NCBI GenBank assembly: GCA_012512265.1
Contig: JAAZEM010000007.1
Coordinates: 1-64,000, forward strand
DNA length: 64,000 nt
Source of the DNA: Armatimonadota bacterium
Lineage (GTDB): Bacteria; Armatimonadota; JAAZEB01
Reading direction: 5' to 3'
This document shows positions 1-64,000 of this stretch, piece after piece. The position numbers and the translations under genes are program-made. How positions within the stretch are numbered: position 1 is the first letter of the stretch; the number at the start of each line of letters is the position of its first letter. The notes under the pieces are model-generated. The model was not told where the DNA came from, did no database searches, and saw nothing but the letters and a program-made list of their open reading frames with translations.

Positions 1-614
1 AACGGAACCGCGGTTTCACGTTGATCGAGCTGCTCGTGGTGATAGCGATCATAGCTATTCTTGCAGCAATCCTCTTCCCCGTCTTCGCGCGAGCGCGGGA
101 GAATGCCCGTAAGGCGAACTGCCAATCCAACATGAAGCAGCTCGGCCTGGCGATCCTTCAATACGCGCAGGATCATGATGAGACGCTGCCGATGTACGCG
201 CCGGCAGATTACAAGTACAACTGGGACAACGCGATCGAGCCCTATCTGAAGAACAGCGGCGTGCTACGCTGCCCGAGCGCGACCGGCACTGGCACGCGCT
301 ATGGCGTCAGCTACCCCCACATCTCAACAACAAGCAAGGGGGCTTCACTCGCCCAGATCACCCGGAGTTCCGAAGTGGCCATGCTGTTCGAGACGCAGTA
401 TGATGACGGCAGGGTCTTGAAGCTCGCCTACTGTCCTAGTCCTAGCTGCTACCCCCTGCCCGCCTTCGCGGATCGCACGCTCAACGGTTTCCCGTTGACA
501 CCCCGACACAGCGAGGGGTGCAACGTCCTCTACTGCGATGGCCACGTGAAGTGGGTGCGGCAAGAGACGCTCTACAGCAACCCCAACGACATTTTCGGGC
601 ACTCCTCTCGCTAG
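1..614 (+). CDS. DUF1559 (H-X9-DG) prepilin-like protein, 5' end outside window
   Basis: A pilin-like surface or secreted protein. The reading frame is open from the window edge and reads Arg-Gly-Phe-Thr-Leu-Ile-Glu, the prepilin peptidase motif (cut after Gly, Glu at mature +5). A hydrophobic helix ([18 protein letters not shown]) and the block [17 protein letters not shown] follow. The C-terminus has the family's DG motif in YCDGHVKW. The TTG in the middle of the motif is not the start, because the Arg-Gly before the cleavage site must be encoded upstream. It is one of four paralogues in the window. The family is greatly expanded in Armatimonadota and Planctomycetota and its members mostly have no known function. 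No pilus assembly gene lies nearby. Confidence 0.9.
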
Positions 615-740
615 GCAGGTGGCGCGCAAGGCCGTCGCTTTCGCCCAACCACGGTAGCGCGGCGTCCGATGTCGCGCGCCGAGAGCGGAGGGTGCTGAGA
701 CCTTCCGCCGCTTGCATACTCTAGATCGCGCGGCAGTCAA

Positions 741-774
741 GGAACAGGCCGGGGTCAATCGTCCGGCCTGTTCC
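741..774. terminator. Perfect 12-bp hairpin downstream of the prepilin gene
   Basis: The arms GGAACAGGCCGG and CCGGCCTGTTCC pair perfectly around a 10-nt loop, 127 bases after the prepilin stop. No T-run follows, so termination is inferred from position and stem strength. The rest of 615-966 shows no gene. Confidence 0.55.
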
Positions 775-966
775 CGCCCTTAACCCGGGCCGGGCCCCCT
801 GCCACGCGCCTGCCAGGATGACAGCGTCGGGCCCACAAGAGTTCACATACCTTACAGAATTGCCTCTCTGCCGGCGGCCGTATCCCGAGCCCCTATTTCA
901 GACTCGGCAGTTGTGCATGATCCGAACGCCGATGTACCCGCGGCGGCCTTTGATGGAGATGGTGGC

Positions 967-2256
967 GTGATTCGAGAACCCCTAGTCCCGCTTTTCGACC
1001 TCGTCCTCTGCGTGTCGGACGCCGTTGACCTGGTGAGCCCGAACGTTGCCCAGCACCACAAGCAAGTCGCCTACCTCGCGCAGGCGATCGCCCGCGAAAT
1101 GGGCGTCACGCACGGCACCCGGCACGAGATCGTACTCGCCGGCATGTTGCACGACATCGGCGCGCTCTCGCTTAAGGAGAGGCTGGATCTCCTCCAGTTC
1201 GAAACCCAGAATCCCCACCGGCATGCCGAGATCGCCAGCCGGTTGCTCTTCTCGTTTCCACGTCTGCGCAAGGCGGGTGAGCTGGTGCGGTTCCACCATC
1301 TCCCCTGGGACGAGGGGCGCGGTGAGGAGTTCCATGGACTCCCTGTGCCCCTGGAGAGCCACATCATCCACCTCGCCGACCGCGTCGCCGTCTCCATCGA
1401 CCGGAGGCAAGGCATTCTGGTCCAGGCGCCCAACATCTGCAAGCGGATCGCGGCTCAGAGGGGGAGGCTCTTCTCGCCTGCGGTCGTCGATGCATTCCTC
1501 GCAGCAGCGGAGCGCGAGTGCTTCTGGCTTGATGCCACATCCCCTTCTCTCACCCCCGCGCTCCGAGAGACCGTGGCCATGGATAGTATCGAGCTGGGCC
1601 CCGACGAGATTCTCGCGGCGACCAACCTTTTCCGACAGATCATCGACTTCCGCAGTCGCTTCACCGCCCGCCACTCCGCCGGGGTCGCCGCCGTGGCCGA
1701 AGCCCTCGCCGCGCTCTTCGGCTTTTCCGCCCGCGAACTCCGGCTGATGCGCGTCGCCGGCTACCTGCACGACCTGGGGAAGCTGGCGGTACCCGCGGAG
1801 ATCCTCGAGAAGCCGGGCCGGCTCACCGACGAGGAGTATAGCATCATGCGGGCACACACGTTCCACACCTACTACACCTACCGGACGCTACGGAGCGTGC
1901 ATGGCATGGCGGTCGTGAGCGCCTGGGCCGCCTTCCATCACGAGCGCCTCGACGGTAGCGGCTACCCCTTCCACCTGAAGGCCGCCGATTTGCCGCTGGG
2001 CTCGCGGATCATGGCGGTCGCGGACACGTTCACCGCACTCACGGAAGACCGGCCCTATCGCAATGGGATGGATGTCGACCGTGCGTTCTCCATCCTCATG
2101 GAGATGGCAGAGAAGCGGGCGCTCGACCGGGAGATCGTGGAGCTGGCGCGCGGGCACCTGGGCAAGATCAACGATGCCCGCGCGACAGCACAAGCAGATG
2201 CAACGGAGGAGTACCGGCGCCTCTTCGCGGAGCTCGACACGGCGCCGTCACCATAG
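967..2256 (+). CDS. Tandem HD / HD-GYP domain protein (putative cyclic di-GMP phosphodiesterase)
   Basis: A predicted cytoplasmic signalling hydrolase with two HD-type modules. The first carries HDIGA and HHLPWDEG but lacks the lysine and the GYP signature. The second has HDLGK, HHERLDGSGYP and DTFTALTEDRPYR, the complete HD-GYP signature of enzymes that hydrolyse cyclic di-GMP. The likely arrangement is a regulatory or degenerate first domain and a catalytic second one. I prefer the GTG at 967 because GGAGA lies 7 bases upstream. A GTG at 913 would add 18 unremarkable residues. No sensor or transmembrane segment is visible, and the gene stands alone, facing the convergent FAD oxidoreductase gene. 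Substrate assignment rests on the family; other HD-GYP proteins act on different cyclic dinucleotides. Confidence 0.85.
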   Translation: MIREPLVPLFDLVLCVSDAVDLVSPNVAQHHKQVAYLAQAIAREMGVTHGTRHEIVLAGMLHDIGALSLKERLDLLQFETQNPHRHAEIASRLLFSFPRLRKAGELVRFHHLPWDEGRGEEFHGLPVPLESHIIHLADRVAVSIDRRQGILVQAPNICKRIAAQRGRLFSPAVVDAFLAAAERECFWLDATSPSLTPALRETVAMDSIELGPDEILAATNLFRQIIDFRSRFTARHSAGVAAVAEALAALFGFSARELRLMRVAGYLHDLGKLAVPAEILEKPGRLTDEEYSIMRAHTFHTYYTYRTLRSVHGMAVVSAWAAFHHERLDGSGYPFHLKAADLPLGSRIMAVADTFTALTEDRPYRNGMDVDRAFSILMEMAEKRALDREIVELARGHLGKINDARATAQADATEEYRRLFAELDTAPSP

Positions 2257-2261
2257 CGGAG

Positions 2262-3986
2262 CTACCGCACGTCCCAGGCGAAGAGGTGCGCCTGCGGGGC
2301 GCCCCAGGTTGCCTCCGGGATGAAACGGATGGCGGAAGTGGTGACGTTCACGGGCACGCGCACCAGGCGCTGATGGCTTTCCTCCACCCGCGTGGCCAGC
2401 GTCCACTCGCCACTCTCGTTTCGCACCTCGATGCGGAAGGTGCGAACGAGCGTCTCGGGCACCCGATGGGGCTCCAGGTCGCGCGGGAAGCAGGAGGGCA
2501 TGTTCAAACGGCGCCGGTTGAGGTCGCTATCGAAGACGAAGCGGCACTCCTTCACTTCTCGTGGACCATCGAAAGCGTACTCCACCCACGACCCGAGGCT
2601 CCCCGTCCAGCCGTTGTCTGCGTCGCCGATGGGGCGATCCAGGCCGTTGCGCAGCGGCTCGGGGTCTCCTTCAGAAGCCGTGAGCCGGGCGGTTCGGGTG
2701 AGCTCGGGCACCTCGCGGGTGTTCCAGGGGAGGTAGGCATCATCCTCCATCAGCCTCTGCTGGAGCTCGCGGATGCACTCGTGGTAGACGCCGCGCGGAG
2801 TGAGCCCCGCCTCCACCGCGAGGGCCGCGGCCGTGCCCACCGCCTGGCCAAGCGTGGCACAGGTGGCCATGACGCGCGTCGTGCTCATCGCCACGTGCGT
2901 GGTGCTGATGTTGCGCCCGGCAAAGAGGAGGTTCTCTATGTTGCGCGAGTAGAGCGCCCGGTAGGGGATACCGAAAGGCGAGGGCGCCGGGATGGCTTCA
3001 TTCGGGAATCCAGGGTGGCGTATCCCGGCGGGGTGGTGATCATCGAACGGCCAGCCACCGTAGGCCACCACGTCATCAAATCGACCCTCGGCATTCACGT
3101 CGCTCTGCGTCAGGATGTGGTCACCCACGTAACGCCGGCTCTCACGCTTGCCGGGGAGGAAGCCCACCCAATCGAGGATCCAGTTCTCCGCGCCGTGATC
3201 GCCGTGGTTCTTGATATGGTCCCACACGCCGTAGGCGACCTTCAGGAGCTCGTCGCGGAGCATTTCGGTGTCGTGAATCGAGTCGAAATCGCCGCCGAGC
3301 TCCATCCACCAGAAGTTCGAGGTGCGGATCCCGTGGCCGCGGTGCGGCAAGTCGTCATCGCTGAGGTACTTGTTCGCCCATGCGGGGGGGATAAACGGCT
3401 GCGGCGATTCGGTCTCGCGCGCCTGGATCAGGCAGCTCATCCCCATCGTCTTGCGGTCGGCCGCCTCTGGGGCCATCTGCTCGCCAAACTCCGAAGCAGC
3501 CTCGCGGCCAACGCGGAACTCGGCGCCCGAGAGCGGGGCGAGGATGCTATCCCCGGAGCAATCGGCGAAAAGTGTGGCCTCCACCGTGTGCCACGTCTCG
3601 GCGGTGCCCTGCCAGCCACGCACCCAGCGGATCCGCGAGCCGTCCATTCCCAGGTCGGTGCACGAGCAGTTCAGGAGAAGCGTCAGGTTCGGCTGGAAGC
3701 GCACCTTCTCATACAGGATAGCATCCCAGATCGCGTAGCTGACCGAGGTGTTCCGATAGAGATTCTCGAGCTGGATCTCCTCCACAATGCCGGTCTCCCG
3801 GTTGTTCGGCCCGCGGGCGCCACAGATCCACATGCGAATCTCGGAAGAGGCATTCCCTCCCAGCACCGGGCGGTCGTGCATCAAGACCACCTTCGCGCCA
3901 TGGCGCGCTGCGGCAATCGCCGCGCACATGCCGGCCAACCCACCCCCTACCACGCAAAAATCAGCTCGATGAGTGATCCTCTTCAT
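2262..3986 (-). CDS. FAD-dependent oxidoreductase (FAD_oxidored / PF12831 type)
   Basis: A flavoprotein of about 574 residues. The N-terminus has the dinucleotide-binding motif VVGGGLAGMCAAIAAARHG, then GGNASSEIRM, typical of a family annotated in glycan-degrading bacteria as FAD-dependent oxidoreductases or, misleadingly, xanthan lyases. A second FAD-contact region (NLLFAGRNISTTHVA) lies near two thirds. The last 150 residues, starting around WVEYAFDGPREVKECRF, look like a beta-rich accessory domain. The ATG at 3986 is chosen because GGAGG sits 8 bases upstream; an in-frame GTG at 4001 overlaps that site. No clear signal peptide is present. It follows the heparinase-like gene by 113 bases on the same strand, suggesting a two-gene glycan-utilisation transcript. 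The substrate is unknown. Confidence 0.85.
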   Translation of the reverse strand: MKRITHRADFCVVGGGLAGMCAAIAAARHGAKVVLMHDRPVLGGNASSEIRMWICGARGPNNRETGIVEEIQLENLYRNTSVSYAIWDAILYEKVRFQPNLTLLLNCSCTDLGMDGSRIRWVRGWQGTAETWHTVEATLFADCSGDSILAPLSGAEFRVGREAASEFGEQMAPEAADRKTMGMSCLIQARETESPQPFIPPAWANKYLSDDDLPHRGHGIRTSNFWWMELGGDFDSIHDTEMLRDELLKVAYGVWDHIKNHGDHGAENWILDWVGFLPGKRESRRYVGDHILTQSDVNAEGRFDDVVAYGGWPFDDHHPAGIRHPGFPNEAIPAPSPFGIPYRALYSRNIENLLFAGRNISTTHVAMSTTRVMATCATLGQAVGTAAALAVEAGLTPRGVYHECIRELQQRLMEDDAYLPWNTREVPELTRTARLTASEGDPEPLRNGLDRPIGDADNGWTGSLGSWVEYAFDGPREVKECRFVFDSDLNRRRLNMPSCFPRDLEPHRVPETLVRTFRIEVRNESGEWTLATRVEESHQRLVRVPVNVTTSAIRFIPEATWGAPQAHLFAWDVR

Positions 3987-4099
3987 CAGAAAAACCTCCA
4001 CGTGGCGGCACCATCAGCCGCTCCTCACCTCCAATTGGCGATCCCCGACCGCTTCTCCTGCGCTGACCACCAGCCTATCGAGAGCTCGGCGTGAGCCCA

Positions 4100-7000
4100 C
4101 TACCTCGCGGCCCCCGCGGGCTTCCACTCCACCTCCAGGCTGGCTTCCATGCCGGTGGCAGGAACAAGACCATCCCGGGCCACAGTCCACGCCCCGCCCG
4201 GCTTCCGGTAGCGCACGCTCCCGTTCAGGCGCACATCGACGCTCGAAACGAGCCGCCACGTGCCAGCCTCGGTGCGCGAGAGCCAGACCGCCGTGGGGAT
4301 TGAGTAGGTATCACCCACCGAGAGATCGTAGTAATAGACCACGCTGCCGGCCTCGAAGCGCGAGGCATCCTCCACGGCCAGGCGCATGGGCGTGCCGAAC
4401 TCCACATCCTTCAGGAAAGTCGTGGTGCCAGACTCCGACTCCACGCGCTTGCCGTTGAAAAAGCCGTTGTTCGTGCCGCCCACCACGGAGCGCGCGTAGT
4501 CATGCGGGATCTCCGAGGTGAGCGTCTGCTTATCCACCCAGTCCGCGATGCGGCCCTGGCCCAGGAGGATCGACTGCGTGCCGAAGTGGACTCGGCTCCC
4601 CGAGCCCGCCTTCTCAATCCGCTCGATGCGGTAGGCGGTGTTGCGCGTATAGCGCGGGCTCATAAAGAGGATCCCCTCGCCCTCCAGGCCGGCCAGCGGG
4701 AGCGAGCCGCTCACATCCACCGCGTTCCCGCCTGCATCCGCGCGCGTCACGCTCCCATAGAACGCCGCCGCCACCGGCTCGATCCGCAGCCCGCCAACCT
4801 GCAGCCACTTCGTGCCATGCAGAGCGAGCGCGGCCACCTCCCTGCCACGCAGGGCGACGTGGACGGCGCCGCCAGACCACTCCGCAGGCCCAACGGGGGT
4901 CTGGAAGGAGTTCTCCGGCGCGACTTCGCCCGGCCGGCCGATGAGCGGCGCCTGGCTGGCAAAGAACTCGTCGCGCCCGCCCCGGCGCACCCGCACCGCA
5001 GCCGGTGGGAAGAAGCCACTCTCATCGCCTGATGCACGCACCAGCCCGCCCGCGACCGGGAGACGCTCGACGCCCGACAGGATCGGCTCGGGCTTCGCGC
5101 TCTCGCGCTCCGCTTCCACCGCGGGCACCAATCCCAGCCCGGCGATTCCGATGAGCGTGCGCGGGGATGCGTTGGTGATCTCCACCTTCACGCGGTGCTC
5201 GCCCGCGGCCAGGCGCCGCCGGCCGAAACGAACCGTCACCGGGCCCTCCAGGCTGCTCGCCACGGCGTCGTAGATCTCGCCGATGGGTGTCCCATCCACG
5301 CTCAGGCGCACGGCGCCATACGAGGAATAGCGATAGAGCCGGGCCTGCACCTCATACTCGCCCGCCGTAGGCACCGAGAGCGCGCACTCGACGTAATCTC
5401 CCGGGGCGGTGCCGCGCAGGAGTAACGCGGCCAGGGAGTGCATCGGCACAACCGCTCCCTGATTGGCCGTCACGCTACGAAGGAGCCGGGTGTAATCGGC
5501 CATGCCCGAGGGCATGGGGAGGGCATAGGGCTCGAGCACCGTGGCGAAACAGCTCTGCAGGTTCTCTCCCGTGCGCCGCAGGAGCAGGTAGCTCGCGTTG
5601 CGGTTGCGCGGGTAGAGACCGGGCGCCCTGGCGACAATCGCCTCTGCGGACGCCTCAGGAAGCACGTGCGCCCGGAAGCGCGCCTGGTTCGGCCCTCCCA
5701 GGGTCCAATCAACCCACCACGGACCCGCGGCCCGGCCCCGGCGCATCCCATAGAAGAAGCCATAGCCGTTCCCCGGCGGCGGGTTCCAGTAGGGCTTGTT
5801 TGGCATGCCGATGATGTCGCCATCATTGCCCAGCTTCTCTCCCCAGGCGTGCTCAAGGCCGGCCAGCGATCCCTTCTCTTCCGGGCCCAACTCTACGCCG
5901 GAGACCTCGAACTCCTGGCCCTGCGAGCCCAGAATGTAATCATGCTGGCGCCCCCCACGCACCCGGAAGAGATCCACCAGGTACTGATCTTTCCCCTCGC
6001 CAATCAGCGCCACGGTGCGCCGATACTGAGTGACCCCATTCGCGGCATAGCTCAGGGGGGAGTCAGCCTCCACAATCTTGATCCCCGGAAGACGCGCGAA
6101 GAGGTGGAGGCTACCGCCGGATCCCCCCGATTGGCGAGCTTCATCGACGGTCACCAGGCAGTGGCTGGCGGTCTGCCTCGCCCAGCCCACCTGGGTGTGC
6201 GTGCTTCCCAGGCCATAGCCGATCTCGTAGGTGCATTGCCAGCCTTTGGCATAGTAGATCAGCCCCAGGTCATCCAGATGCCCGTGGTTAAGCGACGGCC
6301 CGAAACGGACGAGCGCGCCCTGAGCCTCTGCCCCGGAGCCGTCCCGGAGGATGGCGAGGCCTTTCTGACCGAGGAACCAGGAGCCGAAAACCTTGCGGTG
6401 GAGGTCCTCCGGAAGGGAGGGCTTTTCGTTGCCGGGCACCGGGTCGGCATGGTAGAGGAGCCAGATGCGATTCGACGCCGCGGCGCGGGCACGCTCCACA
6501 TCACCGCCGGCGAGATAGCGCACGAGCCGGGCAAACCGCTCGCGCTCGGCGCCGGTGCACCCGGCATAGAGGCGTTCGGCAAAGGCATAGTCGGTCTGAG
6601 AGAACTTGTCGTCGGATGAAAAGACGAAGGCGTGGTCCGGGCTGCAATCCCCGTAGTTGAGGGCGTGGCCGGCAATATCCATCGTCAGGTCGGGCAGCTC
6701 GTAGAACGCGCGGAAGCGGTCGTTGGCAAAGAGGTTCACACCCTTGGGATAGCGCTCGTCGCTCCAATGGCGCAGCGGCTCGGTGAAGGTGAGGTAGAGA
6801 TCGCGACAGTGGATCGCATATCCGAGCGCGGTCTCGTAGTAGCGGCCATCTCGGTCACAGTTGTTGGCGAGCATGGCATAGATAGAGTAAGGGCTCTCGA
6901 CCGCGTTATAGACATAGGTGGGAATGCCAAGGAGCACGCCCACGGCGAGCGCTCCGCGCATATAATCCGCGTGCCCGTTGTGCAGCATCCCACTGAAAGA

Positions 7001-8368
7001 GTGCGAATAGCAGTAGTAGGCGCCATCCTGCATCAGGTTCACGTCGATGTTGTCGCGCCGGGTCATCCCATCCCACGACTTGCCGCGGGCGTCCGGGGTG
7101 CCCACCACGCGCTGCTGGAGCGTCGGTCCTTTCGGGAAGCCCTTCTCCAGCCTCGGGCGCAGCGATGGCTTATCGAGCGCCTTGCTCGTATAGATCAGGT
7201 CATAACCCTCGACGAAGGGGACCAGGGTGCGCGCCACCTGGTACCATGGCCGGGCGAAGCGCCCGCTGGGGGGGCTACTCGGGTAGTCCCACGACCCGCT
7301 GGTCGATTCCGCGTAGATGCTCGCCAGGGCATCGAGGAAGAAGGCGGCGCGTTCGGCATACCGCTCGTCGCCGGTCAGCGCATAGGCGTGGCCCAGCCGG
7401 TTGATCGCGTTCAGCCACTGCTCGGTGACCCACGCATTCCATGAGCCAACGAAGTAATGGACGCGGCCATCGGGGCCCTTGTAGCCAGAGCCGTCATCGG
7501 GGTGCTTCGCATCCGGCAGGATATGCCCCTGAGTGCACTGGACGGTGCCGGGCCGGTCCCACGAGCAGCGCGCGCCGCCCCACGTGCCCCAGGACGAGCG
7601 GCAGATGGGACAGCCGGTGAAGCCGTAGGCATAGCAGGCGCCGGGCGGCGGCAGGAAGCGGAGCCATTCCTCCTCAGTGCGCTCCAGCCACTTATCGGCA
7701 GCCGCCAGGATCTCCTGCTTTGTCTGACGGCCCCACTCCGTCTGCTCCGCGTTTCGGCGCGCGCGTGCCACGTCCGCGGCGGTCACATACACCGAGGGAT
7801 GCGGCCGACCGCCCAGGACGCGGATCGCTTCCCTTGGTAGCGCGCGCGCGATCGGCTTCGGCTCTCGGATGCGGCGCTCAGGATCGAGGTAAATGCCCAC
7901 TTCATCCACCCCCACATAGGTGCGCTCCTCGTACACCTCCAGAAGCGTGATCTGGACCCACTTTGCCCGGCACGGCTTCTCCAGGCGCGCGTTCACGACA
8001 TCCTGGTCGGGCTGCACGGTGTAGGCACGCTTGGTGCCATCCGAGAGCTCCACCTCGAAACGCTTCCAGCCCGCGTAGAGATTCCGGGCTTGCGTGTGGT
8101 AGATCTGGAGAGAGATCGTGTCGAACTCCTGCGCCTGATCCCACTCGATCCGGATCCATTGCGGGAGCGCCTTGTTCGCGCTCGCCCAATGCGTCGCGCG
8201 GTTCCCGTCGGCCAGGCGCAACACACCGTACTTGCCGTCCGCGGGCGACGCCTGCGACGACGCGGAGACCCGCGCCCTGCTCACCAGGTTCTCCGGGATC
8301 GCCTGCGCGTGGCCAGCCGGAAGTGCAATCCACATCAACAAAGCAATGAGAGAGACGACGAGCGCCAT
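4100..8368 (-). CDS. Large secreted heparinase II/III-like protein with N-terminal discoidin-like domain
   Basis: About 1,422 residues. A signal peptide (MALVVSLIALLMWIALPAG, cleavage near HAQA) is followed by a discoidin-like (F5/8 type C) module with ATHWASANKALPQWIRIEWD. The middle contains a helical toroid-like region and then the heparinase II/III-like beta-sandwich, visible in SLNHGHLDDLGLIYYAKGW and TVALIGEGKDQYLVDLFRVRGG. The C-terminal third is beta-rich. The family degrades acidic polysaccharides by elimination, so a secreted or periplasmic lyase is likely, with unknown substrate. The reading frame extends to 8683, but ATG 8368 has AGGAAAGGG upstream and opens the signal peptide, so the longer start is rejected. 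It is transcribed away from the SWIM operon and toward the FAD oxidoreductase gene. Confidence 0.82.
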   Translation of the reverse strand: MALVVSLIALLMWIALPAGHAQAIPENLVSRARVSASSQASPADGKYGVLRLADGNRATHWASANKALPQWIRIEWDQAQEFDTISLQIYHTQARNLYAGWKRFEVELSDGTKRAYTVQPDQDVVNARLEKPCRAKWVQITLLEVYEERTYVGVDEVGIYLDPERRIREPKPIARALPREAIRVLGGRPHPSVYVTAADVARARRNAEQTEWGRQTKQEILAAADKWLERTEEEWLRFLPPPGACYAYGFTGCPICRSSWGTWGGARCSWDRPGTVQCTQGHILPDAKHPDDGSGYKGPDGRVHYFVGSWNAWVTEQWLNAINRLGHAYALTGDERYAERAAFFLDALASIYAESTSGSWDYPSSPPSGRFARPWYQVARTLVPFVEGYDLIYTSKALDKPSLRPRLEKGFPKGPTLQQRVVGTPDARGKSWDGMTRRDNIDVNLMQDGAYYCYSHSFSGMLHNGHADYMRGALAVGVLLGIPTYVYNAVESPYSIYAMLANNCDRDGRYYETALGYAIHCRDLYLTFTEPLRHWSDERYPKGVNLFANDRFRAFYELPDLTMDIAGHALNYGDCSPDHAFVFSSDDKFSQTDYAFAERLYAGCTGAERERFARLVRYLAGGDVERARAAASNRIWLLYHADPVPGNEKPSLPEDLHRKVFGSWFLGQKGLAILRDGSGAEAQGALVRFGPSLNHGHLDDLGLIYYAKGWQCTYEIGYGLGSTHTQVGWARQTASHCLVTVDEARQSGGSGGSLHLFARLPGIKIVEADSPLSYAANGVTQYRRTVALIGEGKDQYLVDLFRVRGGRQHDYILGSQGQEFEVSGVELGPEEKGSLAGLEHAWGEKLGNDGDIIGMPNKPYWNPPPGNGYGFFYGMRRGRAAGPWWVDWTLGGPNQARFRAHVLPEASAEAIVARAPGLYPRNRNASYLLLRRTGENLQSCFATVLEPYALPMPSGMADYTRLLRSVTANQGAVVPMHSLAALLLRGTAPGDYVECALSVPTAGEYEVQARLYRYSSYGAVRLSVDGTPIGEIYDAVASSLEGPVTVRFGRRRLAAGEHRVKVEITNASPRTLIGIAGLGLVPAVEAERESAKPEPILSGVERLPVAGGLVRASGDESGFFPPAAVRVRRGGRDEFFASQAPLIGRPGEVAPENSFQTPVGPAEWSGGAVHVALRGREVAALALHGTKWLQVGGLRIEPVAAAFYGSVTRADAGGNAVDVSGSLPLAGLEGEGILFMSPRYTRNTAYRIERIEKAGSGSRVHFGTQSILLGQGRIADWVDKQTLTSEIPHDYARSVVGGTNNGFFNGKRVESESGTTTFLKDVEFGTPMRLAVEDASRFEAGSVVYYYDLSVGDTYSIPTAVWLSRTEAGTWRLVSSVDVRLNGSVRYRKPGGAWTVARDGLVPATGMEASLEVEWKPAGAAR

Positions 8369-8531
8369 TTCAGTGACCCTTTCCTTCCACTGGGTCAGGA
8401 ACGAGAGACGCAGAGAGCGCCTGCTTGCCGCCCAATTCCCCAGCGCGCAATGAGAATCCTCTCTCTCCCCAGAAGGAGCGATCACGGCGAGCGCGAATGC
8501 AATGCTGGGAGGCATGGGTGGAGACTCAGCG

Positions 8532-9851
8532 GTGTCTCTGACGTGGACGACGGAACAGGTGCTTGCCCTGGCGCCCGATGCCGCATCCGCCAAGGCGGGC
8601 AGAGAGCTGGCGACGCCCCGCAAATGGGTGAGCCTCGGGCGTGACAGGCAGTCTGCCTGGGGCCTATGCCAGGGGAGCGGCAAGTCCCCCTACCAGACGC
8701 AGATCGATCTGGGAGAGCCTGCATTCCGCTGTAGCTGCCCGAGCCGCAAGTTCCCCTGCAAGCACTCACTCGGTCTCTTTCTTCTTCTGGCCGCCCAACC
8801 CGAGGCTTTCCCCGAGCAGACCCCGCCCGCGTGGGTAACGGAGTGGCTGGAAGCCCGCGCCAAGCGCGCCGAGCAGCGTGCCGCGAAATCCACCCGCAAG
8901 GAGGAGCCCGCCGATCCCGCCGCGCAGGAGCGCCGCGCCGCCCGCAGGGAATCGCGAGTCGCCGCCGGCCTTCAAGAACTCGACCTCTGGCTGTGTGACC
9001 TGGTGCGCTCCGGGCTTGCCTCCGCCCAGGGAAAACCCCCTGCCTTCTGGGAGGGGATCGCCGCACGCCTCGTCGATGCGCAAGCCCCCGGGCTGGCGCG
9101 GCTCGTGCGTGACCTGTCGTCACTCCCCGCGAGTGGCACCGGCTGGCAGGAGCGCCTCCTGGAGCGACTGTCCCTCATCTACCTCTTGATCGAAGGCTAC
9201 CGGCGGATCGACACGCTCCCGGCCGAGACACAGGCGGATCTGCGCTCGCTGATCGGATGGACGCAGAGCCAGGAGACGCTGCTGGCCGAGCCAGGCCTGA
9301 GCGACCACTGGGCCATCCTGGGTCAGCGTATTGAGCAGGAGGAGCATCTCCGCGTTCAGCGCACCTGGCTGCAGGGAACGGAGAGCGGCCGGCCGGCGAT
9401 GATCCTCCACTTCGCGCACGGCACCGCCCCGCTCGATACCAGCCTGGTGCCAGGCACCTGCTTCAACGGCGAGGTCGTCTTCTTCCCAGGCGCCTACCCG
9501 CTGCGCGCCCTGATCAAGAGCCGCGAGGGCGCAGCCGAACCCCTTCAAGCGATGGGCCCCGGCCAGACAATCGCCAGCGCGGCGGAGGCGCGCGCCGCGG
9601 CGCTGGCACGAAACCCGTGGATCTCGCGCTTTCCGGTGCTCCTAGAGACGGTCGTCCCGACGTACCGGGAGGGGACCTGGGTGCTGCGCGACACGGAGGG
9701 GAGCCTGCTCCCACTCCATCCGCGGTTCGACCGAGGCTGGCAGCTCCTCGCCCTGAGCGGCGGGTATCCGCTCGCCCTCTTTGGAGAGTGGGAGGAGGAC
9801 CACTTCCTTCCCCTCAGTGCATGGGCCGATAGCGTGTTTCTGGGACTATGA
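8532..9851 (+). CDS. SWIM zinc finger protein, first gene of a MoxR-VWA operon
   Basis: About 439 residues. Near residue 60 lies FRCSCPSRKFPCKHSLGL, the CxC...CxH SWIM zinc-binding pattern, a module linked to DNA or protein binding. The rest is helical, charged and unassigned. It heads five tightly packed genes (SWIM, DUF5691, MoxR AAA, DUF5682, VWA). A comparable set in Escherichia coli, yehL/yehM/yehP/yehQ, also combines AAA, DUF5682, VWA and SWIM proteins and has no established function. The start is uncertain. GTG 8532 gives the N-terminus VSLTWTTEQVLALAPD, which looks like the natural domain start, with GGAG 9 bases upstream. ATGs at 8502 and 8514 are in frame, but their ribosome-site spacing is poor. 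Confidence 0.82.
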   Translation: MSLTWTTEQVLALAPDAASAKAGRELATPRKWVSLGRDRQSAWGLCQGSGKSPYQTQIDLGEPAFRCSCPSRKFPCKHSLGLFLLLAAQPEAFPEQTPPAWVTEWLEARAKRAEQRAAKSTRKEEPADPAAQERRAARRESRVAAGLQELDLWLCDLVRSGLASAQGKPPAFWEGIAARLVDAQAPGLARLVRDLSSLPASGTGWQERLLERLSLIYLLIEGYRRIDTLPAETQADLRSLIGWTQSQETLLAEPGLSDHWAILGQRIEQEEHLRVQRTWLQGTESGRPAMILHFAHGTAPLDTSLVPGTCFNGEVVFFPGAYPLRALIKSREGAAEPLQAMGPGQTIASAAEARAAALARNPWISRFPVLLETVVPTYREGTWVLRDTEGSLLPLHPRFDRGWQLLALSGGYPLALFGEWEEDHFLPLSAWADSVFLGL

Positions 9852-9920
9852 GGTGCACACGCCCGAACAAGGGCGGAACCGGCGAGGAAGTTCGCTTGAA
9901 GGTGGTATCTGAGGAGGAGC

Positions 9921-11477
9921 ATGGGCGAACAGGGAGCGTCATCTCACACCGCCTGGAACGAGTTGGTCGCCGCAGCTCTCATCGGCGGCGAGCGGGAGGC
10001 CGTCCGGCTGCCGGACGAGGGCCCGCTGGGTGAGGTGCTGAGCCGGCTGGAATGCCCGTCACGCGAGCAGCAGCTTCTGGGTGCGGCGGCGATCCTCTCG
10101 CTCTACCGGCGCGCCGGCGCGCGCCCCGCCGTAGAGACAGCCCCCCCGCCGGAGCCCTCTCCTGCGGAGTCACTCTCGCGCTGCCCCTCATCCGTCGGCC
10201 GCTACCTGGCGGAGATCCTCTCGGGAACGCGCGCGGAGCTCCTGTCGGAGTGGCTGGATGCCGCCGCGGCCGCCGGGATGCGCGCGCCCGAGGAGCTCCT
10301 TCCGGCGCTCCTGGACCTGGGCGCCGCGCGTGAGGGCATTCGCGAGAAGCTCCTGCCCGTCCTGGGAGAGCGGGGAAGATGGCTGGCCCGGCACAACCCG
10401 GACTGGGCCTATGCCCTCGGCCCCGAGGAGGCGATCGATTGGGAAACGGCACCGCGAGTGGCCCGCCTGGCTCTCCTCAAGCGACTTCGCGCCACCGACC
10501 CGGCACGGGCGCGGGAGCTGCTTCAATCCACCTGGGAGCAAGACCCACCCAACGAGCGCGCGGCGTTCATAGAGCACCTCAATGCCGGCCTGAGCATGGA
10601 GGATGAGCCGTTCCTGGAGGCGGCATTGGATGACAAGCGCAAGGAGGTGCGCACTCAGGCCGCCGAGCTGCTCGCCAAGCTGCCCCAATCCCGCCTCAGC
10701 GCGCGCATGCTGGAGCGGGTGCGCCCGCTGCTTAGCTTCACGCCGGGCCAGCCCTCGCGCGTCCTGGCGTTCATGCCGGGCAAGAAGCCTTCGCTGCAAG
10801 TCACCCTCCCCGAGGCGTGCGACCGGGCGATGGCGCGCGACGGGATCGAGGCGAAGCCGCCCCCCGGCATGGGGAAAAAGGCGTTCTGGCTGATGCAGAT
10901 GATCGCCGTAATCCCTCCGGCCACCTGGTGCGAGATGTGGGGCACGCCCCCACAGGTATTGATCGAGGCCGCGAGAGAGACCGAGCATCATCGAGAGCTG
11001 CTGGAGGGCTGGGCGCGCGCCGCCGCGCGGCACCGCGATCGGGAATGGGCCGAGGCGCTTCTCTCCACGTCGATCCCCAGCTTGCCCGAGGGGGTGGCGG
11101 CGGAGCTGGTGGATTCGCTGCCGTCCGAGCGCCGGGAAGCCGCGCTCCTTCCCCACGTCCAGGCCTCTGGGAACCGGATCCCGCTGGTGCCGCTGCTCGC
11201 GCATTGCCAGCACGCCTGGAGCGAGATGTTCACCCGCGCGGTGATCGCCCTCGTGCGAGAACACGTTCGCGGGCCGGGCTATCCCTCTGACTGGCGCATC
11301 CATGACGCGCTGAAGGAGTTCGCCCTCTATGCGGCGCCCGCGCTGGCGGATGAGGCGACACGGACAATCGGCGGGCCGCCAGGGTCGATGCAGCTGCGCT
11401 CTGTAGAGCAGTTCCTGGACCTGCTCCACTTCCGCCGTCAGATGCTGGCGGCCTTCGGTGATAAGGAGACCAGATGA
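9921..11477 (+). CDS. DUF5691 family protein
   Basis: 518 residues, with the family's opening pattern WNELVAAALIGGERE and a later block GRWLARHNPDWAYALG. The sequence is mostly helical, rich in Ala, Leu, Glu and Arg, and suggests a HEAT-like repeat scaffold (for example RKEVRTQAAELLAKLPQSRLS). No catalytic motif, signal peptide or membrane segment is visible. An AGGAGG-type site precedes ATG 9921. The 3' end overlaps the next gene as ATGA, which implies translational coupling to the MoxR ATPase. In the family this protein is found beside SWIM, MoxR and VWA genes, so a structural or adaptor role in that complex is the simplest inference. No biochemical function is known to me. Confidence 0.8.
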   Translation: MGEQGASSHTAWNELVAAALIGGEREAVRLPDEGPLGEVLSRLECPSREQQLLGAAAILSLYRRAGARPAVETAPPPEPSPAESLSRCPSSVGRYLAEILSGTRAELLSEWLDAAAAAGMRAPEELLPALLDLGAAREGIREKLLPVLGERGRWLARHNPDWAYALGPEEAIDWETAPRVARLALLKRLRATDPARARELLQSTWEQDPPNERAAFIEHLNAGLSMEDEPFLEAALDDKRKEVRTQAAELLAKLPQSRLSARMLERVRPLLSFTPGQPSRVLAFMPGKKPSLQVTLPEACDRAMARDGIEAKPPPGMGKKAFWLMQMIAVIPPATWCEMWGTPPQVLIEAARETEHHRELLEGWARAAARHRDREWAEALLSTSIPSLPEGVAAELVDSLPSERREAALLPHVQASGNRIPLVPLLAHCQHAWSEMFTRAVIALVREHVRGPGYPSDWRIHDALKEFALYAAPALADEATRTIGGPPGSMQLRSVEQFLDLLHFRRQMLAAFGDKETR

Positions 11478-12556
11478 TGACAAACATCCTGCGACAGCAC
11501 GCGGAGCAACAGTACGCCGAGGAGCTGGAAGCGCTGGCCGAAGCAGACTCCCGCCCGCGTCCCCCGAACTGGCGGCTATCGCCCTGGGCGGTGGTCACCT
11601 ACCTGCTCGGGGGAAAGCTGGAGAACGGCTTCGCGGTGACGCCGAAGTACATCGGCAACCGCCGCCTGATCGAGATCGCCGTCGCCACCCTGGCGACGGA
11701 TCGGGCACTTCTCTTGCTGGGCGTGCCAGGCACCGCGAAGACGTGGGTCTCCGAGCACATCGCCGCGGCCATCGCGGGCGATTCGACGCTGCTCATTCAG
11801 GGCACGGCGGGCACGAGCGAGGAGCAGATCCGGTATGGCTGGGACTACGCCCGGCTTCTCTCGGAGGGGCCCTCGCGCCGGGCGCTTGTGCCAAGCCCGT
11901 TGATGCGTGCCATGCAGCAGGGGAAGATCGCCCGTGTCGAGGAGTTGACGCGCATCCCCGCCGACGTGCAAGACACGCTGATCACCATCCTCTCGGAGAA
12001 GACACTCCCGATCCCGGAGCTGGGCGAGGAGGAGCAGGCGGTGAAGGGGTTCAACGTCATCGCCACGGCGAACAACCGCGACCGGGGCGTCAATGAGCTC
12101 TCCAGCGCCCTGAAGCGCCGCTTCAACACCGTGGTCCTCCCGGTGCCGGAGAGCGCCGATGAAGAGGTGGAGATCGTCCAGCGCCGCGTCGAGAGCCTGG
12201 GCCGCGCCCTCGAGCTGCCCGCGCCGCCTCCGGGCGTGCAGGAGATCCGCCGGATCGTCACCATCTTCCGGGAGCTGCGGAACGGCGTCACCGCCGATGG
12301 CAAGACGAAGGTGAAATCGCCCAGCGGCACGCTGAGCACCGCCGAGGCGATCTCCGTGGTCAGCAACGGTCTGGCGCTCGCGGCGCACTTCGGCGATGGC
12401 ACCCTCCGTGCTGCCGACATGGCCGCCGGCCTGATCGGCGCCGTCGTCAAGGACCCGGTCCAGGATCGCGTCGTCTGGCAGGAGTATCTGGAGACGGTCG
12501 TCAAGGAGCGCGATGGCTGGAAGGATCTCTATCGGGCGTGTCGGGATGTCTCGTGA
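11474..12556 (+). CDS. MoxR-type AAA ATPase
   Basis: 360 residues. Walker A reads GVPGTAKTW and Walker B is in ARVEELTRIP. A sensor-like ATANNRDRG and the arginine-finger region SALKRRFNTVVLP follow. These are hallmarks of MoxR ATPases, chaperone-like enzymes that usually act with a VWA-domain partner on metal insertion, complex assembly or stress responses. The partner here is the VWA gene 2.5 kb downstream in the same operon. The start codon overlaps the stop of the DUF5691 gene by four bases and is preceded by AAGGAG. The protein resembles E. coli YehL in size and context. Confidence 0.88.
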   Translation: MMTNILRQHAEQQYAEELEALAEADSRPRPPNWRLSPWAVVTYLLGGKLENGFAVTPKYIGNRRLIEIAVATLATDRALLLLGVPGTAKTWVSEHIAAAIAGDSTLLIQGTAGTSEEQIRYGWDYARLLSEGPSRRALVPSPLMRAMQQGKIARVEELTRIPADVQDTLITILSEKTLPIPELGEEEQAVKGFNVIATANNRDRGVNELSSALKRRFNTVVLPVPESADEEVEIVQRRVESLGRALELPAPPPGVQEIRRIVTIFRELRNGVTADGKTKVKSPSGTLSTAEAISVVSNGLALAAHFGDGTLRAADMAAGLIGAVVKDPVQDRVVWQEYLETVVKERDGWKDLYRACRDVS

Positions 12557-12656
12557 TGCCGGGCGCCACCCGCGCGCGGCGCTCCCAGCGGGGCGCCGCA
12601 CGGCCGGGCCCACTTCAGCAGCGCGTTACGAATGACGCTTGATGGAGGAGATGCCA

Positions 12657-14960
12657 GTGTCCGAACCAGTCACCCACGTGTTCGGCATACGCCACCACGG
12701 CCCCGGGTCGGCGCGGAGCGTCTTGAAGGCGCTGGAGGCACTGCAGCCGGATATCATCCTGGTCGAGGGGCCACCGGATGCCGAGGAGGTGCTGCCGCTC
12801 CTGACCCACGCCGAGATGGAGCCGCCGGTGGCACTTCTCCTCTACGTGCCGGAGGAGCCCAGCCGCTCCGTATCGTATCCCTTTGCCCTCTTCTCGCCCG
12901 AGTGGCAGGCGCTCCGGTATGGCCTCACACGCGGCATTCCCACGCGCTTTATCGACCTGCCGCAGGCGCACCAGCTCGCGATGCGGGAGGATGCGGGGGC
13001 TGCCGGATCCGAAGCGGTCGAGGATGAGAGCGATCCGGTAGCCCCGCCCGAGCCCGCGGAGGTGGTGCGCCAGGATCCGTTGGGCTGGCTGGCAGCGGCG
13101 GCAGGCTATAGTGACGGCGAGCGCTGGTGGGAACACATGGTGGAGCAGCGCCTGGATGGCGATGACCTCTTTGCCGGCATCTGCGAGGCGATGGCGGCGC
13201 TGCGCGCAGAGATGCCGCGAGAGGAGGACCCGCTGGAGGAGCGGCGGGAAGCCTACATGCGCCGGTGCATCCGCCAGGCACGGAAGGAAGGTTACGAGCG
13301 CCTCGCCGTGGTGTGCGGCGCCTGGCACGCGCCGGCGCTCGCGGAGATGCCACCGGCCTCCCACGACGCGAAGCTGCTCACCGGCCTCCCCAAGGTGAAG
13401 GTGAGCGCGACCTGGATCCCCTGGACCTACGGCCGGCTCGCCCGTTCCAGCGGCTACGGGGCCGGGATCGAATCGCCCGGGTGGTATCACCACCTCTGGA
13501 GCGATTCCGACCGCGTCGCCATTCGCTGGATGACGTGCGTGGCCAGCCTGATGCGCGCGCACGATCTGGATGCTTCTGCCGCGCACGTCATCGAGGCGGT
13601 GCGCCTGGCCGAGTCGCTCGCGGCTTTGCGCGACCGCCCTTTGCCCGGCCTGGATGAGCTGAACGAGGCGGTGCGAGCCGTCTTCTGCTTCGATAGCGAC
13701 CTCCCGATGCGCCTGATCGAGGAGCAGCTCATCGTCGGCGAAAGGCTGGGCAAGGTGCCGGAGGTCACGCCCCAGGTGCCCCTCCAACAGGACCTGGCAC
13801 GGCTGCAAAAACGCCTGAGCCTGCCCCCCGAGGCCACCCAGAAGCAGCTCGACCTCGACCTGCGCGAGCCCCTCGGGCTGGCACGCAGCCATCTGCTCCA
13901 CCGGCTCGCCCTCCTCGGCATCCCCTGGGGCCAGCCCGAGCGCGTCACCGGAAAGCAGAGCACGTTCCACGAGATCTGGACCCTCCAGTGGCATCCGGAG
14001 TTTGCCGTGGCGCTCATCGAGGCGGGCGTCTGGGGCAACACCGTGGCCGCTGCCGCTGCCGCGAAGGCGCGGGATCTGGCCCAGCGCGCCCCAGATCTCC
14101 CCGCGCTCACGGAGCTTGTGGACCGCGTGCTCCTAGCCGATCTACCGGACGCGATCGACCCCCTGATGGCTCTCCTTCAGGAGCGGACGGCGCTGACCGG
14201 CGATACGGCCCACCTGATGGATGCGCTCCCCCCGCTGGCCAGGGTGCTCCGCTATGGGAACGTGCGCCGCACCGACGCCACGATGGTCGGTGGCGTCGTG
14301 AATGGCATCGTGGCGCGCATCTGCGTTGGATTGCCCAACGCCTGCTCCTCGCTCGATGACGAGGCTGCCGCGGCGATGTACGACCGGCTTGTGAACACCG
14401 ACGACGCGATCCGCCTGTTGGAGAATCCCGAGCACGTGTCGGAGTGGCACGAGGTCCTTGCTCGCCTCGCCGACCGGTCTGGGCTGCATGGCCTAATCGC
14501 TGGCCGGAGCTGCCGGCTTCTACAGAGCGCCGGCGTCTTTGATCCGGAGACGTGCGCTCGGCACATGAGCCGGGCACTCTCGCGGGCCTCCGAGCCGGCG
14601 CAGGCTGCCGCATGGCTCGAAGGCTTCCTCAAGGGGAGTGGCCTGCTTCTGCTGCACGATAAGGAGCTCTGGCAGGTGCTTGATACCTGGCTGACCGAGC
14701 TCTCCGCAGAGAGCTTCGCGGCGGTGCTCCCGCTCTTGCGGCGGACCTTTGCAACCTTCCCTGCCCCGGAGCGGCGGCAGATGGGGGAGCGCGTTCGCCT
14801 GGGAAAGGCGGCAGGCTCCCAGGTCCCCGGCATGGACGCGGGCTTCGATGCCGAGCGCGCGGTGTCCGTCCTGCCGCTCGCCGCCCGGCTTCTGGGCATC
14901 GACTGGCCGCCCGCCGGCGCCGCCGCGAGGAATGCTGGAGACCGCGGGGAAGCGTCGTGA
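12657..14960 (+). CDS. DUF5682 family protein of the MoxR-VWA operon
   Basis: About 767 residues. The N-terminus has VFGIRHHGPGSARSVLKAL followed by DIILVEGPPDAEEVLPLL. Near residue 220 comes VVCGAWHAPAL. Histidine-bearing motifs in these positions resemble the EreA/ChaN/TraB-TIKI hydrolase-like fold; that comparison is my inference, not a search result. The remaining two thirds are helical. The start is set at GTG 12657, eight bases after GGAGG; the ATG at 12651 abuts that site. Its last bases overlap the short Thg1-like frame as GTGA. E. coli YehM is the counterpart in the yeh set. Confidence 0.8.
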   Translation: MSEPVTHVFGIRHHGPGSARSVLKALEALQPDIILVEGPPDAEEVLPLLTHAEMEPPVALLLYVPEEPSRSVSYPFALFSPEWQALRYGLTRGIPTRFIDLPQAHQLAMREDAGAAGSEAVEDESDPVAPPEPAEVVRQDPLGWLAAAAGYSDGERWWEHMVEQRLDGDDLFAGICEAMAALRAEMPREEDPLEERREAYMRRCIRQARKEGYERLAVVCGAWHAPALAEMPPASHDAKLLTGLPKVKVSATWIPWTYGRLARSSGYGAGIESPGWYHHLWSDSDRVAIRWMTCVASLMRAHDLDASAAHVIEAVRLAESLAALRDRPLPGLDELNEAVRAVFCFDSDLPMRLIEEQLIVGERLGKVPEVTPQVPLQQDLARLQKRLSLPPEATQKQLDLDLREPLGLARSHLLHRLALLGIPWGQPERVTGKQSTFHEIWTLQWHPEFAVALIEAGVWGNTVAAAAAAKARDLAQRAPDLPALTELVDRVLLADLPDAIDPLMALLQERTALTGDTAHLMDALPPLARVLRYGNVRRTDATMVGGVVNGIVARICVGLPNACSSLDDEAAAAMYDRLVNTDDAIRLLENPEHVSEWHEVLARLADRSGLHGLIAGRSCRLLQSAGVFDPETCARHMSRALSRASEPAQAAAWLEGFLKGSGLLLLHDKELWQVLDTWLTELSAESFAAVLPLLRRTFATFPAPERRQMGERVRLGKAAGSQVPGMDAGFDAERAVSVLPLAARLLGIDWPPAGAAARNAGDRGEAS

Positions 14961-15052
14961 AGTTTGGTGACTTCGAGAGCCGGGCGCGCGCGCTGGAGCC
15001 TCTCCACCCGCCGCCCGGCGTCTGGATTGGCTTGCGCCCGGGAGGCGGGTAG
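14957..15052 (+). pseudogene. 31-codon stump resembling the N-terminus of Thg1 (tRNA-His guanylyltransferase)
   Basis: A GTG overlapping the DUF5682 stop (GTGA) opens a frame reading VKFGDFESRARALEPLHPPP, then GVWIGLRPGGG and a stop. The opening matches the shape of bacterial Thg1-like N-termini as I know them: Met-Lys/Arg-Phe, an acidic-Arg segment, Glu, His, then Pro-Gly and a hydrophobic run leading to the catalytic Leu-Asp-Gly-Arg. It stops exactly where that catalytic motif should begin (Leu-Arg-Pro-Gly-Gly-Gly). The rest of the gene is missing; the VWA ribosome site begins within 20 bases. The best reading is a remnant left by an internal deletion. It may still be translated for coupling. 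Confidence 0.5.
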
Positions 15053-15081
15053 CGGGAGCAGAGATTGGAGTGGTCGGCGAG

Positions 15082-16227
15082 ATGGCGATAACACCGGACG
15101 AGCGTCTGCGGCGGTGGCGGCTGGTCCTCGGGTCGGGCCAGGCAGATGGGGTGGGCATGGAGCTGACAGGTGTGGATCGGGCAATCGACCAGGCGCTGGA
15201 AGCCCTGTACGACTCTGACCGCAGTGGTGGGTTGGGCAGCTCCGCGCCGAGTGCGGCCCGGTGGCTGGGCGATATCCGCACCTACTTCCCCAAGTCGGTG
15301 GTGCGCGTGATGCAACGCGATGCCCTCGAGCGCCTGAACCTCCGGCAGATGCTCCTGGAGCCGGAGCTGCTGGAAGCAGTGGAGGCCGATGTGCACCTCG
15401 TCTCCACCCTCCTCTCGCTGAAGAGCGTGCTCCCGGGCAAGACGAAGGAGACCGCGCGCATCGTGGTGCGCCGTGTCGTCGAGGATCTGGAACGCCGCCT
15501 GGCAGCGCCTACGCGGCAGGCGATCCAGGGCAGCCTGAATCGCGCCGCACGCAATCGCCGCCCGCGGTATTCGGAGATGGACTGGCACCGCACCATCCGC
15601 GCTAACCTGAAGCACTACCAGCCGGAGTACCGCACCATCATCCCCGAGACGCGCATCGGCTACGGACGGAAGCGTTCCCTGCTGCGCGAGATCATCCTCT
15701 GCGTGGATCAGAGCGGCTCGATGGCCGCCTCGGTCGTCTACGCGGGCGTCTTCGGGGCGGTCCTCGCCTCGCTGCCGGCGGTCAAGACGCACTTTGTCGC
15801 TTTCGATACGGCGGTCGTCGATCTCACCGAAGAGCTGCATGACCCGGTAGAGCTCCTCTTTGGCACCCAGCTGGGTGGGGGCACCGATATCAACCGCGCG
15901 CTCGCCTATTGCCAGGGCCTGATCACCCGCCCCATGGAGACAATCCTCATCCTCCTGAGCGATCTCTACGAGGGGGGCGACGAGGAGGAGATGCTGAAGC
16001 GCGCCGCGGCCCTTGTCAACTCCGGCACCCAGGTGATTGCGCTTCTTGCCCTGAGCGATGACGGCCGGCCCGCGTTCCACCACGATATCGCGTCGGCGAT
16101 GGCCGGGATGGGGATCCCGGCGTTTGCCTGCACTCCCGATCTCTTCCCGGAATTGATGGCCGCCGCGATCAACCGCCAGGAGATCGGGCAGTGGGCCGCC
16201 AAGCATGATATCGTGACTGCTCAGTAG
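15082..16227 (+). CDS. VWA domain protein, partner of the MoxR ATPase
   Basis: About 381 residues. The second half is a von Willebrand factor A domain with the metal-ion site motif DQSGSM (DxSxS), the conserved threonine in GGGTDIN and the late aspartate in LLSDLYEGG. The N-terminal half is helical and includes RRPRYSEMDWHRTIRANLKHY, a segment commonly seen in VWA proteins paired with MoxR ATPases. No signal peptide or membrane helix is visible, so it is likely cytoplasmic. ATG 15082 is preferred, with GGAG 11 bases upstream; GTG 15070 is an alternative. It is the last clear member of the operon and corresponds to E. coli YehP. Confidence 0.87.
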   Translation: MAITPDERLRRWRLVLGSGQADGVGMELTGVDRAIDQALEALYDSDRSGGLGSSAPSAARWLGDIRTYFPKSVVRVMQRDALERLNLRQMLLEPELLEAVEADVHLVSTLLSLKSVLPGKTKETARIVVRRVVEDLERRLAAPTRQAIQGSLNRAARNRRPRYSEMDWHRTIRANLKHYQPEYRTIIPETRIGYGRKRSLLREIILCVDQSGSMAASVVYAGVFGAVLASLPAVKTHFVAFDTAVVDLTEELHDPVELLFGTQLGGGTDINRALAYCQGLITRPMETILILLSDLYEGGDEEEMLKRAAALVNSGTQVIALLALSDDGRPAFHHDIASAMAGMGIPAFACTPDLFPELMAAAINRQEIGQWAAKHDIVTAQ

Positions 16228-16266
16228 GAGCGTTGGAAACACCATTGTTTTGGAGAGATGCGCATC

Positions 16267-16914
16267 ATGGCAGATTGGAGATGGGCGAGAGGGTTGCTCG
16301 CGGGGGCCGTGGCCGTGTTGGCACCCCTTCTCCTGGGGTGTCATGACTCCAGTAATAACCGGGTGGAGGAGACACACTCCGGCCCCAGGCAGGTGGAGTT
16401 GCAGACGCACCTCGAATGGTCGGAAGGGAGCACGCAGCTCTACGCGATCATCGGCGCGGGCTGGCCGCCCTCCGGTCTCCAGCGAACCTCGTGGCAGGAA
16501 GGCACGAACTACTCCATCGAGCCCCGCGTGAGCATCAAGAGCGTCCGGCTTCTGGATGACGGCATGACCCTCTGCCTCACGACGGCTGAGCAGGCACCGG
16601 GCACGCGCTATCAGGTGCGCTATACCCCGAAGGTGTCGTTCCCCGCGCCACCCCTGGAAGGCTTTCCACAGAACCCGGTGCTGACCGCCGTTGCCGTCGA
16701 TGCCACGCACGTGGTCGTCGTACCCGACACGCACCATCAGGAGCGCGTGGACTGGGCGGATGCGAGTAGCTACCGCTTTGAGCCTCCACTCGCCGTTCAC
16801 TCGGCCCAGGTCAGCGAGGATGGCCGGCTGGTGCGCCTGACAACGGCCGAGCAAGAGGCATCCGCCAGCTACAAGCTGCGCGTGGGTGAGATCGCAACGC
16901 CCGTCGTCCGGTAG
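16267..16914 (+). CDS. Lipoprotein with two SbsA-like Ig repeats
   Basis: About 215 residues. A signal sequence ends in the lipobox LLLGC, so the mature protein is probably lipid-anchored. Two homologous repeats follow, around SIKSVRLLDDGMTLCLTTAEQ and AVHSAQVSEDGRLVRLTTAEQ, each ending in a YxLRV-type strand. This is the pattern of SbsA-like Ig domains (Big_5). ATG 16267 is preferred because GGAGAG lies 9 bases upstream; it touches the alternative ATG at 16258. It starts 39 bases after the VWA stop on the same strand and could be the tail of that operon, but nothing in the sequence proves a functional tie. Confidence 0.72.
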   Translation: MADWRWARGLLAGAVAVLAPLLLGCHDSSNNRVEETHSGPRQVELQTHLEWSEGSTQLYAIIGAGWPPSGLQRTSWQEGTNYSIEPRVSIKSVRLLDDGMTLCLTTAEQAPGTRYQVRYTPKVSFPAPPLEGFPQNPVLTAVAVDATHVVVVPDTHHQERVDWADASSYRFEPPLAVHSAQVSEDGRLVRLTTAEQEASASYKLRVGEIATPVVR

Positions 16915-17212
16915 GCGCGAGCGCGGCAGGCCGGACCCCTTCCGAAATCGCGCGGGCGCGCCGCGTCTTTAGGGAGCAGGCAACGCTTCCCGTGTTACAT
17001 CCGCCGCGGTTTGGTTGTCAAAGGGAGATGGCAAGGCGGTGGCATCACGCGCGGGAGACGTAGGGCACACCGCGAGCCACCTGCCCGAGCTATGAGATTG
17101 AACCGGAACCCGTCCACACGCGGCTCTTCGCGCCACGCTCTTCCCCCTTTCTGGCGTGACTCGGCGGAACCGCGCCCGCGCGGCGGGTTACCAGGCCGAA
17201 AGGAATCACTCG
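16915..17212. other. Intergenic stretch, no gene seen
   Basis: About 300 bases between the lipoprotein gene and the Gfo/Idh/MocA gene. I see no convincing ORF, RNA or promoter. The only clear element is the AAAGGA ribosome site just before ATG 17213. Confidence 0.6.
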
Positions 17213-18226
17213 ATGAGCACCATCGGATTCGGCGTGATTGGGTGTGGCGGTATCAGCAACGTGCACCTCACCGCCCTCTCCAAGCGTGACGATGCTCGCA
17301 TCGTCTGCGTCTCAGACATCAACCCGGATGCCGCTCGCGGCCAGGCGGAGAAGTACGGCGCCGGCAAGTGGGTAACCGACGCCAACGAGCTCCTGGCGAT
17401 GCCGGAGGTCAACGCCGTCGTCGTCTGTACGCCCACCTTCCTCCATCCGGAGTATGTGATTGCCGCGGCCAAGGCGGGCAAGCACGTCCTCTGCGAGAAG
17501 CCGATTGCCATGACGCTGGAGGATGCCGACCGGATGATCGCCGCGTGCGACGAGGCGGGGGTCTTCTTCATGATCGCGTTCGTCCGCCGCTTCTGCAACG
17601 AGTGGCTGAAGCTGCGCGAGATCATCCAGAGCGGCGTTCTCGGCCGGCCGGTCCTCTGGCGCGGCGTCTCCGGGAGCTCTGGCCCGCGCAGCCCCTGGTT
17701 CCTCGATGCCCAGAAGGGCGGCGGCCCCTTCATCGATGGCTGCGTCCACGACTGGGACTTCGCGCGCTTCACCTTCGGCGAGCCAGAGGTGGTTCTTGCC
17801 TCCGTCCGGCACATGAAGGAGGGCGACTCGACCTCCCTCGATACCGGAAGCGCCATTGTCCGCTTCCAATCCGGGGATGAGCTGATGCGCAGCTGGACCT
17901 GGGGCCTCCCCGGCACCGCGTGCCGCACGCAAAGCCTCTCCGATGTCATCGGGCCCAAGGGGGCTCTGCGCTTCCCAGGCGCTCCGGCACAAGGCTCGAA
18001 GACCAACAGCTTCATCCTCACTGATGGCGAAGGCGTCGAGCACGCGCTGGAGTACGAGCACACCATCGGCCAGGAGTGGTTTGACGCCCAAATGGACCAC
18101 TTCGTCACCTGCATCAAGGAGGGCCGGCAGCCCTCGGTCACCGGCTTGGATGGCAAGAAGGCGCTCGCCATTGCCCTGGCGGTGCTCGAGGCGGGGCGCA
18201 CCCACAAGCCGGTTGTGCTCGGCTGA
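17213..18226 (+). CDS. Gfo/Idh/MocA family NAD(P)-dependent oxidoreductase
   Basis: 337 residues. The N-terminal Rossmann domain starts GFGVIGCGGISNVHL, and the family motif CEKPIA lies near residue 100. The C-terminal alpha/beta domain carries the catalytic-type GGGPFIDGCVHDWDFARF. Members oxidise or reduce sugars, inositols and their derivatives using NAD(P). The context gives no substrate. The frame continues upstream to 17156, but ATG 17213 directly precedes the nucleotide-binding motif and has an AAAGGA site. A strong hairpin terminator follows, so it is probably monocistronic. Confidence 0.9.
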   Translation: MSTIGFGVIGCGGISNVHLTALSKRDDARIVCVSDINPDAARGQAEKYGAGKWVTDANELLAMPEVNAVVVCTPTFLHPEYVIAAAKAGKHVLCEKPIAMTLEDADRMIAACDEAGVFFMIAFVRRFCNEWLKLREIIQSGVLGRPVLWRGVSGSSGPRSPWFLDAQKGGGPFIDGCVHDWDFARFTFGEPEVVLASVRHMKEGDSTSLDTGSAIVRFQSGDELMRSWTWGLPGTACRTQSLSDVIGPKGALRFPGAPAQGSKTNSFILTDGEGVEHALEYEHTIGQEWFDAQMDHFVTCIKEGRQPSVTGLDGKKALAIALAVLEAGRTHKPVVLG

Positions 18227-18245
18227 ATCTGACGATCTCGGATGG

Positions 18246-18285
18246 GGAGCCTGGGATGGGAGCCCCCGCTTCCATTCCAGGCTCC
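18246..18285 (+). terminator. Intrinsic terminator after the Gfo/Idh/MocA gene
   Basis: Arms GGAGCCTGGGATGG and CCATTCCAGGCTCC pair with one G-U wobble around a 12-nt loop, followed by TCTTT. It begins 20 bases after the stop codon and separates this gene from nikR. Confidence 0.8.
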
Positions 18286-18341
18286 TCTTTATCCGGGATG
18301 GGATGGCGTATCCAGCATCCTGTCATCGAGGGAGAAAACAG

Positions 18342-18764
18342 GTGGTGAACGGCGTTGAGCGCTTCGGGGTCTCCATGGCCCCCGATCTTCTGAGCAGGTT
18401 TGACGAGGTAATCGCGGCACGCGGCTATACCAACCGCTCCGAGGCGATTCGCGACATCGTGCGCGACTACCTCATCGAACAGCAGTGGGAATCCGGCGAG
18501 GGAGAGGTGATCGGCACGCTCACCCTCGTGTACGACCACCACGAGCACGACACCATGGAGCAACTCACGGCGCTGCAGCACCACTATCACGAAGCGATCC
18601 TCTCCACCCTGCACATCCACCTCGATGCGCATCACTGCCTGGAGGTGATCGTGGTCCGCGGCTCCTCAACCGATATTCGCCGCCTGGCCGATAAGGTGAT
18701 CACCACCCGCGGCGTCAAGCACGGCAAGCTCACCTGCACCACCACCGGCCAGGGCCTCGCCTGA
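18342..18764 (+). CDS. nikR: Nickel-responsive transcriptional regulator NikR
   Basis: 140 residues. The N-terminus is a ribbon-helix-helix DNA-binding domain (ERFGVSMAPDLLSRFDEVI, then GYTNRSEAIRDIVRDYL). The ACT-like C-terminal domain has the nickel-site ligands: a histidine in LQHHYHEAIL, then LHIHLDAHHCLEVIVVRG (His-x-His and Cys). In known NikR proteins nickel binding in the tetramer triggers DNA binding and represses nickel uptake genes. No nickel transporter, urease or hydrogenase gene is in the window, so the targets are elsewhere. The frame is open far upstream, but GTG 18342 with GGGAGA 7 bases before it gives the normal family length. Confidence 0.93.
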   Translation: MVNGVERFGVSMAPDLLSRFDEVIAARGYTNRSEAIRDIVRDYLIEQQWESGEGEVIGTLTLVYDHHEHDTMEQLTALQHHYHEAILSTLHIHLDAHHCLEVIVVRGSSTDIRRLADKVITTRGVKHGKLTCTTTGQGLA

Positions 18765-18876
18765 CGGGCTTCAATTGCTCCGATGGCGCGTCCCCGCGTC
18801 GCGCACCCAGGATGATACCGCGCGGAAGGGTAGCCCCCAGAGGGCGTGGAATCTGCATGGGTGAGGATTACTGACC

Positions 18877-19476
18877 ATGACCGATGAACTGTATCACCAG
18901 GTATTTGCGTGCGGGTGCATCCGCTTTGGCGAGTTCAAGCTCCGCTCGGGGCTCCTCTCGCCCTTCTACGTGGATCTCCGCGTGCTCGTCTCCTGCCCGC
19001 AAACGCTGCGGGCGCTGGGCGAGGAGATGGCGCAACTGCTCAAGCAACTCGCGCCGGACCGCATTGCCGCCCTTCCTTACGCCGGGCTCCCCATCGGGGT
19101 GGCCGCCAGCATCGCCAGCGATATCCCGCTCATCTACCCCCGCAAGGAAGCGAAGGGGTATGGCACCGCGCGGCTGATCGAGGGCTCGTTCCAGCCGGGC
19201 GAGCGCGTCGTCGTCGTGGATGACGTGATCACCGATGGCGCGACCAAGATCGAGGCGATCAAGCCGCTTGAGGAAGCCGGATTGGTGGTCAAGGATGTCG
19301 TCATCCTGCTCGACCGCGAGCAGGGCGGCGACCGGGTGCTGGCGCGCCACGGCTACACGCTGCACTCACTGATGCGCCTGACGCCAACGCTCGATGCACT
19401 CGTGCGCCTGGGGCACATCACCGACGAACAGCGCCAGGCGGCGCTGCGCTTCGTCGCCGAGCACCAGTTCTCGTAG
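18877..19476 (+). CDS. pyrE: Orotate phosphoribosyltransferase
   Basis: 199 residues. It transfers a phosphoribosyl group from PRPP to orotate in pyrimidine synthesis. The PRPP-binding loop is VVVVDDVITDGATK, the substrate region is FKLRSGLLSPFYVDLR near residue 25, and the family's PRKEAKGYGTARLIEG flexible loop is present. Length is normal for PyrE, although paralogous phosphoribosyltransferases can look similar. It lies 112 bases after nikR on the same strand with no obvious terminator between them. No other pyrimidine gene is nearby. Confidence 0.88.
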   Translation: MTDELYHQVFACGCIRFGEFKLRSGLLSPFYVDLRVLVSCPQTLRALGEEMAQLLKQLAPDRIAALPYAGLPIGVAASIASDIPLIYPRKEAKGYGTARLIEGSFQPGERVVVVDDVITDGATKIEAIKPLEEAGLVVKDVVILLDREQGGDRVLARHGYTLHSLMRLTPTLDALVRLGHITDEQRQAALRFVAEHQFS

Positions 19477-19626
19477 GCATCCGGCGACACGGAAGAAGGG
19501 CTCCTCCTGCTCGCGCCAGCGTTCGCTGCCCTGTTGGCCCGGTTTCACGGCCACCTGCTCCGCGATAGACACTCTGTTGAGCAACACCGGCCCGGCACGC
19601 GATAGGGAGGATGTAGGAGGAGTCTC

Positions 19627-20376
19627 ATGCATTTCCTTGAGTATTTCGCCATTATTGAGCGTGACCACACAATCCAGAACCCCTCGTCGCCAGAGAAGAT
19701 CCGCCTGCTGGCCGACTATTGCCAGGTGCGCCACGGGCTGCGCGTGCTCGATGTAGGGAGCGGCAAGGGTTACCTCCTCTGCACGTGGGCAAAAGAGTGG
19801 CAGATTGAGGGCACCGGCCTGGAGATCAACCCCTGGTTCATCGCGGAGGCCCGGGCGCGCGCCCAGGAAGCCGGCGTGACCGACCGGGTCGCCTTCATCG
19901 AGGGGCCGGCGCTCGACTTCTCGCCCGAGCCAGGTGGCTACGACATCGTCCTCTGCATCGGTGCCTCATTCGCGCTTCAGGATTTCGACCATGCCATTCC
20001 GTGGATGCTCGCCGCGCTGAAGCCGGACGGAGTGCTCGCCATCGGGGAGCCGTTCTTCCACGCGCCTCTGCCGCCGGAAGTCGCGGCGAAGGTCGATCCG
20101 GAGCTCGCCAGACTGCACGACCTGGCTGGCACGGTCGCCGCGTTCGAGGAACATGGGTTGAGCCTCGACGGCTTCATCGCGGCGTCGCTGGATGATTGGG
20201 ACCGCTACGAGAGCCCTCACTGGCGGGCAGCTCGCGAATGGGCACGCGCGAACCCGGACCACCCGGATCGCGAGGAGTTCCTCCGCCGGGTACGCCACGA
20301 CAAAGAGGCCTACTTCCAGTGGCAGCGGCAGTATCTCGGCTGGGGGATCTTCGTCGGCCGCCGGGCCTCGTTCTGA
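19627..20376 (+). CDS. SAM-dependent methyltransferase (class I)
   Basis: 249 residues. Motif I reads VLDVGSGKGYLLCTWA, and the acidic residue that binds the SAM ribose is in GTGLEINPWF. Motif IV is in YDIVLCIGASFAL, followed by IPWMLAALKPDGVLAIGEP. This is a Rossmann-type methyltransferase of the SAM-MT_11/25 kind. The acceptor cannot be inferred; the closest context is a generic small-molecule enzyme. A strong GGAGGAG site precedes ATG 19627. A hairpin shared with the convergent nitrilase gene lies 5 bases past the stop. Confidence 0.85.
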   Translation: MHFLEYFAIIERDHTIQNPSSPEKIRLLADYCQVRHGLRVLDVGSGKGYLLCTWAKEWQIEGTGLEINPWFIAEARARAQEAGVTDRVAFIEGPALDFSPEPGGYDIVLCIGASFALQDFDHAIPWMLAALKPDGVLAIGEPFFHAPLPPEVAAKVDPELARLHDLAGTVAAFEEHGLSLDGFIAASLDDWDRYESPHWRAAREWARANPDHPDREEFLRRVRHDKEAYFQWQRQYLGWGIFVGRRASF

Positions 20377-20381
20377 CTGTA

Positions 20382-20412
20382 ACGGGCGGCCCGCATCCCG
20401 CGGACCGCCCGT
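20382..20412. terminator. Shared hairpin between convergent genes
   Basis: Arms ACGGGCGGCCCGC and GCGGACCGCCCGT pair with one mismatch around a five-base loop. The hairpin lies between the stops of the methyltransferase and nitrilase-fold genes and probably terminates both transcripts. Confidence 0.7.
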
Positions 20413-20425
20413 GGCATCGCGCCTG

Positions 20426-22756
20426 TTAGCTATAGCGCAACAGTGGCAAGAGGCCGGGGGGCGCGCCCCACTCCTCCATCAGTGGGTTGTCACTAGTGGC
20501 CTGCGTTTCCGTTTGGGAGGCGAGAACGCCGTACAGCTCCGGGCGGCGCTGGCGCAGGATCGTCTCGCGCAGATCGTTCGCCGCAGCGGGCATCCGGTCG
20601 GGCTGGTACTGAGCCATGTAGCCGCCGGGCGTGTGCGGCTTGTAGTCGCGGATGTAGCGCAAGGGCCGGTCGTTATCCAGGTCGATCACCGCGGAGACGA
20701 TGCTGTTCATCCGATATTCGGAGCGCGCGACGACAGCGCCGGTTGGCTCGATAATCAGGCTGCGGTGGCGGACCTCGGACGAGGGGTGCGTCGCCTGCAC
20801 ATGGAAGAGGCCGGCATCCATGGCGCGGGAGATGTCGCGCTGGTCGCGGAAGAGTGCGTCGGGGCCCCAGCTCTGGGTCGGTACGAAGAGGATATCGGCG
20901 CCTTTCAGGCCATAGCAGCGGTCGAGCTCCACCATCCACTCATCGGCGCAGATGCGCATGGCGACGCGCCCGAAATCGGTCTCGAAGACGGGCGTCTCCT
21001 CTCCGCAGATCATCTCCGGGTGCGTTTTGGCGATCTTGTAGTAGCGGCCAACCACCTGACCATCGCGCCCGAAGAGGATCGCCTCATTCCGCTCGATCCG
21101 CTCCACAACGCCGGCGAGGATCACGTACATGCCGTACTGTTTCGCCTTCTCGGCCACGCGGGCGACGTTCGCGCGTGCGGTCTCCGTCATCCGGGCAATC
21201 CGCTCCGGATCCGGGCCGGAGACCCAGACAAACTCGTAGGTGCACGCGATGTCGGTGCCGATCCGCCCCGCCTCGTCGAGCGCCGCCAGCAGCTCCTCAA
21301 TTCCCAGGTGCGCCTCGATGGCAGTGACGCGGACCTCGCGCTTCTTCCACTGCTTCCGCTCCGGCACCTGGACCGGTGCGGTGAGCGCGGCGAACGCCTT
21401 GCTGCGCGGCGCCTGCCGGCCCGGCCCGAAGGAGTCGAAGGGGAGGGCCGCCGTCGCCACGCCCCCACCCATGCGCGGCGTGCACGCGACGCGCTGGCCC
21501 TCACGGTTGATGACGTAGGCCCGCCCGATCGGCATCCCGCAGTAAGGCGGGAACTTGTTCGTGATCCACCCCTGCCCGGCCGACGCGTAGCGAGAGCAGG
21601 CGATGTGGACGTTGTAATCCGTGGCGCGCCCTTCCGACGGGAAGTCCTGGCTGAACTCATCCTCCACCGGCTCTGGCTGCTGTGCCCAGAGGATCAGGCT
21701 GGCGCCCTTCACGGTGTAAACGTGGTCGATATCGGGGAAGAAGCGGTCGGACCCAATCCGCATGGCGATCTTGCCGAAGTCGGTCTGGAAGACGGGCAGG
21801 TCATCGCCCAGGTCCATCGTCTCATCCGGCATTTTATGCGACTTGCGGTACTTCCCGACGATCTGGCCGGCGCGGTCGCACAGGAAGGATGTGACGAAGC
21901 GCTTCTCGCCCTCCGCCTCACGGATGTTGCCAACGACCCAGATCTTGTGCTTTGCGGCGCGGGCCGCGATTGCCTGGCTGATCGGCCCGGGAATCGGCTC
22001 GCCCTCCGTCTTCACGCACTCCATCGGGAGCGAGACGATGTCGGCGCCGTCGCGCGCGGCCTCGTCGATCTTCTCCAGAACGGCTTCGAGCGTCCGCCCC
22101 TCGTCACTCCAGATCTGAGAGACGACGCTGACGCGCACCTTGCGCGTGCGCCGGCGAATACGCTCCTCGCGCGCTGCAGCACGCGCCCCTTCCGACCCCG
22201 CCATTGTGATCTCATCGATCGACACTTCTGCCACCCCGCCTTTCGTTGGAACGACGGCCACGATGATACCCGTGATGAAGGCCCCCTCCACCGAACGCCC
22301 TCCCCGGTCGCACCACGCCTTCAGTTCGTCATACGCCCGGGCGAGCGTCACGCGCTGCCACTCCTGGCTGGGGCCGGCGCCCGGGGCATGGTAGATGAAC
22401 CCGTAGGGGCCGATGGGCACCTTCAGATGAACCGGCACGTTCGCCTTCACCCGGAAGGAGATCTCCTTCAGTTCCGGGATGACCGGCATCGGCTCCTTCA
22501 GCGTGTACGTGAAGTAGCTCAGCCGGTGCTTTAGCTCCTCCGGGTAAGCCAGGCGCAGGCGCGCGCCCGGACCGCCCCCAACGCCCGCCCCCGGTACGAC
22601 AGCGTTCTCCTCTACGTGCGCCGGCGCATCGCCCCAGGTCTGCTTGAGAGGCGCCGCGTCTGACGGGGCATCGAAGCCATCCCGGAAGATCTCCTCGGCG
22701 CCGGCCACGCCGGCCATGGCAACGAGCAGACACGCGAGCGTGATGAAGCGACACAT
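20426..22756 (-). CDS. Secreted tandem nitrilase-fold (carbon-nitrogen hydrolase) protein, first domain degenerate
   Basis: About 776 residues. A signal peptide (MCRFITLACLLVAMAGVAG) leads into a beta-rich region of about 170 residues, then two nitrilase-superfamily domains. Domain one (about 210-490) has DIVSLPMECVK and GKYRKSHKMP, but reads MRIGSDRFF where the nucleophilic cysteine belongs. Domain two (about 500-770) has CTYEFVW, GRYYKIAKTHPE and MRICADEWM, giving the full Glu-Lys-Cys triad. The family cleaves nitriles or amides. ATG 22756 has GGAGAGG upstream and starts the signal peptide; the frame's upstream extension is rejected. Likely periplasmic or exported, with unknown amide substrate. 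Confidence 0.85.
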   Translation of the reverse strand: MCRFITLACLLVAMAGVAGAEEIFRDGFDAPSDAAPLKQTWGDAPAHVEENAVVPGAGVGGGPGARLRLAYPEELKHRLSYFTYTLKEPMPVIPELKEISFRVKANVPVHLKVPIGPYGFIYHAPGAGPSQEWQRVTLARAYDELKAWCDRGGRSVEGAFITGIIVAVVPTKGGVAEVSIDEITMAGSEGARAAAREERIRRRTRKVRVSVVSQIWSDEGRTLEAVLEKIDEAARDGADIVSLPMECVKTEGEPIPGPISQAIAARAAKHKIWVVGNIREAEGEKRFVTSFLCDRAGQIVGKYRKSHKMPDETMDLGDDLPVFQTDFGKIAMRIGSDRFFPDIDHVYTVKGASLILWAQQPEPVEDEFSQDFPSEGRATDYNVHIACSRYASAGQGWITNKFPPYCGMPIGRAYVINREGQRVACTPRMGGGVATAALPFDSFGPGRQAPRSKAFAALTAPVQVPERKQWKKREVRVTAIEAHLGIEELLAALDEAGRIGTDIACTYEFVWVSGPDPERIARMTETARANVARVAEKAKQYGMYVILAGVVERIERNEAILFGRDGQVVGRYYKIAKTHPEMICGEETPVFETDFGRVAMRICADEWMVELDRCYGLKGADILFVPTQSWGPDALFRDQRDISRAMDAGLFHVQATHPSSEVRHRSLIIEPTGAVVARSEYRMNSIVSAVIDLDNDRPLRYIRDYKPHTPGGYMAQYQPDRMPAAANDLRETILRQRRPELYGVLASQTETQATSDNPLMEEWGAPPGLLPLLRYS

Positions 22757-23661
22757 GGCCGTGACCTCTCCGGAGCAGAAAAGCTCTCTTCCGTGGAGAG
22801 GAGGATTCGTCGATGAGAGAGACCGGACCTTCCGGGCCCCCGTCGGCGATGCCATCGATACCACGGATGAAGAAGACGTACACGGATGGGGAGGGTGCGA
22901 GCGCCTGGAATCTACAGGCGCGGATCTGAAGCTTCGCGCTGCCGACCGGCGAAGCCCCTTCGGGGCTCCGCGAACCAGCCCGTAGGGCCTCGTTCACAAG
23001 CAGCGCGGTGATTTACCGCCGCGCTATCTGGCCGGCCCCAGTGAAGGGGAGCGTTACCCAGGGTGCAGACACCCTGGGCTGTGCTGTGTGGCCCCTTCCG
23101 GGCCGGGAGAGGACCGGTGCGCGGCCGTGGCGGATGGTCTGTGATGCCAGGATAACGAACACCGGCTGAGAGCCGGGGCGCATATATTTGTATATATCTG
23201 TATAAGAACTGGAGGAGATGCTCGCTCGGTAGCGAACTGAAGGCTGTTCCCGATCGATGCTGACCGCCTCGGGCGCCTACACCTGCCCGGGGTCCCACGT
23301 CCGCGACACGATTCTGGAGGAGAACCAGGGTGATCTCATCATTGAGCCTGGACGCGGAAGCTGGGAGACTAAAGGCACGCGTCACGGCACTTCCTCTCTC
23401 CATGCCTGGCTGGCCACTCGGCCGCGATGCAGCCGGGAGAGTTCCACATCGGAACGCGCCCGGGCAGCCCCCTCGTTCGCTCGCCATCGTTCGCGAACAC
23501 CCTCCAGACGCCGGGTCACCCACAGCCATGGCACGCAACACCGCCGTTCATTCCCTGCGCGCGAACCGCTGCCGGGTGTTACTCGTCTCTAACACAAGCA
23601 CCCGAGAGGAGTGGAGCAGCGGCCGCGCCCTGTTCGAGTGAAGCAGGAGAGGTGACCGTAT
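22757..23661. other. Long intergenic region, no supported gene
   Basis: Just over 900 bases. It contains one copy of a palindromic repeat family (22855-23110), a small hairpin CCGGCT-GAG-AGCCGG at 23162-23176, and a short AT-rich patch (ATATATTTGTATATATCTG, near 23190). The patch could hold the promoter of the GH127 gene, but no good -35 box is seen. Several short frames cross 23257-23640 without recognisable protein features. The ribosome site GGAGAGG for ATG 23662 is at the right edge. Confidence 0.55.
22855..23110. repeat. Palindromic intergenic repeat, family 2, copy A
   Basis: Shares blocks with the copies at 41953-42203 and 56658-56895. All three have a Cys-free, GC-rich block around AAGCCCCTTCGGGGCT. 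Copies A and B share ACAAGCAGCGCGG-GATTTA (22996-23014). Copies A and C share the perfect hairpin CCCAGGGTG-CAGA-CACCCTGGG (23057-23078) and the left edge GATACCAC-GATGAAG. It codes for nothing recognisable. Confidence 0.7.
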
Positions 23662-25636
23662 ATGCGCGCTTCCGCCAGGCGAGACCACGGGCTGATTAAG
23701 ACAGACGCCAGCCCGCACTGCAAGCTGCGCAGTGTGAATCTGCGCTCGGTGCGGTGGGCAAAGGGCTTTTGGTCCAACCGCTTTCGCCAGTGCCGCGAGG
23801 TGACTCTTCCCCATCTGTGGGCCCTGTTGAGCGACCGGAAGCCGGGCGACGCGCTCGCGAACCGGCACCTCGCCGCCGGCCTGAAGGAGGGTGACTTTAC
23901 CGGCAGCCCCTGGCAGGATGGATGGATCTACAAGTGGATCGAGGCGGCGTCTAGCTTCTATGCGGCTACGGGCGACCGGAGGCTGGATGCCCAGATGGAT
24001 GAGGTGATCGAGGAGATCGCGCGCGCAACCACCGGACGGTTACCTGGCGTTGGAATCGAGCGTGCGCGACGAGCCCCGCTCCTATGATACCCACCACCAT
24101 GCGCTGCACGTGATCGGCCATCTGATCACCGCGGCGTGCATCCATCACCGCGTGACGGGCAAGCAAAGTCTCCTCAACATCGCCCGAAGGGCCGCCGATC
24201 ACGTCTGGGCCACCTTTCGTGAATGCGGGCCAAAGCTGGCACGGCTCCTCTTCCACCCCACGATCATCATGGCGGGCGTCGAGCTCTACCGGACGACGGG
24301 AGTGTCGCGCTACCTGGAGATGGCCAACCACTTCATCGATTCCCGGGGCGCCCTGCCCGGCGGCACAGATCAGGCCCAGGACTTCCTCCCCTTGCGCAGG
24401 GAGAGAGAGGTGGTGGGGCACATGGTCCTTGCCACCCATCTCTACGCGGGCGCTGCAGATGCCTACATGGAGACGGGCGATCCCTCGCTCTTGGAGGCGC
24501 TCGAGCGGCTGTGGCAGGACTTGACCGAGCACAAGCTATACGTGAATGGCGGGTGCTGTGCCTACCACCGCGCGCTCTCAGTGTGCTGGCCTGGCGATGG
24601 CGGGTCTCCAACGAGCGCATATGAGGTGAGTGGCGCTGCTGGCCCCGCCTACGACCTTCCGAACGCAACCGCCCACAACGAGGCGTGCGCGCAGATCGGG
24701 AGCGTGATGTGGAACTGGCGCATGCTCGCCATCACGGGCGAAGCGCGTTACGCGGACGTCATCGAGCGCACTGTCTATAACTCCATCCTCTCGGCGATCG
24801 GCCTGGATGGCGTGAGCTGGTTCTCCACCAACCCGCTACGCTGCCATGGGGAGGAGCACCTGCTCCTCTCGGGAGATGCCCCCCAACGCTTTGCGCCCGA
24901 GCCAGAGCGCGCCTGCTGCCCCTCAAGCGTCCTCCACTTCATCGCGGAGTGGCATGGCTACCTCTACAGCATCTCGGAAGAGGGGCTGTGGTTGCATCAC
25001 TATGGCGCCGGCACGCTTGAGGAGACGCTGGCCAATGGGATGCCGGTGCGGGTGATTCAGGAGACGCGCTATCCCTGGGAAGGCGAGATCGAGCTGACGT
25101 TGGAGATGCCAGCGCCTGCGGATTTCACCTTCCGGCTGCGCATCCCTGAGTGGGTAGAAGAGGCTTACCTCCTGCTCAACGACCGCCCGTTGGATGTGGC
25201 CGCTGTTCCCGGCAGCTATGCGCGCATCCGGCGCACCTGGTTGCCAGGAGACCGGCTCTGCCTCATCCTGCCGATGGAGCCGTGTCTGATCGAGGCCCAC
25301 CCGCGCGTGGAGCAGCTTCGCGGGCAGGTGGCGGTGATGCGCGGGCCGATCCTCTACTGCCTGGAGTCGCCCGACCTCACGCCGGGCGTGCGCGTCTCGG
25401 AGGTGCATATCCCTGCCGATGCGCGCTGGTCCGCCCGCTATCGCTCCGATCTCCTGGGAGGCATCACCACCCTGGAGAGCGAGGCGATCCGCGTGCCCGA
25501 GGGCGATTGGCGAGGCCGGCTCTACCGGCCCCTGCAGCGGCAATCCGAGCGCGTTCCAATCCGCCTCGTCCCCTACTACGCCTGGGCCAACCGTGGAGTA
25601 TCCGAGATGACGGTCTGGATGCCGGTTCAGCGGTAG
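23662..25636 (+). pseudogene. GH127 beta-L-arabinofuranosidase-like gene with a frameshift near codon 120
   Basis: Two frames together encode a full-length GH127 (DUF1680) protein of about 658 residues. The first covers 23662-24087. The second is in frame from about 24023 and runs to 25636. They join at the alternating GC run GATCGCGCGCGCAACC near 24016-24030. Adding one GC pair gives EEIARAQPPDGYLALE, the expected family sequence. The catalytic features lie intact in the second part: HNEACA (Glu-x-Cys) and ERACCPSS (the Cys-Cys zinc site that includes the nucleophile). ATG 23662 has GGAGAGG upstream. As written the gene makes only 141 residues. A recent mutation or a sequence error is likely, since the remainder shows no decay. 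Members remove arabinofuranose from plant glycans. Confidence 0.85.
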
Positions 25637-26118
25637 CGCCGGTTGGCGAGGGGCCACTCACCATGCTCTTCGAGGAAGCAGGCGAGGAGGGTCTCCTTCA
25701 TCGCCTTCTCCTTACCAGGAGCACACTCCATCCACTCCAACCGCGCTTGGCGGATCGGCGCGACCTGCCAGAGCCACTCGCCCCCGCGGGCAGAGCCGCC
25801 CCGGCCCGCTCCAAAACGCGCCAGCGCGCGAATCGCCTGGCGCAGGTTCGCCGCCTTGCCGATGTAGAGGATGTCGGTCGGCTTGCGCAGGTTGATCCGC
25901 TCCCATTTGTCGCGGATGCGCTCCGCTTCCAGCGCGGGGGCGTCCGGAGAGATGGTAAAGGGCACGTTCTCTGGCAGGAAGACGATGTAGTTCCCCGGCC
26001 CCGCAGGGATGTCTGTCCAATCTGCACGACCGGGGGATTCCACGCGCTCGATCAGCTGGAAGAGTGGAAGCGCCGCCGGCCGCGCCCCGGCTGGGATCGG
26101 GATCTCGGCGCTTGTCAT
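25627..26118 (-). CDS. GIY-YIG nuclease superfamily protein
   Basis: 163 residues. GNYIVFLP near residue 43 and DILYIGKAANLRQAIRALARF near residue 84 match the two strands and the arginine of the GIY-YIG fold, with GNY in place of GIY. The late segment KEKAMKETLLACFLEEHGEWPLANRR carries the glutamate that binds metal and the terminal Pro-x-Asn pattern. The fold is used by UvrC-like and homing nucleases and by small stand-alone proteins such as this one. Activity is plausible but unproven. Its 3' end overlaps the convergent GH127 frame by ten bases. Confidence 0.75.
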   Translation of the reverse strand: MTSAEIPIPAGARPAALPLFQLIERVESPGRADWTDIPAGPGNYIVFLPENVPFTISPDAPALEAERIRDKWERINLRKPTDILYIGKAANLRQAIRALARFGAGRGGSARGGEWLWQVAPIRQARLEWMECAPGKEKAMKETLLACFLEEHGEWPLANRRYR

Positions 26119-26170
26119 CGGCTCTCAGAACCTGCTTCCCATCGCAAGTGGCTGGATGCCTCGCTTCGTG

Positions 26171-27688
26171 TCACGGTTTTCCCAGGTATTTCAGGATCTC
26201 TAGGGCCACCAACCGGTTCCCCTCGTTGTTGATATGAACGCCGTCCTGCGTGAAGAGCGAGGCTTTCTTCGGGTGGGTCCGCGTCGGCTCGTACACGTCG
26301 AGGTAGCCACACCCGTTCTCCTCCGCCACCTTGCGCGCGATCGCGTTGAACTGCTCCATCACTTCCGGCTTGCCGAAGAGGTTGTGTACCCGTCCGGCCT
26401 TCGCCGCGGCTTCCGCACTCGCCTTGGTGATCTCGTAGACGGAGGAGGTCGCCGAGATCACCGTCACCCGCGCCCCGGTGGCGCGCACGCGCTGCACGAT
26501 CTCGCGGTACTCCTGCTCGAAAACCGCCGGGGGCACCACGGCGTCCTGATACCCGGTGGTGCTCTTCAGCTTGCTATCGTTGTGCCCGAGGAAGACGAAG
26601 ACATGCGTCGGCTTCTTCGCCAGCACATCCTTCTCCAGGCGCGCCAGCACGCGCGTAGTATAGTCACCCCCCACGCCGGCATTGGTGACGGTCACATCCT
26701 CGCCGAAGCGCTGCTGCAGCCACCCGCGCACCTTATCCACGTAGTTATAACCCCGGTAGAATGCGGTCAGGCTGTCGCCGACAAAGAGGAGGTGCGCCGG
26801 CTTTTCCAGACGCACGCGCGCCGCAGCGTCCGCGAACTGGCGGTAGAGCCCGGCATCGACGGCATCGGCCCAGTGGGGCACCGCGAGTCCGGCCTCCTTC
26901 AGCACAAAGGAGAGAGTGATCACGCCCGGCTCCGTGCCCTCCGGAACGCGCAGGAGGTATTCTCCCTTGCCGGCCGCATCCAGCGCCACCTCTTCGATGA
27001 CGGGCGCTTCGCCCTCCATCCGGCGAATGCTGACCGCCGCCGGCTGCCGGCCCGCAGGCCCCGAGGCCTCGATCCGGAAGCGGAGCGTGGCGCCCACCGG
27101 GACCATAGTGTGTTCCGGGCGCACGGTGAGCGCGTAGCCGGGAAGCGGCTCTAGGCCAATAAAGGCATCATCCAGGAGCACCTGACTGCCCTCGCCACGC
27201 ACCTCGGCATAGAAGGCCACCGTCGTCGCCAGAGGATCCCGGGGCGTGTAATAGAAGGTGATCGGCTGCCACGCGTCCGAGAGCGGCACGGGCGGGTCCA
27301 GGGGAACGTATTGGTAGGTGGATTTCCCTTCTTTCCTGCTATACTCGATGCAGCCGACGACGCAATCGCCCTTCCCCCTGGCCCAGATCGAAACCCGGTA
27401 GCGCGCCCCCTGGGTGATGGCGAGCGTCACCGGGTTGTAAACCCGGCCCAGCCACTTGCCGGCCCTCTCGGTCGTGGCGAGCAGGGCGGCCCTCCGGCCC
27501 CCATGCGCCTCATCGGCCATGCTCAGCTTCCCTTGCCAGTAGGTAGGCGTATTCCACCAGGCAAAGGCTCCCCCACTCACCTGTTCAAAGCCCGGGGCTC
27601 TCAGGAGGTTCTCCGGATCTGCCCCCGCCACAGAGAGACCGGCGGCCCACAGGAGAGCCAGAAACACCACTCTCATCCGATTGCGCAT
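26171..27688 (-). CDS. Secreted SGNH/GDSL hydrolase with N-terminal beta-sandwich domain
   Basis: 505 residues. A signal peptide (MRNRMRVVFLALLWAAGLSVAGA) is followed by a carbohydrate-binding-like jelly-roll region (GFEQVSGGAFAWWNTPTYW to about residue 180), a linker domain, and a C-terminal SGNH hydrolase. The four blocks are present: FVGDSLTAF (Ser), GVGGDYT (Gly), FLGHNDS (Asn) and DGVHINNEG (Asp-His). Such enzymes deacetylate or de-esterify glycans. ATG 27688 has GGAGA 7 bases upstream; an ATG four codons later is possible. With the GH127 and heparinase-like genes it suggests a plant- or algal-glycan-degrading lifestyle. Confidence 0.88.
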   Translation of the reverse strand: MRNRMRVVFLALLWAAGLSVAGADPENLLRAPGFEQVSGGAFAWWNTPTYWQGKLSMADEAHGGRRAALLATTERAGKWLGRVYNPVTLAITQGARYRVSIWARGKGDCVVGCIEYSRKEGKSTYQYVPLDPPVPLSDAWQPITFYYTPRDPLATTVAFYAEVRGEGSQVLLDDAFIGLEPLPGYALTVRPEHTMVPVGATLRFRIEASGPAGRQPAAVSIRRMEGEAPVIEEVALDAAGKGEYLLRVPEGTEPGVITLSFVLKEAGLAVPHWADAVDAGLYRQFADAAARVRLEKPAHLLFVGDSLTAFYRGYNYVDKVRGWLQQRFGEDVTVTNAGVGGDYTTRVLARLEKDVLAKKPTHVFVFLGHNDSKLKSTTGYQDAVVPPAVFEQEYREIVQRVRATGARVTVISATSSVYEITKASAEAAAKAGRVHNLFGKPEVMEQFNAIARKVAEENGCGYLDVYEPTRTHPKKASLFTQDGVHINNEGNRLVALEILKYLGKP

Positions 27689-27926
27689 CTTCGTTCTCCA
27701 CGGCGCGCCAGGAAGCAGACGCCGTACCTCCGGCCCCGATGCTCCCCTTCCCTGCGGGCAGGTTGTTGGCAGCGCCCCCTCCTAATGCGACATGGCGCCG
27801 CCCTTTTCCTACCAGAGGGGCACTCGCGCCTCGGCCTGCCCCGCGGCAAGCGTGCCCGGCACGAGCAGGGAAACGCCCGCCCGCGATGGAATGTTTCCTA
27901 CGACAATTCTTTGGGAGGAGAAGAGC

Positions 27927-28520
27927 GTGGCAACTACCCCGCGCCGGGCCACCATCGAACGGCGCACCACCGAAACAGAGATCCATCTGGAGCTGGATCT
28001 GGATGGCACCGGCCAGTACGATATCGACACGGGCGTCGGCTTCCTCGATCACATGCTGGCCCAGATTGCCCGACATGGCCGGATCGACCTGAAGATCCGG
28101 ACGAAGGGCGACACGCACATCGATTTCCACCACACCGCCGAGGATACAGGGATCGTGCTGGGCGAAGCGATCCGGCAGGCGTTGGGAAATAAGGCGGGAA
28201 TCGTGCGCTATGGCAGCGCGATCGTCCCCCTCGACGAAGCCCTCGTGCAGTGTGCCCTCGACCTGAGCGGCCGCCCCTTCCTGGCATGCCATCTCCCCGT
28301 CACCGGGAAGGTGGGCGAGTTCGACGCCGAGCTGGCGGAGGAGGTGTTCCGAGCCATTGCCTTCAACGGCGGGATCACGCTGCACCTCACGGCGCTGGCG
28401 GGCAAGAATACGCACCACCTGATCGAGGCCGCGTTCAAAGCGTTCGCGCGCGCGCTGCGCGTCGCCAAGGAAGTGGAACCGGGCTCGAACGAGATCCCCT
28501 CGACAAAGGGCGTGCTATAG
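27927..28520 (+). CDS. hisB: Imidazoleglycerol-phosphate dehydratase
   Basis: 197 residues, normal for a monofunctional HisB. It dehydrates imidazole glycerol phosphate, the sixth step of histidine synthesis, using manganese. The two metal-binding motifs are GVGFLDHMLAQIARHG with DFHHTAEDTGIVLGEA, and the C-terminal repeat counterparts with GKNTHHLIEAAFKAFARAL. GTG 27927, six bases after GGAGGAG, gives the family N-terminus; the longer frame from 27792 is rejected. No other his gene adjoins it. Confidence 0.94.
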   Translation: MATTPRRATIERRTTETEIHLELDLDGTGQYDIDTGVGFLDHMLAQIARHGRIDLKIRTKGDTHIDFHHTAEDTGIVLGEAIRQALGNKAGIVRYGSAIVPLDEALVQCALDLSGRPFLACHLPVTGKVGEFDAELAEEVFRAIAFNGGITLHLTALAGKNTHHLIEAAFKAFARALRVAKEVEPGSNEIPSTKGVL

Positions 28521-28713
28521 CGCATGTGTATGGGCATCCCGGACCCACCCGGGAGCCGATGACTCCTACCTGTGGCTCGTTCCGAGGCAACGGGGGGTTC
28601 TGCCGCAAGGTTGGTCGTGGGCGTCTGTTGGGGAGGTGGCCGGCCGTGCGCCCCCGGGAGCTATCCGGCGCTGCCGGATGCTCCGGGCGGGGGCGGCATC
28701 GCCAGGTAGAGTT

Positions 28714-28983
28714 CTAAGGAACGGGAGAAGAATCGCTGGCAACCAGTGTGGGGTAGCGCCCGGCGATCTCCGATCCGGCGACTTCGCATAGGTCCGCGCT
28801 TGGAGAGACACCGGCGCGGGGCGGCAGGACTTCATGCATGAGCGCCTCGACCTCTCGCTCCCACGTCTCGCGGCGCTCCGCCTCCTCTATCAGGTAGGCC
28901 CGGTTGGCCTCGGAGAAAGGATGCAAGGCCAGGATACGGCGGATCGCAGCCGCCGACAGGAAGGGGTTTTTGTGCTCGTGCAT
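28714..28983 (-). CDS. Small protein of unknown function (89 aa)
   Basis: I do not recognise it. The first 55 residues look helical and charged (AAAIRRILALHPFSEANRAY, then LIEEAERRETWEREVEALMH); the tail is proline- and serine-rich. The reading frame is supported by GGAGG ten bases before ATG 28983 and by a TATAAT box about 35 bases further upstream. No membrane segment or cysteine pair is visible. It is transcribed away from the gene at 29232. Confidence 0.6.
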   Translation of the reverse strand: MHEHKNPFLSAAAIRRILALHPFSEANRAYLIEEAERRETWEREVEALMHEVLPPRAGVSPSADLCEVAGSEIAGRYPTLVASDSSPVP

Positions 28984-29020
28984 CGGGAACAGACCTCCGC
29001 AGCAGGATTATCGTGGCGGC

Positions 29021-29050
29021 ATTATAGCACGAGAGAGGAGGCTCCCGCAA
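29021..29050 (-). promoter_or_regulatory. Putative promoter of the 89-aa gene
   Basis: On the minus strand TATAAT occupies 29026-29021, with TTGCGG 18 bases upstream as a weak -35. It lies about 38 bases before the start codon at 28983. Confidence 0.5.
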
Positions 29051-29100
29051 GGGGATTGACCCGTTTCGAGCAAGATTGCCCCTTCCTGCCACCATACTAT

Positions 29101-29134
29101 ATCTAGTGCAGATCATACGGTTGGTACACTAGAT
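29101..29134. promoter_or_regulatory. 34-bp inverted repeat, candidate operator
   Basis: ATCTAGTG at 29101-29108 is perfectly repeated in inverse as CACTAGAT at 29127-29134, with an 18-base centre. It ends nine bases before the -35 box of the promoter at 29143, a position suited to a dimeric regulator. It sits between two divergent promoters. No regulator gene is adjacent. Confidence 0.5.
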
Positions 29135-29142
29135 GATACGTG

Positions 29143-29171
29143 TTGACAGGAAAGCATGGGTGTGATATAGT
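29143..29171 (+). promoter_or_regulatory. Near-consensus sigma-70 promoter
   Basis: TTGACA (29143-29148), a 17-base spacer and TATAGT (29166-29171). It drives the zinc-ribbon-like protein gene that starts at 29232. Confidence 0.85.
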
Positions 29172-29231
29172 AAGACCTGCCAAGCAGGCGAAAGCATCTG
29201 TCGGAGTCAGGCAGAGTAAGGAGTGAGGGTC

Positions 29232-29840
29232 GTGGCATCCTCCGTGAAGGCTGTGGCACAGCTGGAGTTATGCCTCTGCGTGGTCGGCCAGCGCGCAATG
29301 GTGATCGCGGAGACAGGAAGCCGATTGCGGTCGCGCCGTTTAGCGCAGCATTTGCGAGCAGCTGGATGGGAAGCAAGGCCGATTGTCATCGGCCCTGTTG
29401 CCGTGTACGCAGTGAGAGATATGGGAGAGGGGATCGCGACTCTCGAGAGCCTGGAGGCGCTGCTCAAGCGCCGCTACCGGCTGGCAGTCTGCGAGCCCGG
29501 CTTCTCGGAGAGCCTCTATCGCGTTGCTCAAGAGCTAGCCGAGACGGCGGAGGCCGAGTTCACCCCCGTCGAGAAGTGCGTCGTCTGCGGGCAACCGGAT
29601 CCCTTTCCTACGGTGCTCACCGCGCAGGGGCCCGAGGGGGAGCAGTTGAGTGCCCCCTACTGTGCGCGGTGCGTATCGGCCAACGAGGCGAACACCTATG
29701 GCCGGCTCTGCCGGGCGCTCCTGGAGGCGGCGGGAGGCGTCTTTGGCGCCCTGCAACACGCGCAAATTGGCCGCGCGCGGCGCAAAGGCGCGGTTCTGCG
29801 TTTCCCGGTCGACTCGAGCCCCTTCGCTTCCGCTTCCTGA
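29232..29840 (+). CDS. Unrecognised protein with a CxxC...CxxC zinc-ribbon-like pair
   Basis: About 202 residues with no family that I recognise. The first 100 residues are alpha/beta (AQLELCLCVVGQRAMVIAE, then GWEARPIVIGPVAVYAV). Near residue 115 comes KCVVCGQPDPF and 30 residues later YCARC, a spacing that suits one zinc site. The C-terminus is basic. GTG 29232 is preferred because AAGGAG lies 8 bases upstream; the GTG at 29223 overlaps that site. It has a strong promoter and a palindrome just upstream of it, so it is probably well expressed and possibly regulated. Confidence 0.7.
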   Translation: MASSVKAVAQLELCLCVVGQRAMVIAETGSRLRSRRLAQHLRAAGWEARPIVIGPVAVYAVRDMGEGIATLESLEALLKRRYRLAVCEPGFSESLYRVAQELAETAEAEFTPVEKCVVCGQPDPFPTVLTAQGPEGEQLSAPYCARCVSANEANTYGRLCRALLEAAGGVFGALQHAQIGRARRKGAVLRFPVDSSPFASAS

Positions 29841-29989
29841 GCGGGCTCTAACGGCCGCCGCGAGCTGGATCTCGCGCGTATTCCATTCTGATTCACACGG
29901 CAGCTCCCCGCTTCGTACCCGCGTCTTCCCGGGCAGCTCCGCGACAGGGGATGCCGTGCCCCGATTTCCATCCTTAGGAGGTTACGAGA

Positions 29990-30517
29990 TTGAAGAGAGC
30001 GTTCCCCTGGATGATGGCACTCCTTCCGGCGCTGGCTGGCGGGCTTCTCTTTTCGGGATGCAGGCGTGAAGCGCCTGTCGAGGAGGCCCCTCCCGTGGTG
30101 GAGCAGGCGCATCCTGTCGAGGTCGGACAAGAGGCGATAGCGAAAGCACGCGAGTTGGGCACGCCCACGGACGCAGAGGTGCAGAGCATGGAGGGCGGCC
30201 TGCAGTACATCGACGTGAAGGTTGGATCGGGCGACTCGCCACAGCCGGGCCAGAAAGTGGTCGTACACTACACCGGATGGCTGGTGGATGGCACCCAGTT
30301 TGATAGCTCGCGCACGCGCAACGAGCCTTTCGAGTTCACCCTCGGCCAGGGCCAGGTCATCGAAGGCTGGGATGTGGGCGTAGCGACAATGAAGCCGGGC
30401 GGGGTGCGCAAGCTGATCATCCCCTACACGATGGCCTACGGCGAGCAGGGCCACCCCCCGGTGATTCCGCCGCAAGCTACCCTCATCTTCGAGGTCGAGC
30501 TGCTCAAGGTTCAGTAA
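29990..30517 (+). CDS. FKBP-type peptidyl-prolyl isomerase, lipoprotein
   Basis: 175 residues. The signal sequence ends in the lipobox LFSGC, giving a lipid-anchored envelope protein. After a short acidic linker the FKBP domain spans about residues 65-175. It has [33 protein letters not shown] and [20 protein letters not shown], with the aromatic pocket residues conserved. It should speed proline isomerisation during folding of exported proteins. TTG 29990 is the start, eight bases after AGGAGG; there is no better ATG. It is followed by a hairpin shared with the convergent HAD gene. Confidence 0.92.
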
Positions 30518-30528
30518 ACCGAATGGTC

Positions 30529-30558
30529 GGGCGCGGCGCACCCAGGTGTGCCGCGCCC
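30529..30558. terminator. Hairpin between the convergent FKBP and HAD genes
   Basis: GGGCGCGGC (30529-30537) pairs with GCCGCGCCC (30550-30558) around a 12-base loop, 11 bases after the FKBP stop. It has no T-run. Confidence 0.55.
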
Positions 30559-30577
30559 GGCCGGCACGGTGATCCTC

Positions 30578-31261
30578 CTACCGGACTTCCGCAAAGAGCG
30601 GCGCCAAATCGCCCGGATCCACCTCTTCCAGCGTCCGCACCACCCGATCCGCCCCCACAAGCCGGTCAGGCGAGTAATACGTAGCTACTGCCAGACAGCG
30701 CATGCCAGCCGCACGCGCGGCCGTAATCCCATGCAGCGAGTCCTCAATCACCAGGCACTCCTCCGGGGCGATGCTGGCTCCCCGCGCGTCGTTTAGCTGC
30801 GCGAGAGCCGTCCGGAAGCACTCGGGGTCTGGCTTGCCCAGCTGGTAATCCTCGGCAGTGACGACGGCGGAGAAGGAATCGCGCAGCCCGAGACGCGTGA
30901 GGATGGGCTCGATATCGCGGCGCAAACCGCCCGAACCAAGCGCCACGGGAGCCCGCTCCGCGGCGCGACGGATGAAGCGCTGCACCCCGGGCACGGGCGG
31001 TACCTGGTCACGAATCACTTCATAGTATTCGGACTTGCGTTCCACGAGCGCGTGCAGCTGCTCGTCTCCAGCTTCCCGGCCCGCGCGCGCCAGCGCGACG
31101 GCGAAGCAATCGCGGTCGTTCATCGCGAGGTACGAGGCCTGGTATTGCTCCCAGGTCATCTGAATTCCTTCCTCGGCCAGCACCCGCTGGAACGCGCTGA
31201 AGTGAACCGGCTCGCTGTTGACGATCACGCCGTCAAAATCGAAGATGAAAGCTCTGAGCAC
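30578..31261 (-). CDS. HAD family hydrolase, beta-phosphoglucomutase-like
   Basis: 227 residues. Motif I is FIFDFDGVIVNSEP with both aspartates; a helical cap follows. Motif II is ALGSGG, motif III includes the lysine of QLGKPDPECF, and motif IV is CLVIEDSLHGITAARAAGM. The arrangement fits the beta-phosphoglucomutase/phosphatase subfamily, which acts on sugar phosphates or other small phosphoesters. GTG 31261 has GGGAGG upstream. It stands alone, divergent from the repeat-protein gene. Confidence 0.88.
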   Translation of the reverse strand: MLRAFIFDFDGVIVNSEPVHFSAFQRVLAEEGIQMTWEQYQASYLAMNDRDCFAVALARAGREAGDEQLHALVERKSEYYEVIRDQVPPVPGVQRFIRRAAERAPVALGSGGLRRDIEPILTRLGLRDSFSAVVTAEDYQLGKPDPECFRTALAQLNDARGASIAPEECLVIEDSLHGITAARAAGMRCLAVATYYSPDRLVGADRVVRTLEEVDPGDLAPLFAEVR

Positions 31262-31431
31262 ATGCGCCTCCCTCGAGGGTCAAACAGTCGCGGCGTACCA
31301 GCGAGTTCGCCGCTTTGGGAGAGCGCTCCTGCCGGCGTGCCGGGCTCCACGGACGCCAAGGGTGGGAACTCCGGGGCCCCTCGCGGTGTCTTATGAAGAT
31401 GGGACGGCGCCCCTGCAGGCGGTTGTTCGCG

Positions 31432-31460
31432 TTTACACCGGGGCACCGCCATGTTATAAT
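31432..31460 (+). promoter_or_regulatory. Strong sigma-70 promoter
   Basis: TTTACA (31432-31437), a 17-base spacer and TATAAT (31455-31460). The predicted transcript begins about 30 bases before ATG 31497. Confidence 0.87.
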
Positions 31461-31496
31461 CATAGAAGATTCCAACGTTGCGGTGAGGGAGGTACG

Positions 31497-32114
31497 ATGA
31501 TAAGGAATCTGTTTCGTTGGAGTAAGGACGAGATTGCGATGGAGATTCGCAGTCTCTATCTCGATGGGGAGGAACTAAACTACACTTCCGTTGAGAAGAA
31601 CCATCCGGCGCTCTTGCGCGCGGCGTGCCGCTACTTCGGCTCTTGGAAAGACGCCGTAGAATTTGCCGGGCTCGATTACAGCAAGATCCGCAAATATAAG
31701 ACGTGGACCAAGGCCAAGATTATTGAGCGCATCCAGGAACTGCATCGTCAGGAAGTCGATCTGAGCTGGCGCAACATCAGCACCAAGGTGGATCCGGCAC
31801 TCGCGGCCGCCGCCGTGCGCGCCAACCGCTTCGGGTCGTGGCGAGCCGCCCTGGAGGCTGCCGGCCTGAACTATGATGAGATCCGGCGATACCGCGAATG
31901 GGACGAGTCGTTGGTGATCGACGAAGTGCGCGAGCTGGCAGAGGCGGGCGAGCCGCTCAACTCGCGCGATGTTCAGGAGCACACGCCCCCGCTCTTCCAC
32001 GCGGCGCGGCGGCGCTTCGAGAACTGGGACAGCGCCCTGGAGGCCGCTGGCCTGGACGCCGACCGCATTCGGAAGCGGCCCCGCAGCCGCGAGACGAGCG
32101 CATCCTGCCGCTGA
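31497..32114 (+). CDS. Three-repeat protein of the homing-endonuclease-associated repeat type (HNH_repeat)
   Basis: 205 residues made almost wholly of three repeats of about 60 residues. Each has Trp-x-x-(Asp/Lys/Ser), then an Ile/Val-rich helix, L-x-R/Y, AAxRxFGSW and AALEAAGL-(D/N)-Y-x-x-IRxYR/K. Examples are RYFGSWKDAVEFAGLDYSKI and RFGSWRAALEAAGLNYDEI. This pattern is known as a repeat found beside HNH homing nucleases, where it is thought to bind DNA. No nuclease domain is present, so a stand-alone DNA-binding or nucleoid role is inferred. The frame opens upstream at 31218, but ATG 31497 has GGGAGG 5 bases before it. Promoter and terminator make it a clean single-gene unit. Confidence 0.82.
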   Translation: MIRNLFRWSKDEIAMEIRSLYLDGEELNYTSVEKNHPALLRAACRYFGSWKDAVEFAGLDYSKIRKYKTWTKAKIIERIQELHRQEVDLSWRNISTKVDPALAAAAVRANRFGSWRAALEAAGLNYDEIRRYREWDESLVIDEVRELAEAGEPLNSRDVQEHTPPLFHAARRRFENWDSALEAAGLDADRIRKRPRSRETSASCR

Positions 32115-32141
32115 TATTGATGGCATGATTTCTGTTTTTTT

Positions 32142-32173
32142 GGGCGGGAACCCCTAGTTCCCGCCCCTTTTTT
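32142..32173 (+). terminator. Canonical intrinsic terminator
   Basis: GGGCGGGAAC and GTTCCCGCCC form a perfect 10-bp stem with a five-base loop, followed by T6. A T-run also precedes it, so it may work in both directions. Confidence 0.92.
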
Positions 32174-32330
32174 GAGTTCGATCCGCCTGCTGCACGCGCG
32201 CGGCTTGAGCAACCATGCCCGTGAGCCAGGTGTTCCGATGGGATCCCGCGGATCGACCGCCTCTCGCGCGCCCACCAGCATTCCGAAAGCCAGGGGCGCC
32301 AAACCTGATACGAAAATACGAGGTACCAAC

Positions 32331-33299
32331 TTGAGAACCAACCCCTTCTCTCTCTTCCTGGTAGTCACCGCATTGGGCATGATGCGACTCTCGGCAGCAG
32401 CAGCCGCCACGTCCCCGGCCCCGCCGCCCATCCGCGTCGTTGTCCGCGCCTTCGACAACCTGAATGAGGAAGCACCCCTGAAAAAGCTGGATCTGCGCAA
32501 CCACCTGGCTCGCCTGGTGGAGGAGGAGCTGCGCGCGCTCCCCTACATCCAGATCCTCCCGCGCCCGAAGCCTGGGTTCTTCTCGCGGGATGCCGAGTTC
32601 ATCGTGCGTGGCGATTACCTCACCCTGGCGAATGGAGGCGCTCGGCTTAGCGTGCGCATCCTTGGTCGTGATAGCAGCACCGTGGCCGCCTGGTCCGAGG
32701 AGGCCGCAAGTTGGCGCACTCTCGCGAGCCCGAGTCATGCAAGCGATGCAGACGAGGCGTCTGGCAAGCAGCAATCACCCGTGAGGGCGCTGACGGCGAG
32801 GATCGCCCAGGAGCTGCTGCGGCAGTACACGCTGCGCCAGCTCGATGCGCTTCGCGGATCCCCACACGCCGTCGTCGCCTCCATTCGCCTGGAGCCAAGG
32901 AAAGAGGCCTACCTGCATGGCGAGCAGGTCTCCATCGTCATCACCCCCGAGGAGGCCTGCTACGTAACGGCGCTTCATGTGCGCGCGGGCAATGACGTGC
33001 GCCTGATCTGCCCGGCGTCTGACCAGGAGGACGGCGCCGCCAGAGCGAAGAGAGAGTACATCCTGGGCGGACGGGCGTTGCCGGTCCAATCGCTCCAGCC
33101 GTCGGGCGCCGAGGAGAGCCGGGTGCTGATCTTTCTATCCCGTGAACCGCTGGCACTCTCGCCCGAGCTACGCAACGCGCGCACGTCCGAAGAGCAGCTC
33201 CGCCTGCTCCAGGCCCTCGTCGAGGCGCTGAACGCCCTTCCGGCGGATCGGTGGTCGGACCGCGAGATGGCGCTGCGCTTCCTGGCGCCCTCCCCATAA
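32331..33299 (+). CDS. Exported DUF4384-domain protein
   Basis: About 322 residues. A signal-like hydrophobic segment (FSLFLVVTALGMMRLSAAAAA) opens the protein. The first half resembles a curli-assembly/CsgG-like alpha/beta region (VVVRAFDNLNEE, then LARLVEEELRALPYIQIL). The second half carries LHGEQVSIVITPEEACYVTALHV, the hallmark of DUF4384, a beta-sandwich often found in surface-stress or protease-linked proteins. TTG 32331, a few bases after GAGG, best fits the signal peptide; the frame extends to 32172 without a plausible start. The role is unknown. Confidence 0.72.
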   Translation: MRTNPFSLFLVVTALGMMRLSAAAAATSPAPPPIRVVVRAFDNLNEEAPLKKLDLRNHLARLVEEELRALPYIQILPRPKPGFFSRDAEFIVRGDYLTLANGGARLSVRILGRDSSTVAAWSEEAASWRTLASPSHASDADEASGKQQSPVRALTARIAQELLRQYTLRQLDALRGSPHAVVASIRLEPRKEAYLHGEQVSIVITPEEACYVTALHVRAGNDVRLICPASDQEDGAARAKREYILGGRALPVQSLQPSGAEESRVLIFLSREPLALSPELRNARTSEEQLRLLQALVEALNALPADRWSDREMALRFLAPSP

Positions 33300-33371
33300 C
33301 CGGACGAGACGCCACGCCGGGCGCGGCAGGGCGGAGAGAGAACCGCCGCGGGCAACGTGAAGGAGCGCAAG

Positions 33372-34520
33372 GTGAATCGGAGGACTGGGTTGTCTCCTCT
33401 GCGAATGAGTCGAGGGAACAGGCAGGGAATGGAACGCGCCGCGGAACGGCGTTGCCGCCCATCCCACGGGAGGTTTCTGCCCATTCACTCGCGCATTCCG
33501 TTCCGGGGGCGCGTGGGAATCCCGCTGCTGTGCGCGCTGCTGTTCCTTGCCTGGGGCGGCACGGCGCGCGCCGATCAGGCAGAGCCGGCTCAGCCGCCCG
33601 CGGCGGCTCAGGAGGCCCCATCTGCCAATGGCCAGACGCCGCCGGCCGCCACAAAGGAAGAGTCGCCTGCGGAAGAAGGGCAAAAGCCCGCGGATGGAGA
33701 GCCCGCGCCGGCCGTATCGCCCCCCGAGCCCAAGTCGGAGCGCCAGCTGGGCCCGCCTCTGGCCATCACTGGTCTCGGCGCGCTTGAGATCCTGGCGCGC
33801 GACTACGAAGAGAGCGTGCGCTACTATATCGAGTTCCTCGGCTTCCGCGAGGAGGATGCGTCTGGAGGCGTGGGGGAACGCCGGTGCATGCTTGTTTCGG
33901 GTCCGGTGCGCATCACCGTGAGAGAGCAGCCGGGCAAGGTGATCCGGCCAAAACGCCCGCCGTGGCTGGGGATCTACCCAACCCTCCTGAGCGAGGTGAC
34001 CGCGGAGGCCGCCGGCCTGAAGAAGGCGAAGGGTGTTCTGGTGGATGACCTGGTGCCCCAAGGCCCCGCCGGGATCGCGGGCATCCTGAAGGGCGATATC
34101 ATCCTGGCCATCGAGGGCAAAGAGGTCGCCTCGCCCGAGGAGCTGACGGCCACCATTCGCAGCTTCCCCGCCGGCAAGAAGGCATTGGTCACGTTGTGGC
34201 GAGAAGGGAAGAAGCGCGATCTGGCGGTGGAGCTACCCACCTCGCCCTTCCCTGAGCAACTGGGCCCCTTCGCCATTCGCCTGCAGGTGCGTGATCTGGA
34301 CGCCTATTACCGCGAGGCGCTGCGCCGCAACCTCCGCCTGTACGCCGAACCGCGCGAGATCCCCGGTGGCACCCGGATCCTGGAGCTGGTGGACCCCAAT
34401 GACCTCCTGATCGTCCTGGAGGAATCCCGGTCCGAGGGCACGGCCCCCTCTCCGAGCGCAGCTCCGGCAACGCCTGAGAGAGACGCGCAGCAGCAAGCGC
34501 CCGGCGCGACGGACGCCTGA
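33372..34520 (+). CDS. Exported glyoxalase-fold (VOC) protein split by a PDZ domain
   Basis: About 382 residues. An N-terminal signal/anchor segment (IPLLCALLFLAWGGTARA) precedes a Pro/Ala/Glu-rich linker to about residue 120. A VOC half-module follows (GLGALEILARDYEESVRYYI, then EFLGFREE). Next comes a PDZ domain (PWLGIYPTLLSEV, then VLVDDLVPQGPAGIAGILKG and DIILAIEGKEV). Last is a second VOC half (FAIRLQVRDLDAYYREALRR and PGGTRILELVDPNDLLIVLEE). So a PDZ domain appears inserted between the two beta-alpha-beta units of a glyoxalase-like fold. GTG 33372 is preferred, with AAGGAG six bases upstream. Probably periplasmic; the ligand is unknown. Confidence 0.75.
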   Translation: MNRRTGLSPLRMSRGNRQGMERAAERRCRPSHGRFLPIHSRIPFRGRVGIPLLCALLFLAWGGTARADQAEPAQPPAAAQEAPSANGQTPPAATKEESPAEEGQKPADGEPAPAVSPPEPKSERQLGPPLAITGLGALEILARDYEESVRYYIEFLGFREEDASGGVGERRCMLVSGPVRITVREQPGKVIRPKRPPWLGIYPTLLSEVTAEAAGLKKAKGVLVDDLVPQGPAGIAGILKGDIILAIEGKEVASPEELTATIRSFPAGKKALVTLWREGKKRDLAVELPTSPFPEQLGPFAIRLQVRDLDAYYREALRRNLRLYAEPREIPGGTRILELVDPNDLLIVLEESRSEGTAPSPSAAPATPERDAQQQAPGATDA

Positions 34521-34542
34521 TTCACCGCACGCTCGCCTGCCC

Positions 34543-35472
34543 TCAGCGGAGCCTCTCCACCTGCACCTGGGGCAGCAGGCGGTGGATCTCCTTGGGGTGG
34601 CTCAACTCGGTACCCGGGGTCATGACTGCCGCAGCACCTGCGGCAGTGCCCCACCGCAGCGCGTCTTCCAGCGATTCGCCACGCGCAAGCGCCAGGGCAA
34701 ACGCGCCCACCATAGAGTCGCCGGCGCCCACCTCGCTCACCGGTTCGACGTGGGGCGAGCGTACGCGCCAGGTGTGGCCCTCACCGGCCGCAACCGCTCC
34801 TTGCTCTCCGAGGGAGACCACGACCACCTCCGCCGCCTTTCCAACCAGCTCTTCGGCGGCGGCGATGAACTCCTCCAGGTTGCGCAGGCGCTCGCCGACC
34901 AACTCCGCGATCTCGAACTCGTTCGGTTTGATCAGGTAGGGCAGCGCGCGAATGCCGCACCGGAGCGGGTCACCATCAGCATCGAGGATGGTACGCACGC
35001 CCCTTGCCTTGAACGCGGCGATCAGAGTTTCGTACACCTCGGGGAGCACCCCCTCAGGAAGGCTACCGCCCACGACGAAGAAGGTGGGATCAGGCGCCGC
35101 GTCCAGGCGCTGGTAAAGCGTCTCCAGCTCATCGGCGCTCACCTGCGGCCCAGGGAGGTTGAGCCGGGTCTGCGTGCCATCCGAAAGATCGGTGATGATC
35201 GTATTGATGCGCGTGTCCCCACTCACCTCCACCAGGTTGAGGGCGACTCCCTCCCGCTCCAGCGCCTCGCGCACCAGCTGGCCTGGCGCGCCTCCGACCA
35301 GGGCGTAGGCCGTCGTGTCGCCCCCGAGACGGTGGATGACGCGTGAGACGTTGATCCCCTTGCCGCCCGGATCGCGCCAGAAGGCGGTTGGCCGGTTGGT
35401 GCGGCCCTTCCTCCAACGGGCCACGTTCACGCTGTGGTCAACGGAGGGGTTGAGCGTCAACGTCAGGATCAT
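34543..35472 (-). CDS. PfkB-family hexose-phosphate kinase (1-phosphofructokinase / tagatose-6-phosphate kinase type)
   Basis: 309 residues. The opening ILTLTLNPSVDHSVNV and GGKGINVSRVIHRLGG bind the sugar phosphate. The catalytic GAGDSMVGAFALAL carries the base aspartate and the anion hole, and VVVSLGEQGA lies in the ATP region. FruK and LacC make fructose-1,6- or tagatose-1,6-bisphosphate; sequence alone does not separate them and no PTS gene is present. ATG 35472 has GGGGAGAGG upstream. It lies 23 bases after the P-type ATPase stop on the same strand and is likely cotranscribed with it. Confidence 0.85.
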   Translation of the reverse strand: MILTLTLNPSVDHSVNVARWRKGRTNRPTAFWRDPGGKGINVSRVIHRLGGDTTAYALVGGAPGQLVREALEREGVALNLVEVSGDTRINTIITDLSDGTQTRLNLPGPQVSADELETLYQRLDAAPDPTFFVVGGSLPEGVLPEVYETLIAAFKARGVRTILDADGDPLRCGIRALPYLIKPNEFEIAELVGERLRNLEEFIAAAEELVGKAAEVVVVSLGEQGAVAAGEGHTWRVRSPHVEPVSEVGAGDSMVGAFALALARGESLEDALRWGTAAGAAAVMTPGTELSHPKEIHRLLPQVQVERLR

Positions 35473-35495
35473 CGTGCCTCTCCCCTCGTGGCGCT

Positions 35496-38291
35496 TCACC
35501 GCACCCGGATGGGGGCCCTGGCCGTCTCGTGCGCGTTCGAGATCTCCAGCCCGAAGAGACGAGGCGCCACCCGCTTCCGAATCTCCTCGGCAATCAGCAC
35601 GGTGGAGGAGACCAGCACCACGATCCCCCACTGGCCCAGGGTGAGCGGCACTGTCCGGAGTGCGGTCTGGAGGAATCCGATATGAATCGCGGCGACGAGC
35701 AGCGCCGCCGAGAAGAGGACTCCCCAGGTGACCCACCGGTTGCTCCAGAGGCCGATGCGGAAGACCGAATCGGTGAGCGAGCGCGTGTTGTAGATGTTGA
35801 ACAGCTGGAAGACGGACATCGTCGCGAACGCCACGGTGCGCGCCAGCGCCAGGTCACCGTTGCGCCACGCCCAAATGAAGGTGCCGATGGTACCCGCCGC
35901 CATGAAGAGAGCGACGAAGGCGACGCGAAAGACGAGCGCGCGGGAGATAATGGGCGCGTTCGTCGGGCGCGGTGGCTCATCGAGGACGCGACCATGCGGC
36001 GGCTCCTGGCTCAGCGCGACGGTTGGCGCGCCATCGGTGACCAGGTTGATCCAGAGGAGCTGCAGAGGAAGCAGCGGCAATGGGTAGCCGGCAATGACCG
36101 CCGCCATCAGCGTCAGGATCTCACCGCTGTTGGTGCCGAGAAGATAGACGACGACGCGGCGGATGTTGGCGAAGATCGATCGCCCTTCCTCCACCGCTCC
36201 GACGATGGAGGCGAAGTTGTCATCGGTGAGGATCATCTCGCTCGCCTCTTTGGCCACGTCGGTGCCGGTGATCCCCATCGCCACGCCAATATCGGCGCGT
36301 TTGAGCGCGGGCGCGTCGTTCACCCCATCGCCCGTCATCGCGACGATATGCCCGCGCGCCTGCAACGCCTTTACGATGCGCAGCTTATGCCCAGGCTCGG
36401 CGCGCGCGCACGCCGCGATTCGCTCGACACGCGCCTCCAGCTCCTCATCTGTCATCGCCTCGATCTCTTTGCCGTCGATCACGTCGCGGTCGCCATGCAA
36501 GAGATCCAGCTGCGCAGCAATCGCGCGCGCGGTGATCCGGTGATCGCCCGTGATCATCATCACCTGGATGCCCGCCCGGCGCGCCGTCTCGATGGAGCGT
36601 CTCGCCTCGGGCCGCGGCGGGTCAATCATTCCGGCGAGACCGAGGAACACCAGGCCCTCATCCAGCAGCTCAGGCGTGATCTTCTCTACTTCCGGGGGGA
36701 GGCGGCGGCAGGCGAAGCCGAGCACGCGGAGCGCCTCTGCAGCGAGGGCGTGGTTGGCCTCCTGAACGCGCGTGCGTGCATCGGGCGAGAGACTCCGCGC
36801 CGGCAGCCTCTCGTCCCCAGGCGCCTGAAGCTCGCCGCTCGGGCACGCTTCTCCCTCGCCCTCATCACTCCAGGCGATGCACGCGCTCATTTCAAGCACG
36901 CGCTCGGGTGCGCCCTTCACGAAGAGCCAGCGCTCGTCTTCCGGCCCGGCGTGAAGCGTGGCCATGTAGCGCGTGTCCGGATCGAACGGGATCTCATCCA
37001 GGCGCGGGTAGCGCTCCGACAGCTCCGCCCGGGTGAGACCGGCCTTGGCCGCGGCGACGAGGAGGGCGCCCTCCGTCGGGTCGCCGGCGATGGACCACCG
37101 GCCCTCCGCCTCGCGCAGGCAGGCGTCGTTGCAAAGCGCCCCCGCCAGGAGAAGGAGCATCAAGCCGGAGTCCTCGGCGGGCTCCAGCCTCTCGCCTTCC
37201 TGGCGGAATCCCCCCTCGGGCGCATACCCTTCTCCTTCAACGCGGATCTCCTCGTCACGCAGCCAGATGGCGCGCACGGTCATCTCGTTCTTGGTCAGCG
37301 TCCCCGTCTTGTCGGTGCAGATGAAGGTGGCGGAGCCCAACGTCTCGACGGCGGGGAGTTTCCGGATGATCGCATGACGGCGCACCATCCGCTGGACGCC
37401 CACGGCGAGGACGACGGTGACGACCGCCGGAAGACCCTCGGGGATGAAGGAGACGGCGGCAGCCACGCCCATGAAGAAGAGCTCCTGCAGCGGGAGGTCG
37501 TGGGTCAGGCCCACGATGACGAGAAGCACCGCCAAGAGGATCGCGGCGATGCCGAGGCGCCCCCCCAGCCCGGCCAGCTTCCGCTGTAGGGGCGTCTGCA
37601 TTCCGCCCCCGCTCTCCACCTCCCGGGCGATGGCGCCCATCTCCGTCTCCATGCCCGTCGCGGTCACCACGGCGCGACCCCGGCCGGTGACCACAGTGGT
37701 GCCGAGGAAGAGCATATTCTCGCGCTCGCCGAGGGAAAGATCCGGCGCCATCGCGTGCGTGTGCTTGCGAGTCGGGGTCGATTCCCCGGTGAGCGCGGCC
37801 TCCTCCGATTGCAGGTTGGCGGCTTCCAGAACGCGGGCATCGGCCGGCACGCGGTCACCCGCTGCGATCGCGAGGATATCGCCAGGCACAAGCTGCTCCG
37901 CGTCGATTTCGACCGGCTCGCCACCGCGGATGACCGTCGCCTTCGGGGCCGCCAGGGCGCGCAGCGCCTCCAGAGCGCGTTCTGCCCGATACTCCTGGAA
38001 AAAGCCGATGAGGGCGTTCAGGATGACGATGGCGAGAATCACCCAGCCGTCGAGGCCATGCTCGGCTGCGAAGGAGATGCCGGCTGCAATCAGGAGGATG
38101 TAGATCAACGGACTGGTGAACTGCGCCAGAAAGATGCGCGCTGGCGACACCCGCCGGCCCGCGCGGATCGTATTCGGCCCGTGGCGCTCGCGTCGCCGCT
38201 CCGCCTCGGCCTCATCGAGGCCCTCGGGGCGAGATTCCAGGCGCTGGAGTACTTCTTCCGGGGTCAACGCATGCCAGGGTGTTCCGTCCAT
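35496..38291 (-). CDS. Cation-transporting P-type ATPase, P2A calcium type
   Basis: 931 residues. Actuator motif LTGES, phosphorylation motif DKTGTLT and hinge MTGDGVNDAPALKRADIG are intact. Membrane motifs match calcium pumps of the SERCA/PMR1 class: PEGLP in M4, TNSGEIL in M5, and NLVTDGAPTVAL in M6. These carry the Glu, Asn/Glu and Asn/Thr/Asp ligands known in SERCA. It should export calcium (or manganese) at the expense of ATP. ATG 38291 has AGGAG upstream; the frame's 75-codon extension to 38516 is rejected. 246 bases separate it from the PAP2 gene upstream in transcription order. Confidence 0.9.
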   Translation of the reverse strand: MDGTPWHALTPEEVLQRLESRPEGLDEAEAERRRERHGPNTIRAGRRVSPARIFLAQFTSPLIYILLIAAGISFAAEHGLDGWVILAIVILNALIGFFQEYRAERALEALRALAAPKATVIRGGEPVEIDAEQLVPGDILAIAAGDRVPADARVLEAANLQSEEAALTGESTPTRKHTHAMAPDLSLGERENMLFLGTTVVTGRGRAVVTATGMETEMGAIAREVESGGGMQTPLQRKLAGLGGRLGIAAILLAVLLVIVGLTHDLPLQELFFMGVAAAVSFIPEGLPAVVTVVLAVGVQRMVRRHAIIRKLPAVETLGSATFICTDKTGTLTKNEMTVRAIWLRDEEIRVEGEGYAPEGGFRQEGERLEPAEDSGLMLLLLAGALCNDACLREAEGRWSIAGDPTEGALLVAAAKAGLTRAELSERYPRLDEIPFDPDTRYMATLHAGPEDERWLFVKGAPERVLEMSACIAWSDEGEGEACPSGELQAPGDERLPARSLSPDARTRVQEANHALAAEALRVLGFACRRLPPEVEKITPELLDEGLVFLGLAGMIDPPRPEARRSIETARRAGIQVMMITGDHRITARAIAAQLDLLHGDRDVIDGKEIEAMTDEELEARVERIAACARAEPGHKLRIVKALQARGHIVAMTGDGVNDAPALKRADIGVAMGITGTDVAKEASEMILTDDNFASIVGAVEEGRSIFANIRRVVVYLLGTNSGEILTLMAAVIAGYPLPLLPLQLLWINLVTDGAPTVALSQEPPHGRVLDEPPRPTNAPIISRALVFRVAFVALFMAAGTIGTFIWAWRNGDLALARTVAFATMSVFQLFNIYNTRSLTDSVFRIGLWSNRWVTWGVLFSAALLVAAIHIGFLQTALRTVPLTLGQWGIVVLVSSTVLIAEEIRKRVAPRLFGLEISNAHETARAPIRVR

Positions 38292-38537
38292 GGTCTCCTC
38301 TTCGCGTTCCCTGCGAACCTCTGGGAGGCGCTTCTCCCTTTTACCCGGCGAGGCCCATGCGGAAACAGCCCTCCCACGCGCTCCGGGCGCGCGGCGCACT
38401 GGCAGAGCCATTTCAGGAGAAGCCTGGGGGCGCGCCCGGCAGGCCCGGGCGTTCCGGCATGGCTTCCGGGGCTGGCAAGGTCGCGCGCCCTCGAGGGGCA
38501 AAGCGCCCGCCCGCACCTGCTAATACCGGAATTCGTT

Positions 38538-39185
38538 TCAGGTGGCGGGGCTTCTCCCGCGGGCAGGAGCTGGAACCGCTTCTGAACTCTTCGCGCTTTC
38601 GGTGCCCGCGGCATCGTCCCCGTGAGGGGGATGCGTCTCCGGCACGGCGGGCACCTCGCGCAGGCAGATGATGGCGGTGACGATGCCGATCACGGCGCCG
38701 GCAAGGACATCGCCCGGGAAGTGCACGCCCACGTAGACGCGCGAGAGGCCGACGCCGGCGGCAAGCACGAAGACAAGCGCCGCCCAGCGGCGGTAGTAGC
38801 GACTGATCACCACCGCGAGGGCAAAGGAGGTGGTGGTATGCCCCGAGGGGAAGGAGTGGTAGCGCAACACCTCGCCGACGAAGTGGCAGCCGTCCACCAC
38901 CAGCGCGGGGCGGACGCGGTCGACGCCGAGCTTCAGGATCTGCGCGGCGACGCCGCCGGCGAGGAAGGCGATAAAGCAGACGCGGGCCGCGTGGCGCCCG
39001 GCCGGCCCGCCTAGGAGGTAGAGGAGCGCGAGCAGCCCGACCTGGATGGATCCCAGGCCAAGCTGGGTGAGCACGAGCATCACGAGATCGAGCGCCGGGT
39101 GGGCCCACGCGCCGTTGATCGACCGGAAGAGAGCGATATCGAGCGCCTGAAGCGATTGTCCGGCACGGATGAGCGCGTCTACCAT
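38538..39185 (-). CDS. PAP2-family membrane phosphatase
   Basis: 215 residues with about five membrane helices. The three PAP2 motifs are KLGVDRVRP, FPSGHTTT and SRVYVGVHFPGDV, giving the catalytic histidines and arginine. Such enzymes remove phosphate from phosphatidic acid or undecaprenyl diphosphate. It starts one base after the stop of the LPG-synthase-like gene, the third gene of a membrane operon. A role in recycling the polyprenyl carrier used by the operon's glycosyltransferase is a reasonable inference. The C-terminal 35 residues are polar and disordered. Confidence 0.88.
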   Translation of the reverse strand: MVDALIRAGQSLQALDIALFRSINGAWAHPALDLVMLVLTQLGLGSIQVGLLALLYLLGGPAGRHAARVCFIAFLAGGVAAQILKLGVDRVRPALVVDGCHFVGEVLRYHSFPSGHTTTSFALAVVISRYYRRWAALVFVLAAGVGLSRVYVGVHFPGDVLAGAVIGIVTAIICLREVPAVPETHPPHGDDAAGTESAKSSEAVPAPARGRSPAT

Positions 39186-39186
39186 C

Positions 39187-40140
39187 TCAACGGCCCTCCT
39201 CGCCCTCCGCCGGCGCGCGCCGCGTGAAGAATGTCATCTGCCCGGGCGCCAGCAGGGAGAAGACGAGCCCCCCAATGGCACCACTGACAAGGATGAGCGC
39301 CAGCCAGCTGAGCGCGAACGCCAGTCCGGATTCCTGCGGGACCTGCGCCAGGCCCAGGAAGTAGACGTAAGCGGCATCGCGCGTGCCCAGGCCGTTGATG
39401 GAGATTGGCGCCATCGCCACAATCGCAACCAACGTGGACGCCAGCACGTACGTGCCCAAGGGAATCTCGAGCCCCAGCGCCCGGCCCAGAAGAACGTGAA
39501 CCCCCACCGCCAGCACCTGGAACAGCAGCGATACCACCGCGACAGGTATCCAGAGCGCAGGCGGCCGGCAGACAAGGATCGCCCCGTGCAACGGCTTGCC
39601 TAGTCTTCGGAAGAGATCAGGGGCCGCGAGCGCCGCGATGCTCCCCGCCAGAGCGAGCGCCGCGCAAGCCAGCGTGCCCAGGCGGATCCAGGCGGGCAGC
39701 CCGGGCTCCATCAGCACGCCGACGCCTGCCAGGAGAAGCAGGGCGATGAAGCCCGAGCCGCGATCCCCCAGCACGGAGATCACGCCTCGGCCCAGGGAGC
39801 CATCCGGCGGGGCAATCGCGGCCGCGCGGCCAATATCGCCGCCCACGGTGGTTGGGAGGAAGAGGTTGGCGAACATTCCCCCGCAGTAGTAGGCGAGGAG
39901 CGAACGATAAGGCCGGCGCATCCCCAGCGCGCCAGCGAGGAGGCCCCACTTCCAGGCGCACACCGCCTGGCCTACCAGGTAGAGCGCGACCGCCGCGATC
40001 CAGAGCGGGGCATCGAGCGAGCGCAGCGCGGCGGCGACCTCTCCCCCCTGGAGCTGGCTGAAGAGGTACGCGAGCACCGCCGCTCCCACCGCGCCCCGCA
40101 CCAGGAACACGAGCGACCGGCGCCCTCGCTTTGCCGTCAT
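39187..40140 (-). CDS. Lysylphosphatidylglycerol-synthase-TM (flippase-like) membrane protein
   Basis: 317 residues with about eight predicted membrane helices and the family markers FLPTTVGGDIGRA and PISINGLGTRDAAYVYFL. This domain (PF03706, UPF0104) forms the membrane half of MprF, and stand-alone copies are thought to move or bind lipid-linked substrates. The start codon overlaps the stop of the GT39 gene as ATGA, implying coupling. Function is inferred only at the level of lipid or glycolipid handling. Confidence 0.87.
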   Translation of the reverse strand: MTAKRGRRSLVFLVRGAVGAAVLAYLFSQLQGGEVAAALRSLDAPLWIAAVALYLVGQAVCAWKWGLLAGALGMRRPYRSLLAYYCGGMFANLFLPTTVGGDIGRAAAIAPPDGSLGRGVISVLGDRGSGFIALLLLAGVGVLMEPGLPAWIRLGTLACAALALAGSIAALAAPDLFRRLGKPLHGAILVCRPPALWIPVAVVSLLFQVLAVGVHVLLGRALGLEIPLGTYVLASTLVAIVAMAPISINGLGTRDAAYVYFLGLAQVPQESGLAFALSWLALILVSGAIGGLVFSLLAPGQMTFFTRRAPAEGEEGR

Positions 40141-41765
40141 GGCGCGATGCCCTTCTCGGGTCCGAGGAGGACGTAGGCTCCCTCCCGGCGCAGCTCGCGC
40201 AGGCCCAGGCGCGCCGGGATCTTCTCCACGCGGCTGGGCTTGGTGATCACGTAGAGCGGACCGCGCCGCGCCAGCGCCTCCAGCCGGTGAGTATCCTCGT
40301 GCCGCTTCACCCACGCCACCGTGCGCTTGCTGTAGTAGACCACGCCCGAGGAAGCCATCGCGTAGATCGCCAGCTGCCCCTCTTCGCCCGCGCGCGCGGC
40401 GGCGTCCTCCGCCAGGTGGCGCACCGGATCCTGCCAGCACCGGGCAACCACGGGCGCCAGGGCGATGTTTCCCCACGCGAGCGCGGCGACGAGCAGCCCT
40501 CCCATGACGCAAAACGCCGTCTCCGGCCGGCGCCGCGCCAGCAACAACGCCCCGCCAAGCACCCCGGCGCCGCCAAGAAGCAGGCCGAAGACGACCAGGC
40601 GAGGTTCACTTTCGGTAACGAGACCACTGCTCAGCCGCTCCAGCGTCGCACCATCGAGGCCGACAAAGAGGAGCGCACCTCCAAGCAGGAGGCCGAGCAG
40701 GGCGAGCACTCCCGCTCCGGCCTGCCAGAGCCGGCTCGCCCGTCCGGCAAGCCGTTCCTCCCACGCGCGGGCGGCGAGAATCGCCGCCGCCGGATAGAGT
40801 GGCGCGATGTAGTGGGGCAGCTTCGTGCCGGAAAAGCTGAAAAGGCCAAAGACAACCGCCGACCAGCAGAGCGCGTAGAGGCGCAGTGGCGGCTCCTTGC
40901 TCCGGCGCTCAGCCAAAACGCCCGCCAAACCGACCGGCAGGAAGAGCGACCACGGGTAGAACATCAAGAGGAGCACGGGGATGAAGAACCAGATCGGGCC
41001 GTGGTGCGGATCGGCCGTGCCCGCATAGCGCCCGAAATGCTCCGCGATGAAGAAGCCGCGCCAGAACGTCTTGCCGAGCAGGTGGAGCTCCACCGCGAAC
41101 CAGGGAACCGCGATAAGCGCGAAAAGGCCGAGGCCCGGGATCGTGATGGTGCGCTTCACCCCGTCTAGGAGAGTGCCGCGCAAGATCAGGAAGAGGCCCA
41201 CCGTCGCGCCCGCCAGGACAACCGCCGCGGGCCCCTTGGCGAGAGTGGCGAGCGCCAGCGAGGCCCAAAACCACAGCACCCAGCGCCGGGAGCTTGGCTC
41301 CGTCTCAGACCGGAAGAAAGCGAAAAGTGCCGCGGTGAGGAAGAAGATGAAAGTCATGTCCGCCGTGGCCGCCCGGCCAAGGACCACGGCATATTGCAGG
41401 CAGGTGGCTACCAGAAAGGCGACGAGACCGGCGAAGCGCACGCTGCCATAGGCCCGTGCGAAGAAGAACGCCATCACCACGAGCCCCGTGGCGAGGAGCG
41501 CCGATGGCAGGCGCGCGCCCAATTCGCCCACGCCGACCACGTGCGAGGTTGCCGCGGCCAGCCAGTAGAAGAGGATCGGCTTGTTGATCCGCAACTTCCC
41601 GTTGAAGCGCGGCGTGATATAGTCGCCCGTCTCCACCATGGTGCGCACGGCCGAGGCGAAGCGCGGCTCGTCCTCCTCGTAGAACGTGACCGATCCCAGC
41701 CGGGTGAGGTAGAGGAGCCCGCACAGGAGCAGTAACAGCAGCAGTAGTGACTTTGACTTCATCAT
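40137..41765 (-). CDS. ArnT/PMT-like GT39-family glycosyltransferase
   Basis: About 542 residues with about 11-12 membrane helices. Following the first helix is FYEEDEPRFASAVRTMVETG, the periplasmic loop with the acidic pair that marks the ArnT/PMT catalytic site, then FNGKLRINKPILFYWLAAA. These enzymes move a sugar from a polyprenyl phosphate carrier onto lipid A, protein or another acceptor. With the LPG-synthase-TM and PAP2 genes it forms a three-gene envelope-modification operon. The start is ATG 41765 or 41762; no strong ribosome site is seen. Confidence 0.88.
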   Translation of the reverse strand: MMKSKSLLLLLLLLCGLLYLTRLGSVTFYEEDEPRFASAVRTMVETGDYITPRFNGKLRINKPILFYWLAAATSHVVGVGELGARLPSALLATGLVVMAFFFARAYGSVRFAGLVAFLVATCLQYAVVLGRAATADMTFIFFLTAALFAFFRSETEPSSRRWVLWFWASLALATLAKGPAAVVLAGATVGLFLILRGTLLDGVKRTITIPGLGLFALIAVPWFAVELHLLGKTFWRGFFIAEHFGRYAGTADPHHGPIWFFIPVLLLMFYPWSLFLPVGLAGVLAERRSKEPPLRLYALCWSAVVFGLFSFSGTKLPHYIAPLYPAAAILAARAWEERLAGRASRLWQAGAGVLALLGLLLGGALLFVGLDGATLERLSSGLVTESEPRLVVFGLLLGGAGVLGGALLLARRRPETAFCVMGGLLVAALAWGNIALAPVVARCWQDPVRHLAEDAAARAGEEGQLAIYAMASSGVVYYSKRTVAWVKRHEDTHRLEALARRGPLYVITKPSRVEKIPARLGLRELRREGAYVLLGPEKGIAP

Positions 41766-41952
41766 CTGGATGCGATGGGACGGGAAGCGACGGGGGCGGA
41801 ACGAGTCCGGCCCGGGGTGCAGGCAGCCGCCTTGGAGGTCGTTCTCGCCACCGGTCTCAAACCCCTTTCTAGAGCGCCGGCGCTCGGGTGAGGAACACGG
41901 CCGTCCCATTATAACAAACGGTTTAGAGAGGCGCAAGAAGAGTCGCGGGCAC

Positions 41953-42203
41953 CTGGGATTCCGAGATAGAGGGCGAACACGGATGGAGAGGGCCGCCCGC
42001 GCGCGGAGCTCGAAGCTCCGCGCTGCTTCCCAGCAAAGCCCTTCGGGCTTCCCCTCCCAGCCACCGCAGTTTTGAGACATCTGGGAGTATCCCCAACCCA
42101 GCTCGGCAGGGCTTCGCTCACAAGCAGCGCGGGGATTTACTGCCACGCGCGACGGGGTGCGCGCTACCTCCGAGGCTTCGGATTCCTTATATCGGAATCC
42201 CAG
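41953..42203. repeat. Palindromic intergenic repeat, family 2, copy B, with 16-bp terminal inverted repeats
   Basis: CTGGGATTCCGAGATA (41953-41968) and TATATCGGAATCCCAG (42188-42203) are inverted repeats matching at 15 of 16 bases. Inside lie the hairpin GCGGAGCTCGAAGCTCCGC (42003-42021), shared with copy C, and ACAAGCAGCGCGGGGATTTA (42120-42139), shared with copy A. The architecture resembles a small non-autonomous mobile element, with no coding capacity. Confidence 0.65.
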
Positions 42204-42225
42204 CCGGTCCTCGCTTGGCTCGCGT

Positions 42226-42255
42226 TTGTCGGGCGGGCGTTTCGCGTGGTATAAT
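42226..42255 (+). promoter_or_regulatory. Putative promoter of mqnEC-dxs
   Basis: TTGTCG (42226-42231), an 18-base spacer and TATAAT (42250-42255). It would give a leader of about 150 bases before ATG 42411. Confidence 0.68.
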
Positions 42256-42410
42256 GGGGGATGATCCCATGCTCCGGGAGAACGGCAGGCAGCCAGAGGT
42301 GCCTGGAGGCCATCGGTTGGCGAGAGGGACGGAACGTCCGGAAGACGCGCCCCGCTGGCCGCCGCAGGTCGTTATTGCCTCCCCGAGCCGCGTCCCATCG
42401 ATTGGAACTC

Positions 42411-44675
42411 ATGCTAGAACAAGCTTTTCAGGAGAGCGGCCTGGAAGAGATCGCCGAGAAAGTACTCGCGGGAGAGCGCCTTTCCGCCGACGACGGCCTG
42501 CGCCTTTTCCGCACCCCCGCGCTGAACCTCGTCGGCTGGCTGGCCAACGTTGTGCGCGAGCGCCTAAACGGCAATCGCGCCTACTTCGTGCGCAACCAGC
42601 ACATCAACTACACCAACGTCTGCGATCGCAAGTGCCGCTTTTGTTCCTTCCACGCCCGCGAGGATGGGCCCGCGCCCTACGTCTTGAGCATCGAGGAGAT
42701 CCGCGAGCGCGTCCGGCAGGCGCTCCACCTCCCCATCGCCGAGATCCACGTCGTGGGCGGCGTGAACCCGAAGCTGCCCTACAGCTACTATCTGGACCTG
42801 ATCCGCGCCATCGTCGAGGAGCGCCCCGGAGTGCATGTGAAGGCGTTCACGATGGTAGAGCTCCAGCAGATCCGGGAGGCCGCCGGGAAGCCGCTCGAGG
42901 AGGTGCTCGCAGAGCTGAAGGCCGCCGGGCTCGGCTCGATGCCGGGCGGGGGCGCCGAAGTCCTCAGCGACCGGCTCCACGCGGAGCTGTTCGCGCGCAA
43001 GCTCCGCCCCGAAGAGTGGCTGGAGACTTCGCGAGCGGTACACAAGGCCGGCCTGCACACCAACGCCAGCCTCCTTTACGGGCATCGTGAGAGCCTCGAG
43101 GAGCGCGTGAACCATCTCGTCCGGGTGCGCGCGCTTCAAGACGAAACCGGAGGCTTCCTCTCCTTCGTGCCCCTCGCCTTCCACCCGGAAGGCTCGCAAC
43201 TCGCGCGGGTGCCCGGGCCCACCGCGTGCGACGACCTGCGGACCATCGCCGTCAGCCGGCTGATGCTCGATAACATCCCGCACATCAAGGCGTTTTGGGT
43301 GATGGCGAGCGTGCCGGTGGCCCAAGCCGCCCTCTGGTACGGCGCGGATGACATCGAAGGCACGGTCCTCCGCTACGAGATCACGCGCGACTCCGGTTCC
43401 GGCACGCGCCGCGAGCTCACCTGCGAGGAGCTGGTCGGCTTGATCCGCGAGGCGGGGCGCGAGCCGGTCGAGCGCGCTGGCGGAACCTACGAGAGCCGGG
43501 AAGCAGTAGAAAACCGGCGCGAGGATCGCTCCACCTGCGCCGAGCGAGAGAGCCAGAGCCACGAAAGAGTGGTGATCGCGAGCCGACCGACGCAGCAGCC
43601 TTCCAGCAGCGGCCACACCGGGCTTTCATCAATCGCCAGGCGGGTAGAAAGCGGCGAGCGGTTGAGCGCCGAGGACGGCGTCGCCCTTTTGCGCCACCCG
43701 AACCTGCCCGAGCTGGGCGCGCTGGCCACTCGGGTCCGCAAGCGCCTGAACCCGGGCCGGACAGTGACCTACGTCATTGGCCGAAACATCAACTACACCA
43801 ACGTCTGCTGGGTGCAGTGCGGCTTCTGCACCTTCCACCGGCGCGCGGGTGATGCCGAGAGCTACGTTCTGCCGGCCGAGGCAATCTACCAGAAGGTCGA
43901 GGAGCTGCTGGCGCTTGGCGGCACCGAAGTCCTCCTGCAGGGGGGACTGAACCCGGCGTTGAAGATTGAATGGTATGAGGAGCTCTTGCGCGGGCTGAAG
44001 GAACGCTATCCGATCCACCTGCACGCGCTCTCGCCCCCGGAGGTGCTTCACCTGGCGCGGGTGTCGCGCCTGAGTGTTCGCGAGGTGCTGGAGCGGCTGA
44101 AAGCCGCCGGGCTCGACTCGCTCCCTGGTGGAGGCGCGGAGCTGCTGGTGGATTCGGTGCGCGAGCGCGTCTCGCCGCGCAAGGCGCGCGCGGAAGAGTG
44201 GCTGGGCGTGATGCGCGAGGCGCACTACCTGGGGATACCGACCACGGCGACGATGGTCTATGGCTTTGGCGAGAGCGCCGAGGAGCGCGTTGAGCACCTG
44301 CTGAAGATCCGCGAGCTTCAGGACGAGACGGGCGGGTTCACCGCGTTCATCGCCTGGAGCTTTCAGCCGGAGGGAACGGCGATCGGCGGGCGGCGCGCAT
44401 CCGGTTATGACTACCTGCGCGTGGTGGCCACCGCCCGGCTCCTCCTGGACAACATCCCGCACATTCAGGCGTCCTGGCTCACCCAGGGGCCGAAGATCGG
44501 GCAGGCTGCGCTCCACTTCGGAGTGGATGATTTCGGGAGCACCGTGCTGGAAGAGAATGTCATCACCGCCCCGGGAGCGCGCTTTCTGATCCCCCTGGAG
44601 GAGCTCGAGCGCCTCATTCGGGCTGCCGGCTATGAGCCCCGCCGCCGGAATACCCGCTACGAATTGACAGGCTGA
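42411..44675 (+). CDS. mqnE-mqnC: Fused aminofutalosine synthase / cyclic dehypoxanthine futalosine synthase (MqnE-MqnC)
   Basis: 754 residues forming two complete radical SAM enzymes of the futalosine route to menaquinone. The N-terminal half (about 1-360) has HINYTNVCDRKCRFCSFHAR and VVGGVNPKLPYSYYLDLI, matching MqnE. The C-terminal half (about 405-754) has NINYTNVCWVQCGFCTFHRR and LLQGGLNPALKIEWYEELL, matching MqnC. Both CxxxCxxC iron-sulfur motifs are intact. A polar linker of about 45 residues joins them, with no stop codon. MqnE and MqnC normally come from separate genes and act at different steps (MqnB or MTAN works between them). Start at ATG 42411; the upstream frame to 42261 has no protein character. 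The stop overlaps dxs as TGATG. Confidence 0.9.
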   Translation: MLEQAFQESGLEEIAEKVLAGERLSADDGLRLFRTPALNLVGWLANVVRERLNGNRAYFVRNQHINYTNVCDRKCRFCSFHAREDGPAPYVLSIEEIRERVRQALHLPIAEIHVVGGVNPKLPYSYYLDLIRAIVEERPGVHVKAFTMVELQQIREAAGKPLEEVLAELKAAGLGSMPGGGAEVLSDRLHAELFARKLRPEEWLETSRAVHKAGLHTNASLLYGHRESLEERVNHLVRVRALQDETGGFLSFVPLAFHPEGSQLARVPGPTACDDLRTIAVSRLMLDNIPHIKAFWVMASVPVAQAALWYGADDIEGTVLRYEITRDSGSGTRRELTCEELVGLIREAGREPVERAGGTYESREAVENRREDRSTCAERESQSHERVVIASRPTQQPSSSGHTGLSSIARRVESGERLSAEDGVALLRHPNLPELGALATRVRKRLNPGRTVTYVIGRNINYTNVCWVQCGFCTFHRRAGDAESYVLPAEAIYQKVEELLALGGTEVLLQGGLNPALKIEWYEELLRGLKERYPIHLHALSPPEVLHLARVSRLSVREVLERLKAAGLDSLPGGGAELLVDSVRERVSPRKARAEEWLGVMREAHYLGIPTTATMVYGFGESAEERVEHLLKIRELQDETGGFTAFIAWSFQPEGTAIGGRRASGYDYLRVVATARLLLDNIPHIQASWLTQGPKIGQAALHFGVDDFGSTVLEENVITAPGARFLIPLEELERLIRAAGYEPRRRNTRYELTG

Positions 44676-46558
44676 TGCGACTGAACGAGATACGACATCC
44701 GGCACAATTGAGAGCCCTCTCGCCGCGCGAGCTGGAAGAGCTGGCCCAGGAAATCCGCGATCTGATCGTGCGCACCGTCACCGTTACCGGAGGCCACCTA
44801 GCATCGAGCCTCGGCGTCGTCGAGCTGACCCTGGCGCTGCTCACGCGCTTCGATCCGGAGAAAGACCGCATCGTCTGGGACGTGGGCCACCAGTGCTACG
44901 CCTTCAAGATCCTCACCGGAAGGCGCGACCGGTTCCACACGCTCCGCCAGCTGGGTGGGATCAGCGGCTTTCCCCTGCGCTCGGAAAGCCCGTGCGACGC
45001 GTTTGGCGCCGGGCACGCCAGCACTTCGCTCTCGGCGGCGCTCGGGTTTGCCAAGGCGAGGGATCTCAAGGGCGAGGATCACCGCGTCGTGGCGGTCATC
45101 GGCGATGGCGCGCTCACCGGGGGCATGGCCTGGGAAGCGATCAACAACGCCGGCGTCGCCAACACCGATCTCCTCGTCGTGCTCAACGACAACGAGATGT
45201 CGATCTCGCGCAACGTCGGCGCCCTGGCGCGGCACACCAGTGCCCTCCGGAGCCTTCACCTCTACCAGAGCATCGAGGAGAACACCGAACGCCTTTTGGA
45301 GCAGGTGCCGCTCACCGGCCAGTTCCTGGTCAAAGCCGGGCGCGCGCTGAAACGCGGCGTCACCCACTGGATCTCACCGGAGCATGGCACCCTCTTCGAG
45401 GCCCTCGGCTTCGACTATATCGGCCCGATTGACGGGCACAACGTCGGCCTCCTGACGGACATCTTCGCGCACGCGCGCAACCTGAAGGGGCCAGTCCTGA
45501 TGCACGTCATTACCAAGAAGGGGCGCGGGTGCGACTATGCCGAGTCCGATGCCCGGCGCTACCACGGCGTCAGCGGGTGCGCCCCGGAGAATGGCGAGCC
45601 GAAGCGAAGCTCGCTCTCTTACTCACAGGTCTTCGGCGCCACGCTCTGCCGCCTGGCGGAGGAGCGGCCCGAGATCGTCGCGATTACCGCCGCCATGCCG
45701 GACGGCACCGGGCTCACCGCCTTCGCGAAGCAGTTCCCGGAGCGGTGCTTCGACGTGGGGATCGCCGAGGAGCACGGCGCCACCTTTGCCGCGGGGCTGG
45801 CGGCCGGGGGGATCCGCCCGGTGGTCGCGCTCTACTCCTCCTTCCTCCAGCGCGCCTATGACCAGGTGATCCACGACGTCTGCCTGCAGAAGCTGCCCGT
45901 TCTCCTGGCGATTGACCGCGCCGGTCTGGTGGGCCAGGATGGGCCCACGCATCACGGCATCTTCGATATCGCCTTCCTGCGCCATGTGCCGAACCTGACA
46001 GTGATGGCCCCCCGCGGTGGCGCCGAGCTACAGGCGATGCTTGCCTACGCCCTGCAGCTCGACGGGCCGTGCGCGATCCGCTACCCGCGCGATGGCGACG
46101 TCGGCCCCCTCGACGCCCCGGTGCCCCCCATTGAGCACGGCAAAGCCGAGCTCCTTCGCGAGGGAAGCGACCTGGCGTTCATCGCGCCCGGCGATACGGT
46201 GGCGCGCTGCCTGGAAGCCGCCGCCCTCCTTGAGGAGAAGGGGCTCTCCGCCGCGGTCGTCAACGCCCGGTTCATCAAGCCGCTCGACGCGGCTCTCCTG
46301 GCGAAACTCGCCAGCCGGTGCCAGGCCCTCGTCACCGTCGAGGAGCACGTGGCCGCCGGCGGCTTCGGGAGCGCCGTCCTGGAGATGCTAAACGCGGCCG
46401 GGCTGCCCACCGATCACGTGCTCTCAATCGCTTTGCCAGACCACTTCCCCACCCATGGCGACTCGGATGCCCTGCGCGCGCGCTATGGCCTGGATGCCCC
46501 GGCCATCGCTGACCGCGCGCTCCGGTTCCTCCGAGAAAAGCGCGCTCCTGGCGAATAG
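44675..46558 (+). CDS. dxs: 1-deoxy-D-xylulose-5-phosphate synthase
   Basis: 627 residues. It condenses pyruvate and glyceraldehyde 3-phosphate, the entry step of the MEP isoprenoid pathway. The N-terminal thiamine-diphosphate domain has WDVGHQCYAFKILTGRRD and GDGALTGGMAWEAINNAG with NDNEMSIS. The pyrimidine domain has FDVGIAEEHGATFAAGLA and DRAGLVGQDGPTHHGIFD; a transketolase C-terminal domain follows. Full length. The start overlaps the mqn stop by one base, so the two are translationally coupled. The pairing makes sense because menaquinone needs a polyprenyl tail. Confidence 0.96.
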   Translation: MRLNEIRHPAQLRALSPRELEELAQEIRDLIVRTVTVTGGHLASSLGVVELTLALLTRFDPEKDRIVWDVGHQCYAFKILTGRRDRFHTLRQLGGISGFPLRSESPCDAFGAGHASTSLSAALGFAKARDLKGEDHRVVAVIGDGALTGGMAWEAINNAGVANTDLLVVLNDNEMSISRNVGALARHTSALRSLHLYQSIEENTERLLEQVPLTGQFLVKAGRALKRGVTHWISPEHGTLFEALGFDYIGPIDGHNVGLLTDIFAHARNLKGPVLMHVITKKGRGCDYAESDARRYHGVSGCAPENGEPKRSSLSYSQVFGATLCRLAEERPEIVAITAAMPDGTGLTAFAKQFPERCFDVGIAEEHGATFAAGLAAGGIRPVVALYSSFLQRAYDQVIHDVCLQKLPVLLAIDRAGLVGQDGPTHHGIFDIAFLRHVPNLTVMAPRGGAELQAMLAYALQLDGPCAIRYPRDGDVGPLDAPVPPIEHGKAELLREGSDLAFIAPGDTVARCLEAAALLEEKGLSAAVVNARFIKPLDAALLAKLASRCQALVTVEEHVAAGGFGSAVLEMLNAAGLPTDHVLSIALPDHFPTHGDSDALRARYGLDAPAIADRALRFLREKRAPGE

Positions 46559-46607
46559 AATAACGCCCACGCGCCCTGAAGAGGGCAGGAGACCGCCGGG
46601 TAAGGGC

Positions 46608-48095
46608 CTACCGGCCTGCTTTCGAAAGGCCGGCGAGAAACCCCCCGGCCTCATCCTCGTAGGTGTGGAAGGGATCGGGGAGCTCCAGGAGCTGCTCCGC
46701 GCCGGCGTAGACGGCATCCCAATCGATGGCGTAGTGGCGCACGCGCCGCGAGATGAGCTCGCGCACGAGCCGGGCGCGCCCCAGCGCCCGCGTGTTGGCC
46801 GGCGGCGCATCCATCGCGTGGTCGATCTCCTCGTCCGTGACGAGCCGGCGCATCGCCCCCTCGTCCACGAGCGCGTGGTAGAGGCTCCTTTCGGGGTCGA
46901 TGTCGTGGTACTCTAGATCGAGGCTGTGGAGCACGTCCGCGTCCCAACCGACGCCCTCCGCGGCCATGTAAGTCTGCAGCAGCCGCCACTTGGCCACCCA
47001 ATCGAGCCGGTCCGCCAGCGCGACCGGGTCCTTCTCGAGGAGGTCCAGCACCTCTTCCCACTCGCGGATCACCCAGTCGGTCTCCGGGTCGAGGCCCCGG
47101 AGGAAGCGCTGCGCGGCAGCCAGGTAGTAGCGCTGCAGGTCGATCGCGGAGAGGGTGGAGCCGTCATCCCGGACCACGAGCCAGCGCCAGTCGGGGTCGC
47201 GCGAGACTTCACGGAGGGTGGCGAGCGGGTCGGCGAGAAGCACATCGTCTGGAACGCAGCGCATCTCGATGAGTGAGAGCGTGAGGCAGGTGGTGCCGAG
47301 CTTCAGCGCGGCGGCGTATTCGGACATGTTCGCCTCGCCGAAGAGGACGTGGAGCCGGCTGAGCCCGCTGAAATCGAAGAACGAGTCGCGCCTCGGATTG
47401 ATGAGCGCGCGGTTGAAGCGCACGCGCGACGAGACGAGATTGACGATGTGGTCGGCGCGCTGCGAGAGCTGGTAGTTGACCGAGTCGTCGATCTCTACGC
47501 CGTAGAAGTCGTCGACCCACATCGTGTCGACGTCGTGGTCGCCCAGGCGCATCACGTTGTTCCGGAAGTCGTGGCGGTTCAGGCGGTGCCCGCCCACCCG
47601 GCCAGCGCCGGCGAAGATCTGGCGGGTGACGAGGAACGGGATCAGCCGCGCCAGCGCCTCGCCCTGATAGACTTCATCGACCAAGACCAGGTAGTTCTCG
47701 TGGCAGCCGAAGGTGTGCCCGCCGAAGTGATCCACGCTGTTGTTGAAGAAGGCGACGGCGTCGCGCAGGCCAAGCTCGTTCACCAGAGTCTGAAGGAGGC
47801 GCTGCCCGGCTTTGTCCCAGCAGACGGCATCGAAGATGCTCCGGCATTCCGGGGTGGCATACTCCTCGTGGCTGCCCACGGCATCCACGTAGAGCCGGCC
47901 GCCGTTGACCAGGAAGCCCCCGGAGCGCGCCGGCTCGAAGGCGTAGTTGCGCGCGTGCAGGTCTATCACCCCGATCCGCTTGCGGTAGAACGCGTAGTCT
48001 TTGACCCGCTCGACCACTTCCTCCGCTGTGCCGGCGGCCGGGTCGCGCACCAGGCAGCCGAACTCCGTCTCGATCCCGAAGACGCGATGCTCCAT
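46608..48095 (-). CDS. pafA: Pup/UBact-protein ligase PafA
   Basis: 495 residues. It joins the C-terminal glutamate of Pup/UBact to substrate lysines using ATP. The PafA-type opening is RVFGIETEFGCL, with the catalytic acidic region in EEYATPECRSIFDAV and the metal-site region in FFNNSVDHFGGHTFGCHENY. It lacks the extra loop that distinguishes Dop. ATG 48095 has GGGAGG upstream. It is the last gene of the proteasome operon and is separated from prcA by 190 bases that hold a dispersed repeat, so it may also have its own transcript. Convergent with dxs. Confidence 0.93.
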   Translation of the reverse strand: MEHRVFGIETEFGCLVRDPAAGTAEEVVERVKDYAFYRKRIGVIDLHARNYAFEPARSGGFLVNGGRLYVDAVGSHEEYATPECRSIFDAVCWDKAGQRLLQTLVNELGLRDAVAFFNNSVDHFGGHTFGCHENYLVLVDEVYQGEALARLIPFLVTRQIFAGAGRVGGHRLNRHDFRNNVMRLGDHDVDTMWVDDFYGVEIDDSVNYQLSQRADHIVNLVSSRVRFNRALINPRRDSFFDFSGLSRLHVLFGEANMSEYAAALKLGTTCLTLSLIEMRCVPDDVLLADPLATLREVSRDPDWRWLVVRDDGSTLSAIDLQRYYLAAAQRFLRGLDPETDWVIREWEEVLDLLEKDPVALADRLDWVAKWRLLQTYMAAEGVGWDADVLHSLDLEYHDIDPERSLYHALVDEGAMRRLVTDEEIDHAMDAPPANTRALGRARLVRELISRRVRHYAIDWDAVYAGAEQLLELPDPFHTYEDEAGGFLAGLSKAGR

Positions 48096-48123
48096 ACCTC
48101 GCCTCCCTCACACCCCCTCCAGC

Positions 48124-48269
48124 CCGCATCATTCATCGAAGTCTCTTTGCCAGGCGTAGTCCGGGTTCGTGGGCCCTGCCCCCGAAAACACTCTGCCACC
48201 GGGCGCTGGTGGCAGCAACGGCGTGCCACCGGGCAAAAGTCTTCCTTGAAGTATTCTGGTGAATACTTC
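48124..48269. repeat. Hairpin-ended dispersed repeat, family 1, copy 1
   Basis: An imperfect inverted copy of the element at 59716-59873. Shared features are the palindrome GAAGTATTC-TGGT-GAATACTTC (48248-48269), a central region with CCCGAAAACAC and GGTTCGTGGG, and AAGTCTCT near the other end. The second terminal hairpin has lost one arm here (ATTCATCG in place of the full palindrome). It lies between prcA and pafA. Confidence 0.75.
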
Positions 48270-48285
48270 AGGTCAGTAGCCCGCG

Positions 48286-49041
48286 CTACTCCCGTTCGCT
48301 CTCGGTTTCCTCCTCCCGAAGCACCCGGAACCGGCACTGGCGATGGGTGGACCGATCCAGGAGCGCCATCTCCACCTCGCCCTCGCGCAACGCCTCTCCG
48401 AGAACCGCGTCCAGGTCCTGCTCCCCGGCGGGCTCGGCCTTCTGCCCGCGGGAGCGGCGGGCTGCCCAGCCGGCCGCCCAGGCGCGCAGGGCATGGCGAC
48501 GGCCCTCTCGCAGGGAGGGGATCTCGCCCGAACCGAGCGCCTCGGCCAGGCAGGCGCGCATCTGCTCCTCGGCGGTCGGGCTCCCTGCGATCACCGCCAG
48601 GCGCCGGAACGCCCGAAACTCGCCATCGTACCCGAGGGCATAAAAGTGATCGGTCTCGGGCGTGGCGCCTACTTCGGCGAAGAGGGAACGCGCGACGAGC
48701 GGCGCCGCGAGCGGGTCGCCAAACGCCTTCTTCACCGCCGGGCTGAGCGCGGCGACGACGCGCCCGATGGTGACGTCATCAGGGCTGCGCGCGAACCCCT
48801 CGGCGTGCGCGAAGTCGATGGCGCTCAGGCGCAGGGCCTCGATATCGGCCTGCTGGCCAAGCGCGGCGAAGGCTAGCCTGTCGTAGACCTCGAACAGCTT
48901 GCGCTGCGTGCCGCGAACCGTCGCCAGGAGAATACCCTCGCGGCAGGAAAGGGCCACGACGGGGCTCCCCTCGGCCAGGCGCTCCTCGATGTACTCGGCG
49001 CGCTGGCGAATCGCCTCGTTCCAATCATAGGGCGAGAGCAT
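48286..49041 (-). CDS. prcA: 20S proteasome alpha subunit
   Basis: About 251 residues. It builds the outer heptameric rings that gate the chamber and dock the ATPase. The family opening MLSPYDWNEAIRQRAEYIEE is followed by SPVVALSCREGILLAT, the strand in the position of the catalytic threonine of beta subunits but without it. YDRLAFAALGQQADIEALR is typical of actinobacterial PrcA. ATG 49041 shares one base with the prcB stop (TGATG); a GTG one codon earlier is also possible. The C-terminus is charged and probably flexible. Confidence 0.9.
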   Translation of the reverse strand: MLSPYDWNEAIRQRAEYIEERLAEGSPVVALSCREGILLATVRGTQRKLFEVYDRLAFAALGQQADIEALRLSAIDFAHAEGFARSPDDVTIGRVVAALSPAVKKAFGDPLAAPLVARSLFAEVGATPETDHFYALGYDGEFRAFRRLAVIAGSPTAEEQMRACLAEALGSGEIPSLREGRRHALRAWAAGWAARRSRGQKAEPAGEQDLDAVLGEALREGEVEMALLDRSTHRQCRFRVLREEETESERE

Positions 49042-49829
49042 CACGCCCCCCTCCGTATCCGGCTCACCGCCTCGCGCAGGCGCTCTTCCGGCAGGTGCTC
49101 AATCCCAGCCGCCGAGACCGCCTTCGCCGAGGGCAGCACCTTGTCGTAGCCGCCGGTCATGGCATCCATCTCCGCGGCGATATCCAGGAGAACGAGCGCC
49201 TCGGAAAGCGCCTCGTCCAGGCTCATGTCGCGAAACCGGCCCTTCGTCTTCAGGATGTAATCGAAGGCGCCGCGGATGCGCTCGGCGCCCGAGCCGGCGG
49301 CGCCCCACTCCTCGCTTTCGAAGCGAGCGCCCAGGCCGTCATAGAAGAAGATCCGCCCCTCGCCCCGGGTGGCGTCATACACGCTGATCACCGGGAGAAA
49401 CGCGCCCAGGCCGCTCATCGCGCTCGCCACGTTCTGGGCTACAACGCGCGACACCTCCGACAGCTTCCCCTCCAGGCTCATCTCCTGAAGCTGGGTGCGC
49501 CGGTAGTAGTGGAACGCATGGCGCAGGTAGCGCACCACCTCCAGCGCCCGGGCGTAAGAGCCCGAGATCGCCAGGAGCGTGGTGTCGTCCACCTCGAGGA
49601 TCTTCTCCGCGCGGTCATACATGACGGCGTTCGCCGAGGTCGCACGCCGGTCACCCACGTTGAGCACCCCGCCGGCATACTTGACGGCGAGGACCGTGGT
49701 GCCGTGGGCCTCGATGAGTGGCTGGCCGGTCTCGACCGGGCGGACCGGCGCGCCCACCGCGAAGGGATGTTCCCGCCGGCGCAGGAGGTCCAGGAAATCA
49801 CCCGAAGGGCAACGCTCCAGCGCGGCCAT
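49041..49829 (-). CDS. prcB: 20S proteasome beta subunit, catalytic
   Basis: 262 residues. A 43-residue propeptide ends in EAHG, exposing Thr44 of TTVLAVKYAGGVLNVGDRRA as the N-terminal nucleophile. The mature sequence has the conserved Asp of GDRRAT and the Lys of AEKI. The later GSGAERI segment matches the SGS-type turn of other PrcB proteins. It forms the two inner rings that cut substrates. It begins 2 bases after the UBact stop codon, with GGAGA upstream, and overlaps prcA. Confidence 0.95.
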   Translation of the reverse strand: MAALERCPSGDFLDLLRRREHPFAVGAPVRPVETGQPLIEAHGTTVLAVKYAGGVLNVGDRRATSANAVMYDRAEKILEVDDTTLLAISGSYARALEVVRYLRHAFHYYRRTQLQEMSLEGKLSEVSRVVAQNVASAMSGLGAFLPVISVYDATRGEGRIFFYDGLGARFESEEWGAAGSGAERIRGAFDYILKTKGRFRDMSLDEALSEALVLLDIAAEMDAMTGGYDKVLPSAKAVSAAGIEHLPEERLREAVSRIRRGA

Positions 49830-49831
49830 CG

Positions 49832-50020
49832 CTATTCTCCGCTCCGCTGGCGGTAACGCTTCGCCTGATCCGGGTCGACCTGGCGCATCCGCTCCAAAAG
49901 GCGGCGGGTGTCTGGGCGCGGCACGTTCGGGCGGCGCGGGCCGTCGTCGTCACCGCCCTGTCGCAACGGCTCCACCGGCGTCACGGGAAGCTGGCGCCGT
50001 TCTACCATGGCTCTTTGCAT
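49832..50020 (-). CDS. ubact: UBact / Pup-type protein modifier
   Basis: 62 residues, disordered-looking and highly charged. The C-terminal half reads PRRPNVPRPDTRRLLERMRQ followed by VDPDQAKRYRQRSGE. The Arg-Ser-Gly-Glu ending is the signature reported for UBact, the Pup counterpart in several Gram-negative phyla. Glu as last residue means it should be conjugated without prior deamidation, unlike the Gln-ended Pup of mycobacteria. ATG 50020 has AAAGGAG eight bases upstream; an in-frame ATG at 50044 overlaps that site. It sits between dop and prcB, as pup does in Actinobacteria. Confidence 0.92.
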   Translation of the reverse strand: MQRAMVERRQLPVTPVEPLRQGGDDDGPRRPNVPRPDTRRLLERMRQVDPDQAKRYRQRSGE

Positions 50021-50040
50021 GAAGAATCTCCTTTCAATAA

Positions 50041-51558
50041 TCAATAAGCTCGCGAAGTGACCATCTCAAGGCCGGCCAGATCGGCCGGGCTCGCCGCGCG
50101 CTCGATAGCAGCCACCACCTCGGCAACGCGCTCCGGAACTCCATCCCCCTCCCCGGGCCGGGTCACCAAGCTGCCCAGATCCAGAAAAGCGCCGTCCAGG
50201 AAGATATGGTTCCAAGAGATCGCGCGGATCCCGGGCCCGAACCGGGCAACGCACGCGCCGCGCGCCGCTGCCCGGGTGCCAGCTGGGGGCGTATGCATTG
50301 CCCGGCGCGTCTCCTCCTCCGTGACAACCGGACGGATGGCGCCCTCCGCCTCCAGGGCATAGAAGAGGCCCTCTTCCGGGTCGATGTTGTGATACTCCAG
50401 GTCCAGGCTGCGGAGCGTGGCGTCGTCCCACGACAGGCCCTCGGCCTCGCGATACACCTCCAGAAGCTGGCGCTTGGCCACCCAATCGAGCCGGTCCGCC
50501 AGGGAGAAGGGATCGCGCTCCAGGGCATTGAGCGTCTCTTCCCAATCGGCGGCGACCTCTCGATACTCCGGGAAAGCATCCACCCCGCGCTCGCGCGCTG
50601 CGGCCAGGTAGATCCGCTGCACATCCACGGCGGGGATCGTCCGGCCGTCGTCCGTCTCCACCAGCCACCGGAGCTCCGGGTCGCGCGAGACGTGCTTGAT
50701 CGCATCCACCGGCTTGCGAAGCGCGAAAGGCGGCTGCCACCCCTTTTCGAGGAGAGAGAGGACCAAGGCCGTCGCGCCCACCTTCAGCCGGAGCGCGAAA
50801 GGAGAGAGGTTGGCATCGCCGCAGATGACATGGAGGCGGCGGTGCCGGCGCGGGTCGGCATGGGGCTCGTCGCGCGTGTTCAGGATCGGCCGGCGATAGA
50901 GCGTGTCGACGCTCGCCTCTTCGGCGCAGAAATCGGCGCGCTGGGAGAGCTGGAAGAGCGCCCCATCAGTCTCGGGCGGCTCGACGCCCACCTTGCCGGC
51001 GCCCGCGTAGATCTGGCGCGTCACCAGGAAGGGGATCAGCCCGGCCTGGAGCCGCTCGAACGGCACCTCGCGCGCGAAGAGATAGCTCTCGTGCGCCCCA
51101 TAGCTCATGCCGTGAAAATCGGTGTTGTTCTTGTAGATCCGCACCGGCACGCCCAGGCGCTCGGCATGGGCGCGCGCGCACTCCAGGACGATCCGCTCGC
51201 CCGCGCGCTCGTGCGCCACCAACTCCCGGAGCGACACGCACTCCGGGGTAGCGTATTCCGGATGGCCGTGGTCATTATAGAGCCGGGCGCCATTGACCAG
51301 GACGCGGTCGCTGCGCAGGTCCTCAGCGGGGCGTTCCGGACAGGCGCGGTCGTAGCGCGCGTCCTCGGGATCCACGGCCAGCTGCTTCACGCGGTAGCCC
51401 CGGAGGTCGCTGCGCGGGTCCTCCACACGGTAGTCCCAGCCGGTCACGTGCGGGAGGGCGCACGCGCGCACCAGGGCAGCGGCCTGGTCCATCTGGTCCG
51501 AAGGGCCCTTCCCCTCGACCAGCATCCCGTACTCCACTTCGGTGCCGATGAGGCGCAT
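50041..51558 (-). CDS. dop: Dop: Pup/UBact deamidase and depupylase
   Basis: 505 residues. The opening MRLIGTEVEYGMLVEG is the Dop form of the shared carboxylate-amine ligase fold. A long insertion follows (RVEDPRSDLRGYRVKQLAVD to about residue 85), in the place of the Dop-specific loop missing in PafA. Then come HPEYATPECVSLRELV and IYKNNTDFHGMSYGAHESYL. Dop removes the tag from proteins; here its deamidase role may be unnecessary because the tag already ends in Glu. ATG 51558 has GGAGCAGAG upstream. Confidence 0.93.
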   Translation of the reverse strand: MRLIGTEVEYGMLVEGKGPSDQMDQAAALVRACALPHVTGWDYRVEDPRSDLRGYRVKQLAVDPEDARYDRACPERPAEDLRSDRVLVNGARLYNDHGHPEYATPECVSLRELVAHERAGERIVLECARAHAERLGVPVRIYKNNTDFHGMSYGAHESYLFAREVPFERLQAGLIPFLVTRQIYAGAGKVGVEPPETDGALFQLSQRADFCAEEASVDTLYRRPILNTRDEPHADPRRHRRLHVICGDANLSPFALRLKVGATALVLSLLEKGWQPPFALRKPVDAIKHVSRDPELRWLVETDDGRTIPAVDVQRIYLAAARERGVDAFPEYREVAADWEETLNALERDPFSLADRLDWVAKRQLLEVYREAEGLSWDDATLRSLDLEYHNIDPEEGLFYALEAEGAIRPVVTEEETRRAMHTPPAGTRAAARGACVARFGPGIRAISWNHIFLDGAFLDLGSLVTRPGEGDGVPERVAEVVAAIERAASPADLAGLEMVTSRAY

Positions 51559-51617
51559 TCTCTGCTCCACTGCCCGAAACCCGGGCAGGCCATGCGAAGC
51601 GCTCGCGCGCTCGGACC

Positions 51618-53300
51618 TCAGATCACGCTCTGGCGCCCGGCCACGCGGTCGTGCTCGGGTCGGATCGGGCGGATGCTGGCGACGTTCTCGGGGTCGTGGT
51701 CGAGGAGCTTCAGCCAGTCCTCCTGGGCATCGCTTTTCGGGAAGATCTCGTTCTCGCGATACTCCAGGCGGATGGCGCGCTCCAGATCGGGCAATCCGAT
51801 CCCCTCGTCGGGGCTCTTCAGCTCGATGGCCCGGCGGATGGCGAACTCCTTGGCGCGCTCCACGACCGACATGATCAGCGCCCCGCTCACCAGGTCCTTC
51901 CAATAGAGGGTTTGCACGCCGCCGTTGCGCAGGTGTACCTCCAGGAACTCCGCCTGCGGCGTCTCCTGGAAGAGGTAGCGCGTCGCATCCTGGATCATCA
52001 TCTGCCGGGCGGCCTCCGGGTCGCCGCCATGCTCGCGCACCGTGGCGGGATCCAGGGGCACGTCGGGGTGGAGGTAGATCCCGAAGATCTCCTGCGTGGC
52101 GCGATAGTCTGGCCGGCCCACCTTCACCTTGCGGTCGATTCGCTCCGGGCGCAGGATGGCGGGGTCGAGGTAGTCGGGCCGGTTGGACGTGAGCATGACG
52201 ACGACGTTATCGAGCGAGACCAGGCCATCCATCTCGGCGGCGAACTGGGGCACCAGGGTGTTGGCGATGTTCAGCCACCGCCCAGACGAGCGCGTGCGCA
52301 AAAGCGATTCCGCCTCGTCGATGAAGATGAAGACGAGCTGGCCCTCGCGGGCGCGCTCGCGCGCCTGGGCGAAGATTTCGCGGACCATGCGCTCGGACTC
52401 GCCGAGCCACATGTTGAGGATCTGCGGACCGTTGATCAGGAGGAAGCACTCCTTCACGTCGCGGCCCAGGCGCCGCCGGTACTCCTCCGTGAGGTTGTAG
52501 GCCGTTGCCTTGCCGAGAAGCGTCTTCCCGCACCCCGGCGGACCGTAGAGGAGGATCCCTTTGAGCTGGCGCTTGCCAAACCGCGCGTAGAGCTCCGGGT
52601 AGAGCAGCGGCAGCTCGATGGTATCGCGGATGACGCGAATCGCCTCTTCCTGGCCGCCGATCTTGCTCCAGGGGAGCTCCGGGATCTCCTCCAGCGAGTA
52701 GTCGCGCGTCTCGACGCGCGGGAAGTGCTCCAGGGCCACCCGGAGGCCGGGGTCGGTGCGCACCTCGTCGCCAGGCTTCAGCACCACCTCGCGCAGGCTC
52801 GCGGAGCGGACAACGACCCGGGTGGAGCTACCCTGGGCATCCAGGGCCACGCGCAGGCGCTCGTCGCCCAGGAGCTCGCTTATCTTGACGATGGGGCCAG
52901 ATTCGGGATAGCCCAGGTCGCCCACAACGGCGAACGCCTCGTTGAGCCGCACCCGGGTGCCCACCTGAAGCTGGTCGAGCGGGAGCGCCGGGTCCACGTT
53001 GGCGAAGTACTCGGTATCGCCCACGGCGATGTGCGCGGCGCGACCCTCGCCGGGCCCCAGGTAGATGCCAACCCGGTTGGATGGCGCGGTGAGCTGGCGA
53101 TAGGCCTCCTCGTACTCGGCGATGGCCTTGAGTGCCTGGCGATACTGCTGCTCATCCACCACGAGCTGGCGGCGTAGGAGCTCCAGGTAGCTGTAGAGAC
53201 GGCGATCCGTCGGGGGCTGGTTCTGGAGGAGCTCTTCCAGGAGCGCGGCCGATCCCAGAGTTGCCTCCGGGCCCTCCGCCGCGTAGCGATCGTCTCTCAT
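51618..53300 (-). CDS. mpa: Proteasome-associated AAA ATPase (Mpa/ARC)
   Basis: 560 residues. The N-terminal 90 residues include a coiled coil (RRLYSYLELLRRQLVVDEQQ and on to about residue 68) that in Mpa captures Pup. Two OB-type domains follow (RVGIYLGPGEGRAAHIAVGD, then VVVRSASLREVVLKPGDEV). The AAA module has Walker A GPPGCGKT, Walker B FIFIDEAESLL and arginines in LRPERIDRKV. The C-terminus ends in GRQSVI, without the penultimate tyrosine that docks Mpa on the 20S ring. ATG 53300 has GGGGAGA upstream. It is the first gene of the operon. Confidence 0.93.
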   Translation of the reverse strand: MRDDRYAAEGPEATLGSAALLEELLQNQPPTDRRLYSYLELLRRQLVVDEQQYRQALKAIAEYEEAYRQLTAPSNRVGIYLGPGEGRAAHIAVGDTEYFANVDPALPLDQLQVGTRVRLNEAFAVVGDLGYPESGPIVKISELLGDERLRVALDAQGSSTRVVVRSASLREVVLKPGDEVRTDPGLRVALEHFPRVETRDYSLEEIPELPWSKIGGQEEAIRVIRDTIELPLLYPELYARFGKRQLKGILLYGPPGCGKTLLGKATAYNLTEEYRRRLGRDVKECFLLINGPQILNMWLGESERMVREIFAQARERAREGQLVFIFIDEAESLLRTRSSGRWLNIANTLVPQFAAEMDGLVSLDNVVVMLTSNRPDYLDPAILRPERIDRKVKVGRPDYRATQEIFGIYLHPDVPLDPATVREHGGDPEAARQMMIQDATRYLFQETPQAEFLEVHLRNGGVQTLYWKDLVSGALIMSVVERAKEFAIRRAIELKSPDEGIGLPDLERAIRLEYRENEIFPKSDAQEDWLKLLDHDPENVASIRPIRPEHDRVAGRQSVI

Positions 53301-53670
53301 GAGTTCTCCCCTCAGCGAAAATGGACAGCGTAATCAGAACCTATCGAGAGCCGGACCTCTCATGCCCGAGGAGAGCACCGGATGCCCTCCTCCATCCACG
53401 CCTGCCGACCAGTGCGAGGTCCTCCGACCAGGCCCTCATCATCGGGATCCCTCGTGAGAGTCAGTGTATCCCTTTCGGGGCGTTGGTGTCAAGGAGGGCG
53501 GCAACGGCGCGGTGCGGGATGGTCAGGAGGAGCTGTGGTGTCGCGCGGGCGCAATGAAATCCGCAGATGAACACAGGCGCACACAGATGGAGGGCGTGAA
53601 GCGGGCAAGAGCGAGAGGGGCACCCGCTGGTGCCCCGACTAGACCGTTCACCCTCGCCCTTGCAGCGAGC
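53301..53670. other. Intergenic region upstream of the proteasome operon
   Basis: 370 bases without a supported gene. It holds a module resembling the left edge of repeat family 2 (CCGCAGATGAACACAGGCGC at about 53563, then ACACAGATGGAG) and a perfect 8-bp hairpin GGGGCACC-CGCT-GGTGCCCC near 53618. No clear promoter for mpa was found. Confidence 0.5.
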
Positions 53671-54114
53671 TCAACCGGCCATGGCCGACACCGGCTCGGA
53701 GACCTCCTCGATCACCTCGCTGAGCATCTCCTCATCGCCCGTTAGGCGGGCAAGATCGGCCATGGCCACGATGCCTACCAGGACATTGCCGTTATCGACC
53801 ACAGGCACGCGGCGGACCTGCTTCTCCTCCATCACCCTCACGACTTCTTCCACCGAATCGTCGGGGCGCACGGTGAAGACCGGAGTGGTCATGCACTCGC
53901 GGAGCGGGACGCCGATCGGATTGCGCTGTCGGGCGATCAGGCGCATCACGATGTCCCGGTCTGTCACAATGCCGACCAGGTGGCGGCAGTCCTGAGTGTC
54001 GACAATCGGTACGGCGCCGCAGTCACGATCCATCATGATCTTGGCGGCCGTCTCCACGCGATCATCCGGCGTGCATGCCACCGGATCGGGCGTCATCACC
54101 TCTCGAACCTGCAT
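53671..54114 (-). CDS. Two-CBS-domain protein
   Basis: 147 residues consisting only of a CBS pair: MTPDPVACTPDDRVETAAKI with GAVPIVD and VGIVTDRDIVMR, then MTTPVFTVRPDDSVEEVVRV with RRVPVVD and VGIVAMADLARL. Both modules have the GIVTDRD / GIVAMAD signature that often binds adenosine nucleotides. Stand-alone CBS proteins sense energy state and regulate partners. ATG 54114 has GGAGG about 10 bases upstream; an in-frame start nine codons earlier overlaps that site. Confidence 0.92.
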   Translation of the reverse strand: MQVREVMTPDPVACTPDDRVETAAKIMMDRDCGAVPIVDTQDCRHLVGIVTDRDIVMRLIARQRNPIGVPLRECMTTPVFTVRPDDSVEEVVRVMEEKQVRRVPVVDNGNVLVGIVAMADLARLTGDEEMLSEVIEEVSEPVSAMAG

Positions 54115-54572
54115 CGTCGTGTACCTCCCTTCTCGCCCCATCCTACCCAGGGAGCATACGCCTTGGAACGTTGGGCCTCACGCACGCGGCACGGGGAGAG
54201 TGCCATGGCCAACCGGCGTGCCGTATCGGAGTTCGGGTCCGGCGCCAGCGCGGGGTTTTCCAGCCCGGAGAGGCCCCCGGGGGATGGGTGCGCCCTGCGG
54301 CGTGGCAAGTACCTGGAGGCTGGGAGAGCCGCGCCCTCGGCGTGGAAGCGGGAGCGAGCGGATCGGGCGCTCCGGTCTTATGGACGCAGGCTCATCGGGC
54401 AGTGCGGGAGGCGCGCTCGTTTGCCAGCGGGCGCAAGTGGGTAGTGGGTGATGGGGCGGCCGGTGATGGAAGGCGCTCGATGGGCAATCGGGGGGTGGTC
54501 TGCCAGCCAGGCACAGGCGCGACAGCAATGCCGCGCGCCACTCCTTCGCTCCAGGGAAGGGCAAGAGGAGAG
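54115..54572. other. Intergenic region, no supported gene
   Basis: About 460 bases between divergent CBS and YHS genes. One 79-codon frame (54205-54444) has a good ribosome site but no protein-like features. No clear promoter or RNA was recognised. Confidence 0.45.
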
Positions 54573-54758
54573 ATGGCACACGATCCGGTTTGCGGCATTT
54601 ATCTCACCCCGGAGAAAGCAAAGGTAAAGCAAGACTACCGCGGGATGACCTACTACTTCTGCTCCGAGGAATGCCGAGACCGCTTCCGGGAGAATCCGGA
54701 GGCGATCCGCAAGGAGCAAGTGCAGTACGACACCGAGGGCGAGGTGCAGACGATCTGA
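54573..54758 (+). CDS. YHS domain protein
   Basis: 61 residues. DPVCGIYLTPEKAKVKQDYR, then YYFCSEECRDRFRENPEAI is a complete YHS domain with the cysteine pattern C...C...C that suits metal binding. YHS domains occur in copper-handling proteins and monooxygenases; small stand-alone copies are common and poorly understood. ATG 54573 has AGAGGAG upstream. The gene stands alone. Confidence 0.9.
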   Translation: MAHDPVCGIYLTPEKAKVKQDYRGMTYYFCSEECRDRFRENPEAIRKEQVQYDTEGEVQTI

Positions 54759-55066
54759 GCGCCGGTGCAAGGAGTGGGCCACCGGATTCCACGCGGGAGC
54801 GAAGGTGCAGGGAGAGGCCGGGTTCTCCGTGCGCCTTTGCCACTTTGGGCGGTATGCCGCAGGGCGTTTGGAATCATGCCCGGTTTGCGAGCACTCGTCC
54901 AAAACCCCCGTGCTTAGGTAGGCAAGCGGCGCAGGATTCCCCCGATGCACTGCGAAGATGAAGAGCATGATGAGATCCATGCCGTCTCTGCTGCCTGGCG
55001 CAGACACCGTCCCGAGAGCGCAAGGCATCTCCAAATGCAGGAGGCGGCGGGAAAGGAGCGATCGTC
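54759..55066. other. Upstream region of a prepilin gene, nothing recognised
   Basis: About 310 bases with no supported ORF or consensus promoter. The right edge holds a GGAAAGGAG ribosome site for the prepilin gene. Confidence 0.45.
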
Positions 55067-55738
55067 ATGCATCGGTCTCGCAGGGGTTTCACGCTGATAG
55101 AGCTGCTCGTGGTCATAGCGATCATCGCCATTCTAGCGGCAATCCTCTTCCCGGTCTTCGCCCGCGCACGGGAGAATGCCCGCAAGTCCACGTGCCAGAG
55201 CAACCTGAAGCAGCTCTCCATGGCATGGATGCAGTATGCTCAGGACTACGACGAGATGGCGGTGAAGTGCTACCTCTCCTCTAATCTATCGGCCGTCCGG
55301 TGGTTCCGCTACCGCCTCAACACCTATCCAGGGATGCTCACACCCTATATCAAGAACGACCAGGTCTTCGAGTGTCCATCGGGCGGGTCCATTGGCGCGG
55401 GCTACGGCGGGAACCAGGCTCTCTTCGTCACGGGAACGCCGGTCGCCCTGGCGCAGATCGCCGAGCCGGCCGAGACGATCCTGATAGCGGATGCCAGCAA
55501 CCGGCGGGGCGATATTGAGACCGGGATCGGGGGCGACGTTTTCGAAGGCGGCTACGCGCTAAAGGAGCGGACGCAGGCCAATCTGGACGCGCGGATCAAT
55601 GGAACGGGGTGCATCGGGCGCGGGCTCTTCTCGCACCGCCACCTGGAGATGGCCAACATCGCCTTCGTGGATGGCCACGTCAAGTCGATGAAGTACGAGG
55701 CGACGAAGACACCGAAAAACCTCTGGGACCTCCAATAG
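55067..55738 (+). CDS. DUF1559 (H-X9-DG) prepilin-like protein
   Basis: 223 residues. The prepilin signal [20 protein letters not shown] is followed by [20 protein letters not shown]. The variable middle is a beta-rich head, and the C-terminal motif [18 protein letters not shown] gives the H-X9-DG signature. ATG 55067 has AAAGGAG upstream. It is divergent in sequence from the neighbouring minus-strand copy except in the first 50 residues, so the two are old paralogues that share a constrained N-terminus. Confidence 0.93.
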
Positions 55739-55764
55739 GCTGGCAAAGCCCCGGAGACTGAAAA

Positions 55765-55797
55765 GGCCGGCGCTCCTGCATGGCGGGAGCGCCGGCC
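55765..55797 (-). terminator. Perfect 12-bp terminator hairpin
   Basis: GGCCGGCGCTCC and GGAGCGCCGGCC pair around nine bases. On the minus strand the stem is followed by TTTT, so it ends the prepilin transcript from 55821; it also lies just past the plus-strand prepilin gene. Confidence 0.85.
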
Positions 55798-55820
55798 CGA
55801 TACCGCGCCAAGACGGCCGG

Positions 55821-56522
55821 CTAGTCTTCCTGGATCGTGAAGAGATACTTCACGGCCACACCACTGACCGAGCGCGTCTGGAGCAGGGCGCCCTGGGTCA
55901 TCGCCTTCACGTGCCCGTCACAGAACACCACGTTGCAGACGTCCGAGTGCCGATAGACCGCCTTGAAGGTCGTGCTCGCAGAGGGCTGCACGTAACCCGG
56001 GTTGATGTCGTACTGCCCACCGGCCTCCCAGCTGCCGGAGAAGTCGGTGACAAAAACTGTCTCCGCGGGCACTTTCAGCTCCGCCATCGACTTGTTCATC
56101 GGGTGGCTGGCAACAGGCCCGCTCGCGCTCCCGGCGTGCCCCCCCCAATAGGCCGTGTTGCACGCATACGGGATCTGAGTGCGCAGGAATTTCCCCACCG
56201 AATCCTGGCCCACCTTGATCGTGGACGACGGGCAGTTGAACATCTCCATGTTCTTCGTGTAGGGCACAAGCAGGTCCGGCCAGATCGTGCCGTTCTGGTC
56301 GTTGGTGCCCAGCCACGAGGCAGGGGTGTACTCGTCGTAGTCCTGAACATACATCATCAGCGCCGTGCCGATCTGCTTCAGGTTGCTCTGGCAATTGGAC
56401 TTCCGCGCGTTCTCTCGCGCCCGGGCAAAGACCGGGAAGAGGATGGCTGCGAGTATAGCTATGATCGCTATTACCACCAACAACTCGATGAGCGTAAACC
56501 CGCGCGCTCTCCTACCACTCAT
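55821..56522 (-). CDS. DUF1559 (H-X9-DG) prepilin-like protein
   Basis: 233 residues. [20 protein letters not shown] gives the prepilin cleavage site and helix. The C-terminal [17 protein letters not shown] carries the H-X9-DG signature. ATG 56522 has AAGGAG nine bases upstream. It has its own promoter and shares a terminator with the convergent paralogue. The head has an extra cysteine (CNTAYWGG) that could pair within the fold. Confidence 0.93.
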
Positions 56523-56581
56523 GGTGTCTACTCCTTACTCCTTAACTCCTTCGGGCAGCCTCCAGAGAGGCTCGTGGATGC

Positions 56582-56611
56582 ATGGTAGCATTCTCTTAGG
56601 GAGGTTGTCAA
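56582..56611 (-). promoter_or_regulatory. Promoter of the minus-strand prepilin gene
   Basis: On the minus strand TTGACA at 56611-56606, an 18-base spacer and TACCAT at 56587-56582. The start codon is 60 bases downstream. Confidence 0.72.
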
Positions 56612-56657
56612 GCGCGAGCGCCAGCGGGCGCCGGCCCCATCCAGCCGCACCCTGGTG

Positions 56658-56895
56658 TCGATACCACAGATGAAGTCGGGTGTGCTTCACACGCGTGCGG
56701 AGCTCGAAGCTCCGCGCTACTTTCCGGCAAAGCCTCTTCGGGGCTCCCCCTCCCAGACCACCGCCACCGATCCGCGGGCGGCGTGAAGGGGCGAACGTTC
56801 ACTGTTCGCCATCCTTCCGGATGGGTTGGGCAGGCACCCAGGGTGCGGACACCCTGGGCTGCGTCATGCGCTCCCTCCGGGAGCGGAGCAGGGCC
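56658..56895. repeat. Palindromic intergenic repeat, family 2, copy C
   Basis: Has the left edge GATACCACAGATGAAG in common with copy A, hairpin GCGGAGCTCGAAGCTCCGC (56697-56715) in common with copy B, and CCCAGGGTG-CGGA-CACCCTGGG (56837-56858) in common with copy A. It lies just upstream of the clpB promoter. Confidence 0.7.
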
Positions 56896-56928
56896 AGCCG
56901 TGAGGTCGCGAAAGAAGAGACGCAATAG

Positions 56929-56957
56929 TTTACAATAATGTTATCAAGTGATATAAT
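56929..56957 (+). promoter_or_regulatory. Strong promoter of clpB
   Basis: TTTACA (56929-56934), a 17-base spacer and TATAAT (56952-56957) in a local AT-rich island. The leader to ATG 57109 is about 145 bases. No perfect CIRCE or HAIR heat-shock operator is visible. Confidence 0.83.
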
Positions 56958-57108
56958 AGCAATGTGCTAAATGACTTGCCATGAGGCAGCCCGGGAGCGA
57001 TCCGAGGGTATTGAGTGGAAAGGGGTATCACGAAGAGGCGGGGCAACGCGCGAGAAGCCTCGCCGGCCAGCGCGTCTGGGGCGCGGCCCAAACCCCGGGA
57101 GGCGAGGG

Positions 57109-59712
<2,604 letters not shown>

Positions 59713-59715
59713 CCC

Positions 59716-59873
59716 GAAGTATTCACCAGAATACTTCAAGAGAAGGCTCTTGTCTGGTGGCATGCCGTTGCCGCTACAAGCGCCCGGAGGCAGGGTGTTT
59801 TCGGGGCTGTGCCCACGAACCCGCCCCGCGCCTGGCAGAGAGACTTCTTTCATTATTCTGATGAATAATGCGG
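59716..59873. repeat. Hairpin-ended dispersed repeat, family 1, copy 2
   Basis: Starts three bases after the clpB stop with GAAGTATTC-ACCA-GAATACTTC (59716-59737) and ends with CATTATTC-TGAT-GAATAATG (59851-59870). The interior is closely similar, in inverse orientation, to 48124-48269. The two terminal hairpins and lack of coding capacity suggest a small mobile or REP-like element. The first hairpin may also act as the clpB terminator. Confidence 0.77.
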
Positions 59874-60141
59874 GATAAGGCGGCAGAAACGAAACGCGGG
59901 GCCAGGGTTGGCGGCAGCCGGCCCTGGCCCTACGCGTTTTGGGCACCGTGCAACCGTGCTTCCGGCGCTTGCCCCCAGGAGTTCGCCGTGCTATCATACG
60001 TGCGACCGAGCACCACACACCCGGTTGTGGGGAGCCGGGCAGTCGCTTCCGGCAGTCCCGCCGCGCGGGTGATTCCGCGCCACGCCGGAATGATGGCTGC
60101 TCGGATGGTGGCCAGGTGCAATGGCGAGGGGAGGATGCCTC

Positions 60142-60604
60142 ATGAGAGTCATAAGGCCTGTTAGCCCCGGGAGTATCACGATTGTGCTGTGTGGCCTCGC
60201 GCTCGTGATTACGCTCACGACTGTCTACGTGGTCCGCCACATCCACGTCAGCCCGCCTCGAAGCCTGAATGCCTCCTTCCAGTCGGTTGAGATCAGCGTG
60301 CGTGACGTAAATGGTTGGAGTCTTACCCAGCAGGCCACCAGTCACAGCCAGGAGAAGATCGCGGCGCTAGTAGCGGTCCTTCGCCAGGCACGGCGCACCG
60401 AGGATTGCAAGTGTGGCGACATTGGCACTCTCCTCCAGCAACCGGGCGCCGAGCCGGTCCGACTCGGCCTCGTCCCTGGCCATGAGCGCGTACTATGAGT
60501 ATCGGGCATACGATGGGGAGACCTTCCTGGGAATCTACCGAGTGGACCGCCAGGCGCTTGTCAGCGCCCTGAAGGCCTTTGGCGTCGATCTCCCGCCGAA
60601 CTAG
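60142..60604 (+). pseudogene. Small single-pass membrane protein gene with a late frameshift
   Basis: ATG 60142, eight bases after GGGGAGG, opens a protein with one membrane helix (ITIVLCGLALVITLTTVYVV) and an ectodomain. The frame breaks at HERVL (stop at 60498). The +1 frame continues with YYEYRAYDGETFLGIYRVDR and ends at 60604. Adding one GC pair in GAGCGCGTAC (60484-60493) gives HERAYYEYRAYDGETF and a single protein of about 154 residues. I do not recognise the family. The frameshift has the same form as that in the GH127 gene. Confidence 0.65.
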
Positions 60605-60644
60605 TGGCGTTCCGCTTTGCCGTTGATCCCAATACCCATCGCGC

Positions 60645-60730
60645 TCCCTAAAGAGCGCGACCGTACGCGTCGATGCCGCATCCAGCGGCGAGCTTCTCTT
60701 CACCCTGGTTGTGGACGGAGCGCCAGTGCC
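60645..60730 (+). repeat. Partial duplication of the clpB 3' end
   Basis: From about 60660, CGCGTCGATGCCGC-TCCAGC and the following GGCGAGCT-CTCTTCAC run parallel to the last 70 bases of clpB (59641-59710) with scattered substitutions. Its translation, [20 protein letters not shown], matches the ClpB tail. No start codon serves this fragment. Confidence 0.75.
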
Positions 60731-61004
60731 CGCACGCGGCACAATCGCATCGGATCCGGCACACCGTGCCAGGCAATACGGCGTCAGCGCGCGCCCATTC
60801 GCCAATCGCGCTTCATAAGAAGGCGCGTTCCCGCGGCGCCCGTCTGTCCCGAAGGGAGAAGCCGGTGAGAGGCGGCCTGCTCAGCGAGCAGGAACGAGGC
60901 GGCGGGCGTCGAAAGTAAGTATTAGTACACTCCGCCCGCGTGGGAGGTGCACGGCCCGCGTCACGCGTGGTCTCAGCGCGAGCTGTAGGAAGAAGAGCCC
61001 GATC
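60731..61004. other. Intergenic, decayed-looking, no gene seen
   Basis: Follows the clpB fragment. Short frames are present but none has both a ribosome site and protein-like content. Confidence 0.4.
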
Positions 61005-61274
61005 ATGGCTGGACGAACCCGTTCCACAGTCGGCCCCGCAGCACCGAGTGACTCCACGGCCTTCATCAAGGCACGGAAAGCCCTTGACCAGGCGGCCCGC
61101 CTGGAGCGCAGCGGAGACCTGCTTGGCGCCATCCGCTGCTGCCGCGAGGGCATCGCCTCTGTAGCGGATGCCGACGATGTTGAGGGCCTCCAACTGCGCA
61201 TCCGCCTCCGCATGCAGTGTGAGGCGGCCACCCGCCTTCACCGAGAGGCGCAGCGCTCCCGCCAACCTGTGTGA
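61005..61274 (+). CDS. Small TPR-like protein (89 aa)
   Basis: The segment FIKARKALDQAARLERSGDL, then LGAIRCCREGIASVADADD, resembles one tetratricopeptide-type helical pair, and the rest is helical and basic. A weak AGGAAG site lies upstream of ATG 61005. It may be a real small protein or a remnant of a longer TPR protein. Confidence 0.5.
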   Translation: MAGRTRSTVGPAAPSDSTAFIKARKALDQAARLERSGDLLGAIRCCREGIASVADADDVEGLQLRIRLRMQCEAATRLHREAQRSRQPV

Positions 61275-61579
61275 TCCCTAGAACGGCGAAAAGAGGCATG
61301 ATACCGGGCGTCCCCAGCGCGCGGTGAGTGCTCTTCGTTGGAAGCAGTAGGGGCCCCGCACCATCTTGCGCCCGCGGGGATCCGGATCCCAAAGGACCGG
61401 ATCTGCTTCCGGGGAGGTCTGGCGACGCGGCTCTTCCCAGAATGCGGGGAAGGCGAGGTCAACGCCTGGATGCCTGGCCGGATTGTTGACAGGCCATTGT
61501 GAGGCATGCTACAATCCGTTCGAGTGGGGTGCCTTTGGGCTGCTGCTGGTCAACGCGCCCCCGACTGGAAAGGCAGATC
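61275..61579. other. Intergenic region with a prepilin promoter
   Basis: Contains the promoter at 61486-61515. Nothing else was recognised in the left 200 bases. Confidence 0.5.
61486..61515 (+). promoter_or_regulatory. Promoter of the prepilin gene at 61580
   Basis: TTGACA (61486-61491), an 18-base spacer and TACAAT (61510-61515), giving a leader of about 58 bases. Confidence 0.82.
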
Positions 61580-62227
61580 ATGAAGCGTCGCGGTTTCACG
61601 TTGATTGAATTGCTCGTCGTTATAGCGATCATCGCTATACTCGCCGCTATCCTTTTCCCCGTTTTCGCGCGAGCGCGCGAGAATGCGCGAAAGGCGAACT
61701 GCCAGTCGAATCTCAAGCAGATCGCCCTGGGGTGGATGCAGTACGCCCAGGACTATGATGAGATGGTGCCCCCGCTCTACACGATCACGACTGGGGCATC
61801 CGGGGGCTACCTCCACCTTCCCGAGCTGATCTACCCCTACGTCAAGAACGCCGGCGTGTTCAGTTGTCCCAGCGAATCCCAGGGCCAGACGTTTGACTAT
61901 GGCATCCGGCTGACCTACGGGTATAACCAGAGCCGGTTCCAGGGGTGCGCCTATTTCTTCGAAGGCAACATGTCGCTCTCGATGATAGAGGACACGGCCC
62001 AGACGATCCTCTTCATTGACGACACGAACCTCTATGCCGGGCCGTACGACCCACACGTGCCGGCGGGGTATAACCCCAACACCCCCGTGCTCAACTCGCT
62101 GACCGATACAACCGGCACGCGGGCCAGCAACCGGCATAGCGAGATGTACAACATCGCCTTCGTGGATGGCCATGTGAAAGCGATGAAGCAGACGCTCCTC
62201 CGCCATTGGTCCTACTGGGAGGACTGA
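61580..62227 (+). CDS. DUF1559 (H-X9-DG) prepilin-like protein
   Basis: 215 residues. The signal [20 protein letters not shown] is very short before the cleavage site. The C-terminus has [19 protein letters not shown], the H-X9-DG signature. ATG 61580 has GGAAAGG upstream; the longer frame from 61499 is inconsistent with the promoter. It ends 39 bases before a terminator hairpin shared with rplL. Confidence 0.94.
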
Positions 62228-62266
62228 GCGCACGCGGAGGCAAGATTCCTTCGGCTCGTAAACGAC

Positions 62267-62298
62267 GCGGGAGCGCGGGCGAATGCCCGCGCTCCCGC
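62267..62298. terminator. Perfect 14-bp hairpin between prepilin and rplL
   Basis: GCGGGAGCGCGGGC and GCCCGCGCTCCCGC flank a four-base GAAT loop. It lies between two convergent genes and probably terminates both. Confidence 0.82.
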
Positions 62299-62320
62299 GA
62301 GTGCTTTCCCTGGCAGGGTG

Positions 62321-62707
62321 TTACTTGATCTCGACGGCAGCGCCCTGCTCCTCGAGCTTCGCGCGGATCGCCTCGGCCTCTTCCTTCGACACGCCCTCCT
62401 TGACCTTCACAGGGGCGGACACGACGAAGCTCTTGGCGTCGGCCAGGCCCAGGTTGGTGATCTCGCGGATCGCCTTGATGACCTGGATCTTATTGTCGCC
62501 CGCGCTCGCGAGGATGACATCGAAGGAGGTCTGCTCTTCCTCAGCCGGGGCAGCCTCGGCCGCACCAGCAGCGGCAGGCGCGCCAACCGCCGCGACGGGC
62601 ATCGCCGCGCTGACGCCAAACTTCTCCTGCAACGCCTTCGACAGCTCGACGAGCTGGAAGACCGTCATGTTACCCAGTTGCTCGATCAACTCCTCGGTGG
62701 TTGCCAT
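62321..62707 (-). CDS. rplL: 50S ribosomal protein L7/L12
   Basis: 128 residues, full length. The N-terminal dimerisation helices are [20 protein letters not shown], followed by an Ala/Pro hinge and the C-terminal factor-binding domain ([20 protein letters not shown], then [13 protein letters not shown]). It forms the stalk that recruits translation factors. ATG 62707 has its own GGGAGAGG site six bases upstream, so independent initiation is expected even though the rplJ frame enters it without a stop. Confidence 0.93.
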
Positions 62708-63250
62708 GTCAACCTCTCCCTCTGCAGATTCCCCTTGCTCTCGCCGCTTGTCGGCGATCGCCATCAACGTGAAAACAAAACTAGCGACCGTGCCATTCAG
62801 AGTGCCCACAAACCCGGTGAGCGGGCTCATGATAGAACCCACCACCTGCGCCTGCAGTTGCTCGCGCGTCGGCATGTCGGCAAGCGCGCGGACCTGATCA
62901 CCCGGGTAGACCCGACCCTCGAAGTACCCTCCCTTGAGAGAGAAGTTCTTATGGTCGCGCGTAAATGCCGCCACCGCCTTCGCCACCGCGACCGGATCGG
63001 TGTAGGCGAACACAGCAGCCGTGGGGCCGGTGAGGAACTCGTCAAGGTGCGCAGGTGTGTCCTGGGTTGCCAGGCGCAGCAGCGTGTTCTTGACCACCTT
63101 CAGCTCGCCCCCAGCCTCGCGGAGCTGCCGGCGTAGGGCCGTCAAGGCCGGCATCGGCAGCGCCCGGAACTCGGCAAGGAAGGTCGCCTGGGAGGTCTCA
63201 ACCTTTTCGCGCAGTTGCGCTACGGTCTCTTCCTTCTGCGGATTGCGCAC
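62321..63250 (-). CDS. rplJ: Ribosomal protein L10 reading frame continuing in frame into L7/L12
   Basis: From GTG 63250, with GAGGGGG upstream, the first 181 codons encode L10: [39 protein letters not shown], then [20 protein letters not shown] and [16 protein letters not shown]. The next codon is the ATG of L7/L12, in the same frame and with no stop, so a 309-residue L10-L12 fusion is encoded. A TGA exists one frame over, four bases before that ATG, so a one-base indel would restore separate genes. L10 anchors L12 dimers on the ribosome and, with L12, normally represses its own mRNA through the L10 leader found upstream. Confidence 0.85.
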
Positions 63251-63352
63251 GGATTCACCCCCTCTCGCCGCCGCCAGTCCAGAGCGCTTCCGCGACCTGG
63301 CGTGCCAGCGGTCGGCTTCCTTCGCCGGCCCGCAGGAGCCGGCAAAACGACA

Positions 63353-63380
63353 AAGGCCCCCGCCATGAAGCGGAGGCCTT
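63353..63380 (-). terminator. Attenuator-like hairpin in the rplJ leader
   Basis: On the minus strand AAGGCCTCCGC pairs with GGCGGGGGCCTT around a short loop and is followed by TGTCGTTTT. Placed between the L10 leader and the rplJ start, it may act as a leaky terminator that limits read-through. Confidence 0.6.
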
Positions 63381-63424
63381 CCAACAAGGCGCGCCCAGAG
63401 GACGCCCATGCGCATGGGAAAGGT

Positions 63425-63497
63425 GGACTCCGACCTCGGCAGGCGGCGAGAAGCTCGCTCTTATCCGGTAGGACCTGCTGTCTGTGGCGGAACGGCC
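63425..63497 (-). ncRNA. Ribosomal protein L10 leader
   Basis: On the minus strand the transcript holds ACAGACAGCAGG, a GATAAG segment, and CCTGCCGAGG in the order and spacing of the L10 leader, the RNA bound by the L10-(L12)4 complex for autogenous control. It lies 27 bases after the -10 box and about 175 bases before the rplJ start. Confidence 0.82.
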
Positions 63498-63530
63498 CGC
63501 GGGCATGATGCCCGTTATGATGACACGCGG

Positions 63531-63559
63531 ATTATACCACCTCGGCGCGGCGGTGTCAA
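63531..63559 (-). promoter_or_regulatory. Consensus promoter of rplJL
   Basis: On the minus strand TTGACA (63559-63554), a 17-base spacer and TATAAT (63536-63531), a perfect sigma-70 consensus at both boxes. Its -35 box ends five bases downstream of the permease stop. Confidence 0.93.
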
Positions 63560-63563
63560 GGCA

Positions 63564-64000
63564 TCACTCCCTCAGCTGATACTGCACGTTGGTGACGATC
63601 ACGTCCTTGCGGAAGTAGAGCGCAACCTTCAGGAGCAGCCCCGATTGGTTGTGCAACAGCTTGTGCCACCATTTGAGAGGTACGAACTCGGGGATGATGA
63701 TCGTCACCACATGGTCGCGCTCCACCTGCACCTCGTCCAGATAGCGGAAGAGCGGCTCGACCAACGAGCGGTAGGGCGACTCCAGGATGAGAAGCGGAAT
63801 CCCCTCGCCCCACTCTTCCCATTCGTCGAGCAGTCGTGGTGTCGTCTCCGGGTCGATCTCGATGTGAAGCGCGCGCGTATCCTGGCCCAGTGACTTCGCG
63901 TACTGGATCGCGGGATAAATGCCCCGGTTGACACCCGGCACCAGCACGATGACGGTGTTCTTCTTCGGCGGCTCCGGCCGAAACCCGATGAGCGTCAGCT
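63564..64000 (-). CDS. APC-family permease, C-terminal part (5' end outside window)
   Basis: The frame is open to the window edge. It reads LTLIGF as the end of a membrane helix, then a cytoplasmic UspA-like domain with KKNTVIVLVPGVNRGIYPAI and VERDHVVTIIIPEFVPLKWW, ending in FRKDVIVTNVQYQLRE. This tail is typical of large APC transporters related to the potassium importer KimA and to amino-acid permeases. The substrate cannot be decided from this fragment. Confidence 0.83.
   Translation of the reverse strand, partial: LTLIGFRPEPPKKNTVIVLVPGVNRGIYPAIQYAKSLGQDTRALHIEIDPETTPRLLDEWEEWGEGIPLLILESPYRSLVEPLFRYLDEVQVERDHVVTIIIPEFVPLKWWHKLLHNQSGLLLKVALYFRKDVIVTNVQYQLRE

Follow-up and report, generated by a model that had tools for sequence, protein, structure and literature searches.

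The question raised by this locus is whether five adjacent genes form a single system and, if so, what that system does in the cell. In the window, as we call the whole 64,000-nucleotide stretch of Armatimonadota DNA that was analysed, five co-directional ORFs on the plus strand span positions 8502-16227. Their identities, proposed in an earlier note as SWIM, DUF5691, MoxR AAA, DUF5682 and VWA proteins, were confirmed by Pfam profiles. The first ORF (8502-9851) codes for a SWIM zinc-finger protein of 449 aa when read from ATG 8502, with an alternative start at GTG 8532 (Pfam SWIM, 5.8e-5), and is followed by a DUF5691 protein (9921-11477, 518 aa, 7.7e-144), a MoxR AAA+ ATPase of the YehL subfamily (11474-12556, 360 aa, AAA_5/MoxR 1.7e-39), a DUF5682 protein (12657-14960, 767 aa, 1.2e-292) and a CoxE-type VWA partner (15070-16227, 385 aa, VWA_CoxE 3.5e-52). 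The DUF5682 ORF opens at 12639, but translation probably begins at GTG 12657, just past a GGAGGAG sequence. That the locus belongs to the YehL-type MoxR-VWA group, with all five genes intact, is nearly certain. No fitting functional name above cut-off was obtained for the five proteins from NCBIfam, PADLOC or PHROGs. Rfam gave no match in 7500-17500; in 8300-16500 no sigma-70-type promoter was matched and the two terminator-like matches were not above chance. Elsewhere in the window, an 804-aa ORF (42261-44675, plus strand) shows by eye two radical-SAM modules in tandem that resemble MqnC/MqnE/CofH, and perhaps codes for fused futalosine-pathway enzymes, and a strong AT skew (0.22-0.27) runs over the minus-strand genes of 38000-42000.

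The genes had been described as joined by ATGA and GTGA overlaps. The ATGA at 11474, which joins DUF5691 and MoxR, is real. At 14957 the GTGA starts an ORF of 31 codons in a reading frame of its own (14957-15052, plus strand), the wrong frame for VWA, whose start lies at 15070 or later, 109 nt past the DUF5682 stop. SWIM and DUF5691 are separated by 69 nt, and MoxR and DUF5682 by about 95 nt or more. Since DUF5682 and VWA overlap in most relatives (spacing of zero or less in 50 of 73), there is a small insert at this point of the window locus. The 31-codon ORF has no Pfam or PDB match; it is possibly a gene remnant and probably lies outside the five-gene system. It was the top match of the window to a small profile of Thg1 N-termini, at E=0.05, and VKFGDFESRARALEPLH bears a weak likeness to the bacterial Thg1-like N-terminus VKFEELEGRFRELESLH found at another locus (L101). 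These resemblances, together with one flanking gene that carries an RNA 3'-phosphate cyclase domain, would fit an RNA-repair or tRNA-linked system in which the SWIM protein binds nucleic acid and a Thg1-like gene has been lost from the operon. We regard this as very improbable, and rejected the link: the match is marginal, Thg1 is absent from the window's genome and unlinked to DUF5682 in the phylum sample, none of the five genes occurs in 15 short Thg1 loci from the phylum, and the literature places Thg1 next to polynucleotide kinase and MACRO proteins (PMC2904730).

That the five genes constitute one unit is indicated by their neighbourhood in other genomes. A scan of GTDB genome contigs with the DUF5682 alignment gave 582 relatives, and the analysis continued with the 80 best. 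Among these 80, which are skewed to near kin of the query and under-sample E. coli-type loci, the exact order SWIM-DUF5691-MoxR-DUF5682-VWA on one strand was found in 61 of the 67 loci with sufficient flanking DNA. The shared order is far above chance and is seen across more than 10 phyla, the best 80 of the 582 including Cyanobacteria, Chloroflexota, Planctomycetota, Bacteroidota, Pseudomonadota, Actinomycetota, Acidobacteriota, Verrucomicrobiota, Deinococcota, Armatimonadota and others. The median gaps between neighbours along the operon are -1, 11, 16 and -4 nt. A second, independent sample of 291 genomes from the window's phylum had DUF5682 in 35 and DUF5691, over its cut-off, in 22, and each of these 22 also contains DUF5682 (hypergeometric P 2.3e-24). 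The genes thus co-occur in other genomes, as the earlier note had expected of a genuine system. Between all five families, distances correlate pair by pair (r=0.66-0.90, null maxima not above 0.16, no control gene included), which fits joint inheritance, although shared descent alone would also yield such values. Natural fusions suggest that the products belong to one complex: SWIM and DUF5691 form a single annotated CDS in Hymenobacter, and DUF5682 and VWA are joined in a 1255-aa protein adjoining MoxR on a Streptomyces atratus plasmid (locus L151, 6950-10717). MoxR and DUF5682 are the most constant pair, being present in one lineage (L112) where VWA is not detectable.

The residues on which ATPase, MIDAS and SWIM functions would depend are intact in the predicted proteins. 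In MoxR, the Walker A motif GVPGTAKT at 11720 retains its lysine, the Walker B region (11933-11944) reads R-V-E-E, with an invariant E-E where D-E is usual, and sensor N200 and arginines R215/R216 are present; the closest solved relatives are midasin and NorQ. In the VWA protein, for which a PDB sequence search gave nothing useful, the MIDAS residues D213-S215-S217 (15706), T272 and D298 are kept in 74-78 of 78 homologues. The MoxR-VWA pair has retained its catalytic and metal-site residues in both members. Such pairs are known as remodelling chaperones, each MoxR protein serving particular complexes, in most cases together with a VWA protein (PMC3893208). The SWIM motif, CxCPSRKxPCKH at codons 8730-8765, has C77, C79, C86 and H88 kept in 99-100% of 69 homologues. 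The AlphaFold model of DUF5691 (pLDDT 91.7) is all-helical, and its Foldseek matches are HEAT/ARM repeat proteins, in agreement with weak HEAT profile matches; as modelled, the protein is a HEAT/ARM-like α-solenoid.

The protein on which the interpretation turns is DUF5682. Its AlphaFold model (pLDDT 90.5) comprises an N-terminal alpha/beta domain (residues 1 to about 260) and a long, mostly helical C-terminal region. A G10xxH13 motif follows strand 1, E37 (12765) follows strand 2 and D100 (12954) a later strand, while R197 and E198 (13245) lie in the helix preceding the strand that ends in G221xxH224 (13317-13328). All 64 sequences share R12, E37, D100, R197, E198, G221 and H224, 63 have H13 and H14, and the collinear set GxxH, E, R, GxxH (G10/H13, E37, R197, G221/H224) is present in 62-64. 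Enzymes of the TIKI superfamily have a conserved site of two His and two Glu in a parallel beta-sheet core (PMC6254334). The earlier note had judged DUF5682 hydrolase-like and had proposed a comparison of its predicted structure with the EreA, ChaN and TraB folds. The outcome was mixed: a Marseillevirus TraB protein was the top match in a viral structure library (Foldseek probability 1.00, E 0.012), but the PDB fold search returned helical repeat proteins only, none at E<0.001, and a PDB sequence search found no matching structure. In profile alignments (hhalign) with TraB, both GxxH blocks were matched up at P 0.033, a score reached by 3 of 300 column shuffles. With ChaN, an earlier alignment of 7 sequences also matched both blocks (P 0.0039), and the cleaned set of 19 sequences matched the last one alone (P 0.0085, a score reached by 0 of 300 shuffles); with EreA P was 0.40. 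The probability was below 10% in every DUF5682 comparison, which is below significance by sequence, while the positive controls gave 2.5e-7 (Ere-ChaN), 9e-4 (ChaN-TraB) and 0.041 (Ere-TraB). The alignments to ChaN and TraB are collinear but weak. We consider it probable, and not established, that the N-terminal domain is a hydrolase of the TIKI/TraB/EreA/ChaN type; the motif layout and the viral structural match argue for it, and the analyses did not show DUF5682 to be an unrelated structural domain. The window's own genome also contains, on another contig (C143, 3431-4477, locus L125), an erythromycin-esterase-like protein (PF05139, 2.5e-125).

The resemblance to the E. coli yehLMPQ operon, also pointed out before, was borne out: YehL (3.5e-134, MoxR family), YehM (7e-170) and YehP (1.7e-137) match the family profiles, and MoxR (42% identity to YehL by BLAST, 39% over the alignment), DUF5682 (28%) and VWA stand in the same relative order, accompanied by a SWIM protein. 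The E. coli operon differs in that it reads MoxR-DUF5682-VWA-SWIM, with the SWIM protein YehQ last, lacks DUF5691 and adjoins an upstream DUF4132 gene (yehI). YehQ and a similar protein at another locus (L118) contain two CxC...CxH motifs and escape detection with the five-gene form's SWIM profile; beyond the motif, no likeness between YehQ and the window's SWIM protein was detectable. An Iodobacter plasmid locus resembles the E. coli form, with an adjoining DUF4132 gene, and on an Allorhizobium plasmid DUF4132 sits between DUF5682 and VWA. In the E. coli-type form, a DUF4132 protein may replace DUF5691 as scaffold. In Chitinophagaceae (L049, L043, L062, L050, L056, L094), related proteins of 974-987 aa directly follow the VWA gene of the five-gene operon and cluster with E. 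coli YehI; the one from L049 has DUF4132 and HEAT domains. As a general partner DUF4132 was rejected, its association with DUF5682 in the window's phylum being absent (6 of 38 observed, 4.6 expected, P 0.30). The window carries the YehL-type MoxR-VWA system in its five-gene form, as judged by profile matches and sequence identity; a YehL-like MoxR, an adjacent VWA with intact MIDAS and neighbouring DUF5682 (YehM) and SWIM proteins are all present. The earlier description of the system as undescribed holds in part: YehL is already a named MoxR subfamily (PMC3893208), but our literature search found no paper mentioning DUF5682 or DUF5691.

A role in biological conflict had also been proposed, and the distribution of the system speaks against it. 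In such an anti-phage or NTP-driven effector system, DUF5682 would be a toxic effector set free by MoxR-VWA. MoxR-vWA ternary conflict systems do exist (PMC7159879), and the window locus shares their MoxR plus vWA core. Its MoxR matches their bpMoxR (23.8 bits) below the cut-off of 27, and none of the domains that accompany this core, VMAP, iSTAND, FtsH, the effector-associated domain (EAD) and the variable effector, was found by Pfam in the five proteins. The patchy presence in the phylum and the existence of some plasmid copies would suit defence, but such copies are rare (36 of 72,556 records), and the DUF5682 tree mostly follows phylum, requiring 19 phylum changes against a possible minimum of 12 and a mean of 51.8 in shuffled trees. 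Inheritance is mainly vertical, with some transfer. PADLOC matches of the locus were sub-significant (best E 0.0019) and no model fits; no PADLOC model was matched by more than two of 94 flanking proteins, so that no defence island was seen. Two PHROGs match DUF5682 and VWA, and no relative was found among 2.9 million viral contigs. Phage carriage was rejected, the sole 'phage' record (MT835988) being an unverified faecal scaffold, also with MoxR and VWA. Finally, yehLMPQ is present in 5331 of 5426 complete E. coli genomes (98%). The E. coli operon is conserved yet not essential, since a genome-reduced strain without the yehLMPQ region is viable (PMC10652928) and yehL/yehM have been lost in some Shigella sonnei lineages (PMC12795559). 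On balance we consider a defence function quite unlikely. The flanking genes are heterogeneous and point to no substrate. At a Variovorax locus (OK212, L068, 5700-9956), an HSP90-like ATPase and a TPR-type protein are inserted between MoxR and DUF5682, a hint of chaperone biology. Taken together, these findings favour a remodelling or processing role of the system over defence.

The best reading, which we hold to be moderately probable, is that of an ATP-driven remodelling motor coupled to a DUF5682 hydrolase and serving an ancient, non-essential function of the cell. MoxR (YehL) would assemble into an AAA+ ring powered by ATP, to which the VWA protein would feed a target bound through its metal-dependent MIDAS, and the SWIM protein and the DUF5691 α-solenoid would choose or scaffold the target. 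The GxxH/E/R/GxxH site of DUF5682 might then cut or process the substrate presented by the motor, or DUF5682 might be switched on by it. Complex formation, hydrolysis, coupling and substrate class are what we infer here, and the role would most likely be a housekeeping or stress function, such as protein maturation or quality control, of mainly vertical descent. A different use of the same motor, possible although distinctly less likely, is a metallocofactor- or enzyme-maturation chaperone like CoxD/CoxE, NorQ/NorD or CbbQ/CbbO, in which DUF5682 would bind a metal, haem or the client and would not be a hydrolase. The CoxE family membership of the VWA protein, midasin and NorQ as nearest solved relatives, the maturation of dedicated complexes by MoxR proteins (PMC3893208) and the Pfam name of the ChaN branch as haem-binding (Cofac_haem_bdg) are in line with such a chaperone. 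The near invariance of the hydrolase-type residues of DUF5682 argues against it, and nothing ties a client metalloenzyme to the operon: a molybdopterin domain was found in only one of the 94 flanking proteins.

The motor-hydrolase reading also admits a stronger and rather speculative version, namely that the five proteins make up a new ATP-driven protease, with a MoxR-VWA motor, selection by SWIM and solenoid and a TraB/TIKI-like hydrolase, distributed over more than 10 phyla and in a related form in almost all E. coli. If this were so, it would represent a new architecture for energy-dependent proteolysis or peptide processing. If the hydrolase assignment is right, YehL would turn from a functionless MoxR subfamily into a testable motor-hydrolase system, in E. 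coli K-12 as well; the MoxR-VWA chaperones would be extended from remodelling to cutting; and DUF5682, DUF5691 and perhaps DUF4132 would acquire a first function in many bacteria.

Compared with known members of the TIKI/TraB/EreA/ChaN superfamily, DUF5682 is alike in having a GxxH past strand 1, a glutamate past strand 2 and an arginine in the helix before the last GxxH strand, and differs in its approximately 500 additional, mostly helical residues and in being encoded within an AAA+ operon. With RavA-ViaA, CbbQ-CbbO, NorQ-NorD and CoxD-CoxE the window locus shares an AAA+ MoxR protein and a VWA co-factor with intact MIDAS. Those systems, however, mostly consist of two partners with a known client, whereas the system described here has three further, co-inherited members: one hydrolase-like, one a solenoid and one a SWIM protein.

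Follow-up and report, generated by a model that had tools for sequence, protein, structure and literature searches.

The UBact tag and its companion ligase, Dop, ATPase, and proteasome genes were described in 2017 from several Gram-negative groups (Lehmann et al., BBRC 483:946-950, as represented in PMC12751074 and PMC5751360). Proteasome subunits of the Armatimonadota were noted in the same year (PMC5666114), and tags that resemble Pup and terminate in G[EQ] had been noted outside the Actinobacteria in 2008 (PMC2588565). For the mycobacterial machinery, it has been reported that the penultimate tyrosine of the Mpa tail is required (PMC8142254), that the pore loop of M. tuberculosis is Phe-Val-Gly (PMC8755798), and that a lysine in the alpha-subunit pocket of M. 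tuberculosis is needed for activator function (PMC12288473).

Here, we describe a UBact-proteasome gene cluster from an armatimonad genome. Since the UBact system and the armatimonad subunits were published earlier, the cluster belongs to a known kind. It is neither rare nor new in kind, and UBact was found in 167 of 291 Armatimonadota genomes, including 132 of the 194 better assemblies.

Gene cluster and UBact tag

The window is the whole stretch of armatimonad DNA that was analyzed, with a length of 64,000 nucleotides. Six open frames follow one another on its minus strand in the order mpa, dop, UBact, prcB, prcA, and pafA (Table 1). An initial sequence-only reading had proposed this set and order as a complete UBact-proteasome gene set outside the Actinobacteria. 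The complete set is present, and each frame gave a family match far beyond chance, with E-values that hold for the collections searched.

Table 1. Positions in the window of the six genes and of two associated elements
Feature	Positions	Strand	Remarks
mpa	51618-53300	minus	560 aa
dop	50041-51558	minus	505 aa
UBact	49832-50020	minus	62 aa
prcB	49041-49829	minus	262 aa
prcA	48286-49041	minus	251 aa
pafA	46608-48095	minus	495 aa
dispersed intergenic repeat, ~135 bases	48138-48273		38 matches in genome; sits in prcA-pafA spacer
promoter-like site TTGACA-18-TACACT	53463-53492	minus	consensus match only, 10/12; ~160 bases upstream of mpa start

The spacings between mpa and dop, dop and UBact, and UBact and prcB were found to be 59, 20, and 2 bases, respectively, and prcB and prcA overlap by 1 base. 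The tight gaps that had been described up to prcA are thus as proposed. The accompanying proposal of a single operon is likely only as far as prcA; pafA lies 190 bases further on, behind the dispersed repeat. This repeat contains a perfect palindrome, GAAGTATTCACCAGAATACTTC, and on the operon strand it presents a terminator-like stem of 8 pairs followed by a T-rich stretch. An inverted copy is located at positions 59712-59847, just after clpB. When the prcA-pafA spacer was folded as RNA, it was no more stable than expected (z -0.94). Among the relatives this gap is mostly 1-80 bases, and values of 168-190 were also seen. Because a repeat with a terminator-like stem occupies the 190-base spacer, pafA may be transcribed at a lower level or from a promoter of its own.

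A second repeat of 43 bases, with the palindrome GGAGCTCGAAGCTCC, occurs in the window at positions 41998-42040 and 56692-56734, and its two copies are 91% identical. At positions 42261-44675 of the window is a frame of 804 codons that contains both MqnE and MqnC of the futalosine menaquinone pathway and is apparently a gene fusion.

The 62-aa frame was matched by the UBact profiles PF20513 of Pfam (E 5.5e-21, 74.5 bits against a cut-off of 27.8) and NF033388 of NCBIfam (E 1.9e-22, 79.2 bits against a cut-off of 35), as expected for the proposed tag. The Pup family PF05639, which had been named for the tag, was ruled out; this profile gave no match at E <= 1, and PF20513 is the correct Pfam family. 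A comparison of the tag with solved structures returned a chance match only (E 1.7).

The C-terminus of the tag is RQRSGE. The sequence-only reading had called the Arg-Ser-Gly-Glu end the UBact form, and the tag does end in Gln-Arg-Ser-Gly-Glu; however, an end in Gln is equally common. Among 121 partly redundant loci, the last residue is Glu in 61 and Gln in 60, and all 121 end in G[EQ]; some loci are counted twice because two collections overlap, so these are not species counts. Both ends occur within a single genus (Gln in L035 and Glu in L036), and the switch is evidently an easy one. A tag that ends in Gln should need deamidation by Dop. Because the C-terminal Glu is encoded here, no prior deamidation should be needed. 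The same two species of one genus also carry a second, diverged UBact-like frame (L035 6803-7157, minus strand; L036 6974-7319), which overlaps the end of the first and terminates in QRSGQ or QRPGQ.

Dop and the candidate PafA

Two of the encoded proteins have the Pup-ligase fold, and both matched PF03136 of Pfam in the profile search that had been suggested for them (Dop, E 2.1e-156; PafA, E 6.8e-134). The upstream enzyme scored 447 bits with the NCBIfam profile for Dop (TIGR03688) and 351 bits with that for PafA, and it matched the solved Dop structure 5lrt with an E-value of 4.1e-115. The Dop-loop, the catalytic motif, and the alpha-loop are the listed differences between Dop and PafA, and their roles have been described (PMC7947786). 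The upstream enzyme has the Dop-loop, the motif NGARLYNDHGHPEY, and an alpha-loop of the Dop type. The downstream enzyme has no Dop-loop, and it carries NGGRLYVDAVGSHEEY with the VGS of PafA (VGSH after the catalytic Asp). Its alpha-loop is of the PafA type in part, with the His and Ser-Ser kept and the Trp-Glu-Gly not kept.

It is conceivable that the roles of the two ligase-fold enzymes are swapped or shared, with the downstream protein being a second UBact-specific enzyme and no PafA orthologue. The NCBIfam scores of this protein, 321 bits for the Dop profile and 312 bits for the PafA profile, are nearly equal and both below cut-off, and they would be in keeping with such an arrangement. 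So would the lack of the NTRDEPHAD motif, which is absent from all of the UBact-side PafA sequences in the alignment and is replaced there by an NPKxxS-like sequence. Both actinobacterial references, Dop as well as PafA, have the motif, and the UBact-side Dop sequences have largely retained it. In an IQ-TREE phylogeny, all 18 enzymes of the downstream type were split from the rest with a support of 100/100, and the downstream enzyme did not group with the actinobacterial PafA reference. That reference, however, is partial and long-branched, and the loop and motif residues given above assign the upstream gene to the Dop type and set the downstream enzyme apart from it. We therefore regard an exchange or sharing of roles as very unlikely, and we retain PafA as the assignment for the downstream enzyme. 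For its putative orthology with the PafA of Actinobacteria we rely on the motifs and not on the phylogeny, because the reference sequences of both enzymes were taken over from structure alignments in print and the PafA reference was left unplaced.

An earlier midpoint-rooted FastTree of Dop and PafA, in which the labels were mixed by the rooting, was superseded by the IQ-TREE phylogeny with its one fully supported split. Four extra partial matches to the Pup-ligase family were noticed on a single contig of another genome (G055, contig C14, 9607-13928), and these are possibly a divergent or broken array of paralogues.

Mpa and the 20S subunits

The product of mpa matched PF17758, PF16450, and PF00004 of Pfam. 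Its match to TIGR03689 (E 2.7e-129, 432 bits) is below the equivalog cut-off of 504.75, as were those of all 18 Armatimonadota genomes with a match in one whole-genome search. The protein could be aligned by phmmer with M. tuberculosis Mpa (5kwa) through the beta-grasp region with an E-value of 9.7e-94. Its architecture consists of a coiled coil (judged by eye only), two OB domains, an AAA domain, and the beta-grasp region, and we predict a hexameric AAA+ ATPase of the Mpa/ARC type.

The tail of this Mpa reads GRQSVI, so that the last four residues are Gln-Ser-Val-Ile, and the mycobacterial GQYL motif is absent. All 40 of the distinct UBact-linked Mpa sequences in a first set end in [IV][IV], as do 11 of 12 further sequences; the twelfth ends in Val-Leu, and a thirteenth was a repeat of one already counted. 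No tyrosine was found in the last four residues of any of the 40 and 12 sequences. The pore loop Asn-Met-Trp-[Leu/Val]-Gly-Glu was present in every Mpa examined.

PrcB matched PF00227 of Pfam (E 9.5e-27), and its score with TIGR03690 (131.7 bits) is below the NCBIfam equivalog cut-off. The N-terminal Thr on which the initial reading of PrcB depended is there after alignment. The mature mycobacterial and rhodococcal PrcB chains begin, with their residue 1, at residue 44 of this protein, which gives a propeptide of 43 residues and makes Thr44 the catalytic Thr1, with the equivalents of Asp17 and Lys33 also present. The GTT...D17 motif was found in 95 of 95 distinct relatives.

The assignment of PrcA is the weakest part of our reading of the cluster. 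Its scores are below the general cut-offs, with 15.3 bits for PF00227 and 78.5 bits for TIGR03691 (cut-off 139.05), and phmmer gave an E-value of 4.1e-13 with the actinobacterial PrcA 1q5q. The AlphaFold2 prediction, made from 26 sequences, has a mean pLDDT of 94 and an N-terminal H0 helix at residues 4-22. A Foldseek search with the predicted structure returned M. tuberculosis 20S chains as the best solved matches, with E-values of ~1e-15 and TM-scores (target) of up to 0.85. All 26 aligned sequences share the pocket residue Lys48, which takes the position of the activator-docking lysine in the alignment. The predicted fold and the gene context thus carry the assignment of PrcA as a putative 20S alpha subunit.

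Adjacent genes for HslV and HslU are also found in this genome (L159 2205-4229, contig C12). With these and the 20S genes in one genome, two proteasome-like proteases coexist. The presence of HslV alongside a 20S proteasome was considered as an anomaly and dropped, since proteases of this kind are known to occur side by side (PMC8665760, PMC5666114).

Distribution, proposed function, and comparison with known systems

A scan of 84,980 species also located UBact in Verrucomicrobia/Spartobacteria and in Candidatus Fraserbacteria. The gene order observed here is that of most intact armatimonad clusters and of the Fraserbacteria contig. Homologues of Dop and PafA beyond the Actinobacteria and Nitrospirae have been called "very sporadic" (PMC7947786); in the Armatimonadota, unlike that wording, they are not sporadic. 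In eight verrucomicrobial loci of the Spartobacteria type (L087, L091, L102, L106, L110, L117, L118, and L134), UBact, PrcB, and PrcA were seen with no adjoining Mpa or Dop; in L102, a single ligase-fold gene with the motif NGGRLYLDMGHLEY runs on the other strand.

The estimated contamination of the assembly is ~6%, and a cluster foreign to the organism would be one outcome of this. However, the closest Dop in the tree, at 68% identity, is that of a different armatimonad within the organism's own family, and two genomes of this family (G203 and G204) both hold Mpa, PrcB, and PrcA, with Dop and UBact also in G203 and PafA also in G204. The flanking pseudopilin genes, which we take to be of a type associated with the Armatimonadota, were likewise counted against contamination. 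We assign it a probability close to negligible and treat the cluster as chromosomal.

In the Fimbriimonadaceae (f16, a large family) and their relatives (L053-L061 and L163-L178), none of the six genes is missing, but they are scattered. Dop and UBact are together, usually with prcB, and pafA, mpa, and prcA are elsewhere in the genome. A loss of these three genes, which are absent from the 14-kb stretches, was rejected when whole-genome searches found all of them. Linkage of the six genes is therefore not essential. In another family (G164), mpa and pafA have been relocated. The retention of tag and Dop beside prcB, away from the other parts, would suit a tag that is mainly a non-degradative signal, as is pupylation in the proteasome-less corynebacteria, with the 20S particle acting separately. 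An Mpa tail unlike the known docking motif points in the same direction. Against this, most relatives keep the six genes in one place, as does this genome, the fully searched scattered lineages retain all of the parts, and both the pocket lysine of PrcA and the catalytic motif of PrcB are conserved. A mainly non-degradative role of the tag is accordingly judged highly improbable.

With high confidence, we propose that the cluster specifies a chromosomal UBact-proteasome system, in which targets would be tagged with UBact at the expense of ATP, untagged by Dop, and degraded by Mpa and the 20S particle. The encoded tag-and-degrade machinery is complete and probably functional. The genes, their order and families, the predicted fold of PrcA, the catalytic motifs, and their conservation are directly supported; the biochemical steps and the complex are what we infer. 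PafA would phosphorylate UBact on its C-terminal Glu, at the side-chain carboxylate, and join the tag to lysines of the target, and Dop would take it off. The coiled coils of an Mpa hexamer would bind the disordered tag, and its Trp-Leu-Gly pore loops would draw in the N-terminus of the tag. Mpa would then unfold the target and feed it into a PrcA7-PrcB7-PrcB7-PrcA7 chamber for cleavage by the PrcB residue Thr1, which is exposed once the propeptide is removed. The [IV][IV] tail of Mpa may dock with its carboxylate paired to the invariant lysine of PrcA, in place of the mycobacterial Gly-Gln-Tyr-Leu. The points against this proposal are the sub-cut-off scores of PrcA and PrcB, the placement of PafA in the tree, the tyrosine-less tail of Mpa, the missing NTRDEPHAD of PafA, and the spacer before pafA, which may break co-transcription.

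The differences in tail, pore loop, and ligase are conserved in sequence. It is possible, at slightly less than an even chance, that the UBact proteasomes are a branch with a biochemistry of their own, in which the ATPase uses an [IV][IV] tail without tyrosine to open the 20S gate and a Trp pore loop to pull, and the ligase can do without NTRDEPHAD. No description of these three features was found in the accessible literature, which takes in few of the subscription journals. If this proposition is true, the penultimate-tyrosine rule for activators fails in the UBact branch, and if the [IV][IV] tail opens its cognate gate, the chemistry that proteasome activators need is narrowed. The mycobacterial holoenzyme requires an open-gate mutant in vitro (PMC12288473), and it is our hope only that UBact-type proteins are perhaps easier to assemble as an active holoenzyme.

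The cluster is a clean example of a little-studied tagging system that is common within the Armatimonadota. It shares with the Gram-negative UBact system, as far as the work of Lehmann et al. is represented in later papers, the tag family (PF20513/NF033388), the Gly-Glu/Gln end, and the companion Dop, PafA, Mpa, PrcB, and PrcA. Within that same representation nothing was found that sets the cluster apart, and pafA is offset here by the spacer with its dispersed repeat. The alpha and beta subunits of the Armatimonadota, in an earlier comparison with those of nitrospiral and verrucomicrobial organisms, fall in a separate Gram-negative cluster; that study covered the proteasome subunits and not the tag or ligase genes (PMC5666114). 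With the Pup-proteasome of M. tuberculosis and other Actinobacteria, the system has in common the six functions, homologous enzymes, a coiled-coil/OB ATPase, a Thr1 protease, and the alpha fold. It differs in having a tag of another family that can be encoded with Glu, an Mpa that ends in [IV][IV] and not in GQYL, a pore loop with Trp and not Phe, and a PafA without the NTRDEPHAD that Dop has kept, and HslVU is additionally present in this genome.
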